A DNA stretch of 64,000 nucleotides from Methanoplanus endosymbiosus. Its GTDB lineage: Archaea; Halobacteriota; Methanomicrobia; Methanomicrobiales; Methanomicrobiaceae. The notes under the pieces were generated by a model. It was not told the origin of the DNA and did not search any database. It saw only the letters and a list, made by a program, of their open reading frames with translations. Shown piece by piece: positions 1 through 64,000 of this stretch. The translations under genes and the position numbers were made by a program. The stretch lies in the NCBI RefSeq assembly GCF_024662215.1, contig NZ_CP096115.1:2802935-2866934 (forward strand). The letters are read 5' to 3'. How positions within the stretch are numbered: the first letter of the stretch is position 1; every line of letters starts with the position of its first letter.

Positions 1-378
1 TAAATAATGGTTCTGATTCAACTCGGTTAACAGAGCAGTTATTGCTTCAGTATTTACAAATACATTGTCGCCATTAATACGTATTGCATAGTCCCAACCT
101 TTTTGGGCTGCTGCTTTATAAAATCTTATTGCAACATTGTTAAGAGAACCACGATAGCAATCAATCCCTTCTTTATCAGCGAAATTTTCTATTCCATCAT
201 CTTCTTTTTCGATCGATGTTGCAATAATAATTGAGCTTTTATCAAAAATCGTCATTAGCCTTTCTAAAATGTATTTGAGGATTGGTTTGCCATCAATTTC
301 TAATAGTGCTTTCCCGGGTAGCCTTGTTGATGATTGTCGACAAATTATTACTACTCCAACATCCACTCTTTTATCCAT
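1..378 (-). CDS. SpsF-like nucleotidyltransferase, partial (3' end outside window)
   Basis: The 126 codons visible begin with ATG and continue past the left edge. The N-terminus has the pyrophosphorylase-like signature RQSSTRLPGKAL followed by ERL, and RINGDN about 100 residues in, as in cytidylyltransferases of the SpsF/NeuA/KdsB superfamily (PF02348). Such enzymes activate a sugar or polyol with CTP for surface glycan assembly. The gene precedes nothing else in the window and is co-directional with the glycan genes to its right, so it probably belongs to the same locus. The exact substrate cannot be read from this fragment. Confidence 0.7.
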   Translation of the reverse strand, partial: MDKRVDVGVVIICRQSSTRLPGKALLEIDGKPILKYILERLMTIFDKSSIIIATSIEKEDDGIENFADKEGIDCYRGSLNNVAIRFYKAAAQKGWDYAIRINGDNVFVNTEAITALLTELNQNHYL

Positions 379-463
379 ATAATTACTCCCAATAGTTATT
401 GACTCGGCATCATATAATCTGCAACATATTCCATATTAATCTTTCTTTATCTCTAAACATTAA

Positions 464-1885
464 TCAATTTGAGTTCCATATTTCAAACAGATCCTCGTCT
501 ATTTTTTTTACCCTAATTGATCCAAAACGCCCTGAAACTAATTGAAACTTACCTATACAGTCTTCTATTTCCTCTAATTTAAGGCCAATAAATTTCTGTT
601 TGTTATAGTTCATTCTTTGTTTATTAGTGAACATTTTCTTTTTTAAAGTATTAACAATTGTACTTATTAAAGTTAAAAACTGTATTGGAGAATCAGTTCC
701 ATCAGATTGTAGTGCATTATTAGTCATAGATAAAACCATACTTTTATTTATATCAATTAATTCACTAACAATACGTTCGCATGCATACATACCATCCAGC
801 GAATCCAAGTGCCTATCAGCAATTGTTTTTTTATCAGATTCAATCAGATTAGCCTGTGTAATATTATTTTTTCTAAGGACTTTATCTAGTTTATCAACCA
901 AATCTGCTATTGAATCAACTTTAATACTTAGATCATTAGGTACATACATATCAAACTTAGTCGATTCAATTGGACAAAAAGCAAATGTTGGGGTAGTATT
1001 CATAACATATGATTCTATACCCGTAGTACAGCGATTGTGTATCATTGCATCCGCAGCAAATATCCAAGGGATGACACTCCCCTCATGTATTACACAAACA
1101 TTTGATTGATCACTCATAAGATTACGCCAAACTTCGTGATTTTCTGATGGGTGTGGACGTATTATTACAGTATGAGCCGGAAATGCCTTACTTAAACTTT
1201 GAATCATTTTAATAAACTGTTGGAATGTTTCTTTTTCCAATGATAAATTCTCTTTCCATATGGTTTCCATCTCATTTCCGTATTTCTCAAGTTTTTCCTT
1301 TAACTGTGCTTCACCATAAGAGGTACCCAAATAGTGATTATATCCAAAATTAGTATTAATAAGAATAAATTGACCATACCTTTTTTTAATGTTATTAGCA
1401 TCATCCGCAAATATTGGTATAAATTCAGGTCTTAAAATATCAATTCGTGGACTCCCCGTCTGTGTGATTTTATCACTGACATTAGGTAACATAGACTTAA
1501 TTATTTCTGTATCTATATTACCCCATGTAAACACTCTTTCTAATATATCAAAAGTTTCATCTTTTAAAATTCGATCAATAAACAATTGGCTATCCGAACG
1601 ATAAATACTAAATTCTTCATCTTGTACAACGATTTTATGACCTTTCTCAAATATTTTTTGAAAACGTGCCATTTTTCCATAATTGGGATCCTTATCTAAA
1701 AAAATTCCGATTGGCATATCTAAGATATGTGATTCAACCTGAGTATTTTTTCCAATCACAACTTTAAATCCAGCCTCAGCCGCAAAGCAAGATAATAAAA
1801 GCTTTGGATAAAGTTCCCTTACTTTTGTTTCTAATGAAATATATAGCCAATTGTAGTCAGCATTTAATTCTTGATTCACTAACAT
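464..1885 (-). CDS. surface carbohydrate biosynthesis protein, GT-B-like
   Basis: This 473-residue protein has an N-terminus (WLYISLETKVRELYPKLLL) like proteins annotated as surface carbohydrate biosynthesis proteins, which resemble CDP-glycerol glycerophosphotransferases. A GSPRIDIL motif lies mid-protein and a RPHPSENHE motif in the C-terminal half, followed by a Gly/Ser/Thr-rich stretch (IHNRCTTGIES) typical of the donor-binding domain of GT-B transferases that take CMP- or CDP-activated donors. No signal peptide or membrane segment is apparent, so it should act in the cytoplasm. Its start overlaps the sulfurylase-like remnant upstream by 7 bases. The family assignment is from memory of motifs; donor and acceptor are unknown. 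Confidence 0.55.
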   Translation of the reverse strand: MLVNQELNADYNWLYISLETKVRELYPKLLLSCFAAEAGFKVVIGKNTQVESHILDMPIGIFLDKDPNYGKMARFQKIFEKGHKIVVQDEEFSIYRSDSQLFIDRILKDETFDILERVFTWGNIDTEIIKSMLPNVSDKITQTGSPRIDILRPEFIPIFADDANNIKKRYGQFILINTNFGYNHYLGTSYGEAQLKEKLEKYGNEMETIWKENLSLEKETFQQFIKMIQSLSKAFPAHTVIIRPHPSENHEVWRNLMSDQSNVCVIHEGSVIPWIFAADAMIHNRCTTGIESYVMNTTPTFAFCPIESTKFDMYVPNDLSIKVDSIADLVDKLDKVLRKNNITQANLIESDKKTIADRHLDSLDGMYACERIVSELIDINKSMVLSMTNNALQSDGTDSPIQFLTLISTIVNTLKKKMFTNKQRMNYNKQKFIGLKLEEIEDCIGKFQLVSGRFGSIRVKKIDEDLFEIWNSN

Positions 1886-2441
1886 TTTAACAACACATTA
1901 TAGAGTTTAGAAGCATCCATATTTTCTTGAGATACCATATTTTCATGTAACTCAAGAAAATTCTGGACACAAGGGTGCTTACTATCTGTCGTTCCGAATA
2001 CTTTACCAACAATTTCTTTTTTATTAGGTTTGTATATTTCCTCTATCTCCAAAGTACCTATTAGTTTATTACCAAATGAGGCTGTTGCATGGTTATTTTT
2101 CAATAGACTATGAGGTAAATTAGTTCAATAAATGAGCGAGTAATACTCTGTTTCAGCTAAAGTACTTCAAATAATTGATACAATTGTCCATAGTTTTTCA
2201 TTCGTGCAACAGCCTCAAATGTTAAATTTAAAATATCCTTTGACTCTATTCTCTTTGTACAGTCAATTGGAACATCAAATACTACAGGTAAGGGAAAAAT
2301 TTCCCCAGTTGGCAATCTCATGTTGGAGGAAACCTCTTCAAGTGTTTTCTTATCCATAAATTTTGTAAGAGGTGAAAAGGCACCTATTGATAGTTTTTCA
2401 ACTTCAAGATATTTTCTTTGATTTATTTCTATAGATGTCAT
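1879..2441 (-). pseudogene. ATP-sulfurylase-like N-terminal domain remnant, broken reading frame
   Basis: Two reading frames cover one recognisable domain. The upstream part (2157-2441) carries SIGAFSPLTKFM and NMRLPTGEIFPLPVVFDV, and the downstream part (1879-2103) carries LEIEEIYKPNKKE and VFGTTDSKHPCV. Both match the PUA-like N-terminal domain of sulfate adenylyltransferase in order. A stop at 2157 and a change of frame separate them, and the catalytic ATP-sulfurylase domain is absent because the next gene starts at once. It is best read as a decayed gene or domain remnant. Sulfurylase-related genes do occur in polysaccharide loci, so an original role in glycan sulfation is possible but unproven. 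Confidence 0.6.
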
Positions 2442-2838
2442 AACGCAAATTTAGGCATTTCATTTAAGGCAAATTTGATAGCAATTCTGTCTTCAGTTTC
2501 ATAATTTCAAAGTCAGTGTTTGATTGAGTCTCGTGAAATTTGAGAGTGACTCTAATACATAATCTATTGATTTATTGATTCAATTATTAATTATTTCGCA
2601 TTTGTCAGTATCTCGAGTCTGTCTGTATATTACGCCCAACTTTGAACAGTACGTCCGCAGATACTGATCATTAAGTCCGTTCAGACTGATCACTCATTCC
2701 GCCAATATTGAACAACCCAGATACCTCTTTTCAAAGATCCACTTCACTTCATCAGGCTCCTCTTGCGAGTCGCCTTCCTCAGTTCCACAGGATAGTTTAT
2801 GGATAATTTGAGAATTACCCACGTAGAGTATTCATCTG

Positions 2839-4413
2839 GTGTCAAAAGAGATGCCAGGAATTGATTTACCTATGGTAAACTACAAAGAAATCCTTAGACT
2901 GAACAGTCTTGGGATAAAGAATACGCAGATCGCAAGTTCGTGTAACTGCTCACGAACAACAGTGATCAATGCTTTGAAACGAGCTGAAGAATGCAACCTT
3001 TACTGGGAAAATGCCAGGAATCTGAGTGATGAGGAGTTATCAAAAAGAATCATATCTGGCAATAAATCCAGTGTAACATACCAGATGCCGGATTATGAGT
3101 ATGTCCACCACGAACTCTCTAAAAAAGGAGTTACTTTAGGACTGCTCTGGCTTGAATACTGTGACCAGTGCCGTGAATCAGGCCTGATCCCATATAAACA
3201 CACCCAGTTCTACAAATACTATCGTGATTTTGTCCATAAGACCAAAGCTACCATGCATCTGGAGCACAAACCCGGAGAGATCATGGAGGTTGACTGGGCT
3301 GGCCAGAAAGTTTCGATAACCGACACTGACACAGGTGAAACTGTAAAAGTCTCAATCTTCGTTTCTGTACTCCCATACAGTGGCTATGCCTATGTAGAAG
3401 GTTTCCTTTCACAAAATCAGGAGAACTGGACAAAAGCCCATGTAAATTCTTACAGATATTTTGGTGGGGTTACAAAAATTCTTGTCCCTGACAACCTGAA
3501 AACCGGTGTGATCAAGAACAGTAACCATGAAACGATTATCAACAGAAGTTACCTTGAGCTTGCAGAGCATTATGAAACAGCAATTATCCCGGCAAGACCG
3601 TACTCTCCAAAAGACAAAGCTACAGTTGAAAAATCAGTGAATATCGTATCTACATGGATACTTGCTGCACTTAGAAATCAGGATTTCCTTTCACTGCGTG
3701 AGTTAAATGAGGCAATCCATGAAAAATTAGATGACTTCAACAAGAAGGAATTCCAGAAGAGAGAAGGATCCAGAGCATCCTGTTTTGAAGAAGAAAAGGA
3801 ATATCTTCTGCCTCTGCCGGAAAAACCATATGAAGCTGCCATATGGAAAACTGCCACAGTACAGTACAACTACCATGTAACTGTTGAGAACAGGAACTAC
3901 TCATGCCCTTATGAATTCATCAGGCATAAGGTGGATGTTCGTCTCACAGGTAACATGGTGGAGATCTTTTACAAGGGTAAACGTATTGCTACACATCCGA
4001 GAATATATGGTATTAAATCCCGTTACAGCACTATTGAGGAGCATATGCCTCCCAATCATCAGAAATATGTTAAATGGGACGGAGATCGTTTCCAGAAATG
4101 GGCAAGAAGCATTGGCCCGGAAACTTACAAAGTTGTGAATTCATTTCTTACAAGCTGCAGAGTGGAAGAACAGGGCTATAAATCCTGCATGACTCTGCTC
4201 AATCTGGAAGACAAATATTCTCCAAAAGGCCTTGAGGAAGCATGTAAACGTGCTTTAACAATCACTGAAAGGCCAAGTCTGAAGAGTATTCAGGTAATTC
4301 TCAGATCAAAGAAGAACAAGTTGCTTATAGATGAGTCTGAAGACGATGCAGTCCCGTCTTCACAATATGCCTTCATAAGAGGTCCTGATTACTACAGAGA
4401 GGGTGATGACTAA
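2839..4413 (+). CDS. istA: IS21 transposase IstA
   Basis: At 524 residues this is the usual size for IS21 IstA. An N-terminal helix-turn-helix (LGIKNTQIASSCNCSRTTV) is followed by an integrase-core domain with candidate catalytic acids in EVDWAG, in LVPDNLKTG and in KDKATVEKSV. The C-terminus is basic. The reading frame starts at GTG 2839, with in-frame ATG codons at 2851 and 2872 as alternatives. The stop codon overlaps the istB start by one base (TAATG), the standard arrangement that couples translation of the two genes. It should cut and join the element ends with IstB as helper. The frame is intact, so the protein could be active if the element ends still work. Confidence 0.9.
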   Translation: MSKEMPGIDLPMVNYKEILRLNSLGIKNTQIASSCNCSRTTVINALKRAEECNLYWENARNLSDEELSKRIISGNKSSVTYQMPDYEYVHHELSKKGVTLGLLWLEYCDQCRESGLIPYKHTQFYKYYRDFVHKTKATMHLEHKPGEIMEVDWAGQKVSITDTDTGETVKVSIFVSVLPYSGYAYVEGFLSQNQENWTKAHVNSYRYFGGVTKILVPDNLKTGVIKNSNHETIINRSYLELAEHYETAIIPARPYSPKDKATVEKSVNIVSTWILAALRNQDFLSLRELNEAIHEKLDDFNKKEFQKREGSRASCFEEEKEYLLPLPEKPYEAAIWKTATVQYNYHVTVENRNYSCPYEFIRHKVDVRLTGNMVEIFYKGKRIATHPRIYGIKSRYSTIEEHMPPNHQKYVKWDGDRFQKWARSIGPETYKVVNSFLTSCRVEEQGYKSCMTLLNLEDKYSPKGLEEACKRALTITERPSLKSIQVILRSKKNKLLIDESEDDAVPSSQYAFIRGPDYYREGDD

Positions 4414-5177
4414 TGCTGCATGAAGAAACAATCAGCAAGCTTTATGAGATGAGGCTTAGCAACATGGCTCAGAATTTCCGTAATCAGATGGAAGACAATT
4501 CTTATGCCAGTATGTCATTTGAAGACCGTTTTGGTATCCTTGTCGATTTAGAATGGCATAGACGAAAGGATAACAGACTTACTCAGCTCATCAGGAAGGC
4601 TGAATATGTTTATCCTCAAGCCTGTATTGAGGACATCAACTACTCGCCAAGCCGTCATCTTGATAAAGGACAGATTACAAGACTGTCGTCTTGTAGTTAC
4701 ATTCGTGAAAGGAATAATGTTATCATACTCGGAGCTACAGGGACAGGTAAAAGTTATCTTGCCTGTGCACTTGGCATGGCTGCAAATCGAAGTTCATATC
4801 CGGTTAAATACATCAGGCTCCCGGAATTATTCGCAGAACTTGCTATTGCCAGGAGTGAGGGTAATTACAGGGAAATCATCAAAGGATACAAAAAAATGAA
4901 GCTTTTGATCCTGGATGAATGGCTTTTAACCAAAATCAGTGAGACAGAAGCCATAGACCTTTTAGAGATTATGGAAGCACGCTACATGAAAGCATCTACG
5001 ATAGTTTGTTCTCAGTTTGAGGTTGGCGGGTGGTACCAAAAGATAAGCAACGCAACAATTGCAGATGCTATCTGTGACAGGATTGTGCATAATACCTATA
5101 CCATCACTCTCAAAGGTGATTCTATGCGTAAAATCAATGGCAGAAATGAAGTTGATAGCACATCTATTGACCCCTAA
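4413..5177 (+). CDS. istB: IS21 helper ATPase IstB
   Basis: This is a 254-residue AAA+ ATPase with a Walker A loop (GATGTGKSYLA) about 110 residues in and a Walker B segment (LLILDEW). The N-terminus begins with a helical segment typical of IstB (LYEMRLSNMAQNFRNQ). In IS21 systems IstB forms ATP-dependent assemblies on target DNA and stimulates IstA. It follows istA with a one-base overlap. The right-end repeats of the element start about 40 bases after the stop codon, and the intron begins 80 bases after it. The frame is intact. Confidence 0.9.
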   Translation: MLHEETISKLYEMRLSNMAQNFRNQMEDNSYASMSFEDRFGILVDLEWHRRKDNRLTQLIRKAEYVYPQACIEDINYSPSRHLDKGQITRLSSCSYIRERNNVIILGATGTGKSYLACALGMAANRSSYPVKYIRLPELFAELAIARSEGNYREIIKGYKKMKLLILDEWLLTKISETEAIDLLEIMEARYMKASTIVCSQFEVGGWYQKISNATIADAICDRIVHNTYTITLKGDSMRKINGRNEVDSTSIDP

Positions 5178-5257
5178 ATAACCTCTTTTTTTATATTCTA
5201 CATGTCCTCTGGATCAAGGTGTTCAAATTTTGCGGAAGGACTGTTCAGTCTTAGCGG

Positions 5258-7363
5258 GTGCGACAAGAAAAGCTGTAACATAGATTGCGTAAAGCTATCC
5301 ATTTCGTTTGGGATATCTCTACCGCAGCATGCATTTCTGATAACGGAATTGTGTGAAGCCTGTGGGACAACGTGGAGAAAATCAGGAGTCTAACCTGATC
5401 AATCTGCCAGAGAAAGGATGCCATGGAGAAGCAAACGCTGAATCATCGTATGGGTCGTAAACTGAGACAGGCGTATTTAGACTGACACGCCCGAACCAAA
5501 ATGGTATGGAATCAGGTTATGTTGGAAACGCTGACAATATAACAAACGAACAGATGGTTCCCGGCCTAAAGATGGCTCCTAAAGCATCTATATTATCTAT
5601 GTTATGGAACTTGGTAATCCGTATATACTCCCAATTTGGGTATGGAAGTCGTGAGACCGACAAATGGTATAGACGGAACAGGATGTCCTAAAAAGCTAAG
5701 GCCTGCCGTAACGGGCAGGATAGGGGTTGTTGCCTCGACCTGAAAGGGTGCTGACGTGGGACAGGTATTCCTAAGCAATGAAGGAAGGTAAACTTATGAA
5801 AGTATGTCATTCAACGACGCATAATTGCGAGAAACATACTGACAGGGATCTTGCCCGGCAATGGAACTCCATTGACTGGGACAAAACAAGAGACACTGTT
5901 AACCGGCTACAGATCCGGATTGCAAAGGCAACAAAAGAAGAAAATTGGAATTTGGTGAAACGTCTTTCTTACCTGTTAACTCATTCAAGATCAGCAAAAT
6001 TGCTGGCTGTACGAATTGTTACACAGAACAAAGGTAAGCGTACACCCGGCATAGACGGAGAAATCTGGAACTCAGCATCTGCAAAGATGCAGGCAGTTCT
6101 GAGCCTCACAGACAAAAATTACTGTGCAAAACCATTACGACGTATTTATATCCCTAAACCTGGTAAGAAAACAAAGCGACCAATCTCAATTCCATCCATG
6201 TATGATCGGGCAATGCAGGCTCTCTATGGATTGGCCCTACAACCAATCGCAGAAACAACAGCAGACCCACGTTCATTTGGATTTAGACTTTTCAGATCAG
6301 CACAGGATGCATCAGAATATGCATTTACGTGCTTAGGAAGAAAGACATCATCCATATGGATTCTGGAAGGAGACATCCGGGGATGCTTTGATAATATTAA
6401 CCATGTGTGGCTTAAGGAACACATACCTATGGATCAATCAATCCTTACACAGTTCCTAAAATCGGGATTTGTCTTTGATAATGTTCTCTTTCCGACAGAT
6501 AAAGGTACTCCACAAGGAGGCCTTGTGTCTCCAATTCTTGCGAATATGACACTCGATGGAATTGAACATATTCTTGATGAACAATTCCAAAATATGAAAG
6601 TTCACTTTATTCGCTATGCAGATGACTTTCTGGTCACTGCACCTACAGAGGAAATCGCAAAAGAAGCAAAGGAGATAATAAAAGAATTCCTCGCAATAAG
6701 AGGCCTGGAATTATCGGAAGAGAAAACGTTGATTACTCATATCAACAATGGCTTTGACTTTTTGGGGTACAATTTCCGGAAATATAAAGGAAAACTCCTC
6801 ATTAAACCATCGGAGAAATCAATCAAGTCAATTACTGATAAAATTAGGACTAAAGTTAAAAAAGCCCGAGCATGGTCTCAGGAGGAATTGATAAAGGTAT
6901 TAAATCCAACCATACGAGGTTGGGTAAATTATCATCGTCATAATGCAGCCAAGGAAACTTTCCAGAAATTAGATCACTATCTCTGGACAGTAACCTGGAA
7001 ATGGGGTAAACGTCGACACACTAACAAAGGTCGCAAATGGGTAGCAAGTAAATATTGGCATGTGGAAGGCAAAAGAAAATGGGTTTTCAAAACAGAAGAG
7101 AATACGTTAATACAATTCTCGGAAGCTCCCATCCGTAGACATTCTTGCCCAAAGCTTAATGCTAATCCCTATCTTGACAGGAAATATTTCCTCGAAAGAA
7201 AGGAGAGAATGAGAAGACAAACGCCATGGATCCAAACTAAATTATCTTATTTTGCACTGCCGCCCGCTAACGGGTAATGGAATGCGTGAGCCGTATGCGG
7301 TGAAAGCTGCAAGTACTGGTTCTTGGAAGGGGGGGAGGTGGTAACACTTCCTCCCTATTCGAC
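5258..7363 (+). mobile_element. group II intron 1, inserted in the IS21 right end
   Basis: The 5' end reads GTGCGAC, the canonical group II start, immediately after IS21 terminal-repeat sequence. The 3' end has a domain V hairpin at 7288-7322 that keeps the catalytic AGC triad and the GAAA-type loop. A domain VI hairpin follows, and the intron closes with TTCGAC (an AY end) at 7363. Domain V is 35 bases rather than the usual 34 because of one extra T in its 3' strand, which could weaken folding. Removing 2106 bases restores the alignment of IS21 left and right repeats, which supports these borders. It is on the same strand as istAB. Domain I-IV sequence resembles intron 2 downstream, so the two are relatives but not recent copies. 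Confidence 0.85.
5796..7277 (+). CDS. ltrA: group II intron reverse transcriptase/maturase 1
   Basis: The 493-residue protein has the RT0-RT7 region with GTPQGGLVSPILANM and the catalytic box RYADDFLVTA, then a maturase domain (LNPTIRGWVNYHRH). The chosen ATG follows GGAAGG at about 7 bases; an ATG 18 bases upstream is possible. The protein ends soon after a DANPY-like segment (LNANPYLDRKYF), and no Cys-rich HNH endonuclease domain follows, unlike many bacterial intron proteins. It would splice intron 1 and copy it into DNA, probably using a nicked or replicating target because no endonuclease is seen. The frame is intact and lies in intron domain IV. Confidence 0.92.
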   Translation: MKVCHSTTHNCEKHTDRDLARQWNSIDWDKTRDTVNRLQIRIAKATKEENWNLVKRLSYLLTHSRSAKLLAVRIVTQNKGKRTPGIDGEIWNSASAKMQAVLSLTDKNYCAKPLRRIYIPKPGKKTKRPISIPSMYDRAMQALYGLALQPIAETTADPRSFGFRLFRSAQDASEYAFTCLGRKTSSIWILEGDIRGCFDNINHVWLKEHIPMDQSILTQFLKSGFVFDNVLFPTDKGTPQGGLVSPILANMTLDGIEHILDEQFQNMKVHFIRYADDFLVTAPTEEIAKEAKEIIKEFLAIRGLELSEEKTLITHINNGFDFLGYNFRKYKGKLLIKPSEKSIKSITDKIRTKVKKARAWSQEELIKVLNPTIRGWVNYHRHNAAKETFQKLDHYLWTVTWKWGKRRHTNKGRKWVASKYWHVEGKRKWVFKTEENTLIQFSEAPIRRHSCPKLNANPYLDRKYFLERKERMRRQTPWIQTKLSYFALPPANG

Positions 7364-8015
7364 ATCTACTGTTCAATGCTGGCGGACTTACTGTTCAGGG
7401 TCAGACGGAACTGGTGTCCAAATGAAACGGAATAGTGTGACAGGAAGTTGAAAGTCTGGATTGCGTAATGCTGCCCGATTTGTTCCGGGTATCTCTAATG
7501 AGACATGCGGCACAGTACCAGACACTGTGCGGTGTGAAGCTCTCATGACAACGTGGAAAACTCCGAAACCCTATTCGGACAATCTGCTAGAGAAATGGTA
7601 TCATGGTGAAGGAAACTGAATCGTTGGTAGAGAGGTCGTTAATCATAACATGCGAAACAGGGTGAAACGCTTGACCAAAATGGTATTGCATCAGGTTATA
7701 TCGGCCTATTCCACGGTATAGCGAACAAACAGATAATGCACGGTCTAAAGACGACACCTAAAATACCTATAATTATCCGGCTTTCAGAACCTGGTAAACC
7801 TGATGGGCTCCTTCATGTGAAGGTAGGAATCTGGTCCGTATGCCTAGCAGGCAGAGGAACCTGGCAAATAGCCAAAGCCATGTTGTAACGACGTGGATAG
7901 GGAATATTTCCCAACCCGAAAGGGTGCTGACTTGCCAGATGGTGTACCGAAGCGAGAAAGTATGAAATTTTGTAAATGTAGGTGAACCAGAGATGTATAA
8001 TAACACGGAGCTTAC

Positions 8016-9754
8016 ACTTGAGTTAGTAAAATTAAGCGAAGTCAAACAGTTTGATCAATATATTTATATAACATAACTATTTTGTATGTTGACTTTTCAA
8101 CAAGGGGAAATCCTATTTCCGCACGAGATATCCAACATTGTGATGTTGATATCATTAATTTTCTGAAGAAAAATGGATATGAAAAAGAGTTTTTAAATGG
8201 TAATCGGAGTGTATTTCACCATGCCCCAATTTACATGAATGGGCTAATCATTTTACCACGTGGTTCCAACATGAGTAAAATGTCTGAAAATCTTCTGGAA
8301 TGTGGAACTGCACGTGATCTGAGTCATTTTATCTCAAAATCTCCATGGTCAGCTGAAAGGGTTATGAGACTAAATCGCATTAATGCTGTTAAACTTCTTG
8401 GACCTGGTGGTTCTTTGATAATTGATGAATCCGGCCAACAGAAATACGGGAAACATGCAGTAGCTACCTCAAAGCAGTACCTTGGAACAGTTGGACGAAC
8501 CTGCAATGCACAGGTTGAGGTCTTTGGTTCCTACTGTGTTGGCCAAAACTCGGCCATTATTGATTTTCAGGTTTTCTTCACAGAGAGTTGGGTAAACAAT
8601 ACAGAAAGAAGTCTTAATTCTGGAACTCCACTTGAACTGCTCGAACATAGGACAAAACCAGACTTAGCATTAGATATCGTTGACCGGGCAATTTCTGATA
8701 AGATACCCTTCACTTACGTTCAGGCAGATGCATTGTACGGAAATGATTCAAAATTCCTTGGTGGTCTTGAAGAACGTGGTTTGACATTTATTTGCGACAT
8801 AGCAAGTGATACGCAGGTTTATATTACCAAACCAGAGCTGGAATTACCAAAAAGAAAAGGAAATGTAGGGAGATTTCCTTCAAAACTTAAAGTGAAGAAC
8901 ACTTCACAAACTAAAGTTAAATGGTTGTCAGAAATCCAAAAAAACTGGAAAACTGTCGATATAAGATTGACTGACAGAGGTATAAAAAATGTCGAATGTG
9001 CGGAACTAATTGTATGGCGTCGGCATAATGATCTGCCCGTTGAAAAACCAGTAAAACTCATTATGATTCGCGATCTGAAAGAAGATTTCCTGAGATTTGC
9101 AGTTTCAAATAGTCTGGAATTTGACTTGGAATATCTTGTGAAGGCACAGGCAAAGCGCTACTGGATTGAAAGAAATTTTGAAGATGTAAAAGGTCTGTGT
9201 GACTTGGATAGCTTCAGAGGGAGAAGTTGGACATCCTTAAATCATCACATTGCTCTTTGTGTAACTGCTCATTTGTTTTTGTTGCATTTGAAGGAATATT
9301 TCCGGAAAAAATCGAAGATACTCTCACTAAATCAGATTGTGGCAATAGTAAGATTGCATAAACCACTAAAAGTTTTTACAACACAGGAACTTGCTGATTT
9401 GATAAATAGAACCAATTTGATACGTGCAAAAATGAGAGATCGAAGAATTATGAAGTTTATTCGGAAACGCTATGAAAAAGAGAATCACTGGTCAACTAAT
9501 ATTCTGGAGTTCCGAACAAAGGGCTAAATTTTAGTCAACGCATCATCAGAGTTGAGCCTTTGCTTACCGTGAGGTTTAGAACTTAGATTAATATTGGTCA
9601 ATTATATTTCAGTCAATTGAATATAATTTTTGTAAAATAATGGTGTGGTTGCCCAAAACTGAATTTGTGACCGAAACTTGAGTTCCTAATATCGCAAATG
9701 TGGCGATTTTCACTAAAAAAGTATGCGCACTTTTGCAGTTTTACCAACACAAGT
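8016..9754 (+). mobile_element. IS701-like insertion sequence, copy 1
   Basis: The 1739-base element has imperfect inverted ends: ACTTGAGTTAGTAAAATT on the left and, reverse complemented, ACTTGTGTTGGTAAAACT on the right. It is flanked by TAC on both sides, so a 3-base target duplication is likely. A second copy of the same length encodes an identical protein at 39672-41410 and is flanked by TAT, which confirms the borders. It sits inside the intron 2 maturase gene, after the codons for its first seven residues (ATG at 7993-7995). Two copies this alike imply recent movement. Family placement rests on the transposase. Confidence 0.85.
8082..9527 (+). CDS. IS701-like transposase, copy 1
   Basis: This 481-residue transposase has candidate DDE residues in LIIDESGQQKYGKH, in QADALYGND and in YWIERNFEDVKG. 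The segment KQYLGTVGRTCNAQVEV followed by FTESW is characteristic of the IS701/DDE_5 group. The frame begins at TTG 8082, and no ATG occurs in frame near the 5' end, so the start is uncertain. A TATA-like stretch (TATATTTATATAACATAAC) lies just before it. The product is identical to that of the copy at 39738-41183. The frame is intact, so it is probably active. Confidence 0.8.
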   Translation: MYVDFSTRGNPISARDIQHCDVDIINFLKKNGYEKEFLNGNRSVFHHAPIYMNGLIILPRGSNMSKMSENLLECGTARDLSHFISKSPWSAERVMRLNRINAVKLLGPGGSLIIDESGQQKYGKHAVATSKQYLGTVGRTCNAQVEVFGSYCVGQNSAIIDFQVFFTESWVNNTERSLNSGTPLELLEHRTKPDLALDIVDRAISDKIPFTYVQADALYGNDSKFLGGLEERGLTFICDIASDTQVYITKPELELPKRKGNVGRFPSKLKVKNTSQTKVKWLSEIQKNWKTVDIRLTDRGIKNVECAELIVWRRHNDLPVEKPVKLIMIRDLKEDFLRFAVSNSLEFDLEYLVKAQAKRYWIERNFEDVKGLCDLDSFRGRSWTSLNHHIALCVTAHLFLLHLKEYFRKKSKILSLNQIVAIVRLHKPLKVFTTQELADLINRTNLIRAKMRDRRIMKFIRKRYEKENHWSTNILEFRTKG

Positions 9755-11174
9755 TACAGACTCAGAACTTGATAAATTGTGGCAATCTATTGATTGGGCA
9801 CAAGTCGAGAAGACAGTTAGCAACCTTCAAACCCGAATCGCAAGAGCAGCGCTAAATAACAGATGGCATGAAGTCAATAAACTCATTCGTTTAATTACCC
9901 GGTCATATCATGCTAAATTATTAGCTGTAAGGCAGGTTACTACGAGTAAAGGGAAGAAAACCCCTGGAGTTGATGGAATTGTATGGATAAGTAATGCAGA
10001 CAAGATGAGAGAAGTCCCCAGCCTTAATGCAAGGAGATATCGCACTCTGCCACTCAGAAGGATCAATATCCCAAAGAAGAATGGCAAGCTACGACCATTA
10101 AGTATTCCTACATTTAGAGACCGGGCAATGCAGGCACTATTTGCCTTCGCCCTGGCCCCTGTTGAATATGCTACCGGTGACCGCTCATCGTTTGGTTTCA
10201 GGAAATACCGAAGTACAAAAGATGCATGTCAACAAGCCTTCAACTGTTTGGGTAACAAAAACTCGGCACAATGGGTACTTGAAGCTGACATCAAATCATG
10301 TTTTGATATGATCTCCCATGATTGGCTACTCACTCACATTCCTATGAAAACAAGTATTCTAAAACAATTTCTGAAGGCTGGATTCATGGAAGGAGACCGA
10401 TTGTTCCCGACAATCGCAGGAACACCGCAAGGTGGTGTGATCTCTCCAATACTGGCCAATATGGTGTTAAATGGGTTTGAGAACCTACTTGGAAAAAGAT
10501 TCTGCTCCAACAAAAAGGGAACTATCAGCAAAAACTACAACAAGCATAAGGTCAATTTCATAAGATATGCTGACGATGTAGTAATCACCGCAGACTCTGA
10601 AGAAACTGCTGAAGAAATCAAAGAGATACTTTCCGGATTTCTAAGTGAGCGTGGTTTGCAGTTGTCCGAAGAAAAAACCCGAATCACCCACATCTCAGAA
10701 GGATTTACCTTTCTGGGCTGGGAATTCAGGAAGTTCAGGAACAAACTGTTAATAAAACCATCAAAGAAATCTATCAGGACATATACTGAAAAGGTTCATG
10801 ATATTCTCAGAAAAGGCAAAAGCTGGACTCAGGATGCAATAATTGGAAGCATCAACCCAATTACAAGAGGATGGTCCAATTATCACAATCATGCAGTTGC
10901 CAGCAGAACATTTTCCAAATTAGATTATATTACCTTCAATATGCTGTATAGCTGGGCAAAGAGAAGACACCCAAATGAACCCCGTAAAGACACAGTCAAT
11001 AAGTACTGGTGTCAAAAGGGTTCAAGAAAATGGGTGTTTGCTACTAAAATCCAAGAATTGATTCCACTCTCAAAAACAAAAATCCGGCGACACTATATGG
11101 TAAAACTGGATAAAAATCCATTCTTGGATTTTGAATATTTTGAAGAAAGGAGAAAGTACAAAGCATTCTGGTAA
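9723..11174 (+). CDS. ltrA: group II intron reverse transcriptase/maturase 2, 5' end replaced by IS sequence
   Basis: The RT has GTPQGGVISPILANM, RYADDVVITA and a maturase region (INPITRGWSNYHNH). Its original start is ATG 7993, preceded by AGGTGA and encoding MYNNTEL before the IS701-like insertion. By chance the right end of that IS supplies an ATG at 9723 and eleven in-frame codons (MRTFAVLPTQV) that run straight into TDSELDKLW of the maturase. Only about seven native residues are therefore lost, and the protein may remain functional if transcription and translation start in the IS end. The C-terminus ends at a TAA that overlaps the flank of a small inverted-repeat element, so it may be shortened as well. 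No HNH domain is seen. Confidence 0.85.
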   Translation: MRTFAVLPTQVTDSELDKLWQSIDWAQVEKTVSNLQTRIARAALNNRWHEVNKLIRLITRSYHAKLLAVRQVTTSKGKKTPGVDGIVWISNADKMREVPSLNARRYRTLPLRRINIPKKNGKLRPLSIPTFRDRAMQALFAFALAPVEYATGDRSSFGFRKYRSTKDACQQAFNCLGNKNSAQWVLEADIKSCFDMISHDWLLTHIPMKTSILKQFLKAGFMEGDRLFPTIAGTPQGGVISPILANMVLNGFENLLGKRFCSNKKGTISKNYNKHKVNFIRYADDVVITADSEETAEEIKEILSGFLSERGLQLSEEKTRITHISEGFTFLGWEFRKFRNKLLIKPSKKSIRTYTEKVHDILRKGKSWTQDAIIGSINPITRGWSNYHNHAVASRTFSKLDYITFNMLYSWAKRRHPNEPRKDTVNKYWCQKGSRKWVFATKIQELIPLSKTKIRRHYMVKLDKNPFLDFEYFEERRKYKAFW

Positions 11175-11176
11175 TT

Positions 11177-11285
11177 CAGGCTGTGACACAATGCCTGATC
11201 GTTATGAAAACAAGCTCAATATGCCTTCCAATCCAAGGCATGCTTAAATAACATGACTTTGCAACTTTAGTTCTGTCACAGCCTG
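11177..11285. mobile_element. 109-base inverted-repeat element (MITE-like)
   Basis: The segment begins CAGGCTGTGACA and ends TGTCACAGCCTG, a perfect 12-base inverted repeat, with AATT directly outside both ends as a possible target duplication. It contains no gene. It abuts the stop codon of the second maturase and lies before intron domain V. It looks like a non-autonomous transposon, but a long hairpin of other origin cannot be excluded. Confidence 0.6.
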
Positions 11286-11525
11286 AATTATTTATTATTT
11301 TAGCCTGTCACCCATGTAGGGTAGAGGTATGCTCGAGCCGGATGATGCGAAAGTATCACGTCCGGTTCCGAGAAGGGGGGGAGTGGGTAACCACTTCCTC
11401 CTATTCGACTACAGTCTGTCCTATTAACCCTAATCTTATCAGGATAAATTCTTAATTTAATAGGCCTGACCAGTTACGTTTAATTATTCACCACATAATG
11501 ATGCAAGATATATAGTTTGAAGAAA

Positions 11526-12563
11526 TTAGAATGAGACATCAAATATATTGTCCAGATATTTATGAAGCTCATCATCATCTAAAAAGACTCCCTTATTCGA
11601 AGAATAATCCCTATTTTCTATCTTAGAAAAAGAACCTCTATCCACTGCTGTTTTTTCGGGATTTTGTGAAATATTATATTGTGGAAGGATCACATAAATC
11701 TCATCATTCTCATAAACATATCCTACTTCGTCTGTAGAAAATAGCTCTTCAGAGACTTTTTCTCCATCTCTCTTTCCAATAACTTCAATTTCAATAGCAT
11801 CAGGATCATAATTTAATTTAGATGCGAAATGATCAATCATTATATCGGCGAGATCGCAGAGACGGACAGATTTCATTTTCTTAATAAATATCTCTCTTCC
11901 CATTGCAATCTCAGCAGAATGAAGAATGAAATCAACAGCTTCCGGAATAGTCATCATAAATCTTGTCATATCCGGATTTGTAACTGTAACAGGGCCACCC
12001 ATTTTTATCTGTTCAAGAAAAATTGGAACAACTGAACCACGTGAATTCATTACATTACCAAATCTCACACATGATAGTTTTGTCCTTTTATTGCCACGGT
12101 AATGATTTGAAGAGATTACAAGTTTTTCTGCAAGCTGCTTAGTTGTTCCCATCACATTTAAAGGATTTACAGCTTTGTCAGTACTGATTAAAATAAATTT
12201 ATCAACATTATGATTAAGAGCTGCCTGAATAACATTTTGGGTTCCAATGACATTTGTTTTAATAGCCTCAAAAGGATTATATTCACATATTGGAACATGC
12301 TTCATAGCCGCTGTATGAAAAACAATATCAACATCCTCCATTGCCATATCAAGGCGATCCACATTCCCAATATCTCCATATAATGGCCTTAATATTCTCT
12401 GTGAAGGATCAACTTTGGTTGATACATTGAATAGTGCAGTTTCATCATTATCAAATACTCTTATCACTTTTGGCTCAAGTTCTGATATTTTCCTTACAAT
12501 CTCACTGCCAATACTCCCGGCTCCTCCGGTTACAAGAATAGTTTTATCCTTATAAAAATTCAT
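11526..12563 (-). CDS. legB: UDP-N-acetylglucosamine 4,6-dehydratase (LegB/PglF type)
   Basis: This 345-residue SDR protein has the NAD-binding loop TGGAGSIGSEI at its N-terminus, AAMKHVPICEYNP, and the active-site region STDKAVNPLNVMGTTK. In the last, Met replaces the usual Tyr of the YxxxK pair, as known for the WbpM/PglF group. It lacks the N-terminal membrane helices of WbpM, matching soluble LegB-like enzymes. The expected reaction is conversion of a UDP- or GDP-linked GlcNAc to the 4-keto-6-deoxy sugar, the first step toward bacillosamine and legionaminic acid. It is the last gene of a minus-strand run with aminotransferase, acetyltransferase, neuC, amidotransferase, neuB and neuA homologues, 5 bases after the aminotransferase. 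Confidence 0.85.
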   Translation of the reverse strand: MNFYKDKTILVTGGAGSIGSEIVRKISELEPKVIRVFDNDETALFNVSTKVDPSQRILRPLYGDIGNVDRLDMAMEDVDIVFHTAAMKHVPICEYNPFEAIKTNVIGTQNVIQAALNHNVDKFILISTDKAVNPLNVMGTTKQLAEKLVISSNHYRGNKRTKLSCVRFGNVMNSRGSVVPIFLEQIKMGGPVTVTNPDMTRFMMTIPEAVDFILHSAEIAMGREIFIKKMKSVRLCDLADIMIDHFASKLNYDPDAIEIEVIGKRDGEKVSEELFSTDEVGYVYENDEIYVILPQYNISQNPEKTAVDRGSFSKIENRDYSSNKGVFLDDDELHKYLDNIFDVSF

Positions 12564-12568
12564 ATTGC

Positions 12569-13693
12569 TTAATCATCCCCGTAAAACTCTTTTATTGAAG
12601 AAATCACACGATCAATATCATCTCTTGAAATACCTGGATAAAAAGGAAGACTGATAATATTCTCTGATATTCTATCCGTCACCGGTAATTCACATTTATA
12701 TTTGAGTTTTGACTGATAAAAATGTGTCTTATGAACCGGAGTAAAATATATCTTTGACATTATGCCTTTATCTTCAAGGAATTTTATCAGGGAATCACGT
12801 TCCTTTGCAATAACAGAGAATAACTGATAGACATGATAGTAATCATCAGGTAAATCAGGAATTTCTATTCCGGAGATCTGACTTAATCTATTAAGATAAT
12901 ATTCAGCATCTGATCTTCTCATACTGATAATTTTTTCTGCTTTTCTGAGTTGTGATAAACCAAGCGCAGCTGTAATATTTGACATCCGGAAATTGTAACC
13001 AAGCGTTACGTAATCCATTACAGCATTGGTGGAGAAGTAATCGGCAGTCTCAAGGCGCCCGTGAGAGCGGATAAGCTTCATCTTCTCGTAAAGATCACGG
13101 GAATCTGTAACAATAGCGCCTCCTTCTCCGGTGGTCAGAACTTTATTCTGGCAAAAGCTCAGCATTGCAGAGTCACCAAATGTTCCCACTTTTTTATCAC
13201 CTATCGCAGCACCGAATGCCTCTGCTGCATCCTCAATTAAGATCAGATTGTTATCATCAGCTATTTCTCTTAATTCTCGAATAAGACATGGACATCCACC
13301 ATAATGAACTGGCATTATGGCTTTGGTTTTTGGACTAATCTTCTCAACTACATCTTCAGGATCAAGTCCAAATGTTTTCTCCTCAATATCTGCAAAAATT
13401 GGTTTAGCTCCGACAAACTGCGGTGAATTAGCGGTTGAGATAAAAGTAAAAGAGGGAACAATTACTTCATCATCTTTGCCAATGCCGTGTGCAATAAGGG
13501 CAGCATGTGTTGCTGAGGTTCCGGAATTAAAGGTCAGACAGTACTTTGTACCTATGTAATCTGCTATTTCTTCCTCAAATTTTGAAACATTTTCACCCAC
13601 AGCCCAGTTCATCCCGGAACGAATTGCATCACTTACTGATGTAACATCATCCTCATCCCAGTACATTTTAAAAAGAGGTATTTTCCAAGTCAC
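12569..13693 (-). CDS. legC: DegT/DnrJ/EryC1 aminotransferase (LegC type)
   Basis: The 374-residue PLP enzyme has the family landmarks: FNSGTSATHAAL near the N-terminus, ILIEDAAEAFGA, and the lysine segment SFCQNKVLTTGEGGA where the K should bind PLP. It would transfer an amino group from glutamate to C4 of the 4-keto-6-deoxy sugar made by the neighbouring dehydratase. Its start overlaps the stop of the acetyltransferase upstream by 4 bases (ATGA), so the two are likely translated together. Function is inferred from family and context; related enzymes use other keto-sugars. Confidence 0.85.
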   Translation of the reverse strand: MTWKIPLFKMYWDEDDVTSVSDAIRSGMNWAVGENVSKFEEEIADYIGTKYCLTFNSGTSATHAALIAHGIGKDDEVIVPSFTFISTANSPQFVGAKPIFADIEEKTFGLDPEDVVEKISPKTKAIMPVHYGGCPCLIRELREIADDNNLILIEDAAEAFGAAIGDKKVGTFGDSAMLSFCQNKVLTTGEGGAIVTDSRDLYEKMKLIRSHGRLETADYFSTNAVMDYVTLGYNFRMSNITAALGLSQLRKAEKIISMRRSDAEYYLNRLSQISGIEIPDLPDDYYHVYQLFSVIAKERDSLIKFLEDKGIMSKIYFTPVHKTHFYQSKLKYKCELPVTDRISENIISLPFYPGISRDDIDRVISSIKEFYGDD

Positions 13694-14118
13694 TCTACAT
13701 CCTCTGTTAATTTTTTAATTTCTTCTTTATTTAATAGGCGCTGTATTTTTGCTGGAACACCAAATGCCACAGCATTATCAGGTACATCGGAGTTTACAAA
13801 ACTATGAGCACCAATAACAGAGTTTTCACCAACTGTTATCCCTGGCATAATAGTACTATGTGTTCCAATCCGGCAGTTCTTTTTTAGATGAACTTCTCCT
13901 TGTTTATTATCAATTGTTGATAAGGAATATATAGAACAATGTGATCCTATCTGAACGAAATCCCCGATATTGATGCCATATTTTGCATTAATATAAGTAA
14001 ATGCTCCAATATCAGTCCCATACCCTAAGATTAAGTTATCTACATTCTGGACAACCCAGTTATATTTTGTTGGAATTCCATCTTTTATTTCCGGATGATT
14101 CCAGTTTTTAAATCTCAT
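13690..14118 (-). CDS. hexapeptide-repeat sugar N-acetyltransferase
   Basis: The C-terminal 100 residues form a left-handed beta-helix of hexapeptide repeats (IGAFTYINAKYGINIGDF, IGTHSTIMPGITVGENSVIG) ending in VAFGVPAKIQRLL, the usual tail of isoleucine-patch acyltransferases. It probably acetylates the 4-amino group made by the aminotransferase downstream. I chose the ATG at 14118, giving 142 residues. The frame stays open upstream to 14262, but that part overlaps the end of the neuC homologue and looks like read-through, so a start between the two is not excluded. No strong ribosome-binding site marks the chosen start. Confidence 0.75.
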   Translation of the reverse strand: MRFKNWNHPEIKDGIPTKYNWVVQNVDNLILGYGTDIGAFTYINAKYGINIGDFVQIGSHCSIYSLSTIDNKQGEVHLKKNCRIGTHSTIMPGITVGENSVIGAHSFVNSDVPDNAVAFGVPAKIQRLLNKEEIKKLTEDVE

Positions 14119-14167
14119 ATAATATCCATAAGTATATTTTGAATACTGGTCATTATTCTTTTTTAGT

Positions 14168-15340
14168 TTAAGGATAGGTAATATTTTTCGAGAACAAATT
14201 TGGTTCAATGTTGAGTTCTTTAAGTACATTAGAAATAATGATACTTGTATTACCTTCACCATAGGGATTTAAACAATTATTAACTTTATTCATAAATTCC
14301 TCATCATAAAGACATTTTTCGATGGACTTAAGTATGTCTTCTTTAGAGTAATTTACATTTATTACATTTTCAGATGATTCTCGACCTTCCTGTCGATGAC
14401 CAATATTTATTACGGGTATTTTAAAAGCTGAAGATTCTATAATACCACTACTTGAATTGCCGATCATTATATCTGCAATTTTCATGACATTGAGATAATC
14501 TTTATGGGGAAGGTTTTTAAAAATTTTAATCTTTTCTGGATATTTATAACTATACCCTTCAATGGCATTAATTATTTGTTTACTGCCCGGATCAACATTA
14601 GGATATATCAATACAATCTGAAAATTAAAATCTATTATTGAATCAAGTACAATATCTATTTCTTTAGCAGCAGATTCTGGCGATGTACTTATTGGATGAA
14701 GAACAAATAACATAATTCCTAAGTTATTATCAAGATCTAATTTTTCACATAAATCATCTTTACTCAGGAAATCTGTTGATTTAATTGTTTCAATAGATGG
14801 GGAACCTACCACAAATACATTTTCAGGTATTTCTCCTAATTTAATTATTCTTTCAGCGCTTTTTTCTGTTGCTGCAAAATGAATATGGCTGATTTTTGTA
14901 ATAGCATGCCTTGTGTATTCATCAAATCCACCACGTAGTTTATCTCCACCATGTATATGGGCAAGAACTTTTCCGCTATATGATGCTGCAACTGCTGCAG
15001 CAAATATTTCATAACGATCGCCAAGAACCAGTACAATATCAGGTTTTAATATTTCAAAAACCTGAGAAAATCCAATAATTCCATGCCCAATGGAATGAGG
15101 CAAAACCTCTTTATTATCTCCTGCAATTACTACTGGAACTTTTGCATTAATTGTAAATCCATCTTGATAAATCAAATCTATTGTATTTCCATACTCGGGC
15201 AAAAGATGAGTTCCTGTGACGACCAACTGAAGAGATAAGTCTGTGTCCTGTTTAATTCTCTTAATTATAGGCTTTAGAAGTCCATATTCAGCCCTTGTAC
15301 CTGTTACCACGCATATTTTTCTCTTAGCCATAATTCCCAT
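14168..15340 (-). CDS. legG: hydrolysing UDP-GlcNAc 2-epimerase family protein (NeuC/LegG)
   Basis: This 390-residue GT-B-like enzyme starts with VVTGTRAEYGLLKPII, has HIHGGDKLRGGFDEYTRH, GSPSIETI, and the nucleotide-binding end MIGNSSSGIIESS followed by IGHRQEGRES, all standard for hydrolysing 2-epimerases. In sialic and legionaminic acid pathways this step releases the nucleotide and gives the free 2-acetamido mannose-type sugar used by NeuB. The in-frame ATG three codons downstream (MAKRK) is an alternative start. It lies between the amidotransferase and acetyltransferase genes, in step order with its neighbours. LegG is favoured over NeuC because legB- and legC-type genes are adjacent. 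Confidence 0.85.
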   Translation of the reverse strand: MGIMAKRKICVVTGTRAEYGLLKPIIKRIKQDTDLSLQLVVTGTHLLPEYGNTIDLIYQDGFTINAKVPVVIAGDNKEVLPHSIGHGIIGFSQVFEILKPDIVLVLGDRYEIFAAAVAASYSGKVLAHIHGGDKLRGGFDEYTRHAITKISHIHFAATEKSAERIIKLGEIPENVFVVGSPSIETIKSTDFLSKDDLCEKLDLDNNLGIMLFVLHPISTSPESAAKEIDIVLDSIIDFNFQIVLIYPNVDPGSKQIINAIEGYSYKYPEKIKIFKNLPHKDYLNVMKIADIMIGNSSSGIIESSAFKIPVINIGHRQEGRESSENVINVNYSKEDILKSIEKCLYDEEFMNKVNNCLNPYGEGNTSIIISNVLKELNIEPNLFSKNITYP

Positions 15341-15461
15341 CTAAATATTTTAAAAATCTTAATAATAATACAACACGATCGTAATTAAAATAATTTGACT
15401 ACTAATCAAATTAAAAAAAATGGATTCTGATTAATCATATTATATTCGCCACACAGTTATA

Positions 15462-16571
15462 TTAACCAATAGGGTTTTTTAATTTCCATTCTCCATCTGT
15501 TTTTTCAAAGATTTCTTTATTATATAGTGAATCCACAATATCCCAAAATTCTTTATGTGAATATCCTGTGAAATCCAAGAAATCCTGAAGTGCAAGACTA
15601 TCCAGATTATGGTCATGTATTTTAACCAATTCTATAGCTTCTTCTCTACTAATAAAACCATATCTAATAAATCTGGAAGCATAATCTGTAGCAGTTGCAT
15701 GACCAAATTTTGGGTATTTTAACCAAGGGTGTATCATATATGCTCTACTATCAACCTGATCAAAATTTTCTATGTGGTGTTCACGAATCCACTCATGAGT
15801 TAAATCCTTAAATCCTCTTTTTTTTGCAAAAAGATAATTGTTGTAACTATTCCAGTCAACAAAATAACTTAAATATATAGAATCCAAGTTTAATGCATCA
15901 ATTTCCTTTTTTCCCGGAAAAACGCAAAGACTAAGATCTTTCATAGATATATTATCATCTATCAGCTCATCCCAGGATATTTCGGATGCAACACCATTAT
16001 ATATCTGCTCATTAGCAGAGTAGGATTCTTCTTTTTGATATCCACCATATTCATAGCTTATATTCTCACCATAGACAACCAGTGGAATGTTAAACTTAAT
16101 TGCCATGTGTATTGGATATGTGTAAATTAGTCTGTCAATATACCATGTTGGTTTACCATATTTTTCAAAAGTTTTTCTCATCAATAATTTCTGAACTTTT
16201 ATATTTGGCTTCAGGCTAATAATGTCACAGCCAAATTCTTCTGAAATATTTCTAATGTTATGTTTTCCCGCTTCTGTCATTGGGAAATTATCCTCTACAG
16301 TTACCAGTAGAGGATTCATGCCCATCAGTTCCTTCATGACATAGACCTGATAGTGACTGTCCTTACCACCACTTACAGCAATTATGCAATCATAACTGTC
16401 CCCATACTTACCCCTGTATTTGTCACATAAAGTTTTTAATTCTTTAAATCTGGAATTCCAATCAATTTCACTTTTTTTTTCATGATTTCTACATGCAAAA
16501 CATACTCCTTCATCATCAAAACCAAGACCTGGTCTGGTGTCAGGCATAACACATTTTTTACAGTACTTCAT
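15462..16571 (-). CDS. N-acetyl sugar amidotransferase (PseA/WbpG family)
   Basis: The protein starts MKYCKKCVMPDTRPG and contains a second CxxC (CFACRNH), giving the zinc-binding pattern of this family, then a PP-loop (IIAVSGGKDSHYQ) for ATP. The ATG at 16571 follows GGGAGGAAG, better placed than the frame's upstream ATG at 16613. At 369 residues it matches PseA/WbpG/LegM-type enzymes that convert an acetamido group to acetamidino on pseudaminic- or legionaminic-type sugars, with ammonia supplied by HisH/HisF-like partners. Those partner genes are not next to it here, so the ammonia source is unknown. The gene stands between neuC- and neuB-type genes. Confidence 0.8.
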   Translation of the reverse strand: MKYCKKCVMPDTRPGLGFDDEGVCFACRNHEKKSEIDWNSRFKELKTLCDKYRGKYGDSYDCIIAVSGGKDSHYQVYVMKELMGMNPLLVTVEDNFPMTEAGKHNIRNISEEFGCDIISLKPNIKVQKLLMRKTFEKYGKPTWYIDRLIYTYPIHMAIKFNIPLVVYGENISYEYGGYQKEESYSANEQIYNGVASEISWDELIDDNISMKDLSLCVFPGKKEIDALNLDSIYLSYFVDWNSYNNYLFAKKRGFKDLTHEWIREHHIENFDQVDSRAYMIHPWLKYPKFGHATATDYASRFIRYGFISREEAIELVKIHDHNLDSLALQDFLDFTGYSHKEFWDIVDSLYNKEIFEKTDGEWKLKNPIG

Positions 16572-16635
16572 AGCAAATAACTTCCTCCCTATGATATATA
16601 ATATTTTGCACACTTGGGGTTGTAAATTTGTTTAA

Positions 16636-17673
16636 TTAGCTATCTATTTGAAACCAATTAATCTGTTCATCTCTTCTTAATGATTTATTCATTTTCTTAC
16701 CAATTATTAAATTAAAATACTTAGGAGGAATTCCGGTTCCAGGTCTTTTTGCTGTAACATCATCTTTCATTAATACAGAACCTTCATTAATATTCCTTCT
16801 GGCAACAAGACTTTTCCTTGCAACCTGAATATTATTCCTTTCAGCATCATTTGCTGCTTTTATTCCATTACCCATTGCAAGTTCAACATCTCTGACGGCT
16901 TCAACAATTGCCTTTAATTCATCCGGTTCAAGTGATGCTTTATGATCCGGACCGGGGAGATTCTTGTCAATGGTGAAATGCTTTTCAATCACTACTGCTC
17001 CAAGTGCTACAGCTGCAATTGGAATTGTTATTCCTTCGGTATGATCTGAGTATCCAACCGGAAGTTTGAATGCACACCTCATGGTTTCCATTGCAGAAAG
17101 GTTTACGCTTTCAATAGGTGCCGGATATGAAGTTGTGCAGTGAAGAAGAGTAATGTCTGTTGTTCCGGATGATTTTAAGGACTCAATTGCTTCTTCTACT
17201 TCGCCAAGTGTTGACATTCCGGTTGAAAGAATCACAGGTTTTTGCTTTTTTCCAATATGCTCAAGAAGAGGAATATTTGTAATCTCTCCGGATGGAATTT
17301 TAAAAAGAGGAACTCCTAATTTTTCCAGAAAATCTGCACTCTGATGATCAAAGGGTGTTGACAAAAAAGTTATTTCCTTTTCATCAGCATATTTTTTTAG
17401 TTCAGTAAAATCTTCATCGCTGAGTTCAAGGGCTTTGATCATCTCATATTGTGATTCTGAACTGCCTGTGTTCTCAATCTGATACTGGGCTTTTCCAGCA
17501 GTTTTACATACTACTTCTTCCGCTTTGAAAGTCTGAAACTTTACGGCATCAGCTCCGGAATCTTTTGCAGCATCAATTAATTTTTTTGCAAGGTTGATAT
17601 CGCCGTTGTGGTTAACTCCGGCTTCTGCAATTACGTAACATTGACTTTTTAAGTTATTCTTTTGTGAGTACAT
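16636..17673 (-). CDS. legI: N-acetylneuraminate/legionaminate synthase (NeuB/LegI)
   Basis: The 345-residue protein has the NeuB TIM-barrel (VIAEAGVNHNGDINLAKKL, ADAVKFQTFKAEE, FKIPSGEITNIPLL, GYSDHTEGI, IEKHFTIDK) and a C-terminal SAF/antifreeze-like domain (AKRPGTGIPPKYF). It condenses phosphoenolpyruvate with a 2-acetamido mannose-type sugar to form a nine-carbon sialic-type acid in the cytoplasm. With legB-, legC-, neuC- and neuA-type genes beside it, legionaminic acid or a derivative is more likely than plain sialic acid, but the sequence alone does not separate the substrates. Confidence 0.9.
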   Translation of the reverse strand: MYSQKNNLKSQCYVIAEAGVNHNGDINLAKKLIDAAKDSGADAVKFQTFKAEEVVCKTAGKAQYQIENTGSSESQYEMIKALELSDEDFTELKKYADEKEITFLSTPFDHQSADFLEKLGVPLFKIPSGEITNIPLLEHIGKKQKPVILSTGMSTLGEVEEAIESLKSSGTTDITLLHCTTSYPAPIESVNLSAMETMRCAFKLPVGYSDHTEGITIPIAAVALGAVVIEKHFTIDKNLPGPDHKASLEPDELKAIVEAVRDVELAMGNGIKAANDAERNNIQVARKSLVARRNINEGSVLMKDDVTAKRPGTGIPPKYFNLIIGKKMNKSLRRDEQINWFQIDS

Positions 17674-17745
17674 ATTTCCCCAAAATGTATTAATTTAATT
17701 TATAAATATATGATGAAATAATTCTATCTGAAGTTTTGTCTATTA

Positions 17746-18444
17746 TTAACCATAAATGTCCTTATTTTCAATTATAATTTCTGCTAACTTTAAATCTAGG
17801 GCTTCATCAATATCTATACTGTCCTCTCTGCTCATTACATATGGTAATATATCTTTACAATAAAATGTCTTTTTATTTACTATTGTGCTCACTCTTGAAA
17901 TATAAATTGCCCCATTTGGAATGTAAGTTTCCGGCAAATCCTGACTTCTCATAAATATGAATCTTTCATCCATTAACGGGACCAAATAGTCATTTTCAAC
18001 TTTGAAATTCCATTGGGGAGGGTGTTCCGGATTTGTAACACTAACTAATGAACTTCCTTTACCTGAAAGGAAGGTTTCCAATGCCTCTTTAACGTGTATT
18101 TCATTTCTTAGAGGGGATGTTGGCTGCAAAAGGATAATTATATCATCAGGATTTAGTTTATATTCATTAATAAAATGAAGAACCGAGTCAATAGTAGTAC
18201 TTGTGTCCTGTGCCAGCTCCGGTGGTCTTCTGAGAACTTCAGCATCTAAATCGTTAGACAATGACTCGATTTGCAAATCATCAGTTGATACGATTACCTT
18301 ATCAAATATTGAAGATTTTAATGCTACCTCTATTGTATACTGTATTAGAGGTTTATCGGCAATTAATTGCAGGTTTTTGTTTGGTATTCTTTTGCTACCA
18401 CCACGTGCTGGAATGAATGCGTAGATCTTGTCAATAGTTTTCAT
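17746..18444 (-). CDS. legF: CMP-sialate/legionaminate cytidylyltransferase (NeuA/LegF)
   Basis: The 232-residue protein begins with FIPARGGSKRIPNKNL, the CTP-binding signature of acylneuraminate cytidylyltransferases, and has VIVSTDD, LLQPTSPLR and PNGAIYI in the expected order. It activates the nine-carbon acid made by the adjacent NeuB homologue as a CMP-sugar for transfer to the cell-surface glycan. It is the first intact gene of the leg-type run, followed at 72 bases by neuB. Upstream lies the decayed ABC-transporter remnant. Confidence 0.88.
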   Translation of the reverse strand: MKTIDKIYAFIPARGGSKRIPNKNLQLIADKPLIQYTIEVALKSSIFDKVIVSTDDLQIESLSNDLDAEVLRRPPELAQDTSTTIDSVLHFINEYKLNPDDIIILLQPTSPLRNEIHVKEALETFLSGKGSSLVSVTNPEHPPQWNFKVENDYLVPLMDERFIFMRSQDLPETYIPNGAIYISRVSTIVNKKTFYCKDILPYVMSREDSIDIDEALDLKLAEIIIENKDIYG

Positions 18445-18503
18445 TTTAATCTAAATTTCCAATTTATTGTATTCATATGATGTGGCAATTATTTTAACCA
18501 ATG

Positions 18504-19046
18504 TTAAAACTCAACAAGAGCATTATTATCAATATTTTTCTGTTTTGTATAGAGGTTATAGTATTCTCCTTTTTTCTTGAGCAATTCTTCATGAGTTCCA
18601 GTATCTGAGATGCTTCCTTTCTTAAGGACATGAATTACATCAGCATTCAGAACTGTTGAGAGACGGTGTGCAATTATAATTACTGTCATATCTTTTGAGA
18701 GACGGTCAACAGATTCCATTACCCTTTGCTCTGAAACGTTATCGAGTGCACTTGTAGCCTCATCAAGAAGAAGTATTTCGGGTTTTCTTAGCATAATTTT
18801 GCTATTGCAACCCTTTGTCTTTGACCTCCAGAAAGTTTCATGCCCTGATCACCAATAATGGTTTCATAGCCTTCAGGCATTGTTATAATAAAATTATGTG
18901 CATCAGCAAGTTTTGCTGCTTCAATTATATCCTCTTCTGAACATTCAAGACCAAATTTGGTATTATTTTTAATGGTATCATGATAAACAAATGTCTCTTG
19001 TCCAAAATAATGCTTTATTATTATCCTACGAAGGCAATCATATTGT
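18504..19046 (-). pseudogene. 3' remnant of an ABC exporter gene
   Basis: This is a decayed second copy of the nucleotide-binding end of the ABC exporter at 27299-29107. From the right it starts inside the domain (YDCLR..., then [12 protein letters not shown]) and keeps [18 protein letters not shown]. One base missing near 18795 (GCAAAATTATG instead of GCAAAAATTATG) breaks the frame just before [18 protein letters not shown]. The C-terminal tail after the last helix differs from the intact copy. The membrane half and Walker A are missing. It forms the left direct repeat around the KDO gene block. Confidence 0.88.
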
Positions 19047-19078
19047 TAATATTGGTTTTATTCTGTTCTTGATGTGTA

Positions 19079-20515
19079 CTATTTAATGTCTTCCCAGTTA
19101 TCTAATGCTTCACAGATTTCATTTGCAATTACTTCATTAATATGTGGTGTTTGATTAAAATATTTTGCATATTCTGCCTGAAGTTTATTAACAACCTTCT
19201 GCCGGTCAGTCATTATATCGTCTACATGTTTTTTTAGTTGGGCATAATCACTTGCGCCGAGAACAAGTCCTAGGTATCGTTTGATTTTTACTGGATCTCC
19301 AGCTTGATCACGTAAAGCTGTGTTATTATCATGTGCTTCTAATCCCCGTAAATCAAGTATTTCGATAACGGGAACACCCATTTTTACCATATCTAATGTC
19401 ACCGCTGAAATAAAAACAACAGCAAAGGCACAATTTTTCGCGAGTGCAAAAGGATGGGCATTGGAATAGGCCCATGTTGATCCATAATTATCTAAACCAA
19501 ATACTCGCTCAAATGTTCCATCACGCTTTTCTTTAGGATGTAATTTTACAATAATGGGTAGATTATATTCCATTGCAATTCGTTGAATCGCTTCAATAGC
19601 TTTAATTTTTCTATCTTTTGGATGATAATCTGTTGTGCCAGGTCTCGAAAAAAAAGAGATGTAACCTTTCTCAAAGGGGAGATCTCTATTAGATTCCTGC
19701 GATAGCAGAAAGTCAATCCATTTGATATCATGACGAGGTACGCCCAAAGAACGTATCGATCCCTCATTGAGGCCATATTTTGATTGAAAGTAGCTTTTTT
19801 GATAATTACTATTGGTATATACTACTACATTATCAACATGATTACAGCTTACACTTTGATTAGTGTTAATATCAGTAATATTTGTAATATTTTCAGGAGT
19901 AATGCCTTCAAAATCTATACCGTGGCTTATTGAAAATATTGGTTTGGAGGACAGTGTAGACATTAGTTGACTATTATATTCTTTTGTTGATTCATATATA
20001 TCAAACATCAGAGCAGTTTTTCGGTCATTAAAATAGTTGAGGGAGAAAATGTAATCCTTATATAAATATTTAATCAAAAAATCTAAAAGTTTTTGGATGT
20101 TGTTTGCAAAGTCAAAGAATTGAATTTTGTGCAATAAAATTTTTAAAGGTAAAGATAAAATATAGTGCCGATGATTTAACTTCTTTGCCTCTTCAAAATT
20201 CTTTGAAGTAGACATTATACTAGCGTGAGAACAAAATACAATGCGATCAAATAATTTAGAAGCTATTTTAATCAGAGTACTATCTAGATCTAGTTCATCG
20301 ACAGTACGACTTTTTGGCATATAAAATATAAATTCAGAGTCAGGTTTTTTTTGTTTGAGATGATAGATTACAGAAATCCAACTATCAATAATTGCAAGAC
20401 TGGGAGAACAACAAAAAAAGAAACATTCATTGGATCTGTTATTTACTTGCTTTTCGAAGGAATCACTAATTATACTAGTACCTTCATACTTTTGTTTATC
20501 ATTTAAATGGTTCAT
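19079..20515 (-). CDS. putative GT-B glycosyltransferase of the KDO block
   Basis: About 478 residues, with no close family recognised. The C-terminal half has features of GT-B transferases of the CDP-glycerol/capsule type: GVPRHDIKW, an IVKLHPKEKRDGT segment, and a Ser/Thr-rich acceptor loop (AVVFISAVTLDMVKMGVPVIE). No membrane segment is evident. The reading frame extends upstream to a GTG at 20563, but I prefer the ATG at 20515 because a TATA-like CCTATAAAATG sequence lies about 30 bases before it, suggesting a nearly leaderless transcript. It is next to kdsA, kdsB, kdsC and kdsD, making it a candidate KDO transferase. That role is inference from position only. Confidence 0.55.
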   Translation of the reverse strand: MNHLNDKQKYEGTSIISDSFEKQVNNRSNECFFFCCSPSLAIIDSWISVIYHLKQKKPDSEFIFYMPKSRTVDELDLDSTLIKIASKLFDRIVFCSHASIMSTSKNFEEAKKLNHRHYILSLPLKILLHKIQFFDFANNIQKLLDFLIKYLYKDYIFSLNYFNDRKTALMFDIYESTKEYNSQLMSTLSSKPIFSISHGIDFEGITPENITNITDINTNQSVSCNHVDNVVVYTNSNYQKSYFQSKYGLNEGSIRSLGVPRHDIKWIDFLLSQESNRDLPFEKGYISFFSRPGTTDYHPKDRKIKAIEAIQRIAMEYNLPIIVKLHPKEKRDGTFERVFGLDNYGSTWAYSNAHPFALAKNCAFAVVFISAVTLDMVKMGVPVIEILDLRGLEAHDNNTALRDQAGDPVKIKRYLGLVLGASDYAQLKKHVDDIMTDRQKVVNKLQAEYAKYFNQTPHINEVIANEICEALDNWEDIK

Positions 20516-20701
20516 AATATATGCTCGGGCATAACATGTGTGGCATTTTATAGGTGGGGACACCTATATGTCCGCTGATGACTGATAATCCGTAATTATC
20601 AGTTACCTTAAGCAGGAAGGACTTATTTCCTACTTATATGTCACTGAAAAATCCAACTTTGACCATTGGAGAAACTCCTTGATTGGAAGAAAATATGTTG
20701 C

Positions 20702-22057
20702 TCACCACCCACCCATAATTCCACAACATCTTGTACAGGCACAAAAACAATATTTATTTTTCTTCAAAATCTCGCGGAAAATATTTGCATCATTCCCATT
20801 AAAAATATCATTTATATCCTTTTCAAGCATATTCCCAATGACATAATTGTAGCACCTTGTATGGAAAACAACATCACCATTTGTTTTAATTGAAACCTGA
20901 TTATACGGGAAAAAGCATTTATCTAAACCCTCTAAAGGTTGACCAGATAAATTATAATAATTACTCAGTTCAATTGGTTCAGTGTATGGAGGTCTAAAAC
21001 GTATAGAACTAATATAATTCAATTTTATTCTCTTAATTTTTTTTATTTGTTGAGACAATACATAAAAATCTATATCGGTTGCTATACTTTCCTCACCAAT
21101 TGATGACTGAGTCTGTTTCAACCTATAATCTTCAACTGTTGAGTTGTGATTATCTGCCATTTTCTTGCTAACAAAATACAAATGCTGAAATCTAACCTCT
21201 ACATTTAGTTTTTCATTTTCTATCCCTTTTATAAGATCATATAAACCACCATAATTTAAATTGGATATACAACAGTTTATAACAACTTTCATATTCGGTT
21301 GAATTTCATGTAATCGTTTAATACCATTAATTGCCTTTCGATATATTCCTTTTCGTCCCCTAATCTTATCATGAATGTGTTCTGTTCCATCAATACTTAC
21401 CATCACATAATCAACATTATTTTCTATCAATTCTTTGGCTTTCCTTTCCAACAATATTCCATTTGTGATTACAGCAACAGAATGGCCTTTTGAACTAATT
21501 AAGCCCACAATTTTTCCAATATCTCTATGAATTAATGGTTCTACCATCCCTAAAGAAAATTTCATTTTATTTTCTTTTAAAAGGGGAGACTCAAGTAACT
21601 TTTCTATGGTAGAAATCGGAATTTCATTTTCTGTATCAACTCGAAGTTTATCAATACCCTTTTTACTGGCTGTTCCGATATCACACATCACACAGTTAGC
21701 ATTGCATATATTTGTTGCATAAATTCTTACCAGTTCCAAATGTGGTATTATCTGTATGTTATTCTCTTCTATCCAACCCAATTCAACAATACTATAGAAT
21801 TTATTATAATAATCATTCAATATGATAATTGATACATCATTTTTCATATCAAAAACATTTTCAAGGGTTATGGTGAAATCATAATCCAATATCTTTCTAT
21901 CAAGTGAATTAGATTCGCTTTCAAATTGGGATACATAATTGCAAATAAATATATTTTTATCTGTAATCAGCTCTAAGAGTGCATAATAATATTCAAGACT
22001 CTTATTATCAAAACCCCAAATAACTATGTTTTTTTTATCTGTTTTAGGTATAATCAT
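20702..22057 (-). CDS. radical SAM protein with C-terminal SPASM-like domain
   Basis: The 451-residue protein has a N-terminal region of about 100 residues without a clear match, then the radical SAM cluster motif CNANCVMC (Cx3Cx2C) and VMVSIDGTEHIHDKIRG typical of AdoMet radical barrels. The C-terminus has further cysteines (CFFPYNQV, then CFCACTRCCG) suggesting an auxiliary iron-sulfur SPASM-type domain. Proteins of this kind modify peptides, sugars or other metabolites; several occur in surface glycan loci. It lies between the putative transferase and kdsA on the same strand, so it may modify the KDO-type sugar or its carrier. The substrate cannot be predicted. Confidence 0.8.
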   Translation of the reverse strand: MIIPKTDKKNIVIWGFDNKSLEYYYALLELITDKNIFICNYVSQFESESNSLDRKILDYDFTITLENVFDMKNDVSIIILNDYYNKFYSIVELGWIEENNIQIIPHLELVRIYATNICNANCVMCDIGTASKKGIDKLRVDTENEIPISTIEKLLESPLLKENKMKFSLGMVEPLIHRDIGKIVGLISSKGHSVAVITNGILLERKAKELIENNVDYVMVSIDGTEHIHDKIRGRKGIYRKAINGIKRLHEIQPNMKVVINCCISNLNYGGLYDLIKGIENEKLNVEVRFQHLYFVSKKMADNHNSTVEDYRLKQTQSSIGEESIATDIDFYVLSQQIKKIKRIKLNYISSIRFRPPYTEPIELSNYYNLSGQPLEGLDKCFFPYNQVSIKTNGDVVFHTRCYNYVIGNMLEKDINDIFNGNDANIFREILKKNKYCFCACTRCCGIMGGW

Positions 22058-22115
22058 GTCTTTTCACCACAGTTTTTATTCTGTAAATATCATAATTCAT
22101 GGCCGAATAGTTATT

Positions 22116-22913
22116 TTAGATTTGTTCTTCCCATCTTTTTATCTCATGAATAAATGTTTCAAATTCATTAAGTGGAATCATATTGGGCCCGTCTGATAAA
22201 GCAGTAGATGGATCAGGATGCACTTCAAAGAAAAGCCCAGAAACACCAAGAGCAAGTGCCATTTTTGTAAAAGGCATAGCATATGTTCGATTACCCCCTG
22301 TAGTCGATGATGTTGAAGCAGGAGTTTGAAGAGAATGAGTTATGTCCATAATTACAGGGTAATTAAAATCTAATAGATCCACGATATTTCTTGGATCTAC
22401 AACAAGGTTGTCGGATCCAAATATATTTCCGCGCTCGGTTAATAGTACTTTATCGTTGTCATTAGCAATAATTTTCTCAATAGGGAATTGCATAGCCTTT
22501 GCCGATAGAAATTGAGCTTTTTTAATATTCACAATTTTACCAGTTTTTGCAGCCTCTACAAGTAGATCTGTTTGTCTGCATAAGAAGGCAGGGATTTGAA
22601 TAATATCACAGACCTCAGCAACACGTGATGCCTGCCATGCTTCATGAATATCTGTGAGAATCGGTAGACCTATAATATTCTTTACATTGCCTAATATACG
22701 CAATCCCTCATCCAGTCCGGGACCGCGATAGGATGAAAGAGATGTCCTATTGGCTTTATCAAATGATGCCTTGAAGATAATAGGTATATTATACTTAACT
22801 GCAAGTTCTTTTAGACGCATTGCAGTGTTCAATACTAAATCTTCACTCTCAATAACACATGGACCAGCAATAATAAACCGTTCCGAAGTGATTTTTTTAT
22901 AAAGATCAATCAT
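22116..22913 (-). CDS. kdsA: KDO-8-phosphate synthase
   Basis: At 265 residues this matches KdsA. It has FIIAGPCVIESEDL near the start, FKASFDKANRTSLSSYRGPG, TDIHEAWQ, IQIPAFLCRQTDL, and MDITHSLQTP with GGNR. The Cys in GPCVIES is the mark of the metal-dependent class; the metal-independent class has Asn there. It condenses phosphoenolpyruvate with arabinose-5-phosphate to KDO-8-phosphate. The start overlaps the upstream kdsC-CBS gene by 8 bases. The full pathway (kdsD, kdsA, kdsC, kdsB) is present in one run, which is unusual for a genome that otherwise looks archaeal. Confidence 0.92.
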   Translation of the reverse strand: MIDLYKKITSERFIIAGPCVIESEDLVLNTAMRLKELAVKYNIPIIFKASFDKANRTSLSSYRGPGLDEGLRILGNVKNIIGLPILTDIHEAWQASRVAEVCDIIQIPAFLCRQTDLLVEAAKTGKIVNIKKAQFLSAKAMQFPIEKIIANDNDKVLLTERGNIFGSDNLVVDPRNIVDLLDFNYPVIMDITHSLQTPASTSSTTGGNRTYAMPFTKMALALGVSGLFFEVHPDPSTALSDGPNMIPLNEFETFIHEIKRWEEQI

Positions 22914-23952
22914 AATTAATTTTTCCTCGTATCAGGTTAACAATCCCTATCGCAATATTATCCCTATTAACAATTGGATAGATATTTTTTCCTGTTTTTC
23001 CTGCTGTATCGATGACTTTTTGTATTGTATCATTTGGGGAAAATACAATTGGGAAACTATTCATGATATCTGCAGCATTCAATTTATATATCTTTTGTTT
23101 TTTGTATTGTAAATATTGATGAATATCATCATCAGCAACAATACCCAGAAGTTCAGATTCATTATTAATAATCAAAACTAAACCCTTGTGCCCCTCCGAT
23201 TTTTTTTTTAATACCTGCGTAATATCATCTTTAGAATCAACATGGGGGAATATTGTCTGCATGATGTCCACTACTGTCTGTAGCTTTGATGGCTCCAACC
23301 ACTGTGCTTCGGCATCCAGTTGTAGTTTTGTTTTTTTTATGTCCGATCGAATTAATTTTTTTAATGAGTATTCTTTCTTGGAGTATTCTTCAGAAAAGTT
23401 ATTATTATTCTCTCTGGAAGGTTCAACTCGCTGATTCTGTAAGAATTCATTGGCGATCTCTGCAACCACACCTTTTCCACCCGAAGCTTTGCAGATGTAA
23501 TCGACCTTTGATTTTATTGATTTGGCGGCATCAGCTGGGGCTATTGAAAATCCACAAGCCTGAAGTAGTTCAAGGTCGTTCAAATCATCTCCCATATAGA
23601 TTACTTCTGAAAGTAATATATCATAGTCAGAACAGATCTCTTTAGCACATGCTAGTTTATCACTTATATTCTGATGAATTCCAGTAATACCCAGTTCATT
23701 ACATCGAATTGATAAAGATTCAGATTTTCGACCAGAGATTACAAAAACATAAAACCCAGCTCTAATAATCTCTTTAATCGCAAGACCATCTTTTACATTG
23801 AACTTTTTATATGTCTCGCCACCTGATCCATAGTATAGCGAACCATCTGTTAATACGCCATCACAATCAAGAAAGATTGCCCGGATATGTTGTAATTTAG
23901 ATGAATTATTTGTAATAGTCATGTTTGAAAAACTGCCCTCAAAGAGTGTCAT
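22906..23952 (-). CDS. kdsC: KDO-8-phosphate phosphatase fused to a CBS domain pair
   Basis: Residues about 20-170 are a HAD phosphatase of the KdsC type (FLDCDGVLTDGSLYY, VISGRKSESL, GDDLNDLELL, CKASGGKGVV). A linker of about 30 charged residues follows. Residues about 205-348 form two CBS motifs (VVDIMQTIFPHV..., then AADIMNSFPIVFSPND...GIVNLIRG). KdsC is normally about 180 residues without CBS domains, whereas KdsD usually carries the CBS pair; here both do. The CBS pair could bind a nucleotide and regulate flux. An ATG 10 codons in is an alternative start. It overlaps kdsA and lies 34 bases after kdsB. Confidence 0.88.
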   Translation of the reverse strand: MTLFEGSFSNMTITNNSSKLQHIRAIFLDCDGVLTDGSLYYGSGGETYKKFNVKDGLAIKEIIRAGFYVFVISGRKSESLSIRCNELGITGIHQNISDKLACAKEICSDYDILLSEVIYMGDDLNDLELLQACGFSIAPADAAKSIKSKVDYICKASGGKGVVAEIANEFLQNQRVEPSRENNNNFSEEYSKKEYSLKKLIRSDIKKTKLQLDAEAQWLEPSKLQTVVDIMQTIFPHVDSKDDITQVLKKKSEGHKGLVLIINNESELLGIVADDDIHQYLQYKKQKIYKLNAADIMNSFPIVFSPNDTIQKVIDTAGKTGKNIYPIVNRDNIAIGIVNLIRGKINYD

Positions 23953-23986
23953 AATTATAAAATTATTTGTAAGTAATATTCCTTAA

Positions 23987-24721
23987 TTATAAATTCTCAT
24001 CATTTTCATATAGTTTTTTTGCTTTTGCAAGATCTTTATATGTATTTATTTCAAAAATGTTATCTTTAGTAGTGGTCACTATAATCTTATAACCATTTTC
24101 TAAAGCCCTTAACTGCTCAAGGCTTTCACATTTTTCAAGATCCGTAACAGACATTTTCGAATATTTTAAAAGGAAATCTCTTTGAAAAGCATATAAGCCG
24201 AGATGGCAGTAAACTGGAGCGTTTCCTTTTTTTCTATAATATGGAATTGAAGCCCGTGAAAAATATAAAGCCTCACTATTTTTATTAAGAAGTACTTTAA
24301 CAACATTCGGGTTATTAAAATCATCATTTTTCAATTGGCAGGCAACAGTTGTCATCTCAGGGTTTGTTTTATCTAAGTAAGGTTTTAATAAGGCGCAAAG
24401 CAAATCTTTTGTGATAAAGGGCTGATCTCCCTGGATATTAGCAATAACATCAACATCACTATACAATTCAGCTACTTCAGCAACTCGATCAGTCCCCGAA
24501 ATATGATCTGACCGTGTCATTATTGCCAGTCCATTAAAAGAGATGACACAGTCAATAATTCGCTGATCATCGGTAGCAACGATTACTTTATCGAAATAAT
24601 TTGAAGCCAGGGCCGCTTCATAAACCCATTGAATCATTGGTTTCTTTTGGATTGTTTCAAGTGGTTTTCCTGGCAGTCTGGTGGACTCATACCGAGCAGG
24701 AATCACAGCAATTATTTTCAT
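23987..24721 (-). CDS. kdsB: CMP-KDO synthetase
   Basis: The 244-residue enzyme has the KdsB signature IPARYESTRLPGKPL at the N-terminus, VATDDQRI, SGTDRVAEVA and ANIQGDQPFI in order. These are the CTP- and KDO-binding loops of this family. It activates KDO with CTP for transfer. Its start codon overlaps the stop of kdsD by 4 bases, indicating translational coupling. Length and motifs are complete, and no frame damage is seen. Confidence 0.92.
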   Translation of the reverse strand: MKIIAVIPARYESTRLPGKPLETIQKKPMIQWVYEAALASNYFDKVIVATDDQRIIDCVISFNGLAIMTRSDHISGTDRVAEVAELYSDVDVIANIQGDQPFITKDLLCALLKPYLDKTNPEMTTVACQLKNDDFNNPNVVKVLLNKNSEALYFSRASIPYYRKKGNAPVYCHLGLYAFQRDFLLKYSKMSVTDLEKCESLEQLRALENGYKIIVTTTKDNIFEINTYKDLAKAKKLYENDENL

Positions 24722-25707
24722 TGAAATACTCCCAAGTGCTTATGAATATCAATAATGCGGATCATTCCAACACAAAAGTTATTCTGATCAATGACAGGAA
24801 AAACAGAAAAAGATACACTTAAATTATTTTGTAACTTAAGAACATCGTAACATAACATATCGTCATATACAATTGTTGGATCTGATGTCATCATATCCTG
24901 ACTAGTTAATGTCGTGAGCTGATCCGGTTTCGTTTTTTTGAGGATTCTTCTGATATCTCCATCAGTAATGATACCAATTAAAAAGCCCTGATCATCAACT
25001 ACATTTACTGCGCCAGTGCTTTTTTTGTTCATACCCTCAATAACACTAATCCAGTCATCTTCGAGGGTTACCAATGGGTTATTGTTCCCACCATGCATAA
25101 TATCTCTAACTTTTAAGGTAAGTCTTTTACCAAGGCTACCCGCAGGGTGGTTAAGTGCAAATGTGTGGGGTGTGACCTTTTTTAATGTCATGAGGATCAC
25201 AGCAATCGCATCACCGATTGCAAGAGAGACTGTGGTGCTTGTAGTGGGTACCAAATTATATTGGTCAGCTTCCTTTTCAAAGAAATAGTTAAGACATGCA
25301 TTGGATTTTTGTGAAAGTATTGAGTTTTTGTTTCCTACAATCGCTATTACTGGAACATTTCTATGATTGAGGTATGGTAAAAATTTTATAATTTCTTCAG
25401 TTTCTCCGCTATTACTGATAATTATAGCAACATCATCCTTTGTTGCTATACCAAAGTCTCCATGTAAGGCTTCTGAGGGATGGAGATAGATAGAAACACA
25501 ACCTATACTGTTAAGTGTGGCAGATATTTTTTTGGCAATAATACCTGATTTTCCAATCCCTATGAGAACAAACTTTCCCTTACAACAATCCAGTATATTA
25601 ATTGTAGCTCTTATTTGAGAAGTGTCAATATATTCTGCAACATTTTTTATTGCGTTACTTTCCTCATACAACACACTTTTGAAAGTTTCAACAAAATCTT
25701 CGTTCAT
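24718..25707 (-). CDS. kdsD: arabinose-5-phosphate isomerase
   Basis: The 329-residue protein has an N-terminal SIS domain (FVLIGIGKSGIIAKKISATLNS, SNSGETEEI, LVPTTSTTVSLAIGDA, HPAGSLGKRL) and a C-terminal CBS pair (VRDIMHGG..., TSQDMMTSDPTIV...), the usual KdsD/GutQ architecture. It interconverts ribulose-5-phosphate and arabinose-5-phosphate and so feeds KdsA. It lies 5 bases after the gene encoding the ParB-like/nucleotidyltransferase-like protein and overlaps kdsB, supporting one transcript for the KDO genes. Confidence 0.9.
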   Translation of the reverse strand: MNEDFVETFKSVLYEESNAIKNVAEYIDTSQIRATINILDCCKGKFVLIGIGKSGIIAKKISATLNSIGCVSIYLHPSEALHGDFGIATKDDVAIIISNSGETEEIIKFLPYLNHRNVPVIAIVGNKNSILSQKSNACLNYFFEKEADQYNLVPTTSTTVSLAIGDAIAVILMTLKKVTPHTFALNHPAGSLGKRLTLKVRDIMHGGNNNPLVTLEDDWISVIEGMNKKSTGAVNVVDDQGFLIGIITDGDIRRILKKTKPDQLTTLTSQDMMTSDPTIVYDDMLCYDVLKLQNNLSVSFSVFPVIDQNNFCVGMIRIIDIHKHLGVFQ

Positions 25708-25712
25708 TTTGA

Positions 25713-27131
25713 TTAAACACCTCTATCTATTTTATTTTTCCTGAAAAACTCATCAATCATATAAACATCCTCCACATCTTTATCTCTCTGATGGTTGTTT
25801 TTCCTCTCTCTAATTATTTTTATGTTCGCAAATTTCAAACCCCTGAATAAAAAATGATTTTTATTATTGGTAATTATCTCATCATCTGAAATAGGTAATG
25901 ATGGATTGTTATATTCATGATAGCCTTTATGAACGATATCAACATTCTCTGATAGAGATCTCGATTTTTCATCAAAGAGTTTCTCTCGAATTGTGCTATG
26001 TAAAATAAAATCAATATCTGTTGCTTCTCTTATACCAACTATTTCAAGTGGTCCACTACCCACAATGCAACAATCGTTTTTGGAAATTCCGTAATGTTTT
26101 AAAACATTTTCATATTCACACAACCAATTAAATAATTCCTTGCGGTAATGTGTTGCTTTTCTTAGATTAAGATGTGCAAGATTGTTCTGTGATAAAAAAA
26201 TACTGGTGATGTGTTGTGTATGTTCGCTGTTATCTGAAGTATGTAAAGTTATGAATTTTTCCTTCTCGATTATCGAATTCCAATTATCTCTAATTTTTTC
26301 TTTTTGTTTAATTACCTGAAGACACATGTCCCGCTGATTCATTTGTATGTATTCGGGTTCGTCAATATAGAAAAAAATTAATCTTAAATCCGTGTTATAT
26401 TCTTTTAAAAGATTAATTTTATTAGTTATCTTTTTGGGTATATCAACTCCAAACTCCTGAGAATAAATATCGTATACAAGTTCATCAAAGTTAGAATTAT
26501 TAATCTTAAAATCTTTTACGTAAATAATCTTATAGCTTTTCGTAATTATTTCCTGTATATCGTCCCAATATTCTTTTAGTGGTGCCCACAGTATACAGGC
26601 AAAAACATTTTCTTTTTTAATTTTGCAGAATGTTTCTACAATGATGTTAATCTCCTCTTGTTCAAAATCATTTTCCAGAAACCATTTATAATCCCACTTG
26701 CGACCTAGACGGGGTTCATAGAGAACAATTGGCTCAATATTAAAATATATGCAGCAACTTGCACGATGAGCTCCATCCAGAATGATACCATTTTGGGATG
26801 AAACAGGTATAAAATACTCTTTTTGGAAACCACTTTTCTTAAATGATTCAATCATCAACAGAAAATCATCGAGATATCTGTCAATCCCTTCCTTGGAATG
26901 GGATTGATAAGGTTTTCCATCAATGTATTGATAGATGTATTGTTTGCCACCGGTTCTTTTTAAGATGTGGTTGATATATAATTTGTTAAAAAAGTCATTA
27001 TCTTGTCTACTTTCTAAAGCCTGTATATATAGATATTTAACAATAATATCCAACCTTTCAGGAACGAGTAAATCCTTAGGGTTAATTTTTTTTACATTGT
27101 TATGTGTACTCATTTTTTGCCTCAGAATCAA
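25713..27131 (-). CDS. uncharacterised protein with ParB-like and nucleotidyltransferase-like segments
   Basis: The 472-residue protein is not assignable to a named family by eye. The N-terminal third has ISSQNG-like spacing ending in ILDGAHRASCCIYFNI, which resembles the ParB/Srx fold loop seen in proteins that recognise or phosphorylate small molecules. The C-terminal third has CIVGSGPLEIVGIREATDIDFIL, like the GS...DxD core of nucleotidyltransferases, then a short helical tail. An ATG six codons in (MSTHNN) may be the real start. It is the first gene of the KDO run, 5 bases before kdsD, so it may add or transfer a substituent in that pathway. Confidence 0.5.
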   Translation of the reverse strand: MILRQKMSTHNNVKKINPKDLLVPERLDIIVKYLYIQALESRQDNDFFNKLYINHILKRTGGKQYIYQYIDGKPYQSHSKEGIDRYLDDFLLMIESFKKSGFQKEYFIPVSSQNGIILDGAHRASCCIYFNIEPIVLYEPRLGRKWDYKWFLENDFEQEEINIIVETFCKIKKENVFACILWAPLKEYWDDIQEIITKSYKIIYVKDFKINNSNFDELVYDIYSQEFGVDIPKKITNKINLLKEYNTDLRLIFFYIDEPEYIQMNQRDMCLQVIKQKEKIRDNWNSIIEKEKFITLHTSDNSEHTQHITSIFLSQNNLAHLNLRKATHYRKELFNWLCEYENVLKHYGISKNDCCIVGSGPLEIVGIREATDIDFILHSTIREKLFDEKSRSLSENVDIVHKGYHEYNNPSLPISDDEIITNNKNHFLFRGLKFANIKIIRERKNNHQRDKDVEDVYMIDEFFRKNKIDRGV

Positions 27132-27298
27132 TAGAAATCAATCAAATCTCCTTAATTATATTAATGCATATCGTCATCTCATTCAAATCCCGCTCTCCAA
27201 GATCTTTCCTCTACTCATCCATAGATCGTATCTGCCCGCCGTATCGTCAAGAGCCGGGGGCAATAATCCTATTATTGATAATTTGGTCATATTAACTA

Positions 27299-29107
27299 TT
27301 AATTATGTTGCTTTTGCTTTGTGTAGAGGTTGTAGTATTCTCCCTTTGCCTCGAGTAATTCTTTATGTGTTCCGCTTTCTGATATCTTTCCTTTCTTAAG
27401 GACATGAATCACATCAGCATTCTGCACTGTTGATAAGCGGTGTGCAATAATAATTACTGTCATATCTTTTGAAAGGCGGTCAACAGATTCCATTACTCTC
27501 TGCTCGGATACATTGTCAAGTGCACTTGTAGCCTCATCCAGCAGAAGTATTTCGGGTTTCCTTAACATAATTCTTGCGATTGCAACCCTCTGTCTCTGTC
27601 CGCCGGAAAGCTTCATACCCTGATCGCCGATAATGGTCTCATAACCATCAGGTGTTGCCATAATGAATTCATGGGCATCAGCAAGTTTTGCTGCTTCAGT
27701 TATATCTTCATCTGAGCATTCAAGACCAAACCTGATATTTTCTTTAATGGTATCATGATAAACAAATGTCTCCTGTCCGAGATAACCAAGTGTTCTTAAG
27801 TAATCTGATTTGCTGAAATCATAGATATTTACTCCGTCAACAAGTACACCTCCTGAAGTTGGCTTATAGAGTAATGCAAGGAGATTTGCAATAGTTGTCT
27901 TCCCGGCTCCGGAGTTTCCGACAATTGCAACTTTTGAGTTTTTCTTTATTTCAAAGGATAAGTTTTGGATTGTATTGTTCAGGCCTTCTTTATACCTGAA
28001 ATTTACATCTCTGAATGTAATTGCCTGATTAAATATGAATCTCTTCTTTTCCCGCTTTTTATCTGCAACCTTCTCGGAACTTAATTCTGAATCCTCATAA
28101 TCTTTAAGAAGATCATATACAGATTCTATTGCCGGCAACTGCTGCATAATGGCACCATATTGAGTCTGACATCCGTTTAATGCCGGAATCATTCTGTAAA
28201 GGGCAAGGAGATAAGTTCCGAATATTCCAATGTACGGCAGAAAATTCCCGTCTGTAAAAATATAAAGCCCTATTGCCCCCAGAGCTATTATCATGAATAA
28301 AATGAAATTATTTATAATTCCGGGAATTCTCCGGATAAACACAACTTTGGTGTAACTTTTAAGTAACTTTTCTACAGCAACATCATATTTCTTTGCCCAG
28401 AATTTTATTGAATCTGTAATGAATATAGATTTAATTCCGGATATAAATTCATTGTATATCACAGATTTGACTTTTGAAACATCATTTAGTATTCTTCCAT
28501 GGTTGTATATCCTTGTAAAAATTATTTTTTTGATGAAAAATACAAACATAACTCCAAAAATAAGTATAAATATACTTATTTCAAATGACAGGATAAATAT
28601 AAATAATAGATAGAAGGTACAAAGCAATAGATTCTGAATAAAAATTATAAAATTATTTACTGCACTTCCAGTTTGATTTACTGCTATCTGCCCAATGTAT
28701 AATAAATCTCCCTGTTTATGTCCGGCAAAATATTCATATGGCTGACTCTTTAATATTTTGAATACTAAGTGATCTGTTGTATTCCTGACTGATGCAAATG
28801 TCAGGCTAGCAAAATATGCAATAATAATCTCAAATCCTGTCATAAATAGTGTGGTCACTGCAAGCAGAATTCCTGATGCTATAAAAGGATTAACATCCAA
28901 AGGGAATATTAACTGGAATATTGTATCGAATATTGACAAGTTACTGTTTACATCAAGTCCATAATTAACGATTGGATAAATGAGTGCTACTCTGAATACA
29001 TCCAATGCACTAAAGGCCATCAGACTAATTAGATAGACAGCCATCAGTTTTTTATGCGGCCTGAAAAAATAGAAAAGCATCTGAAATGAGTTTTTAAGAT
29101 CGGCCAC
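27299..29107 (-). CDS. ABC exporter (lipid-linked glycan flippase type)
   Basis: This 602-residue half-transporter has an N-terminal membrane domain with about six helices (for example LMAVYLISLMAFSALDVF and LLLCTFYLLFIFILSF) and a C-terminal ATPase domain. The ATPase has Walker A (VGNSGAGKTT), the signature [11 protein letters not shown], and Walker B (EILLLDEATSALD). The layout matches MsbA/PglK-type exporters that flip lipids or lipid-linked oligosaccharides. Its position between nucleotide-sugar genes and the KDO block fits export of the glycan built here. Its last 500 or so bases have a decayed second copy at 18504-19046. Confidence 0.88.
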   Translation of the reverse strand: MADLKNSFQMLFYFFRPHKKLMAVYLISLMAFSALDVFRVALIYPIVNYGLDVNSNLSIFDTIFQLIFPLDVNPFIASGILLAVTTLFMTGFEIIIAYFASLTFASVRNTTDHLVFKILKSQPYEYFAGHKQGDLLYIGQIAVNQTGSAVNNFIIFIQNLLLCTFYLLFIFILSFEISIFILIFGVMFVFFIKKIIFTRIYNHGRILNDVSKVKSVIYNEFISGIKSIFITDSIKFWAKKYDVAVEKLLKSYTKVVFIRRIPGIINNFILFMIIALGAIGLYIFTDGNFLPYIGIFGTYLLALYRMIPALNGCQTQYGAIMQQLPAIESVYDLLKDYEDSELSSEKVADKKREKKRFIFNQAITFRDVNFRYKEGLNNTIQNLSFEIKKNSKVAIVGNSGAGKTTIANLLALLYKPTSGGVLVDGVNIYDFSKSDYLRTLGYLGQETFVYHDTIKENIRFGLECSDEDITEAAKLADAHEFIMATPDGYETIIGDQGMKLSGGQRQRVAIARIMLRKPEILLLDEATSALDNVSEQRVMESVDRLSKDMTVIIIAHRLSTVQNADVIHVLKKGKISESGTHKELLEAKGEYYNLYTKQKQHN

Positions 29108-29301
29108 TAAATTTGCACACTCCTAAAATATATTCTATAATTAATTCCATCTCCAAAATCTTTCAAGATTTTGTAATTATTTAGATAAATCATACTTGTT
29201 CTTTTCCTTTAATTTAATTGATATAATTTAAATGTTTGTTCTCTAGGATTCTGTCTATAAGGTGGCTCCTGATAAATCCTCTACATCCTGAATTAGTGTT
29301 T

Positions 29302-29682
29302 TCATCTTTTATTTTTATTAACCTCTTTTAAATAATTGAGCAGATGGGTTTTATCTGTAAGTTGTTTCTCTTTCCACCATATTTGTTCTTTTGATGTAGT
29401 TATAAATGTCTTGTGTAAATGCGTAATGTTTGGTTGTACCAATATTTGATGGTGCATCTTAAGTTCGGGAGAATCATCAAAATAGTCCTCAATCGGACGT
29501 TTGCTCCTGCCGGTGATTAAGATTAAGTCCTCAATTCCGGAGTTAATTGCCTCTTCAACAACATAGTGAATAATCGGTCTGTCAATAAGAGGGAGCATCT
29601 CTTTTGGCATAGCCTTTGTTGCCGGCAGAAATCTTGTTCCAAGACCTGCAACAGGTATTACTGCCTTTTTAACTTCACTCAA
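29302..29682 (-). pseudogene. galU: truncated UTP-glucose-1-phosphate uridylyltransferase
   Basis: The first 75 residues are a clear GalU N-terminus ([40 protein letters not shown], split here into its known blocks [14 protein letters not shown] and [12 protein letters not shown]) up to [12 protein letters not shown]. The following 50 residues do not resemble GalU, and the rest of the roughly 290-residue enzyme, including the sugar-binding region, is missing. A deletion joining unrelated sequence is the simplest reading. The remnant lies in the gap between the dehydrogenase and exporter genes. Confidence 0.8.
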
Positions 29683-29764
29683 TATTCACCCTCCCGAATA
29701 TGACAATTTCCAAAGTAAATTTAATTTTCATAATTACTCCCCAATCCCTTAAAATTTACAAAAA

Positions 29765-31180
29765 TTAGACTCTATTATATCTGACGTTATTCATTTCCTG
29801 ACAGTTACTCTTAAAAAGACCACGTACATCTATAAATGATGATTCTGAATTCATTAGCTCATTATAATCTTCTACTTTAAGATTATTGAACTCCTCATGA
29901 ATAACAGTAAGAATTATGCAGTCCGCTTTGAAATTGTTAATTATATCATTCTTCTTTGTGCTGATATCAGTTTCGTTTGAGGTATTAAATAAGGAACCAT
30001 CAACCGGAACAGCACCAAAATGTTCAATCTCTGAATTTTTTAGTAAGGGATCATAGCCATAAACATCAACACCCCATTCCTTAAGTTCCTGAATCATGTA
30101 TTCAACAGGACTCTCTCTGGTGTCAGCGACATTTTCTTTGTATGTAAGGCCCATGATAAGAACTTTGGCACCTTTTATGACTTTTCCGGCTTCAATCATA
30201 CCCTTTATGGCCATTTCTGCCACGTGCTTTGGCATGTAGTCGTTGATTGCACGACCTGCCAGTATTACCTGAGGATGGTATCCAAGTGCCTTGGCTTTGT
30301 AAACAAGATAATAAGGATCAACCGGGATGCAGTGTCCGCCAACAAGACCTGGTCTGTACTGGTGGAAGTTCCACTTGGTTGATGCCGCATCAATGACTGC
30401 TTTTGTGTCAATATCCATCCTGCTGAAAATTAAAGAAAGTTCATTCATCAGGGCAATGTTTAGATCACGCTGGATATTTTCTATGACCTTTGCAGCCTCG
30501 GCGGTTTTGATGTTTTGAGCTTTGTAAACCGTTGTAATTAAGCCATATATATCTGCAAGAGTTTCTGTTGTCTCTTCATCCATTCCGGAGATAATTTTTG
30601 TTATTTTATCCAGAGTGTGTTCGTCATCACCGGGGTTGATTCTTTCAGGAGAATAACCTACTTTGAAATCCACTCCGCATATCATACCGGATTCTTTTTC
30701 AAGAGTTGGAATTACTATTTCTTCTGTTGCACCCGGATACACTGTAGACTCAAGCACAACAATAGCACCGTGTTTTAGGTTCTGGCCAACGGTGGTGGCT
30801 GCGGATTTAACATATGATAGATCAGGCTCTTTGGATTTTAGAACCGGAGTTGGAACACATATTGCAATCATATCAGCTTCCTTTATCATTGCGGAATCTG
30901 ATGTAACAATAAGTGATGTTTTGGTTGAATCAGCTATCTCCTTTGCTTTTGCTTCAACAATTTCATAGCCGATTGTCCTGATCTTTCCGGTAAAAGCTTC
31001 TGCAAGTGGAAGGCCCACATATCCAAGACCTACCACGCAGACTGTCATATCTTCAGTTGATTTTGAACTTTCTACCTTTGAATCAGACTTTTTTGTCACA
31101 TTTTGTATTGATGATTTTTCAGTTGATGCTGATTTTGGATCTTTATCTGTTGGTTTTGACGTTACTGGTTCTGGTACCAT
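29765..31180 (-). CDS. UDP-N-acetylhexosamine 6-dehydrogenase family protein (WbpA/WecC type)
   Basis: The protein has VCVVGLGYVGLPLAEAF for NAD binding, CVPTPV, and the catalytic-cysteine segment LVGGHCIPVDPYYL, then KVLIMGLTYKENVADTRESP. This is a nucleotide-sugar dehydrogenase making a UDP-uronic acid. The first 44 residues are Ser/Lys/Thr-rich and unlike the family, and their codons overlap the upstream epimerase gene by 19 bases; the ATG at 31048 (MTVCVVG) is a plausible alternative start. The neighbouring epimerase suggests a WbpA/WbpP-like pair producing UDP-GalNAcA. Substrate is inferred. Confidence 0.82.
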   Translation of the reverse strand: MVPEPVTSKPTDKDPKSASTEKSSIQNVTKKSDSKVESSKSTEDMTVCVVGLGYVGLPLAEAFTGKIRTIGYEIVEAKAKEIADSTKTSLIVTSDSAMIKEADMIAICVPTPVLKSKEPDLSYVKSAATTVGQNLKHGAIVVLESTVYPGATEEIVIPTLEKESGMICGVDFKVGYSPERINPGDDEHTLDKITKIISGMDEETTETLADIYGLITTVYKAQNIKTAEAAKVIENIQRDLNIALMNELSLIFSRMDIDTKAVIDAASTKWNFHQYRPGLVGGHCIPVDPYYLVYKAKALGYHPQVILAGRAINDYMPKHVAEMAIKGMIEAGKVIKGAKVLIMGLTYKENVADTRESPVEYMIQELKEWGVDVYGYDPLLKNSEIEHFGAVPVDGSLFNTSNETDISTKKNDIINNFKADCIILTVIHEEFNNLKVEDYNELMNSESSFIDVRGLFKSNCQEMNNVRYNRV

Positions 31181-32124
31181 TCTATTGTCTCCCTAAGCCC
31201 ATCATTAAGACTGTATTCTGGTTTGTAGTTGAATGCTTTATTTGCTTTGGAAATGTCTGCAAGTGAATCCCTTACATCCCCGACTCTTGGCTCTTCATAT
31301 ATTGGCTCTGTATCGAAATTTAATATTTCCATTATGTTTTTGGCAAGGTTATTGAGTGATATTCTTTCACCACATGCAATATTGTAAAATCCGGTTGCAT
31401 CAGACTCCATTGCCTTGACATTTGCCTGGATTACATTTTTGACATACGTAAAGTCACGGGTCTGTTCACCGTCTCCGTAGATGATGGGCGCTTCCTTATT
31501 CAGAACTTTCTTAATAAAGTTTGGAATTACTGCTGCATACTGTGAATTAGGGTCCTGCTTTGGGCCGAAGACATTGAAGTAACGGAGTGCAACAGTGTCA
31601 AGACCGTAGAGGTCTGTAAAGATTCTGCAGTAAGTCTCACCTGCAAGTTTCTGAAGAGCATATGGTGAGAGGGGGGAAGGGCACATAGTCTCTACCTTTG
31701 GCAGTGTTGGCGTATTTCCGTAAACCGAGGATGAAGATGCAAATACTACTTTTCTGACACCGCAGTCACGGGCAGCAATAAGAACATTTAATGTACCTTC
31801 AATATTGACATTGCTGGTCCTTGCCGGATCTGCAACTGATCTTGGAACTGAAGGTATGGCTCCCTGGTGGAAGATTCCGTCTGCATCTTCAAACTCTTTT
31901 TTTAGGAGATCCAGATCTGTTATGCTTCCTTTTACAAAATTTACTGAATTTCCCAGATCTTCAGCAGTTCCTGAATCGCCGGTTTTATTCTCAACAAGGT
32001 CTTTGATATTGATATATCTCCCCGTTGCCCCGTCATCAATTATTGTGACATCATGATCTTTCGCCAGGTATTCCGAAAGATTTGAACCGATAAAACCCAT
32101 TCCGCCGGTGACAATATATTTCAT
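31162..32124 (-). CDS. NAD-dependent UDP-sugar 4-epimerase (WbpP/GalE-like)
   Basis: The 320-residue extended SDR has TGGMGFIGSNLSEYL at the N-terminus, FASSSSVYG, and the catalytic YALQKLAGE, followed by RYFNVFGPKQDP. This pattern fits UDP-GlcNAc or UDP-GlcNAcA C4-epimerases. It is followed, with a 19-base overlap, by the UDP-sugar dehydrogenase gene, so the two probably work in sequence on one UDP-amino sugar. It lies 15 bases after the GDP-fucose synthase gene on the same strand. Confidence 0.82.
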   Translation of the reverse strand: MKYIVTGGMGFIGSNLSEYLAKDHDVTIIDDGATGRYINIKDLVENKTGDSGTAEDLGNSVNFVKGSITDLDLLKKEFEDADGIFHQGAIPSVPRSVADPARTSNVNIEGTLNVLIAARDCGVRKVVFASSSSVYGNTPTLPKVETMCPSPLSPYALQKLAGETYCRIFTDLYGLDTVALRYFNVFGPKQDPNSQYAAVIPNFIKKVLNKEAPIIYGDGEQTRDFTYVKNVIQANVKAMESDATGFYNIACGERISLNNLAKNIMEILNFDTEPIYEEPRVGDVRDSLADISKANKAFNYKPEYSLNDGLRETIEWYQNQ

Positions 32125-32139
32125 AATTATTCAGCGTAA

Positions 32140-33075
32140 TCAGTAATTGGATTGATACCACTCAATGGTTTTCTTCAGGCCGGCATCAAAAGTTGTCTGA
32201 GCAACAAAGCCAAATTCGTCCTTTGCACGGCTGACATCAAGGCATCTCTTTGGCTGGCCGTCAGGCTTTGTGGTGTCCCAGACGATTTCACCGTTGAATT
32301 CTGAAATGTCAGAAGTTTTTGTTACGAGGTCGCGGATGGTAATTTCCATGCCGGAACCTAAGTTAACCGGGTCAGGTTTGTTGTATTTTTCTGCTGCAAG
32401 GACAATTCCACGTGCAGCATCATCAACATATAAGAACTCACGGGATGCACTTCCTGTGCCCCAGACTTCAACTGAATCAGAATCGTTCCTTATTGCGTCA
32501 GTGAACTTCTTGATGAGGGCCGGAATGACGTGTGAGCTTTCGGGATTGAAGTTGTCACCGGGGCCGTAGAGGTTTACCGGGAGAAGGTATATTGCATTGA
32601 AATCATACTGCTGCCTGTATGCCTGTGCCTGGACAAGCATCATCTTCTTTGCAAGGCCATAGGGTGCATTTGTCTCTTCCGGATAACCATTCCAGATGTC
32701 GTCCTCCCTGAACGGGACCGGGGTGAACTTGGGGTAAGCACATATTGTACCGACTGCAACAAACTTCTCAACTCCGGCCTGCCGGGCAGCTTCCATGAGC
32801 TGAATGCCCATTATTGCGTTGTCATAGAATAAAACACCGGGATTGTTCTGGTTGTAGCCAATACCGCCAACATTTGCTGCAAGGTGAATTACAATGTCAA
32901 TACCTTCAACAGCCTTTACGCAGTTCTCCCAGACTTTGAGGTCGCATTCACTGCTTCGCGGAATAATAATGTCGTCCGGATTTGCTCCTTTGGATACCAG
33001 TTCCTTTACAACATTCTTTCCAAGAAAGCCGTTTCCCCCGGTTAAAAGAATTTTTTTGCCAGTAAAATATGTCAT
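32140..33075 (-). CDS. fcl: GDP-L-fucose synthase
   Basis: The 311-residue SDR has [47 protein letters not shown] and the catalytic pair in [11 protein letters not shown], all typical of GDP-4-keto-6-deoxymannose 3,5-epimerase/4-reductase (Fcl/WcaG). It uses the product of the GDP-mannose 4,6-dehydratase encoded nearby at 34290-35336. Only a glycosyltransferase-like gene lies between the two. Together they should supply GDP-L-fucose or a close relative to the surface glycan. Confidence 0.88.
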
Positions 33076-33171
33076 ATTATGCCCTTATGTATGTTTTAAT
33101 AATTCTGATAATTACCAGATATATAATATCGTATTCAGGTTTTCACTGATCCCGGATCAGGGATTTTCAGT

Positions 33172-34308
33172 TTAAATTTTCATTAACGATCTAATCCCAT
33201 TATGATCCAATCTCATCAGTTTCCTGATCTCATCAACAACCTGAATCGTCCCATCGTTTACGTAATTATAATCTTTATTCTGAACTGTTAATCTACTTTT
33301 TGATTTACGTCTTAACCTACTTCCTGATTTAAAGTCCAAAATCCAGTCTCCGGCATACAAATCCTCAATGGAAATCTCCTCTCCAAAACCGTTCTTTGAA
33401 ACCTCATTGATAACCCATTCATCCTCTGCAAAGCCGTCTCTTCTAAGGACCAGTGTATAAACTCCGTTTGATACAGCTTCAGAAATTGTGCTGTAACCGG
33501 TTTTTGTTACAACAAGGTCGCACATTGCAATCCAGTTCTGCGATTCTGTCTCCGACTTTGGGATTTTAACTGAATTTGAGATATTCAGCCCGGAGTTAAA
33601 CGGGAGCAGAATTTTTACTCCCGGAATATCAAACAGTAACTCAGGGATATTATCCTCAATGTTTAACAGGTTTAAAAAAATCACAAATTCATCTGAAATC
33701 CCGGCCTTAAACTTTAAATCTTCAGTAACCTTCCGGGTAATTAAGGAAATCTCTTTTTTATTCTCAAATACATCCATCGGTTCATTAAATGGAAGTACAA
33801 GCGCAGAATCTGCACATGCATAAGCATCCTTTATACGGATGACATCAGGATCATCATCTCCAAAAAGACCTGAAAAGACAATATGCCAGGTAAAGTTGGA
33901 GACTGCAACAGAAGGTATCTCTGCTTTGGCCGAAGCAGTAAATGCCTGCGGAACAATGTCCGAGATCACCAGGTCCACACCCTCATCCGTTAAAAATGCC
34001 GTTTCTGTGGAGATAAATTCCGGCCATGATCTCATCCAGTCTTTAAAAAGACTGTATGTCCCGGTTTTATCAACCTCAAGCGTCCCCGGTTCCAGAATAA
34101 CACCTACGTCATTATTCTGACTGACAACCCTGATATTATATCCATCAAGTGAATTAAAAAAGAATTCGGGAGATTTACTGGTTTTAATGATGAATTCAGC
34201 ATCCTTAAAATACTCAGTTATACCCCTGATTACTGCAACACAGCGTGTGGCATGCCCCATGCCATAGTCACTGACATAATAGCAGATCTTCAGTCGCCTT
34301 TCCACCAT
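33172..34308 (-). CDS. MurG-like GT-B glycosyltransferase
   Basis: The 378-residue protein begins with [17 protein letters not shown], the glycine-rich N-terminal loop of GT-B enzymes related to MurG and to the N-terminal domain of L-arabinokinases. The C-terminal half has [17 protein letters not shown], the usual nucleotide-sugar binding loop. No membrane segment is seen. The start overlaps the stop of gmd by 19 bases. Placement between gmd and fcl suggests it uses a GDP- or UDP-sugar from this locus; acceptor unknown. Confidence 0.65.
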
Positions 34309-35336
34309 TTGTCAGGGAATTTCTTCTGAATTATCTCGTCACCCTCACCGACAACCTCAAGTCCGGCCTCCCTCATATCGGCATCAACCATGATTTTTAC
34401 CAGGTCTGAGAATGTTATCTGAGGTTTCCATCCAAGTTCCCTCTGTGATTTTTCAGAGTTGCCAATTAAAACCTCAACCTCTGTAGGGCGGAAATACTTT
34501 GGATCAATCTTTACGTAATCTTCCATATCCTTTCCAACATATGAGAAAGCTTTCTCCAGAAACTCCTTTACTGAATGCGTCTCACCGGTTGCAATAACAA
34601 AGTCATCAGATTTATCGTGCTGAAGAATTCTCCACATTCCCTCTACATATTCCGGTGCAAAACCCCAGTCCCTTCTTGCATCAAGATTACCCATATAGAG
34701 GTACTTCTGCTTTCCGGCAATGATAGATGCTATACCACGTGTAACTTTTCTTGTAACAAATGTCTCTCCACGTCTTGGTGATTCATGGTTGAATAAAATA
34801 CCATTTGAGGCAAAGAGGTTGTAGCCTTCACGGTAATTCCTGACCATCCAGTATGCGTAAAGTTTTGCACAGGCATACGGACTTCTTGGAATAAATTCTG
34901 TATTTTCATCCTGTGGAGGATTTGCCGCACCAAACATCTCACTGCTTGACGCCTGGTAAAACTTAATTACGTTATTGTTCTTCCTGATTGACTCTAAGAT
35001 CCTCGTTGAACCAAGACCGGTTACATTTCCGGTATATTCCGGAGTATCAAAACTGACCCTCACATGGCTCTGGGCGCCGAGATGATAGACTTCATCAGGT
35101 TTTTCATTGTAGATTATATTGGATATCTGTTCACAGTCTGCAAGATCCCCGTAGTGCAGAAACATCTTTGCCTGCGGGTCATGCGGATCAGAATAGATAT
35201 GATCAATCCTTCCGGTGTTAAAAGATGAAGCTCTTCTGACAATTCCATGCACTTCATAACCTTTACTGAGAAGCAGTTCGGCAAGATAAGATCCATCCTG
35301 TCCGGTTATCCCCGTGATTAATGCTTTTTTTCCCAT
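34290..35336 (-). CDS. gmd: GDP-mannose 4,6-dehydratase
   Basis: From the ATG at 35336 the protein is 348 residues, the normal length. It has [44 protein letters not shown] and the catalytic tyrosine-lysine pair in [13 protein letters not shown], then [16 protein letters not shown]. The frame is open 25 codons further upstream, but those residues do not fit the family. A TATA-like CTCTATAAG lies just before the chosen start, which fits a near-leaderless message. The enzyme converts GDP-mannose to its 4-keto-6-deoxy form for fcl. It is the first intact gene of the minus-strand glycan locus. Confidence 0.92.
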
Positions 35337-35439
35337 AAAACTTATAGAGGTTTGATCTGCATTGCAAATAATATGTTTGTATTCAGGTTTTCCGGAGCAC
35401 AAATTATGCACTGAAAAGCAACTAACTATGCTGCTAAAT

Positions 35440-35760
35440 TGAAACCAGTGAAGGCACCTTTTTTCATCACCGGACCTTTGATGCTGCCGTGTGGAGGATA
35501 CGGGCCACTAATTAAGGTAAGAAGAACTGATAAGTACAGCATTTGACATTATGAAGACTTCATTTACAATCATTGTAATCACCCTATTCCTGGTTATCGC
35601 CCAAATGTCCGGATGAGAAATTGTCACTTTTTGTAACGTCACTATAGATTATTGTCCAAGACCTTAGTATATGTCAGTTACCTATTGTAACTTCATTAAA
35701 TTCCTCCTTGTCGAAAGATCCAGTATCTTCAATATTGCAAATCAGGAAATAGTGTCAATG
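35440..35760 (-). repeat. repeat copy A: decayed acetyltransferase gene fragment
   Basis: This gap between gmd and the acylphosphatase-like gene matches, in patches, the acetyltransferase genes at 39001-39570 and 53799-54310. Matching patches include CACCGGACCTTTGATGCTGCC, GGATACGGGCCACTAATTAA, ATGTCCGGATGAGAAATTGTC and AGTATCTTCAATATTGCAAATCAGG. Many small insertions and deletions remove any frame. Orientation is the same as the other copies. Confidence 0.75.
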
Positions 35761-35803
35761 AAATAACAAAATATTAATAATGTCAATTCTTATTTAAATA
35801 ATT

Positions 35804-36936
35804 ATGAAGCGGATTCAAATCATTGTCAGTTGCAATGTTCAGAATGCTGAATTCCGTGAGTATATTTTAAAAGAGGCTTTTGACAGAGACATTACAGGGT
35901 ATGTAAAAAATCTTGGAGATGCCAGGGTTGAAATTATTGCCGAAGGGAAGGAAGAAGAACTCCGGACATTTTTTTCTCAGACAAAGATAACATGTAATTC
36001 TTCTGCTGTAGATTCAGAATATGTCAATACAAAAATAGAAAAGGTTCTTTACCGGTTCAGGTTTGAAACACTTTCATCATATGTTGTAACAAATGACATT
36101 ACATTCATTAATGAAAGTTCTGATTGCATCAGCGTAATTAATATGATCTTGGTGAATATAAGCCATTTCTGAAGATAACTGATTCTAATGGAGAATATCT
36201 GGAATTTTCAGGGGCAGAGGAAGCCGGAAAAAATGATCATTCAGAACATCTTATAAATATATACCTTGCTGAAGGCAGAGAAATAAAACCGGATTATAGG
36301 CGGACTATTACAATTGAAAATTATTCTCCGTCCTCAGATAATAATGCCCATTCAAAGTACGAAAATTCAAAGTACGTTCTGTTTAATTTTGATCTGGTTA
36401 AAGAGGTCAACACCTATGTTATAATTGAAGCTGTGGAGCATTTTGATTTCGATGATTATTTAGATGCAGTTGATCAGAAACGTGATCTGCTCGGAAAATC
36501 TGATTTTAAAGCTCTTTGTGAAAAGACAAATTTTGTCAGCCATAGATGTGGGGGGCGCGCATATTTCTTATTTGAGGGAGATGGTTCAGAATACACATTA
36601 AGAATTACTCGTCATCATAAAGTCCATAAGAGATTATTGGGGTGGATTTGTACTGGTTTATTTTTGGGAATTACTTCAGTAGTTATAATTCCCTTGGGTT
36701 TGTTTTACTCATATAATAATGGATTTCTGGAAAATTCAGGTCTTTTTATTACTTATCCTGTATTTGTGATATCAACTTTGGTTATAATCAAAGGGTGGCT
36801 CTTCCTCAAGGACGTTGATAGTTCTCTTGAAAAATTTAATTGGGGATATGTTTTTCTTGTTGCAATTCTGGTTGTAGAATTAATTGCGATATTCATATTT
36901 TCTATTCTTAAACATGGAGCATCCCCTCTGTTTTAA
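35804..36936 (+). pseudogene. acylphosphatase-like membrane protein, broken copy
   Basis: It is a paralogue of the intact gene at 54435-55739. The first 70 codons encode the same acylphosphatase-like domain (RIQIIVS..., EFREYILKEAF, RDITGYVKNL). About 58 codons present in the intact gene are missing after KIT. One frame change near 36140 (VINMILVN instead of a YDLGEYKPF frame) then separates it from the rest, which continues open to 36936 with three predicted membrane helices. The upstream A+T-rich region and the small ASCH-like gene downstream are shared with the intact copy. Confidence 0.85.
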
Positions 36937-37073
36937 GATTCATAATAACAGAATGTATTCATTCCAATTGCTACCTCTGAAATTAAGATATTCCGGATAA
37001 TTCTCAATTTTAAAACCACAGCATTATCCAGCAGTATTCTGTATATTACAAAATGCCAGCGCACAATATAAAC

Positions 37074-37088
37074 GCATAAATAATATTG
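37074..37088 (+). promoter_or_regulatory. TATA-like box of the three-gene cassette
   Basis: GCATAAATAATATTG lies about 25 bases before the ATG at 37107. The same element (AATTAAATAATATTATG) stands before the paralogous small gene at 55891. No ribosome-binding site precedes either start, so leaderless transcripts are likely. This is inference from spacing. Confidence 0.4.
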
Positions 37089-37106
37089 TGTCCTATTAGG
37101 TTACTT

Positions 37107-37244
37107 ATGGCTCACCGTGGAAGGGCAACACTTCTGCCGATCAAAGCTTCATATGCAAAAGCTATTCGAGGGAAGAAAGAATCCAAAGATAAAGATAAGG
37201 AGATCAGGAAAGGTCTCGCAGACGGAAGCAAAATTAAAATTTAG
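37107..37244 (+). CDS. 45-residue basic protein resembling an ASCH-domain N-terminus
   Basis: The protein reads MAHRGRATLLPIKASYAKAI in its first part and is Lys-rich after that. The pattern LLxxKxxYAxxIxxGKK resembles the first strand and helix of ASCH domains (RNA-binding folds), but the rest of a normal ASCH domain is absent. A paralogue with 50% or more identity is at 55891-56034, also directly after the acylphosphatase-like membrane gene, which supports both being real genes. It is 12 bases before the next gene, so it may be the first gene of a three-gene unit. Function unknown. Confidence 0.65.
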   Translation: MAHRGRATLLPIKASYAKAIRGKKESKDKDKEIRKGLADGSKIKI

Positions 37245-37256
37245 GATTCGTGAATT

Positions 37257-37487
37257 ATGGCAGTGATATCTTCTCCTGATAAATTGAATTCTGAACGTAA
37301 AAGTAACTCTCCTGCCAAATGCGCATGGATTGAAGTTATGCTGGAACCTGAATTTAATATCTACGATAAACGGGATTTAAATAAGGAGCAATTGTTTGAT
37401 GAATTAAGTCAGGACTGTTGGAATATATTTGAAAGTATGGTGGAATGGCAGACTAATGCAATTCGTTATTCACTTCCAACTGATTGA
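37257..37487 (+). CDS. 76-residue hypothetical protein preceding a C39-like peptidase
   Basis: No family is recognised. The sequence is mildly acidic with a likely helical C-terminal half (EQLFDELSQDCWNIFESMVEW). It begins 12 bases after the small ASCH-like gene and stops 3 bases before the peptidase-like gene, so the three are likely co-transcribed. The tight spacing suggests a partner role, such as a regulator, substrate or inhibitor of the peptidase-like protein. No paralogue occurs elsewhere in the window. Confidence 0.65.
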   Translation: MAVISSPDKLNSERKSNSPAKCAWIEVMLEPEFNIYDKRDLNKEQLFDELSQDCWNIFESMVEWQTNAIRYSLPTD

Positions 37488-37490
37488 ATT

Positions 37491-38987
37491 ATGGACAGAT
37501 ATGACAAATCCTTTGTAATAGATGCTGAAACTACTTTAAAGAGAATCTCAGATACATCATATGGTGGCAAATTAATAAGATCTCTAATTATACATTCAGT
37601 TAACTGTAAAGAGTGGGAAGCTGAAAAAAATTTATTCAGACAAAAGTTAGTTGAACCTGAATCCGGCTTTTCAGACAAAATTGATTTGGCAGCTACAAGA
37701 TGGTACGTGGAAATTTCGGATTTAAACAATGATCAAAAATGCCATCATAGACATAATGGTCATATTGATTTTCGACCGATTTCACCAACAATTAGTGATG
37801 CTTTTCTTCCAATTCCACAGAAAAAGAATTTCTTTGTAACATGTCAAAAAATGTATAAATCTGATGACTTTAATTATCCATTAATCAGGACAGTCCCCTA
37901 TACAGTTCCGGATTCAAAATTATCTATGTGTGCTCCTGCGAGCATGTGGATTATTTTATCCACATTGTCCAATGAACTGGGTAAGCAGCACCTATCTCTT
38001 TATGAAATAATTGATAGTCTTCCAAAAAAGAGCGGTAATAAACCCATAGAAGCACGTGATTTTAATTGGCTTATTGAGAAACTTGGATATTCGCATTATT
38101 ATTACTATGGCGTATCTAAGAGTATTTTGTATGATGAAATAGAACAGAAACTTAGTAGTGATGAATGTATAAAAGAATGTTGTCTTAGACATCTTTATGA
38201 TAATATCTGGCGTGAAAATAAAAACAATAATGTAATGGATTCACATGTGTTATATTCCTACATTGAATCTGAAATACCAGTTTATCTTGTTTTTAATTAT
38301 AAAGATCTATTGAAGATTGATAATTATCCCGGTGAAAAAGCTGAAAAAGATAATTATAATGAAATATATCATGTGATCGTTGCAATAGGATATACATTAA
38401 CAGATAACGGAGAAATAGACAACTTTATAGTACATGATGTAAATGCATCCCCATTTATGACAATTCCACGTACAACCATAGATGAATGTCTCTTAGAAGC
38501 AGTTGTTTTACTCCCTGAAGATACATATCATTACAATTTTGCCAAATTTTCATTTACTCGTGCTATAGAAACTATCTCAAAATTTGATGACAAAATTAAA
38601 GAAATAGTGTCGACTGGAAAGGTTATTCATAGGCCTTATTTGATGAGATCACAGAGGGTTAAATTCTGGTTTACTGACCGGGATAAATATTGTGATAAAG
38701 TTACAAAAATATTCTCTAAGGCAGATCTGCCAAAATATGTCTGGGTTTTTGAGGTTAGCAATCCTGAATTAAAAAAATCTGATAAATCCATAGGAATTAT
38801 TATTTTTGATGCTGGTATTTCTAATAAAAACGCAGGCCCTATATTGATTTCACTGCCAAAATTTATGCTGTGGTACGAAGAAGGGAAAAGAAAAATGGAA
38901 GAATATAAGAAACCAATTTATGATTCATTACTCATATTTCGTTCAAACGTAAATGAAAGTAAAGGGCAAAATTCCAATGTTTTTTAA
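37491..38987 (+). CDS. predicted papain-like (C39-type) cysteine peptidase
   Basis: The 498-residue protein has, about 150 residues in, LSMCAPASMWIILSTL, which fits the Cys helix of C39-like peptidases (consensus C-G/A-P-A-S). About 150 residues later, YHVIVAIGYTLTDNGEIDNF is followed by IVHDVNASPF, supplying the expected His and the Asp/Asn of the triad. The N-terminal 140 residues and the C-terminal 150 match no family I recognise. There is no signal peptide or membrane helix, so it probably acts inside the cell, unlike bacteriocin-processing C39 domains. It ends 13 bases before the decayed acetyltransferase. The enzymatic reading is inference from the motif pair. Confidence 0.6.
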   Translation: MDRYDKSFVIDAETTLKRISDTSYGGKLIRSLIIHSVNCKEWEAEKNLFRQKLVEPESGFSDKIDLAATRWYVEISDLNNDQKCHHRHNGHIDFRPISPTISDAFLPIPQKKNFFVTCQKMYKSDDFNYPLIRTVPYTVPDSKLSMCAPASMWIILSTLSNELGKQHLSLYEIIDSLPKKSGNKPIEARDFNWLIEKLGYSHYYYYGVSKSILYDEIEQKLSSDECIKECCLRHLYDNIWRENKNNNVMDSHVLYSYIESEIPVYLVFNYKDLLKIDNYPGEKAEKDNYNEIYHVIVAIGYTLTDNGEIDNFIVHDVNASPFMTIPRTTIDECLLEAVVLLPEDTYHYNFAKFSFTRAIETISKFDDKIKEIVSTGKVIHRPYLMRSQRVKFWFTDRDKYCDKVTKIFSKADLPKYVWVFEVSNPELKKSDKSIGIIIFDAGISNKNAGPILISLPKFMLWYEEGKRKMEEYKKPIYDSLLIFRSNVNESKGQNSNVF

Positions 38988-39000
38988 TTTCCGATCTATG

Positions 39001-39570
39001 TTACCCAAGCATCTCCTTAAACCGTGCCGGTGCACCGACAGCCAGCATTCCTGCCGGCACATTCTTTGTCACAACCGCTCCGGCGGCAACAAGAGCACCC
39101 TCACCTATAACAACTCCGGGAAGAATAGTTGCATTGGCGCCGATTGAGGCGCCTTTTTTTATCACCGGACCTTTGATGCCGCCGCGTGGAGGGTACGGGT
39201 CATTAGTAAGTACTGCATTTGGGCCGATGAAGACGTTATCCTCAATTACCACGTTAGTGGGGATATAGACAAGACTCTGAAGTGAGACATTGTTCCCGAT
39301 AATGCAGTTGCCCTCAATGATTACAGAACTGCCGACAGAGACATTGTCTCCGATAGTTGTCTTCTCCCTAATCATCACCGAATGTCCGGATTAAAAATTG
39401 TCACCTATTGTAACATCACTGTAGATGATTGTCCCCGGCCTTAACACAAAATTGTTGCCAATTGTAACTCCGGTGAAATCCTCTTTGCCGGATTTTCTGA
39501 GATTCTCCAGATTCTCCCTTGAGGGAAAACCCAAAGTCACATCCTTAAAGATGTGTCCACCATCACCCAT
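39001..39570 (-). pseudogene. repeat copy B: acetyltransferase gene with one nonsense codon
   Basis: This is the most complete copy of the repeated gene: ATG at 39570, stop at 39001, 189 residues of hexapeptide repeats ([53 protein letters not shown]) ending [12 protein letters not shown]. Codon 60 is TAA (39391-39393) where copy F has TCA, a single C-to-A change. No other damage is seen, so this gene died recently or is read through. The family acetylates sugars or serine-like acceptors, often beside a DegT aminotransferase. The IS701-like copy 2 lies about 100 bases upstream. Confidence 0.85.
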
Positions 39571-39671
39571 TTTGTTTATACCATATGTATCAGGATTTAC
39601 TGTTTTTCATTTTATCGCCGAACCATGAAATAATCAGCCGGATTACTATAAAATATTCGCAGTTTATTTAT

Positions 39672-41410
39672 ACTTGAGTTAGTAAAATTAAGCGAAGTCA
39701 AACAGTTTGATCAATATATTTATATAACATAACTATTTTGTATGTTGACTTTTCAACAAGGGGAAATCCTATTTCCGCACGAGATATCCAACATTGTGAT
39801 GTTGATATCATTAATTTTCTGAAGAAAAATGGATATGAAAAAGAGTTTTTAAATGGTAATCGGAGTGTATTTCACCATGCCCCAATTTACATGAATGGGC
39901 TAATCATTTTACCACGTGGTTCCAACATGAGTAAAATGTCTGAAAATCTTCTGGAATGTGGAACTGCACGTGATCTGAGTCATTTTATCTCAAAATCTCC
40001 ATGGTCAGCTGAAAGGGTTATGAGACTAAATCGCATTAATGCTGTTAAACTTCTTGGACCTGGTGGTTCTTTGATAATTGATGAATCCGGCCAACAGAAA
40101 TACGGGAAACATGCAGTAGCTACCTCAAAGCAGTACCTTGGAACAGTTGGACGAACCTGCAATGCACAGGTTGAGGTCTTTGGTTCCTACTGTGTTGGCC
40201 AAAACTCGGCCATTATTGATTTTCAGGTTTTCTTCACAGAGAGTTGGGTAAACAATACAGAAAGAAGTCTTAATTCTGGAACTCCACTTGAACTGCTCGA
40301 ACATAGGACAAAACCAGACTTAGCATTAGATATCGTTGACCGGGCAATTTCTGATAAGATACCCTTCACTTACGTTCAGGCAGATGCATTGTACGGAAAT
40401 GATTCAAAATTCCTTGGTGGTCTTGAAGAACGTGGTTTGACATTTATTTGCGACATAGCAAGTGATACGCAGGTTTATATTACCAAACCAGAGCTGGAAT
40501 TACCAAAAAGAAAAGGAAATGTAGGGAGATTTCCTTCAAAACTTAAAGTGAAGAACACTTCACAAACTAAAGTTAAATGGTTGTCAGAAATCCAAAAAAA
40601 CTGGAAAACTGTCGATATAAGATTGACTGACAGAGGTATAAAAAATGTCGAATGTGCGGAACTAATTGTATGGCGTCGGCATAATGATCTGCCCGTTGAA
40701 AAACCAGTAAAACTCATTATGATTCGCGATCTGAAAGAAGATTTCCTGAGATTTGCAGTTTCAAATAGTCTGGAATTTGACTTGGAATATCTTGTGAAGG
40801 CACAGGCAAAGCGCTACTGGATTGAAAGAAATTTTGAAGATGTAAAAGGTCTGTGTGACTTGGATAGCTTCAGAGGGAGAAGTTGGACATCCTTAAATCA
40901 TCACATTGCTCTTTGTGTAACTGCTCATTTGTTTTTGTTGCATTTGAAGGAATATTTCCGGAAAAAATCGAAGATACTCTCACTAAATCAGATTGTGGCA
41001 ATAGTAAGATTGCATAAACCACTAAAAGTTTTTACAACACAGGAACTTGCTGATTTGATAAATAGAACCAATTTGATACGTGCAAAAATGAGAGATCGAA
41101 GAATTATGAAGTTTATTCGGAAACGCTATGAAAAAGAGAATCACTGGTCAACTAATATTCTGGAGTTCCGAACAAAGGGCTAAATTTTAGTCAACGCATC
41201 ATCAGAGTTGAGCCTTTGCTTACCGTGAGGTTTAGAACTTAGATTAATATTGGTCAATTATATTTCAGTCAATTGAATATAATTTTTGTAAAATAATGGT
41301 GTGGTTGCCCAAAACTGAATTTGTGACCGAAACTTGAGTTCCTAATATCGCAAATGTGGCGATTTTCACTAAAAAAGTATGCGCACTTTTGCAGTTTTAC
41401 CAACACAAGT
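39672..41410 (+). mobile_element. IS701-like insertion sequence, copy 2
   Basis: This is the second full copy of the 1739-base element described at 8016, with the same inverted ends and TAT directly outside both ends. It interrupts the sequence upstream of the acetyltransferase pseudogene. The flanks on the two sides show no gene that it clearly breaks. Confidence 0.87.
39738..41183 (+). CDS. IS701-like transposase, copy 2
   Basis: The 481-residue product is identical to that of copy 1 at 8082-9527, including the candidate DDE positions in LIIDESGQQKYG, QADALYGND and WIERNFEDVKG. The same TTG start uncertainty applies. Identity of the two proteins means transposition or copying within a short time. 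Confidence 0.82.
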   Translation: MYVDFSTRGNPISARDIQHCDVDIINFLKKNGYEKEFLNGNRSVFHHAPIYMNGLIILPRGSNMSKMSENLLECGTARDLSHFISKSPWSAERVMRLNRINAVKLLGPGGSLIIDESGQQKYGKHAVATSKQYLGTVGRTCNAQVEVFGSYCVGQNSAIIDFQVFFTESWVNNTERSLNSGTPLELLEHRTKPDLALDIVDRAISDKIPFTYVQADALYGNDSKFLGGLEERGLTFICDIASDTQVYITKPELELPKRKGNVGRFPSKLKVKNTSQTKVKWLSEIQKNWKTVDIRLTDRGIKNVECAELIVWRRHNDLPVEKPVKLIMIRDLKEDFLRFAVSNSLEFDLEYLVKAQAKRYWIERNFEDVKGLCDLDSFRGRSWTSLNHHIALCVTAHLFLLHLKEYFRKKSKILSLNQIVAIVRLHKPLKVFTTQELADLINRTNLIRAKMRDRRIMKFIRKRYEKENHWSTNILEFRTKG

Positions 41411-41616
41411 TATATTTACTGATTGCATATCGCTGTTTTTGATCAGAATATCTGAGCGGTTAACAAACAATCACATCAGAACAAAGAACAGGAACACTTA
41501 GTGAACCTGATAATTTACAATATCCAGACAACCTCAGAGAACACAATTCTAGATCTGCCTAAGAGAGATAATTAAAGTGCTATAAGATAGATATTGTTAT
41601 CCGGCAGGGGTAGACT

Positions 41617-41979
41617 ATGGAAGCAATAAGACGTATTGTAAAAATATCGGATAATCATGAGATAACAATAAAGGTACCTGATTATATCCCTAAAAATGAA
41701 CACATAGAAGTAATTATGCTCCTTAAAGACGAATCTGAGCTTTTTAATGAATCAGACAACACCATCCTCATCCCTGAACAACTGAATTCGAAGCAGGCCA
41801 TTAAAGATCAGGATTCAAAGAACAGTGGTAAAAATGCTGTTAGCAATAGTAGTTCTGAAACTTATAAGCAAAAAATAAAGAGAATGAGGGAGGCTATGAA
41901 TGATAAACTCTTTCTCGAAGACATTGCTGAGGTATCAGAGGATTATAAATACGTTGATCAGGAAGGTTGGGAAGAGTAG
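41617..41979 (+). CDS. antitoxin of a MazF-type module
   Basis: The 120-residue protein starts with a short beta-rich DNA-binding-like segment (RRIVKISDNHEITIKVPDYI) and has a long Ser/Asp/Lys-rich middle. The C-terminus (KLFLEDIAEVSEDYKYVD) is acidic and probably wraps the toxin. It ends 2 bases before the MazF start. The same C-terminal 25 residues recur in the orphan small gene at 43466-43621. A purine-rich start region lies upstream (GGCAGGGG at about 10 bases). Named by partner; family not recognised. Confidence 0.75.
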   Translation: MEAIRRIVKISDNHEITIKVPDYIPKNEHIEVIMLLKDESELFNESDNTILIPEQLNSKQAIKDQDSKNSGKNAVSNSSSETYKQKIKRMREAMNDKLFLEDIAEVSEDYKYVDQEGWEE

Positions 41980-41981
41980 AG

Positions 41982-42332
41982 ATGGGATATAGATGGTCTG
42001 TATATCTCGTATATCTTGATCCGGTTATTGGCTCAGAACAGGGAAAAACAAGGCCTGCTCTGGTCATAAGTGATGAGGAGATTAACAGAATTCTGCCTGT
42101 AATAACCATCCTGCCGGTTACATCGTTAAAACCCGGAAGAAAAGTTTACCCAAATGAAGTATTTATCTCAAAAGGAACAGGGGGTCTAAAAAAAGACTCA
42201 CTCATTCTTTGTCATCAGATTAGAGCCATCGATAAACGACGTATTATTCGCAAACTGGGCAATATTGGAGATTTTAAGCTTAAAGATGAAATTCTCAATG
42301 CACTATCATTCCAACTGGGATTTTTAAAATAA
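41982..42332 (+). CDS. mazF: MazF/PemK-type mRNA interferase toxin
   Basis: The 116-residue protein begins YRWSVYLVYLDPVIGSEQGKTRPALVIS, the diagnostic MazF N-terminus, followed by ITILPVTSL and LCHQIRAIDKRRI. The ATG at 41982 follows GGGAAGAG inside the antitoxin's last codons; an upstream in-frame start at 41967 is less likely. It should cleave mRNA and be held inactive by the preceding antitoxin. The pair is intact and lies just downstream of IS701-like copy 2. Confidence 0.9.
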   Translation: MGYRWSVYLVYLDPVIGSEQGKTRPALVISDEEINRILPVITILPVTSLKPGRKVYPNEVFISKGTGGLKKDSLILCHQIRAIDKRRIIRKLGNIGDFKLKDEILNALSFQLGFLK

Positions 42333-42399
42333 TTTTCCCTGAAAATTTAGGTTATTACAATGAACTGGCTGACTTTTAATGACAGGGATTCCCTCCCAC

Positions 42400-42960
42400 T
42401 CGCTCTCTTCTCTATATCCTTAAGATCCATGCCGGTGCACCGACAGCCAAAACCCCGTCCGGCACATCCTTTGTCACAACCGCTCCGGCAGCGACAAGTG
42501 CACCCTCACCGGCCACAACTCCGGGAAGAAACGTTTGCATTGGCACCAATTGAGGCGCCTTTTTTTATCACCGGACCTTTGATACTGCCGTGGATGGCAC
42601 CGTGCGGAGGGTACGAGCCATTAAATAAGTACAGCATTCGGGCCGATGAAGACGTTGTCCTCAATTACTACATCAGTCGGGATGTACACAAGGCTTTGAA
42701 GTGAGACATTACTGCCAATTTGGCAGTTGCCTTCAATAATTACTGAACTGCCGACAGAGACACTGGCCCCGATTGTTGTCTTCTCCTGAATCATCACTAA
42801 AACGTCCGGATGATATGTCGTTACTAATTGTAACTCCATTGTGGGTGACATTATCGGTGACATTTTAGAGCCTTAAGGCATACAGATCACCTATTGTAAC
42901 CCATATAATATCTCCCTGCCGGAAGTCCTAGTATCTTCAATATTGCAAATCAGGAAATGA
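42400..42960 (-). repeat. repeat copy C1: decayed acetyltransferase gene
   Basis: The segment matches copies B and F over nearly the full gene, for example GCCGGTGCACCGACAGCCA at the C-terminal end and TGATTACAGAACTGCCGACAGAG-like sequence in the middle. Several frame breaks and small insertions are present. It ends with the shared sequence TATCTTCAATATTGCAAATCAGG, which in copies A and F is followed by the acylphosphatase-like gene. That gene is missing here. Confidence 0.82.
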
Positions 42961-42964
42961 TGAT

Positions 42965-43170
42965 AAAATCAGGCACAGTCTGATCTTTCAGTGATGCTTA
43001 AAGCTGACTGTTCATCTCTGTTTTTACATGCCATTTTTCAACCTGAATCGTCTTTTAAAACTCTACAGCATTCCCTCAGGCATCTCCTTAAGGCCTGTGT
43101 CAGTGCACCGTACGGCCAACACATTACCTGTTACAACACACCGTTTGCTGCCTCAGTCGTCTGAAAAGAT
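42965..43170 (-). repeat. repeat copy C2: acetyltransferase 3' fragment with conserved leader
   Basis: It begins with the recurrent sequence GCACAGTCTGATCTTTCAGTG and ATGCTTAAAGCTGACTGTTC, also found near 59400 and 56285. It then has a worn C-terminal piece of the acetyltransferase (CATCTCCTTAAGGCCTGTG, GTGCACCGTACGGCCAAC). It directly abuts copy C1 and has the same orientation. No coding capacity remains. Confidence 0.7.
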
Positions 43171-43218
43171 ACATTTATTCATATTGGTGAGATATATTCC
43201 TGTCCGCAGGTTTATCAT

Positions 43219-43404
43219 ATGTCATCAGTAAAAGATAAAATGACAGAAATTATTCATTCACAGCCTGATGATTCATCATATGATGAGATATTACGTGAAT
43301 TAATATTTGAACGAATAATTGAAAGAGGTCTTGATGATTCCAGGTCCGGAAAAGTAATCTCAGATGAAGAGATGAAAGAACGGATATTATCATGGCAGGG
43401 ATAA
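43219..43404 (+). CDS. small RelB/addiction-module-type antitoxin, orphan
   Basis: The 61-residue protein (SYDEILRELIFERIIERGLDD, then KVISDEEMKERILSWQ) fits a common family of small helical antitoxins paired with ParE/RelE toxins, with the typical GK-x-ISDEE-x-x-x-R end. No toxin gene follows; the next gene is a truncated MazF-type antitoxin. It may neutralise a toxin elsewhere or be a leftover. Start ATG lacks a clear ribosome-binding site, and an A+T-rich promoter-like stretch is 40-50 bases upstream. Confidence 0.75.
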   Translation: MSSVKDKMTEIIHSQPDDSSYDEILRELIFERIIERGLDDSRSGKVISDEEMKERILSWQG

Positions 43405-43465
43405 AACGGACATAAATAAGTATCTGCTTAAACCCAGATATAAAGAGCCATAACCGGGAAATAAT

Positions 43466-43621
43466 ATGAACAGTAACAAACCTGAGATAAATAGTCCTGA
43501 CACCTATAAACTTAAAATTGAAAACATGAAGATGTCTATGCAGGATAAGCTTTTTCTCGAAGACATTGCTGAGGTATCAGAGGATTATAAATACGTTGAT
43601 CTGGAAGGTTGGGAAGAATAA
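43466..43621 (+). CDS. short orphan copy of the MazF-module antitoxin
   Basis: The 51-residue protein shares its last 24 residues (KLFLEDIAEVSEDYKYVD with one change after it) with the antitoxin at 41617-41979, but has only about 25 residues in place of the long N-terminal region, so the DNA-binding-like part is gone. No MazF follows. It keeps the toxin-binding end and could act as a free anti-toxin peptide, or be a decaying fragment. Confidence 0.55.
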   Translation: MNSNKPEINSPDTYKLKIENMKMSMQDKLFLEDIAEVSEDYKYVDLEGWEE

Positions 43622-43683
43622 CTGTGAGATGAAGCATCCACAAAGTATTACAGCAGGCAAACAACAGACCAAAGTGAGCAGCG

Positions 43684-43845
43684 ATGACTAAACCAATTGA
43701 ACTGGGACTAATCCTAAAAGGAGAGGATGCACAAAGATTCCATAGATATATGGAAAATCCGGAATATTCAAAAGATGGAAAAGATATGATCCGCCGTGCA
43801 GCAAAGTTAGCTGAAAAGAAGCGTGCCAATACAATAGCTGACTAA
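43684..43845 (+). CDS. 53-residue hypothetical protein
   Basis: The sequence (IELGLILKGEDAQRFHRYMENP followed by YSKDGKDMIRRAAKLAEKK, basic at the end) is compact and helical with an uninterrupted frame. It resembles short hypothetical proteins found near toxin-antitoxin genes in methanogens, from memory only. It starts 62 bases after the orphan antitoxin. Function unknown. Confidence 0.5.
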   Translation: MTKPIELGLILKGEDAQRFHRYMENPEYSKDGKDMIRRAAKLAEKKRANTIAD

Positions 43846-43914
43846 ATTCATAAACAGGACAAACATTATATCGCTATTTCATATATGACAGACTGATTAA
43901 GGAGAATTAAAAAT

Positions 43915-45316
43915 ATGAGAGTTCATGAATCTGAAATGGTCGAATTCAAAAAATCCCTCTCCAAGACAGAAACCTGCTCTTAAAGCAGTCTGCGGCTTTC
44001 TGAATTATCACGGAGGGATAATATCTTTCGGAAGGGCCAATGACGGAACAATAACCGGAGTTGAACCAACAGATCATACACTGCGTAAACTCTCCCAGCA
44101 GATATCCTCAAGGATAAAACCGGAAATTACCCCGGACATCCGTGTCATTAAAGAAGATGAAAAATCCATCATCGTTGTCACAGTTCCGGAGGGAAACAAC
44201 AAACCATATTTCCTTGATGGTATTGCATATGTCCGTTCCGGAACTGAAAATAAAGTCATTCCACCGGACGAACTAAAACGGATAATTTTAAACAGCTATT
44301 CTCTCCCCTGGGATGAACAGGCATGCCACGGTGCTACAGTTAATGACATCGACCAGGATGCAGTCAGAACATTTCTAAAAAAGGCCAATGAAGAGAGGCG
44401 CTGTAACATCAATCCGGAATTACCATTGGAAATTTCGCTTGATAAACTCGGAATAATCAATAATGGCATACCGACCAATGCAGCAGTGCTCTTCTTTGGA
44501 AAAGAACCACAACGCTTCATCATTCAGTCCGAGAGTCACGTTGTGCCCGTTTCAAAGGTGAGGAAATCTCCGGCACATACATCAGTATGAGTGTCTTACA
44601 GGGCCGGCTTGACCAGATAATAGAAGATACCAATCAGTTCATCATTAAAACCATTAACAAATCTGCACAGATAATCCCTGGTAAAATGCAGAGAGAAGAA
44701 CACTGGGAATACCCCCTTATAGCACTGCGTGAGGCTGTCATCAATGCCATCTGCCATCGCGATTATCAGGTGTCCGGAAATGTTCAGGTCAGAATATTTG
44801 ACTCAAGACTTCAGATCTGAAAATCCCGGCCTCCTCCCGGACGGGATAACAATCGCCATCCTTAAAATGGAGCATGCTTCACGCCCCCGTAACAAAAAAA
44901 TTGCATGGCTGCTGTTCCTTTCAGGGTACATTGAACAGTGGGGTTCAGGTACTTTAAATATGCTGAATGCCTGCAGAACGGAAGGTTCACCTGAACCGGA
45001 ATTTAAGGAGGCCGGTGACGATTTTGTAGTCACATTTGATAAATCTCCTGCGCTTAATCTGCTAAAAAACCCTGAATTTTTAAATGAAAGGCAAAACAAA
45101 TCAATACAGTACCTAATGGATCACGCTGCAATAAATTCTAAAGATTACAGTGATCTGTATGAATGTACCAGCCGGACAGCACGCCGTGATCTGTCTGAAC
45201 TTGTCCGGTTAGGTATTGTAACAGCTATTAAAAAAGGAAAACAGGTTGAGTATTCTCTTCATGACTCTTTGCGGACATTGCGGACAAACGCGGACAAACA
45301 CGGACATGGCGTATAA
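43915..45316 (+). pseudogene. AlbA_2/ATPase-type transcriptional regulator, three frameshifts
   Basis: The ATG at 43915 has GGAG upstream and begins MRVHESEMVEFKKSLSKTET. An extra T near 43980 shifts the frame before ALKAVCGFLNYHGG (Schlafen AlbA_2 domain). A second break near 44545 precedes SVLQGRLDQII, and an extra T near 44818 splits RLQI from NPGLLPDG in the RecG-C/HATPase-like region (ALREAVINAICHRDYQ). The C-terminal winged helix (SRTARRDLSELVRLG) is intact. The family is large helix-turn-helix regulators of about 460 residues. It is dead as a full-length protein. Confidence 0.85.
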
Positions 45317-45427
45317 TCTGTAATTCTGCTGTGACATATTGGCGATTTAGAAACAGGATTCTTCTCAAGATTTAAAGCACCCGGAGAAGAGTCAGTATTA
45401 TATTTCATGTGAGGTAATCTGTAAATC

Positions 45428-45631
45428 ATGGCATCCAAAAGTATCAGTATCTCTGATGAGGCATATGAACGCCTTAATGCATTAAAACAGAATGGTGAAA
45501 GCTTCACCGATGTAATAATCAGAGTCACTCCCAGGAAGAGAAAACTCTCTGAAATCCTAAAAGACCTGGAACCTATCGATGAAAAAGCCGCAGAGGAGAT
45601 GAAAAAGGCAATAGAAGAAAGCAGTGATTAA
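45428..45631 (+). CDS. vapB: VapB-type antitoxin (UPF0330-like)
   Basis: The 67-residue protein (KSISISDEAYERLNALKQNGESFTDVI, blocks of the DUF217/UPF0330 archaeal VapB family) ends in an acidic helix (PIDEKAAEEMKKAIEESSD). Its TAA stop directly precedes the VapC ATG. It should bind the VapC active site and its own promoter. Length and residues are complete. It is one of three complete modules in the window. Confidence 0.85.
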   Translation: MASKSISISDEAYERLNALKQNGESFTDVIIRVTPRKRKLSEILKDLEPIDEKAAEEMKKAIEESSD

Positions 45632-46027
45632 ATGATAATTCTTGACACTACTTTCCTTATAGACCTGTTATCAGAAAAAAAGGGAGCCATCAGATTTTTA
45701 GAGGAGATAGAGGATAAAGATGAATTAATCACAACAACATTTGTAAATATCCTCGAACTCCATAAAGGAGCATTCAGATCAAGACAGACAATAAATGAAC
45801 TTGATAAAATTGATAAATTCCTGGAAAAGTTTGATTACCTCGACTTTACGGATGAAATATTCATCATATTTGGAAAATTATCTGCATATCTTAAGAGTAA
45901 TGGGAGACCAATTGGACAGTTTGACGAACTGATTGCAAGCATTGCACTATACAATGACGCAGCGGTTGTAACAAATAACAAAAAAGATTTTTCCAGAGTA
46001 CCCAACCTGAAAATAATCAATCACTAA
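45632..46027 (+). CDS. vapC: VapC-type PIN-domain ribonuclease toxin
   Basis: The 131-residue PIN protein has the acidic active-site residues expected: Asp in ILDTTFLIDLL, Glu in NILELHKGAF, and Asp in IGQFDELIASIAL with a following TNNKKDF. It starts on the base after the vapB stop codon. It should cleave RNA (often tRNA) in a metal-dependent manner. The frame is intact. Confidence 0.9.
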   Translation: MIILDTTFLIDLLSEKKGAIRFLEEIEDKDELITTTFVNILELHKGAFRSRQTINELDKIDKFLEKFDYLDFTDEIFIIFGKLSAYLKSNGRPIGQFDELIASIALYNDAAVVTNNKKDFSRVPNLKIINH

Positions 46028-46039
46028 ACAACTTTGGAC

Positions 46040-46360
46040 ACAATCCGGTTTTTCAGTGATGCCTGGAGAATTCCCCATCACTATTTTTCAGACTGTTTTG
46101 AAAACCGGAATCATTCTTCCACACCCTCTTTAGGCGACTCCTTAAGATATGTGCCAGTGCATCGACAATGAGCATTCCCACTGGAGCATCATTTGTTACA
46201 ACCTTCGCCAATCACAATTCCGGGCAGAACTGTTACACTGGTACCAATAGTAGCGTTCTTTTGACAGAATGTTTAGTATTGCTGTGGGGATGCTACCGCG
46301 TGGAGAACAGGAGTCATTAGTAAGTACTGCATTTGGCTATATGGGACATTATCTTCAGAT
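46040..46360 (-). repeat. repeat copy D: decayed acetyltransferase fragment with aminotransferase start
   Basis: From left: the shared leader (CAATCCGGTTTTTCAGTGATG), then AAAACCGGAATCATTCTTCC, which on the minus strand reads as the beginning of a DegT-type gene (ATGATTCCGG). A worn acetyltransferase C-terminus follows (GTGCCAGTGCATCGACAATG...CATTTGTTACAACC), then TAGTAAGTACTGCATTTGG. The sequence joining it to the regulator gene at 46424 (CAGATATAATCACCAGCAAATTC) is repeated at copy I. Confidence 0.72.
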
Positions 46361-46423
46361 ATAATCACCAGCAAATTCTTTATTGTCTCATACTACAACA
46401 TATACTTAAAGTTGAAAGTCAAC

Positions 46424-46765
46424 ATGCCGGACAATTTTATATCCGTTGTGGAAGAATCCGAAGACTTAAACAGCAGCCTCATCTCAAAGATATGCCTGGA
46501 GATTATGTGGGTACTCTCTGAACTTGGCGAAGATGGAGCCACAGCACGGCAACTTAAGGCCGGACTGAACCTGAGCGACGGCGCAACATATACAAACCTG
46601 AAAAAACTTGCAGGAATGGGTTATCTCCGCTGCGAAAAAGTGATTTTCGAAGGAGAAGAACTGGAACTTTATGCTATAACCCCAAAAGGACTGACTGAAT
46701 GGCAGCGTATCCAAAACTGGCTCTGCAAACTCCTGGAATGTGAAGGTGACACCTGTAAGCGATAG
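46424..46765 (+). CDS. winged-helix regulator, copy 1
   Basis: The 113-residue protein has a winged helix (ISKICLEIMWVLSELGEDGATARQLKAGL, then ATYTNLKKLAGMGYLRCEK and ELELYAITPKGLTEW), close to PadR/ArsR-type regulators. The same protein with a few changes is encoded at 60745-61086. There it is followed by a YwgA-like and a MazF-like gene; here those two genes have been deleted and only the start of the YwgA frame remains. ATG chosen over an upstream in-frame TTG because both copies share it. Confidence 0.82.
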   Translation: MPDNFISVVEESEDLNSSLISKICLEIMWVLSELGEDGATARQLKAGLNLSDGATYTNLKKLAGMGYLRCEKVIFEGEELELYAITPKGLTEWQRIQNWLCKLLECEGDTCKR

Positions 46766-46897
46766 AAGCAAAGCAATTGCCTGCCTTCGTGAAGCAGATT
46801 TTCAGATGGACAAAGACATGTTATCACTAAAATAGCAAGTATTTCCGGGATATAGAATCTTAACATATGTTCCGGATGTTAACCACTAATTACCTCT

Positions 46898-47117
46898 TCA
46901 AAGGAGTTCACAGAACTCTTCAGTTGTCAGACCGGTCTTAGACAGAATAGACTGAAGAGTTTTTGGTGCAAGGATTTTACCTGAATGGACAGTTACAATT
47001 ACATCGTTTTCCCGGTTGTGAAAATAGTGATGCCTCTCTCTGATACCTACAGGCTCAAAACCAGCTTTTTTGAGAGCCTTAATGACCTTTTCCCCGGAAA
47101 TTCGTAAAAAGCTTCAT
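46898..47117 (-). pseudogene. hicA: HicA-type toxin, frameshifted
   Basis: The minus-strand sequence encodes a HicA toxin (KALKKAGFEPVGIRERHHYFHN, ALPKTLQS-like, TTEEF). One extra base near 47100 (CTTTTTACG rather than CTTCCACG as at 62240) shifts the frame in the first codons. Length is otherwise that of the family (73 codons). It is the duplicate of the pair at 62031-62487. Confidence 0.82.
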
Positions 47118-47171
47118 ATTCCGGCTTTTGCAGTATTCATTGAAACAGTTACTTCAACCGGAACTGGCTTA
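47114..47171 (-). pseudogene. hicB: HicB antitoxin, 3' remnant
   Basis: The sequence corresponds to the last 19 codons of the HicB gene at 62253-62487 (VPVEVTVSMNTAKAGI-type end). It is then joined to the end of the DUF4062 regulator gene at 47169. A recombination junction is the simplest reading. Confidence 0.7.
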
Positions 47172-48331
47172 CACTTCGCTTTCAGTTTCCCGAACTTTTC
47201 TGCCCTTTTTTGTAAGCCGGTATTTCTGCAGACGACTCTGTGGTTTATCAGGGATAGTCATCTCAATAAGTCCTGATTCAATTGCAGGCCGGATATATCT
47301 TATCCGAATATTTTCCTCACTTTTAAGTCCCATTCTCTCCTGAATTTCCTGCCGGGTCATCTTAGCATCTAATATCATCAAAAGTCTCCTGACTTCCCCT
47401 GTGACTTCCCCTGTGACTTCCCCTGTGATTTCATAAGGTGGCAGACCTGCTTTATCACTTTTTAACGGTCTGTAGATTACTACTTCAAATCCATCTGTCA
47501 TTAGAAAATCAGGTTCTTTAAGGTTAACTTTCCGGCATTGCTCAATCATATCGCCTGTGCCTGTGCCCATACGTTCTATATACCTTGTAAGGTACATTGG
47601 TTCTGCCAGAAGTGGGTTATTTGGGACAGAACCATGAGCTTCCTTCAGTTTTTCAATTGTCAGAGATGGGGGCAGCCTCCCTGGATTCCAGACAACCAGG
47701 CGGTCTGAAAAGAGCATAACCTGTACACTGCCATTGCCTGTATAATCCCTGTGTGCAACAGCATTGACTATCGCTTCAGCAACAACTTCTTTTGGGATTT
47801 CGTATTTAACAGGTGCCTGAGGACCGTATTCCCGCGTCCCTACAGATAAATCCAGTTTACTCAGCACAAAATCAACTGCCTGATCTACTATCTCAAAAAC
47901 TGTGCCTTTGTACACCTGATATGAAGGGATTGGTTTGGAAACCCTGGTTCCATGGAAATGAGCACATTTAATTTCAGAAGACAAAAGGAAGCGCTGAGGG
48001 TTCCTGCCAAAAAGAAGAACCGAAGCGTTTGTCAGAAATCCATCGTCAAGAAGATTAAGGTGTTCTAACAAATCTGAAAAGTTTTCATCTTCCTTTAAAG
48101 GGAAATTCCGGATAGCCCTTGCAGATTTTATAAACCATCTCATCCTCTCCGGGTCAAGATCTTCAAACGAAGCTTTTAGACATGGTGAAGTGTCAAAAGG
48201 CCCTGATCTTACGATCATGGCAGCAGAAAGCCCACGACTTTAGCCGTGGGATGAATGCGTCTATATCACGACAATAAATATATATTCTTGCCCCCTAGGT
48301 AATAATACTGTTGGCAAAAAAAGAACGTTAG

Positions 48332-48715
48332 ACTCATGCGAATACCTGCGTATATAATATTGGGTGCCATATTATTTGGTGTCCTAAATATAGACGAAAT
48401 GTCCTACAACCTGATGTTGCAGTAAGGTTGAAAGAGTTATTGTATGAAAAAGCATCTGATATTGGTGTGGTAATTGAGGTCATGGAGATTATGCCGGACC
48501 ACCTACATTTATTTGTTAAAACAAAACCAACTGCAAGTCCACATTGGGTTATCCAGCAATTTAAAGGTTATACTTCAAGAATTTTAAGACAGGAGTTTAG
48601 CACATTGAGAACCCGTCTTCCAACATTATGGACCAGAAGTTATTATTGTGAGAGTTGTGGTCATATTTCAGACGAAATTGTAAAAAAATACATCGAAGAT
48701 CAAAAAAAGAACTAA
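48332..48715 (+). pseudogene. tnpA: IS200/IS605 Y1 transposase TnpA, start codon missing
   Basis: The frame encodes a Y1 HUH transposase (IGCHIIWCPKYRRNVL, MPDHLHLFVKT with the HxH motif, and a Tyr in SYYCESCGHI followed by DEIVKKYIEDQ). No ATG, GTG or TTG lies in frame before residue 33, and a TAG stands just before the sequence (48329-48331), so the N-terminus is damaged or uses an unusual start. The rest is intact. Confidence 0.75.
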
Positions 48716-48843
48716 TCATGATTTTGACATATAAAATCCGCCACAATCAGGACTTCACTGAAGAACTAAAAAAAGCCTTTAAAGTAGCGGAGTTTGCAGT
48801 CAGGAATCCAAAATGCAGGTCTTCTAAAGCAGTTAAACATATT

Positions 48844-50558
48844 CAGTACTTTAAATTAAGTGCTCGATTAATATTTAAAATTGATGAATATTGTTTTAAA
48901 AATGTCTTACTGTATGCCCCTAAATTGAATATTATATCCAAATGTCCTGCATTTCAAATTTGAGGGATAAAAATGTATTTTGTAAACCGATTTTGGTTAA
49001 CACCATTTTATCCCACTTGAACCACAACACACTGCTTCATATTTCATGAATAAATGTCTGAATAAATGAGTTTGAATCGAAATTATACCGTTTCCAGTAA
49101 AGATATTGTAAAATTTAAAATAGCTACCGCTAAACCTGGCCATCTGCATACTCAATTCATGAAGATGTCTGAATATCAGCTTATGGCAATTTCATTAAGG
49201 CTCAATAAATGGAAATGCTCCCAAGCCTCTTTAATTAAGATAGTGATAAAATGGTGCAAGGGAAATCGATCTCTATAAATTACCTTTGGTCCCCTCTGAA
49301 GTTTTGCAAATCTCTTCCATTTGATTGAAACCCAATGGTTCTGTATTATAAAAGAGATTAAAAAATAATAAAACCTAACTACCGGATCCTTAGTGGATGT
49401 CCTTGCACCACTTTTATTAGCAAGGACATATGTGGACTCAATGGCAAATCTGTGTTTATACAATCTTCTAATCGATTTTGGAGATTTACATACCTTATAA
49501 ACTACAAATGCTCGATGAAGTACACCATTTTTGCCTTTCTTTCCCATTTGATAGACAATACAGTCAACTATTTCTATCTCCAATGGGAACTTTGATTTTG
49601 AATTTAGGGTGTGTTTAAAGGATTTTGATTTTTTACCTTTTAGATTCTTTTTGAGTTCCTCACCATGTTGCTTCACCGGCATGAGGTGTGGGACATCTGA
49701 TTCTTTTAGGTAGCTAAAGATTTTACCTGTGTAGAACTCCCTGTCTAACATTAAACATTTTATTTTCAGACCTAAACTCCGAATTAACTCAACACATGTT
49801 TTTATTCCATCAAAATTATTATCATTATCTTTCCAGGGAATAACAAGAAGGGTGAGGTGCTTATCCTGGTCCACAATCGATAAAGTCATGTAAGCAAAGA
49901 ACTTGGTTGTCGATGCTTTCTTCTTGTTGCGTATAATATTAGGATCTTCTTCTTCGTCTTTAACCCCATAATATGGCTTGAGGGTTTTATCAATAGCAAA
50001 ATTGTAAGCCCTGCCTTCTATAATTATGCCTTCCCCTGCCAATAAAAGTATTTTAGAGGAATCTGATTCTAATTTCTCCATGTCAATATTATGTAAATAT
50101 TTCAGACAGGTTGTATGGGATGGCAAACCATCTGTCATTTTTACAAGTCCTGAAATCGAATTTTTAGAACATGCCGCTGCTATTGTTCCTCTTACAATTG
50201 TTTTTGAATCATAATATCTGCCATCTGGAAAGGAGATATGATCCTCAATAATATCACAGATCAATTCAAGTTTTCCAAGCTTCAGTCCTGTATCTGACTG
50301 GATTTTGCTGTTTTTTTGACCAAATATTGCCACAAGGATGATGTTTTGGAGGCAATATATATCTATTGATTGGCAATTGGTACATCAAAAAAACAAGATC
50401 ATATTGAACATTTGTCTGATTCAGATTGTGCAAACATTCCACGGCACGCAGCAGAGGTTTTGACACAATATAATATTGAGAAGTACTTAACTATTTGAGT
50501 TTAGGCAGAAAACTCCGGGGTCTTATGTGATGAAATTTGCGGAATCTTTAAAGTACTG
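48844..50558 (-). mobile_element. ISH3-family element inserted in tnpB
   Basis: The 1715-base element begins CAGTACTTTAAA and ends, reverse complemented, CAGTACTTTAAA as well, with ATATT duplicated on both sides (48839-48843 and 50559-50563). It carries one transposase gene on the minus strand. Removing it plus one ATATT restores the tnpB frame exactly. Confidence 0.9.
49176..50333 (-). CDS. ISH3-family DDE transposase
   Basis: The 385-residue protein has candidate catalytic residues in FAIDKTLKPYYG, in CLMLDREFYTGKIFSYL and in KHRFAIESTYVLANK. The motif order fits the ISH3 (IS4-related) group common in archaea. The frame is intact, starting at ATG 50333 about 225 bases inside the element's right end. 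The element is nested within an older IS605-type element. Confidence 0.85.
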   Translation of the reverse strand: MAIFGQKNSKIQSDTGLKLGKLELICDIIEDHISFPDGRYYDSKTIVRGTIAAACSKNSISGLVKMTDGLPSHTTCLKYLHNIDMEKLESDSSKILLLAGEGIIIEGRAYNFAIDKTLKPYYGVKDEEEDPNIIRNKKKASTTKFFAYMTLSIVDQDKHLTLLVIPWKDNDNNFDGIKTCVELIRSLGLKIKCLMLDREFYTGKIFSYLKESDVPHLMPVKQHGEELKKNLKGKKSKSFKHTLNSKSKFPLEIEIVDCIVYQMGKKGKNGVLHRAFVVYKVCKSPKSIRRLYKHRFAIESTYVLANKSGARTSTKDPVVRFYYFLISFIIQNHWVSIKWKRFAKLQRGPKVIYRDRFPLHHFITILIKEAWEHFHLLSLNEIAIS

Positions 50559-52029
50559 ATATTGGACTTAAATCAGCAATATCTAACCAAATATTGCGGA
50601 AATATGGTAGCCAGAAAAAGATTAAACGAGTACATAATGTAAATTTAGTTATTCCAAATCAATCAATCAGAGTCGATAAAGATAATCGGATTATCACAAT
50701 AGTTCCATTAAAATTAACATTGAATTATCAATTCCCTGATTTTGAGAAGATAAATCAAATTGAAATTGATAAAGAGTTTGCTTATATATCATGTACCGTC
50801 AAAGAAGAGTCCGGGATGATACCCTCTGCATTTATAGGGGTTGATCGGAACACTACGGGCCATATTGTTGTATTGGCAAATCCAGATACTGGAAAAATTG
50901 AAAAGCTTGGTAAAAAAGCACTTCATATCCACAATAAATATTCTGCAATTCGTAAACGACTTCAAAGACAGGGAAAATTCAGACAATTGAAGAAGATAAA
51001 GGATAGAGAATCCCGAATCATCAGAGATTTAAATCATAAAATTAGTCGCTGGATTGTTAATATTGCTAAAGAACAAAATGCAGGTCTTGTATTTGAAGAT
51101 TTAAAAGGAATTCGTAACTCCCGGAAACAGAGTAAATCGTTTAAATACGCCTTGAACAGTTGGTCATTTTATCAACTACAGTTATTTGTAGAATATAAGG
51201 CTAAGCTGCTTGGCGTTCCGGTGTATTATATAGATCCTGCATATACATCTCAAAACTGTTCAATTTGTGGTAAAATAGGAATTCGTAACGGAAAAGAGTT
51301 TAAGTGTCCACATTGTGGCCACGTTGATCATGCTGATGTAAATGCTGCATTCAACATAGCAAATCGTCAAAAAAGCATGGTTGATCGTGTACAGAAAGAG
51401 ATGTACACGATGGGAGCACTGATACCCCACGACGCAATGTTTGAAGAATGTCAAACAACGTCAGAACCCCACGTGCTTTAGCCGTGGGAGTATGTCAGTA
51501 ACTGCTTTTCTATAAGATATTCAACAAGTGCAGAGTATACTCCGGAAAGGAGTTCTGCTGATGTATCAAATCTTTTCCGTGTAATTTCTTTCTGTACTCT
51601 TCCAACAAGAAGCTGCATTTTCATATCCCTGGAAGAATCATCTGAGCCTCTGACATAAATCAGACGATATTTGTTAAGTTTTGTGGCAAGGTTAAATTCC
51701 TTTTCTGTCGGTGATAAACCGTCATCATCTATAGAGCCATAATTATACCCAAAAAGACCAACATAAACATCACATTGCTTAACTTCCTCCAGATATAGTT
51801 CATCAGGTCTGCGGCTTACAGCCGGAAGATCTTCAAACAGAAAAACTTCAAAAAATCTTCGCATCAGAGCATCACCCTGCAGGTAATCCCTTAGTCTTGC
51901 TCTTTCTTCAGCGAATTCTTTCTGAACACTACTTATGAATATTCGGATTGGAATCATTTTAAAACTCAGGTCCAGAGATTATTGTCATTATTTTATTTTA
52001 TAAGTCATTATATCTTATAATTTCTGTAA

Positions 52030-52250
52030 ATTATTCAGATTCCGCACCAAAAAAAGTAAACACAACCTCATATTAAGAGAAGATAATTGTTATAACTGCC
52101 CCGGCAGTGACAAGTGAACTTCACTATCATCTTTGACCGGAGATGTAAGCTACCGGGCTTTAGTGAACTAAGCCATGCTTTCGAGAGTGACGTTTCCTGC
52201 GAGTGTATTAAAAATAGTCATGTTACAAATTGTAATTTCATTACAACCTG
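52030..52250 (-). repeat. repeat copy E: short worn acetyltransferase fragment and shared flank
   Basis: Patches such as GCCCCGGCAGTGACAAGTG match the acetyltransferase C-terminal region. The following 130 bases (AGATGTAAGCTACCGGG, CATGCTTTCGAGAGTGAC, TTTCCTGCGAGTG, TGTAATTT) are repeated almost unchanged at 59600-59700 before the paralogue of the next gene. No frame survives. Confidence 0.65.
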
Positions 52251-52252
52251 AA

Positions 52253-52462
52253 TCATTCATTGTCTGATTCATTACGTTTTTTAATAATCCCTTCTACAAC
52301 TTTATCAAAATCTGTTTCAAGCCATTTTTTCCGTTCTTTTGTATAATCGCCACTGCCATGTGAATAACTCTGAATAAACCTTACAGCGTCTTTCGGGCCC
52401 AGATTTTTTACCAGAATTTCAAATCCTGTTATTCTGATCTCATTTAGTGTTTTCGTCTCCAT
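52253..52462 (-). CDS. 69-residue protein overlapping a PIN gene, copy 1
   Basis: The sequence (LNEIRITGFEILVKNLGPKDAVRFIQSYSHG followed by DYTKERKKWLETDFDKVVEGI) is compact, has a Lys/Glu-rich helical end, and is nearly identical to the gene at 59712-59921. Its first 8 codons overlap the end of the PIN-domain gene upstream by 23 bases, which is typical of a toxin-antitoxin pair. I infer an antitoxin role for the PIN toxin. The family is not recognised by name. Confidence 0.7.
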   Translation of the reverse strand: METKTLNEIRITGFEILVKNLGPKDAVRFIQSYSHGSGDYTKERKKWLETDFDKVVEGIIKKRNESDNE

Positions 52463-52888
52463 ATATTTCCTCCATAAGCCATTTTAATGGATTATTTACC
52501 TTAATGGATACATTTTTTTCCTGCTTTTTTAAATGTTTGATCAGCAGATCATCGGTAGTCAGAAATAATGCTCCAATACTTTCTGCTACAGCTACGTGAA
52601 GGGCATCAAATGTGTCAATGCCATTATTGTGAAGAATACGGGCACGCTTAATTATTTTTTTATTTATTACTACTTTTTCCTCAGCAGGAATAAGGAAATT
52701 CCTGATGGCCTCAATTTTCTCCTCATCCGGAATATTTCGTAGTCAATGACTTCACTCCCGATTAATTTCCAGTCTGCCATACATCTGTTCAGTATTGCAG
52801 TTACTGCTTCTGCCTCCATACTGATCCTGTATGATGTCTGATCATCAAAAGGTCTGCAAAGACAGCATACGTCAAGATATATTTTCAT
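52440..52888 (-). pseudogene. PIN-domain toxin, one frameshift
   Basis: ATG at 52888 begins KIYLDVCCLCRPFDD, the PIN start with the first Asp. A frame change near 52735 separates YEIFR from IPDEEKIEAI. The other frame continues through NGIDTFDALHVAVAESIG and FLTTDDLLIKHL to a TGA overlapping the 69-residue gene. All active-site residues are visible across the two frames, so a single-base event inactivated it. Confidence 0.85.
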
Positions 52889-53100
52889 GTACCTGCCCAA
52901 ATAATAACAGATCACACTATTATTGTATGATATATATTCTTATCTGTAAAGAGTCACTGTCTGAAAATCCGGGTGAGCCGATTATTCTAAGCTTTTTGTC
53001 CATATTCATCTCTTTATCCTGGCAGTCAGAAGTAATATCCAGTCCCATTTAACGATACATTGACTCTTCAACATTATTACAATGATTCTTCTCTAAATTA

Positions 53101-53326
53101 TCAGAGCAAATCCATGAATTCATCAGGAGTTAAACCAGCTTCCCTTATGATTGCTCTAAGCGTACCACGTGAAATTTAATTGTGATTTGGAATTGTCAGA
53201 GGTCTTTTTTCCGGATGCCGAAGATGAATATGACTTCCTTTCTGGCCATAAACATAATATCCCTCTTTAGAAAAAGCCTTTATAACCTGGTTGCCTGACA
53301 AAACCGGAACTTTAGAACTTATACAT
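53101..53326 (-). pseudogene. hicA: HicA-type toxin, nonsense and start damage
   Basis: The sequence encodes VLSGNQVIKAFSKEGYYVYGQKGSHI and LTIPNHN, then an in-frame TAA at 53176-53178 where the paralogue near 56190 has GAA, then REAGLTPDEFMDLL. The beginning is out of frame with the only ATG. It is the 3' partner of the HicB pseudogene that follows at 53319. Confidence 0.85.
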
Positions 53327-53671
53327 TTACTGCAACAAAAGCTTCAGTCATACCATTCTCCGGTCTTAAAGGGATTCCTTCTTCTGCAAGGGATTTAAGA
53401 TGGAGTTCTATGGCTTCTGTTATATTCTCTTTTGCCTCTTTTTCTGTCCTGCCCTGTGATATACATCCGGGAAGGGAAGGGACAGTTGCAGTATAGTCTA
53501 ATGCGAAACTTTCCGGAAAAATCCGGAAAGTCTGCTTAAGACTATGTAGTGCGGTTAGAGTGCACGCTTTAGAATAATCTTCATTTCATTCCGATTATTC
53601 CAAAACGTAAAGTTCTGCACTATAAACCAACCGTCTTCATCTTTTTCGAGAAGAATTTTAAACTGAATCAT
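53319..53671 (-). pseudogene. hicB: HicB antitoxin split by a hairpin-rich insertion
   Basis: The first 17 codons (MIQFKILLEKDEDGWFI) and the later frame (TVPSLPGCISQGRTEKEAKENI, to AFVAVNV) belong to one HicB protein. About 130 bases that do not belong to the family stand between them. The C-terminal part is otherwise intact. Without the insertion the pair of genes would be the usual hicB-hicA arrangement on the minus strand. Confidence 0.8.
53491..53624. mobile_element. two-hairpin insertion in hicB
   Basis: The insertion holds two adjacent long imperfect palindromes. The first, 53495-53549, has a perfect 10-base core (ACTTTCCGGA and TCCGGAAAGT around a 4-base loop). The second, about 53551-53623, pairs TAGTGC and GAATAATC with GATTATTC and GCACTA. 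A TATA-like repeat flanks it (GCAGTATAG on one side, CACTATAAA on the other). It has no gene. Confidence 0.5.
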
Positions 53672-53798
53672 TTTTCCAGGTCCTAAAATGCCTATGTAAT
53701 AACTAATGTCTTACAGAAATAATATATTTTTCATGCCTGATCTCATAACCCCGGCAACTGCCATAATCTCCCCGATGAAAGGGTTTTGAAAACCGGAA

Positions 53799-54310
53799 TC
53801 ATCTCCTGGACCCCTCAGGTAACTCCTTAAACCGTGCCGGTGCACTGAATGCCAAAACGACTTCCGGAAACATCTTTTGTCACAACAGCACCGGCAGCGA
53901 CAAGTGCACCCTCACCGACCACAACTCCGGGGAGGATGGTTGCATTGGCACCGATGGAGGAACCTTTCTTTATCACCGGACCTTTTATTCCTCCGCGTGG
54001 AGGGTACGGGTCATTGATAAGTACTGCATTCGGGCCGATGAAGACATTGTCCTCAATTACTACGTCAGTCGGGATATAGACAAGGCTCTGAAGTGAGACA
54101 TTATTCCCGATTGTACAGTTGCCTTCAATGATAACTGAACTGCCGACAGAGACATTGTCACCGATTGTTGTCTTCTCCCGAATCATTACTGAATGTCCGG
54201 ATGAGAAGTTGTCACCAATTGTAACATCACTGTAGATAATTGTCCCCGGCCTTAAGACAAAATTGTTGCCAATTGTAACACCTGTGAAATCTTCTTTGCC
54301 GGAGGTTTTG
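53799..54310 (-). pseudogene. repeat copy F: acetyltransferase gene, two breaks
   Basis: It retains most of the hexapeptide-repeat protein ([66 protein letters not shown]). The first 30 codons are missing and one base change near 53865 shifts the frame before the C-terminus ([13 protein letters not shown]). Its stop overlaps the start of a DegT-type gene fragment (ATGATTCCGGTTTTC) that is worn within 25 codons. This shows that the ancestor was an acetyltransferase-aminotransferase operon. Confidence 0.85.
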
Positions 54311-54340
54311 GAGCATATAATATTGTATATCAGGAAATAA

Positions 54341-54433
54341 TAATGAAATAACAAGACATTAATAATGTCAGTTCTTATTAAAATAATAATGAAATAACAA
54401 GACATTAATAATGTCAGTTCTTATTAAAATAAT
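54341..54433 (+). repeat. tandem duplication of the promoter region
   Basis: A 46-base unit (AATAATGAAATAACAAGACA followed by TTAATAATGTCAGTTCTTATTAAAAT) is present twice in direct succession just before the acylphosphatase-like gene. The paralogue at 35804 has one copy of a similar sequence. The unit contains the likely TATA box, so this gene may have two promoters in series. Confidence 0.75.
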
Positions 54434-54434
54434 A

Positions 54435-55739
54435 ATGAAGCGGATTCAAATCATTGTCAGTGGCAATATTCCGAATGCTGAATTCCGCGAGTATATTTTA
54501 AAAGAGGCTTTTAACAGAGACATTACAGGATATGTACAAAATCCTGGAAGTGGGAAGGTTGAAATTATTGCCGAAGGGAAGGAAGAAGAACTCCGGGCAT
54601 TTATTTCCCAGATAAATATAACAAGTCCACCCATTTATATAACTGAATGTAATATCACATGGCAGGACACAAAAGGGGAATTTAATGAATTTGAAATCCT
54701 GAAAGGAGAACTTAATGAAGAAGTCCATGAAAGAGGAGAATTTACCAGGATAGCTTTACAAAATGAATCTGCAACTTTAGATTTAATTCGTTCCTCAGTC
54801 ATGGATTCTGAATACGTCAGAACAAGAATAGAAAGAGTTCGTTATCTATTTAGATTTGAGACACTTTCATCATATATTGCAATAAGTGAGATAACATTTG
54901 CCAATAAAGGCAATGAATATATCGGAGTGATAAAATATGACCTCGGAGAATATAAGCCATTTCTTAAGATAACTGATTCAAATGGTGAATGTCTGGAATT
55001 TGCAAAAGCTAGGGAAGCAGGTAAGAATGGCAATTCAGATTATCTCATAAATATATATCTCCCATATAATCGTGAGTTAAAACCAAAATACAGGCGTACC
55101 CTTACATTTGAGAATTTTTCTCCTTATTCATGTAATGATGAAAGTCAAAAATATGAAAATGCAAATTATCTCAGATTTCATTTTGAGATGCCCGATGAAA
55201 TTAATTCCTATGTTGTAATTGAAGCTGCGGAGCATTTTGATTTCGATGATTATTTAGAAGTAATTGATCAGGATGGAGAAGTAATTGAAGATAATGTAAT
55301 GTCTCTTGCTGAAGAGATCAGATTTGTCAGCAGTAGAAGTGGAAAAAGGGCTTATTTTTCATTTAAAGGAGATGGATCAAAACGGATTTTAAGAATTACT
55401 CATCGGCACGATGTTCACAAAAGGTTGCTGAACTGGATAAGAGTAGGTTTAGTATTGGGTGTATTATCGGCAGTTTTTATACCGATTGGATTAATTTACT
55501 CTTTTGGTAATGGTTTCCTGAATAATTCAGGCCTTTTTATTACTTACCCGGTATTTGTTATTACAACTTTAGTCATTATCAAAGGTTGGCTTTTCCTTAA
55601 AGATCTTGATAGTGAACTTGAAAATTTAAATTTCTATTATATTCTTCTTGTAACTATCCTCGTTCTTGAATTAATAGGAATTTTTATGTTCTCTGTTCTA
55701 TTACAAGGTATGTGTCCGTTGTTTGGCAATTGCAATTGA
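54435..55739 (+). CDS. acylphosphatase-like membrane protein
   Basis: This intact 434-residue protein starts with an acylphosphatase-like domain (residues 1-90: IQIIVSGNIPNAEFREYI, then RDITGYVQNPGSGKVEIIAEG). The Arg and Asn known for acylphosphatase catalysis are kept (EFR, VQN), but the phosphate loop GxVQGVG is replaced by GNIPNAE, so activity is doubtful. A domain of about 220 residues without known match follows, then three membrane helices near the C-terminus (GLVLGVLSAVFIPIGLIY, FVITTLVIIKGWLFL, ILLVTILVLELIGIFMF). Start chosen at ATG 54435 because the paralogue begins there. It is followed by an ASCH-like small gene. Confidence 0.75.
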   Translation: MKRIQIIVSGNIPNAEFREYILKEAFNRDITGYVQNPGSGKVEIIAEGKEEELRAFISQINITSPPIYITECNITWQDTKGEFNEFEILKGELNEEVHERGEFTRIALQNESATLDLIRSSVMDSEYVRTRIERVRYLFRFETLSSYIAISEITFANKGNEYIGVIKYDLGEYKPFLKITDSNGECLEFAKAREAGKNGNSDYLINIYLPYNRELKPKYRRTLTFENFSPYSCNDESQKYENANYLRFHFEMPDEINSYVVIEAAEHFDFDDYLEVIDQDGEVIEDNVMSLAEEIRFVSSRSGKRAYFSFKGDGSKRILRITHRHDVHKRLLNWIRVGLVLGVLSAVFIPIGLIYSFGNGFLNNSGLFITYPVFVITTLVIIKGWLFLKDLDSELENLNFYYILLVTILVLELIGIFMFSVLLQGMCPLFGNCN

Positions 55740-55890
55740 ACGATTAATTCATCTATGCTGATAATGAAGTAGGTTTTAACAGTCTGGATGATTTGCCGGA
55801 GTTAAGTTATATAACCACCCACCTTTTAAATTCTTACTGCGGGTAAACATGGAGATACTAAATAATTAAATAATATTATGTCACACAAGT

Positions 55891-56034
55891 ATGATTATGA
55901 CTCATCGTGGTAAGGCAGCTCTTCTTTCAGTTAAAGCACCCTATGCAGAGATTATTCAGGGGAAAAAAGAATCTAAACTTGTAAAAAAAGAGATTGAGAT
56001 CGGCCTTAAAAAGAAGAGTATTATGAAGATTTAA
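55891..56034 (+). CDS. 47-residue ASCH-like small basic protein, paralogue of 37107
   Basis: The product (MTHRGKAALLSVKAPYAEII followed by a Lys-rich tail) matches the start of ASCH domains (LLSVKxxYAxxI-GKK) and the protein at 37107-37244. The ATG at 55891 gives two more residues than the one at 55897; the second fits the paralogue better. A TATA-like box (TAAATAATATTATG) lies about 25 bases before. It follows the acylphosphatase-like gene by 150 bases, as in the other copy. Confidence 0.65.
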   Translation: MIMTHRGKAALLSVKAPYAEIIQGKKESKLVKKEIEIGLKKKSIMKI

Positions 56035-56114
56035 AATATATTTCCTCCACACTTAACATCAGTTCTTTTCGTTCTAAGTCCACATAATTCATCCGGTTTT
56101 TCTACAGTTCACTC

Positions 56115-56290
56115 AGAGCAAATCCATGAATTCATCAGGAGTTAAACCAGCTTCCCTTATGATTGCTCTAAGGGTACCACATGAAATTTCATTATGATTT
56201 GGAATTGTCAGAGGTCTTTTTTCCGGATGCCGAAGATGAATATGACTTCCTTTCTGGTCATGAATATAACATCCCACTTTAGAAGGCACA
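56115..56290 (-). pseudogene. hicA: HicA-type toxin remnant, N-terminus missing
   Basis: The frame encodes CYIHDQKGSHIHLRHPEKR, LTIPNHNEIS and REAGLTPDEFMDLL, nearly the same as the HicA pseudogene at 53101 but without its nonsense codon. The first 25 codons are replaced by repeat sequence (AGGCACAGTCTGATATTTC) near 56290. No HicB partner is present. Confidence 0.82.
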
Positions 56291-56470
56291 GTCTGATATT
56301 TCAGTGTTGCTTAAGGAATATCATTAATGAATGCTTTTCAGAGAGTTTTGTAACCGGAATCATTCTCCCTATCCTGGCATCTCCTTAAGATCTACTGCCG
56401 GTGCACCTAAGATCCCGGACATTCCTGCCGGCACATCTTTTGTCACAACCGCACCGGCAGTGACACAGGA
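56290..56470 (-). repeat. repeat copy G: acetyltransferase 3' fragment with aminotransferase start
   Basis: It has the leader (GGCACAGTCTGATATTTCAG), GTAACCGGAATCATTCTCC (start of the DegT-type gene on the minus strand), then the acetyltransferase C-terminus (CATCTCCTTAAGATCTACTG, CCTGCCGGCACATCTTTTGTC, ACAACCGCACCGGCAGTGAC). It stops there abruptly. From 56471 to 56669 I see no gene; a promoter for the next gene may lie there. Confidence 0.72.
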
Positions 56471-56669
56471 ATAACATCACCCTTCAGCAACATGTGTGAT
56501 GTTAGTTAGAAGATTATATTTTCACCAGCTTTTCCTACTGTTCTCTCTTTCTAATCATCCATGAATCGTCCGGGTGATAAATTATTTATGCTCCCGGGTG
56601 CTACATTCAATAATCGCTGGGACAAATCCGTATTGCAATTCCGGATTTGTCCAAAATCAGAGGGGAATT

Positions 56670-57845
56670 ATGATCAAAAGAGAAGCCGAAGAGAAGTTAA
56701 AGGAACTTGCAGCCGGATTTCCGGCAGTAAGCGTCACAGGACCAAGACAATCCGGAAAGACAACTCTTGTCAGGTCTGTTTTTCCGGAAAAACCCTATGT
56801 ATTACTTGAAGATTTAGACATTAGATCATATGCAAAGGAAGACCCCAGAAGTTTTCTCGCGCAGTATACAGATACAGGAGCAGTAATAGATGAAATTCAG
56901 CATGTACCTGAATTATTCTCCTACCTGCAGGGAATTCTTGACAGCTCAAAAGAACCGGGAAGGTTCATTCTTACCGGCTCACAGAATTTCATGCTGTCAG
57001 AGAAGATATCACAGTCCCTTGCAGGAAGGGTTGGAATCCTAAAACTTCTTCCGCTGTCGATTTCGGAGATAAAAAATGCCGGCCTGGCGAAAAAGTCATA
57101 TGAGGATTATCTGTTCACAGGATTTTACCCCCGAATCTATGATAATGATATTAATGCGGCAGATTACTACTCATCATATGTCCAGACATATATTGAAAGG
57201 GATCTCAGGCAGCTGAAGCAGATTAAGGATCTTTTTCTGTTTCAGGACTTTCTGAAGATGTGCGCAAACAGAAACGGTCAGGTTGTAAACTTCTCCTCAC
57301 TTGCAAATGACTGTGGTATCACAGACAAAACAGCAAAGGAATGGCTCTCTCTACTTCAGGCATCGTTTACAGTATTTTTAACAAGGTCTCATCACAAAAA
57401 TTACAACAAAAGGCTTACAAAAATGCCAAAACTCTACTTTACAGATCCCGGCCTGGCATCAAACCTTGCAGGAATACAAAGTCCCGAACAGTTAAATTAC
57501 CATCCGCTAAAAGGGGGCCTCTTTGAGTCGATGATAGCAGGTGAACTGTTAAAGTTCAGATTCAACAGATCAAGGGAGAACAATCTTTACTACTGGAGGG
57601 ATAAATCCGGTCATGAGATAGACTGCATCATAGATACAGGACAAAATAATCCGGTTCCCGTTGAGATAAAGGCAGGCAGGACAATAAGTACAGATTACTT
57701 TAAAAATATTTTATACTGGAATAATCTCTCAGGAAACCCTCCGGAAAGGTCCTTTGTTGTCTATGGCGGCGACAAATCTCAGAACAGAAAAGCGGGGAGA
57801 GTAATATCCTATGATGATATTGGTGAGCTGAGCGGATATCTGTAA
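56670..57845 (+). CDS. AAA+ ATPase with C-terminal DUF4143 (archaeal ATPase family)
   Basis: The 391-residue protein has a Walker A loop (SVTGPRQSGKTTLV) at residue 20, Walker B (GAVIDEIQHVPEL), FILTGSQNFMLSEKISQSLAGR, and a C-terminal DUF4143/PD-(D/E)XK-like region (LKGGLFESMIAGELL, GHEIDCIIDT, VPVEIKAGRT). This architecture is common in archaea and anaerobic bacteria and its role is unknown; a DNA-related role is suspected from the nuclease-like end. ATG at 56670 follows GAGGGG at 6-7 bases; upstream in-frame starts are not credible. It stands alone between repeat copies. Confidence 0.88.
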   Translation: MIKREAEEKLKELAAGFPAVSVTGPRQSGKTTLVRSVFPEKPYVLLEDLDIRSYAKEDPRSFLAQYTDTGAVIDEIQHVPELFSYLQGILDSSKEPGRFILTGSQNFMLSEKISQSLAGRVGILKLLPLSISEIKNAGLAKKSYEDYLFTGFYPRIYDNDINAADYYSSYVQTYIERDLRQLKQIKDLFLFQDFLKMCANRNGQVVNFSSLANDCGITDKTAKEWLSLLQASFTVFLTRSHHKNYNKRLTKMPKLYFTDPGLASNLAGIQSPEQLNYHPLKGGLFESMIAGELLKFRFNRSRENNLYYWRDKSGHEIDCIIDTGQNNPVPVEIKAGRTISTDYFKNILYWNNLSGNPPERSFVVYGGDKSQNRKAGRVISYDDIGELSGYL

Positions 57846-58009
57846 TCAGAGATCTTAACAAAGAAAGGTATTTTTAGGGAGAAATGGGCTGATCAGCTTT
57901 TGCACGATTTTCATATTCATTAAGGAATTTTGCCTTTATGGCATAATTATCTGTTAATCTGAAAAGGTCCCGTGTTTTTGGCATTAAGTCCAATATTCGT
58001 CATCAGAAG
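57846..58009. other. intergenic stretch with a worn coding remnant
   Basis: On the minus strand a short open run (LMPKTRDLFRLTDNYAIKAKF) is visible with no start or family match. I see no other feature here. Confidence 0.3.
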
Positions 58010-58343
58010 TTATAGATGATAAAGCGAATCAATGGTATGGTTGACCATACTACATATCTCAGGACCTGCAACTCCCAGTTCACCAATTACTAAAGATGAT
58101 AATACTGTCGCAATCTTATCAGGCCTAACTACGGATGAAGTCTTCAGACCACTCATATTAAATTCCGGATGTGATTCATCCAGAATAACAACGCACGGAG
58201 GAGCTGCTCCTCCCGGAATACGTGACGATATAAATGCCAGGACAACATCATACCTTCCTTCATGCAGGACAGGAGCCGGACATAACTTTGGATGCTGTTA
58301 AATCTGTAAAAGGGAAAGGAACCAGAACAATAGTTCCCTTCAT
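58010..58343 (-). pseudogene. mazF: MazF/PemK-type toxin, one frameshift
   Basis: ATG at 58343 begins MKGTIVLVPFPFTDLTASK, a standard MazF start. One extra base then shifts the frame before CPAPVLHEGRYDVVLAF, and the remainder (ISSRIPGGAAPP, VRPDKIATVLSSLVIGELG) runs to a TAA at 58010. The full protein would be 110 residues. The preceding antitoxin gene is also broken. Confidence 0.85.
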
Positions 58344-58523
58344 TTATACACAACCTTCAGATAAAAAAACAGAGTAGAGATCAGGTTCACCTTCCAGAAA
58401 TCCCTTAAGTGACTTTTCTGATAGAGTCATCAGTCCAATAGTTTCCCTGTCGTTAATCAGCATATCAAGCTTATCAGAAATCTGGAGAATCTGGTCTTTA
58501 ATTTCTCTAATTTATCTTTCCAT
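58344..58523 (-). pseudogene. antitoxin of the MazF pair, nonsense near the start
   Basis: The frame from ATG 58523 reads MER, then TAA, then IREIKDQILQISDKLDMLIND and a C-terminal FLEGEPDLYSVFLSEGCV that ends one base before the mazF start. A coiled-coil-like antitoxin of about 60 residues is implied. The 5' flanking sequence (TCTTTATTCTGGCAGTCAG) recurs near 53015, next to another short worn fragment. Confidence 0.72.
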
Positions 58524-58858
58524 ATTTATCTCTTTATTCTGGCAGTCAGAGGTCATATCCAGTCTCCATCAATTATTATATCTTTAAGACTTTGGCACTT
58601 TTATAATTAATTCTGTGCCAATTTTCAAACGAAAAGGAAAATCTTTTGTTCAGAATGAATGCTCACTTCTGCTCCGGCATCTTAACAGAGAACATAATAT
58701 CCCTCTGCCTGAGTCTCCCCTGTTGTTATTTTCTTATTTCCGGGTGTGAAATACCTTTTAACATTTCTAAGACTCTTATTCTGATCCTAAACAACAAATT
58801 TCAATGCTATATACCATAATTATATAAGATTCATCTTACATAGGTGAGTAAGATCACA
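58524..58858. other. intergenic stretch with promoter of the AbrB-RelE module
   Basis: No gene is seen. A TATA-like run (CCATAATTATATAAGATTC) lies about 40 bases before the antitoxin start at 58859, and AGGTGAG about 11 bases before it. Confidence 0.4.
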
Positions 58859-59125
58859 ATGGATATAGCAATAACCAAAATGAGTTCCAAAGGACAGATT
58901 GTTATTCCATCAGAGATGAGGAAAACAATTCAGAAGGATGAAAAATTTATAATAATAAAACATGAAGAGCAGTTCATCTTAAAAAAGGTGAGTGATCTGG
59001 ACAGTAATTTTGAAGCTGATCTAGAATTTGCAAAAAAAACTGAGGAAGCATTTAATCAGTACAGTAACGGGACATTCATTAAGAAGAATAAGCAGGAATT
59101 TATTGACGGACTCGATGAATGGTGA
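58859..59125 (+). CDS. AbrB/SpoVT-type antitoxin
   Basis: The 88-residue protein starts MDIAITKMSSKGQIVIPSEM, an AbrB swapped-hairpin DNA-binding domain, and has an acidic helical end for toxin binding (ADLEFAKKTEEAFNQY). ATG 58859 follows AGGTGAG; the GTG at 58844 is less likely. Its last 7 bases overlap the toxin gene. It should repress its own promoter and neutralise the RelE toxin. Confidence 0.85.
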   Translation: MDIAITKMSSKGQIVIPSEMRKTIQKDEKFIIIKHEEQFILKKVSDLDSNFEADLEFAKKTEEAFNQYSNGTFIKKNKQEFIDGLDEW

Positions 59126-59367
59126 CTGTATATTATGATCCATTCTTCGAAAAAACAATCCGGAAGATAAACGATCAAAAGGTAAAAACGAAAGTAAAAA
59201 AACAGATTATAAAAATCCTGGAAAACCCGGAAATTGGCAAACCTATGAAATACAACCGGAAAGGTACAAGAGAATTATATATTCCCCCTTTCAGGCTATC
59301 ATATTATTATGACTATGAAACCGAAACCATAGTTTTCCTGACAATATACCATAAAGATAATCAGTAG
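59119..59367 (+). CDS. relE: RelE/ParE-family toxin
   Basis: The 82-residue protein (TVYYDPFFEKTIRKINDQKV, KIGKPMKY-like GKPMKYNRKGTRELYI, PPFRLSYYYDYETETIVFLTIYHKDNQ) has the beta-sheet core and basic residues of RelE ribosome-dependent mRNA interferases. It overlaps its antitoxin by 7 bases. The frame is intact; this is one of the complete modules in the window. Confidence 0.88.
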   Translation: MVTVYYDPFFEKTIRKINDQKVKTKVKKQIIKILENPEIGKPMKYNRKGTRELYIPPFRLSYYYDYETETIVFLTIYHKDNQ

Positions 59368-59389
59368 TTCCAAAGTTAACTGCTCCGGA

Positions 59390-59700
59390 CACAATCGGCA
59401 CAGCCTGATATTTTGGTGGTGCTTAAAGCTGACTGTTCATCGGTGTTTCAGACCGTTTCCAACCAGAATTATTTCCCCCTTGCTCCCTTATCTATCTCCT
59501 TAAGACCTTTTTCCGGTGCACCAACAGCCAGACATTCCTGCCTGTACATCTTTTGTCACAACAGCAGCGACAGGTGCACCCCCCACCATCATCCTTGATC
59601 AAAGATGTAAGTTACCGGGTTGATAAACTATGTAATGCTTTCGAGAGTGACATTTCCTGCGAGTGCAATTAAAAATAGTCATATTATAAATTGTAATTAC
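59390..59700 (-). repeat. repeat copy H: worn acetyltransferase fragment with leader
   Basis: It has the leader (CACAGCCTGATATTTTGGTG, GTGCTTAAAGCTGACTGTTC), TTTCCAACCAGAATTATTTCC at the place of the DegT-type start, the acetyltransferase C-terminus (TCTCCTTAAGACC, TTTCCGGTGCACCAACAGCC, TTTTGTCACAACAGCAGCGAC), and then the same 130-base flank as copy E. No frame survives. Confidence 0.72.
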
Positions 59701-59711
59701 CACAATCTAAA

Positions 59712-59921
59712 TCATTCATTATCTGATTCACTACGTTTTTTAATAATTCTCCATACAACGTTATCAAAATCTTTTTCCAGCCATTTTTTCCGGTCTTTTG
59801 TATAATTACCACTGCCATGTGAATAACTCTGAATAAACCTTACAGCGTCTTTTGGACCCAGGTTTTTTACCAGGACTTCAAACCCAATTATTCTGATCTC
59901 ATTTAATGTCTTATTTACCAT
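59712..59921 (-). CDS. 69-residue protein, copy 2, without PIN partner
   Basis: It is a near-identical duplicate of the gene at 52253-52462 (TLNEIRIIGFEVLVKNLGPK, DAVRFIQSYSHGSGNYTK). The PIN-domain gene that precedes and overlaps copy 1 is missing here; a membrane-protein gene is upstream instead. An intact antitoxin without its toxin is possible. Confidence 0.68.
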   Translation of the reverse strand: MVNKTLNEIRIIGFEVLVKNLGPKDAVRFIQSYSHGSGNYTKDRKKWLEKDFDNVVWRIIKKRSESDNE

Positions 59922-59970
59922 GTATATCCTCCATATGCAATATTAACCAATTCTCAAAATTATGCTCCAT

Positions 59971-60252
59971 TTAATGATCTTTATGGATATTTGGTGATTT
60001 AATCAGCTTTTTCTTTCCAAACTCTTCCATTTCTTCTTTGCTCATATAATACCCTGAATCCATAAGGAGATAATTTCCATATTGATCCAATATATAAATC
60101 ATTAAAACTATTCCTGGACCAATAACTCCAATACCAGCTAAAATTCCCATAGCTTTGGTTGAAAGAAATGAAACAAGGGTTAAAACAAATATTGCCAAAA
60201 CTGTAAAGATTACAAATTTCCTTAGGCTATAAACTCCATTGAATATAGACAT
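59971..60252 (-). CDS. small membrane protein
   Basis: From ATG 60252, preceded by GGGTGA, the protein is 93 residues with two hydrophobic helices (FVIFTVLAIFVLTLVSFL and ILAGIGVIGPGIVLMIYIL) and a charged cytoplasmic tail (KEEMEEFGKKKLIKSP). The frame is open 22 codons further upstream without a better start. No family recognised. Confidence 0.65.
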   Translation of the reverse strand: MSIFNGVYSLRKFVIFTVLAIFVLTLVSFLSTKAMGILAGIGVIGPGIVLMIYILDQYGNYLLMDSGYYMSKEEMEEFGKKKLIKSPNIHKDH

Positions 60253-60309
60253 GTTATTCACCCTTAATACGCAATTATATTCACTTCGGGAGATAAATAA
60301 GTAGTGCCT

Positions 60310-60700
60310 AAGAAGCACATTCAGACTTTTCAGTGATGTTTAAAGGAGACTTTTCATCATATTTTCCAGACTGTTTCCAACCGGAAATATTCCCTTATAT
60401 CTATCCGGCATCTTAAACCCTACCGATGCACCTACTGCAAACATTCCTGCCGGAAACATTTTTTGTCACAACAGCACCGGCAGCGACAAGTGCACCCTCA
60501 CCGGCCACAACTCCGGGAAGAAACGTTTGCATTGGCACCGATTGAGACGCCTTTCTTTATCACCGGATCTTTGACATCGCTTTTGATACTGCCTTTACTG
60601 CTGCCGTGGATGCCACAGTGCGGAGGATACGGGCCATTAATAAATACTGCATTTGGTCCGATGACGACATTATCTTCAGATATAATCACCAGCAAATTCT
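60310..60700 (-). repeat. repeat copy I: decayed acetyltransferase gene
   Basis: It has the leader (AAGCACATTCAGACTTTTCAG), TTTCCAACCGGAAATATTCCC, then most of the C-terminal half of the acetyltransferase (GGAAACATTTTTTGTCACAAC, AGCACCGGCAGCGACAAG, CCGGCCACAACTCCGGGAAG, ATCACCGGATCTTTG). A CTTTTGATACTGCC-type repeat was inserted in the middle, as in copy C1. The 3' flank leading to the regulator gene is the same as in copy D. Confidence 0.75.
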
Positions 60701-60744
60701 TTATTGTCTCATACTACAACATATACTTAAAGTTGAAAGTCAAC

Positions 60745-61086
60745 ATGCCAGATAATCTTATTTCCGTTGTGGAAGAATCAGAGGGCTTAAACAGCAGCCT
60801 CATCTCAAAGATACGCCTGGAAATTCTGTGGGCACTCTCTGAACTTGGCGAAGATGGAGCCACAGCACGGCAACTTAAGGCCGGACTGAATCTGAGCGAC
60901 GGCGCAACCTATACAAACCTGAAAAAACTTGCAGGAATGGGTTATCTCCGCTGCGAAAAAGTGATTTTCGAAGGAGAAGAACTGGAACTTTATGCTATAA
61001 CCCCAAAAGGACTGACTGAATGGCAGCGTGTCCGCAACTGGCTCTGCAAACTCCTGGAATGTGAAGGTGACACCTGTGAGCGATAG
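60745..61086 (+). CDS. winged-helix regulator, copy 2
   Basis: This is the near-identical partner of the gene at 46424 (LISKIRLEILWALSELGEDG, then DGATYTNLKKLAGMGYLRC). Here the original gene order is kept: the YwgA-like gene overlaps its 3' end (GTG at 61076) and a MazF-like gene follows. A TATA-like ACATATACTTAA is about 25 bases before the ATG, which has no ribosome-binding site. It may repress the three genes. Confidence 0.82.
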   Translation: MPDNLISVVEESEGLNSSLISKIRLEILWALSELGEDGATARQLKAGLNLSDGATYTNLKKLAGMGYLRCEKVIFEGEELELYAITPKGLTEWQRVRNWLCKLLECEGDTCER

Positions 61087-61607
61087 AAGCAAAGCAATTG
61101 CCTGGCTTTCGTGAAGCAGATTTTCAGATGGAAAAAAACCTGTTTGAACACCGGCTCATCGCTCAAAAGATCATCTACCTATTGAAACTGAAGGGAATCA
61201 CATTTAAGTACCCTTTTCACCTCTACGTCAGAGGGCCCTACTCACCAGCCTTTGCGTGGGATTACTACCATTATGCTGATGAATTTTACCGGTGCAAAAC
61301 AGAGGACATACTATCACCTGACGAAGTGGATTACATTGCTGAACTTACCGGCCTCTTTAATAAAAACCCCGCCCTGCTTGAGATCGGGGCGACTTACAGC
61401 CATCTGGCCTTCGAGATGCACAACCCACCGCAACAGGCATACAGGACAGTCAGGAGAATGAAATCTTTCTATTCCAACGAACTGATTATCAAAGGTATCA
61501 ACAGAGCAAAGCAGTACCTCTTTATCCCCACCGAAGATGAGAAGAAAGCACTCGAAACCGAGCTGAATAAATGGCAGCTGGCTGGAATTCAGTCAATGAG
61601 GCATTAA
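61076..61607 (+). CDS. YwgA-like protein, N-terminus frameshifted
   Basis: The gene originally began at GTG 61076 inside the regulator's last codons, encoding SDRSKAIA. In copy 1 near 46756 the frame continues into CLREADFQM, but here one extra T (GGCTTTCG) breaks it. From TTG 61098 or ATG 61128 (MEKNLFEH) the frame is open to 61607. The protein has YLLKLKGITFKYPFHLYVRG, PYSPAFAWDYY and a long helical end, resembling YwgA-type phage-associated proteins. Its position between a regulator and a MazF-like toxin suggests an antitoxin or adaptor role. Restart at ATG 61128 would lose about 17 residues. Confidence 0.68.
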
Positions 61608-61608
61608 A

Positions 61609-61943
61609 ATGCAAAGAATGAGAGGAGATATCTGGTTTGTAGACCTCACCGACGCACGGGGGCACGAACAGGGCGGGCTACGACCTGCCATAGTGCTTGC
61701 CGTTGCACATGGGAGCATAACCATTGTAGTCCCAATCACAACAACTCAGGCAGCATTTTCATTCCCATACAGCCATGGCTAGAAAAAAGTTCACAAAACG
61801 GGCTTTCCTGCAATAGTGCAGCACTGATCTTTCAGATTGTTGCCCTCTCTAAAAACCGTTTTGTCAGAAATACCGGAAGATGTTCAGTTGAGGATATGGA
61901 CGCGATAAACATTCTTTTAAAAGATCTGCTCTCTCTAAAATAA
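61609..61943 (+). pseudogene. mazF: MazF-like toxin, frameshifted
   Basis: ATG at 61609 (2 bases after the YwgA-like stop) starts GDIWFVDLTDARGHEQGGLRP with AIVLAV, a MazF beginning. The frame ends at TAG near 61780 because one base is missing. The next frame continues LEKSSQNGLSCNSAALIFQI and RCSVEDMDAINILLKDL to TAA 61943. It is a third-gene toxin in the regulator/YwgA/MazF trio. Confidence 0.85.
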
Positions 61944-62030
61944 CTGATATTTCCGGAATATAGAATATTTATACCAGTTTCAGATGTAAATACTGACATA
62001 CACCCCGGATGTAAATTTCCAATTACCTCT

Positions 62031-62256
62031 TCAAAGGAGTTCACGGAACTCTTCAGTTGTAAGTCCGGCCTGATAAATAATGGACTGAAGAGTTTTTGGT
62101 GCAGGAATTTCACCTGAGTGGACAAAGGACAGTTACAATTACATCGTTTTCCCGGTTATGAAAATAGTGATGCCTCCCTCTGACACCCACAGGCTCAAAA
62201 TCAGCTTTTTTGAGTGCCTTAACGACCTTTTCCCCGGAAATTCGTGGAAGTTTCAT
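62031..62256 (-). pseudogene. hicA: HicA-type toxin with 7-base duplication
   Basis: The start is good (MKLPRISGEKVVKALKKADF, GRHHYFHNREND) but a 7-base duplication (TGTCCTT) near 62130 shifts the frame before SGEIPAPKTLQ. The duplicate copy at 46898 has a different mutation. HicA ATG overlaps the HicB stop by 3 bases (ATGA). Confidence 0.85.
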
Positions 62257-62487
62257 ATTCCGGCTTTTGCAGTATTCATTGTGACAGTTACTTCAACCGG
62301 AACTGGCTTACCGAGTTTTTTTGCAACTTCAATATAACCGGCAATGGCCTTCTCTATATTTGCCAGGGCCTGCGTCCCAATCTGACCCCTCACTGATACA
62401 TCCGGGCAGAGATGGTACTGTTACAGTATAACCTCCATCTTCATTCTTTTCCATCATTACTGTGTATCGAAGGTGATTGTATGACAT
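62253..62487 (-). pseudogene. hicB: HicB-type antitoxin, one frameshift
   Basis: ATG 62487 begins SYNHLRYTVMMEKNEDGGYT and VPSLPGCISEG, then one base is out of place near 62390 and the other frame carries ALANIEKAIAGYIEVAKKLG to KAGI and TGA. Both genes of this pair are damaged. Confidence 0.85.
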
Positions 62488-62844
62488 ATGAAATTCTTCT
62501 ATGCAGATAATTATTTTATAGTTATATAGGTTTTCTCAAGGACCTTAAAATAATCTCCGGCTATTGAATCTCTGGGTAATGTCTGAAAATCCGGAGATGT
62601 CCGGTTATTCATTATGTCTACTGCTTATCCATTTCATTTAATCCGGAAAATTAGTTTTCTGCTTACGCACCACTAAAAAATCCGGCTGAACCGTCAGCGG
62701 AACTGTCGGAATTTTCAGTGATGATTAATAATGGTCAGTCAACACTGTTTTTTCAGACAGCGTCCTTATGTGGATGATTATATTTGGGCAGAAAACAGCA
62801 GCTATAATAAGTTATTTATGTTTTCAGTTCATATTATGCAGTTA
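62488..62844. other. intergenic stretch with leader fragments
   Basis: No gene is seen. It contains the recurring sequence AATTTTCAGTGATGATTAA near 62713 and TCTGAAAATCCGG near 62583, both related to the leader of the acetyltransferase repeats, and a TATA-like TTATTTATG at about 62812 before the next gene. Confidence 0.4.
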
Positions 62845-63231
62845 ATGAAGAGGGTTCAGGTCATCGCTGACGGGTATGTCCAGAGGGTGGGTTATAGGGA
62901 TTTTGTCCAGAAGGAAACTTTCTGCCGGGATATTACAGGATATGTTAAAAACCTCGATGATGGCAAAGTTGAAATTGTCGCTGAAGGAAGTGAAGAGGAA
63001 CTTCAGGCTTTTGTTTCACGAATCAATATAACAAAATATCCAATTAATGTTACTGAATGCAATGTTTCATGGCAGGAAGCAAAAGAAGAATTTAAAAAAT
63101 TTGAGATTAAAAGAGGCGATCGGGAGGAAGAAACTTTTGAGAGACTGGATTACGCCGGGAAAATCAAAGAGATCAGGAAGGAACTTGTCTCTATAAAAGA
63201 TGCACTGGCAAGAGCGGGTATTAAAGTCTGA
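62845..63231 (+). CDS. acyP: acylphosphatase-like protein with C-terminal helix
   Basis: The 128-residue protein has a complete acylphosphatase motif (IADGYVQRVGYRDFVQKE, then GYVKNLDDGKVEIVAEG) with catalytic Arg and Asn in place and the GxVQxVGYR loop intact. A C-terminal extension of about 40 residues (KEEFKKFEIKRGDREEETFER and a Lys/Glu helix) follows. It is related to the first domain of the membrane proteins at 35804 and 54435, and here the domain stands alone, so it may be the active ancestor. ATG 62845 chosen; ATG 62836 is possible. Confidence 0.82.
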   Translation: MKRVQVIADGYVQRVGYRDFVQKETFCRDITGYVKNLDDGKVEIVAEGSEEELQAFVSRINITKYPINVTECNVSWQEAKEEFKKFEIKRGDREEETFERLDYAGKIKEIRKELVSIKDALARAGIKV

Positions 63232-63309
63232 ATTATGATTGCCGGTATCTGAAAAACAGTTATATCCTGAGTTTATTCTCATGCGCATGCAGTTCTGCGT
63301 TTCCTGGGT

Positions 63310-63459
63310 TGATGTGGCCCTTTTTTTCCTATAAATCCGGAAAATTCCTTCTTTAATTCTGAGACAACAGACCCTGAGGCTATCATTCCTGTTCTTATAA
63401 CCTCTGAAACTGCCTTTATTTTCTCTTCATCGATTAAAGGGTTTTGCAACCGGAATCAT
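63310..63459 (-). pseudogene. DegT-type aminotransferase 5' fragment
   Basis: From ATG 63459 the sequence reads MIPVAKP, then (after one extra T) LIDEEKIKAVSEVIRTGMIAS and SELKKEFSGFIGK, the N-terminus of DegT/DnrJ/EryC1 sugar aminotransferases. The rest of the gene is missing. In copies D, F and G the same start directly follows the acetyltransferase stop, so this is a longer piece of the second gene of that ancestral operon. Confidence 0.8.
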
Positions 63460-63624
63460 CTTTTGGCACCCGCCGGACAGCACGCTGCGACCTGCCCGGA
63501 CCTGTTCAGTTGGGCAAAAACTATTGGAAAAGGCAACTGGAGTATTCTCTTCATTAATCTTTGTGGACAGATGTGGAGATGAAACAAATCTGTAATTACT
63601 GCATTAAGGCTGATGAAGATATCA

Positions 63625-63712
63625 TCTTTTGATTACCGTGCCGGCAGGAATGTACACAGGACTCCGGAGTGAGATATTATTTACTATTCCACAGTCTCCT
63701 TCAATGGTTATG
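63625..63712 (-). repeat. repeat copy K: short acetyltransferase fragment
   Basis: GATTACCGTGCCGGCAGGAA and GTACACAGGACTCCGGAGTGA and CAGTCTCCTTCAATGGTTAT match middle parts of the acetyltransferase copies in the same orientation. It is fused directly to the HEPN remnant. Confidence 0.6.
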
Positions 63713-63715
63713 GAA

Positions 63716-64000
63716 ATGTCAACTGATACATTGTTTCATACAGCCATTGAGGCACTTGTTGACATAGCTATAATTATTGAAACAAGCATGAGTGAAAGTC
63801 AGAAGGTCAGAGATTATGAATAATTTGCTGCTTTATTTGATGGTGGATTTATTGGTCCTGATGAATATAATGCCATCCGAAGACTAAATGGTTTTAGAAA
63901 TGCGGTTGTTCATGCATATGACTCTCTGATACTTGATGAAATATATGATAATTATGAATCAATCATCAATGATATTGGACAAATAACTCAGCTTTTCTGT
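63716..64000 (+). pseudogene. HEPN-domain (HepT-type) toxin, nonsense codon, runs off the window
   Basis: The frame encodes a DUF86/HEPN protein (HTAIEALVDIAIIIETSM, FIGPDEYNAIRRLNGFRN and the active motif RNAVVHAY). An in-frame TAA at 63821-63823 stands where a Glu or Gln codon is expected (DYE*FAALFDGG). The N-terminus is cut by the acetyltransferase fragment, and the C-terminus lies beyond 64000. The usual MNT nucleotidyltransferase partner is not in view. Confidence 0.75.

Follow-up and report, generated by a model that had tools for sequence, protein, structure and literature searches.

In the methanogen Methanoplanus endosymbiosus, four adjoining genes probably constitute a complete, bacterially derived CMP-Kdo pathway, most likely feeding a surface glycan. 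Kdo is regarded as a marker sugar for Gram-negative bacteria, plants, and algae. The pathway is one of ordinary chemistry in an unusual host, with a history of lateral acquisition and an unusual KdsC-CBS protein. As predicted from the four gene products, KdsD would convert ribulose-5-P to D-arabinose-5-P, KdsA would combine D-arabinose-5-P with PEP to give Kdo-8-P, KdsC would remove the phosphate from Kdo-8-P, and KdsB would activate the resulting Kdo to CMP-Kdo. The CMP-Kdo would then pass into a surface glycan, either S-layer or membrane-lipid-linked. The genes lie in a stretch of 64,000 nucleotides that was analysed as a whole (the window).

Identity of the kds enzymes

All four kds open reading frames are intact and run head to tail on the minus strand in the order kdsD-kdsB-kdsC-kdsA, at the positions where a prior reading of the DNA letters (the sequence-only reading) had placed them. 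They are listed here with the gene that follows kdsA:

24718-25707, minus strand: kdsD/KpsF, D-arabinose-5-phosphate isomerase, SIS plus two CBS domains (TIGR00393, PDB matches)
23987-24721, minus strand: kdsB, CMP-Kdo synthetase (TIGR00466, PDB matches)
22906-23952, minus strand: kdsC, a KdsC-CBS-CBS fusion (TIGR01670, PF00571 twice)
22116-22913, minus strand: kdsA, Kdo-8-phosphate synthase of the metal-dependent (Cys) class (TIGR01362, NF003543, residues, PDB matches)
20702-22057, minus strand: radical SAM/SPASM protein (PF04055, PF13186), 58 nt downstream of kdsA

The genes had been described as overlapping, which is true of kdsD/kdsB (4 nt) and kdsC/kdsA (8 nt) and not of kdsB and kdsC, which are separated by 34 nt. 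Every one of the four products passes the cut-off of a curated Kdo-family model, KdsC and KdsD at subfamily level. KdsA scores 356 bits with TIGR01362 (cut-off 314) and 359 with NF003543 (cut-off 242), and KdsB scores 201 with TIGR00466 (cut-off 155) as against merely 57 with the PseF model (cut-off 206). KdsD, with domains PF01380 and two copies of PF00571, reaches 242 with TIGR00393 (cut-off 204) and is below the cut-off of the equivalog NF008141 (230 vs 505). Similarly, KdsC passes the YrbI/KdsC subfamily model TIGR01670 (158, cut-off 107) and is below that of the strict KdsC equivalog NF007019 (137 vs 208); its score with the KDN-9-P phosphatase model is lower than the latter (121, cut-off 180). 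The best PDB matches of the four products are KDO8P synthase, KdsB, KdsC, and KpsF/KdsD-type isomerases. The sequence-only reading had named other 2-keto-3-deoxy sugar activities as the competing assignment; the curated models favour Kdo, and their scores disfavour a DAHP synthase, KDN- or Neu-type identity for these enzymes.

Catalytic residues of KdsA were inspected by aligning it with one DAHP-type sequence and with KdsA proteins from E. coli, other bacteria, and archaea. The cysteine of the metal-dependent class, already pointed out in the sequence-only reading, is seen in IAGPCVIES, where the E. coli counterpart reads GGMNVLES. The KANR motif sets KdsA apart from DAHP synthase; KANR(S/T)S is present here as KANRTS, and the conserved His, Glu, and Asp are kept. 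The earlier description of signature residues as intact holds for these positions. KdsA deviates at some positions that are usually conserved, among them in the aligned relatives, with FGSDNL for FGYNNL and THSLQTP for THSVQLP.

What had been taken for a plain KdsC does have the KdsC domain and passes the subfamily cut-off, and is in fact a 348-aa fusion of a HAD/KdsC portion (residues ~20-171) with two CBS domains (PF00571, residues ~222-340). Between this CBS pair and the one in the adjacent KdsD, identity is 23%. A KdsC match was obtained in 47 of the 51 comparison genomes that carry kdsA, and in none of the 47 did the match reach into the CBS part. None of 38 matching plasmid records covered 80% of the protein, and no relatives of the fusion were found in viral contigs. 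Because CBS pairs commonly sense adenine nucleotides, it is reasonable to infer from the domain architecture that the pair gives KdsC a regulatory role.

A different end product was also considered, namely a Kdo-derived or Kdo-like acid, for instance Kdo modified by the radical SAM enzyme, instead of unmodified Kdo. The position of the radical SAM/SPASM gene after kdsA would suit such a modification, as would a second gene of this kind beside kdsC in another archaeon (G238), whose product aligns with that of the host (27% over 166 aa); the failure of KdsC to reach its strict equivalog cut-off points the same way. However, KdsA and KdsB pass their Kdo equivalog cut-offs, and glycan clusters also contain radical SAM proteins that serve unrelated functions. 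We therefore hold a modified product to be unlikely and retain CMP-Kdo as the predicted one.

A cassette between two copies of an ABC exporter gene

The kds genes belong to a surface-polysaccharide island, rich in mobile elements, that has the following other features:

27299-29107, minus strand: MsbA/PglK-type ABC exporter of a methanomicrobial family
25713-27131, minus strand: uncharacterised protein with a C-terminus that by eye resembles a nucleotidyltransferase; kdsD follows after 5 nt
19079-20563, minus strand: candidate glycosyltransferase with HP and Ser/Thr motifs
18538-19010, minus strand: ABC exporter relic, a decayed, frameshifted 3' copy
11526-18444, minus strand: nonulosonate (sialic-acid-like) biosynthesis block, adjoining the cassette
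464-1885, minus strand: TIGR04396 surface carbohydrate biosynthesis protein, second candidate transferase (315 bits, cut-off 125)

A cassette holding the gene at 25713, kdsDBCA, the radical SAM gene, and the candidate transferase gene is situated between the ABC gene and the ABC relic. The exporter is 55-57% identical to copies in M. limicola (G001), the sister species, and in two further genomes (G003, G013), and to a second copy in the host; the relic retains 84-86% nucleotide identity to the intact gene (27312-27785). The presence of methanomicrobial ABC copies on both sides shows that the cassette is integrated in an archaeal chromosome, and the duplicated flank would fit an arrival by insertion or recombination at the ABC gene. 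The protein encoded at 25713-27131 has a relative in a polysaccharide cluster of Ilyobacter polytropus (26% over its length), and no match to it was found in viral contigs. The adjoining nonulosonate block encodes NeuB, PseF/NeuA-like, NeuC, and WbuX proteins, an aminotransferase, an acetyltransferase, and a dehydratase; NeuB, NeuC, and WbuX are above cut-off (TIGR03569, TIGR03568, and TIGR03573), and the other members are assigned by best match only.

Several further elements were seen in the window. A truncated GalU-like fragment (UTP-glucose-1-phosphate uridylyltransferase, 126 aa) is found at 29302-29682. Group II intron matches span 5296-7635 and 9723-11409, with reverse transcriptase-like open reading frames at 5778-7277 and 9723-11174, and two copies of a transposase-like 481-aa open reading frame, at 8082-9527 and 39738-41183, read identically. 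Three related open reading frames (35804-36172, 54411-55739, and 62731-63231) have in common an acylphosphatase-like start, recognised by eye (RDITGYVKN/QN).

Flanks of this sort, which carry group II introns and transposase-like genes besides the ABC relic and the GalU fragment, would fit, together with the lack of the block in the sister species, a silent or decaying acquisition that makes nothing. We nonetheless judge this improbable, as none of the four kds genes is disrupted and their catalytic residues are retained. Moreover, an intact KdsA with ~59% identity to its nearest listed relatives implies either a long history of purifying selection or a donor that is missing from the sample.

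Distribution and origin of the kds genes

Within the order Methanomicrobiales, KdsA is above cut-off in just 2 of 232 genomes, those of the host and of a metagenome-assembled genome (MAG G418), and no match was obtained in M. limicola or in the others of the first 60 relatives. The idea that other Methanomicrobiales might carry the same block, which the sequence-only reading had raised, is not borne out, and the block is rejected as a shared trait of the order. In the phylum sample, 6 of 393 genomes have KdsA, and in the haloarchaeal order the figure is 5 of 392 (~1%; G112, G156, G202, G728, and G762).

In trees built with a bacterial set of at least 80 loci, which was found with the window protein as query, did not include the host genome, and may not hold the nearest relatives, the window KdsA is nested in a Bacteroidota-dominated group, beside Saprospiraceae. 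Identity to its nearest relatives among the matches listed is 59% at best. A single clade of all archaeal KdsA that takes in the window protein is rejected (AU p=0.0002), as is a clade of the window KdsA with those of G238, G297, and MAG G418 (AU p=0.0009); a clade of the archaeal proteins leaving out that of the window is not rejected (AU p=0.44). A single archaeal origin including the window KdsA is rejected on this basis. Since it nests in Bacteroidota and the AU test rejects a common archaeal clade, the window KdsA is evidently an independent lateral acquisition from bacteria. The AU results also point to at least two separate entries of kds genes into the archaeal phylum of the host. KdsB groups with Selenomonadaceae (support 95/91; 29 sequences, long branches), an affinity that hints at a mosaic origin of the cassette. 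The comparison with bacterial sets that had been suggested for KdsA and KdsB places KdsA with one bacterial group and hints at another for KdsB.

An archaeal host without LpxC and WaaA

The host genome is a single contig of 3,163,021 bases, 99.1% complete with 0.18% contamination. McrA is above its curated cut-off in this same contig, and the host is for this reason a methanogenic archaeon, of the genus Methanoplanus; the sequence-only reading had put an archaeal host as a condition, which is hereby settled. A bacterial window or a chimeric assembly, which the bacterial grouping of KdsA and KdsB might seem to favour, has a negligible probability and is contradicted by these genome figures, by mcrA, and by the methanomicrobial ABC copies at the cassette flanks.

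LpxC (PF03331) and WaaA (PF04413) had no match in the host genome, and both matched in the controls E. coli, Caulobacter, and Bacteroides; the capsule Kdo transferases KpsC/KpsS (PF05159) had none in the host genome either. With LpxC and WaaA absent, an LPS role for the block is rejected, and the absence of all these genes makes the entry of CMP-Kdo into LPS or into a capsule linker of the KpsC/S type unlikely. A surface glycan, the destination already proposed in the sequence-only reading, is a sensible role given the absence of the tested LPS genes and the surface-glycan neighbours. The envelope of M. limicola has an S-layer glycoprotein (PMC4149034).

Candidate transferases and exporter

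Transfer of Kdo would be carried out by one of the two candidate glycosyltransferases of the island, encoded at 19079-20563 and 464-1885, and the Kdo glycan would be flipped by the MsbA/PglK-type ABC exporter. The former gene had been read as 19079-20515, its actual span being 19079-20563, and had been proposed to attach Kdo. This proposal could not be confirmed: no relative of the protein was found in Pfam, NCBIfam, PDB, plasmids, or viral contigs, and a search of 393 genomes gave nothing beyond one 16-bit, stop-interrupted match. Its single-sequence AF2 model has a pLDDT of 33. A weak single-sequence hhalign match (E 0.003, probability 11%) links its C-terminal half to a G297 protein whose gene precedes kdsA; the HP and Ser/Thr motifs of the two proteins coincide in this alignment, and the G297 protein matches Glyphos_transf and Capsule_synth. 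The 19079-20563 protein is on these grounds a weak candidate for an enzyme using CMP-Kdo.

Implications

The open papers searched gave no chemical evidence for archaeal Kdo, and none of the titles and abstracts listed described a Kdo pathway in archaea. Complete archaeal kds clusters that arose independently at least twice would add a third domain to the range of Kdo, and they suggest that this "bacterial" sugar may be exposed on the surface of some archaea. They also counsel caution in reading metagenomic Kdo or kds genes as Gram-negative LPS and are a possible source of new CMP-Kdo transferases. M. endosymbiosus is a ciliate endosymbiont, and we speculate that its surface sugars may bear on the symbiosis. 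We tentatively offer, as possible though doubtful in its entirety, a picture in which a methanogen, probably ciliate-associated, shows both Kdo and nonulosonate by means of a CMP-Kdo transferase of a new type, an undescribed CBS-regulated KdsC controls the flux, and the trait has been gained at least twice.

Comparison with known kds systems

Three further archaea offer kds genes next to glycosyltransferases (G238, G297, and MAG G418). In G238 the order is kdsB-kdsA-kdsD-kdsC, followed by the radical SAM/SPASM gene, in which it resembles the host. The KdsC proteins of G238 and G297 differ in being single-domain, and the KdsA of all three belongs to a clade apart from that of the window (AU p=0.0009). 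The kdsA-kdsD-kdsC cluster of G297 (L092:3239-6099) has a NeuA-like cytidylyltransferase at the place expected for kdsB.

The genomes G112, G156, and G202 appear to be haloarchaeal, judging by their acidic proteins and grouping. Their clusters resemble that of the host in having complete kds sets amid archaeal surface-glycan genes, and in G156 and G202 an MsbA-like ABC exporter adjoins the cluster. In contrast, their KdsC is fused to KdsB (one open reading frame, 397-461 aa) and not to CBS domains, their gene order is kdsCB-kdsA-kdsD, and their KdsA is of another clade.

With the capsule/LPS kds genes of the E. coli type, the host block shares the same four enzyme families, as shown by the family and subfamily models, and the same reaction order. 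Unlike these, the genes of the host form one cassette, and the archaeal genome that carries it lacks LpxC, WaaA, and KpsC/S. Finally, KdsA is of the Asn class in E. coli and of the Cys class in the host, whose KdsC has in addition a CBS pair.
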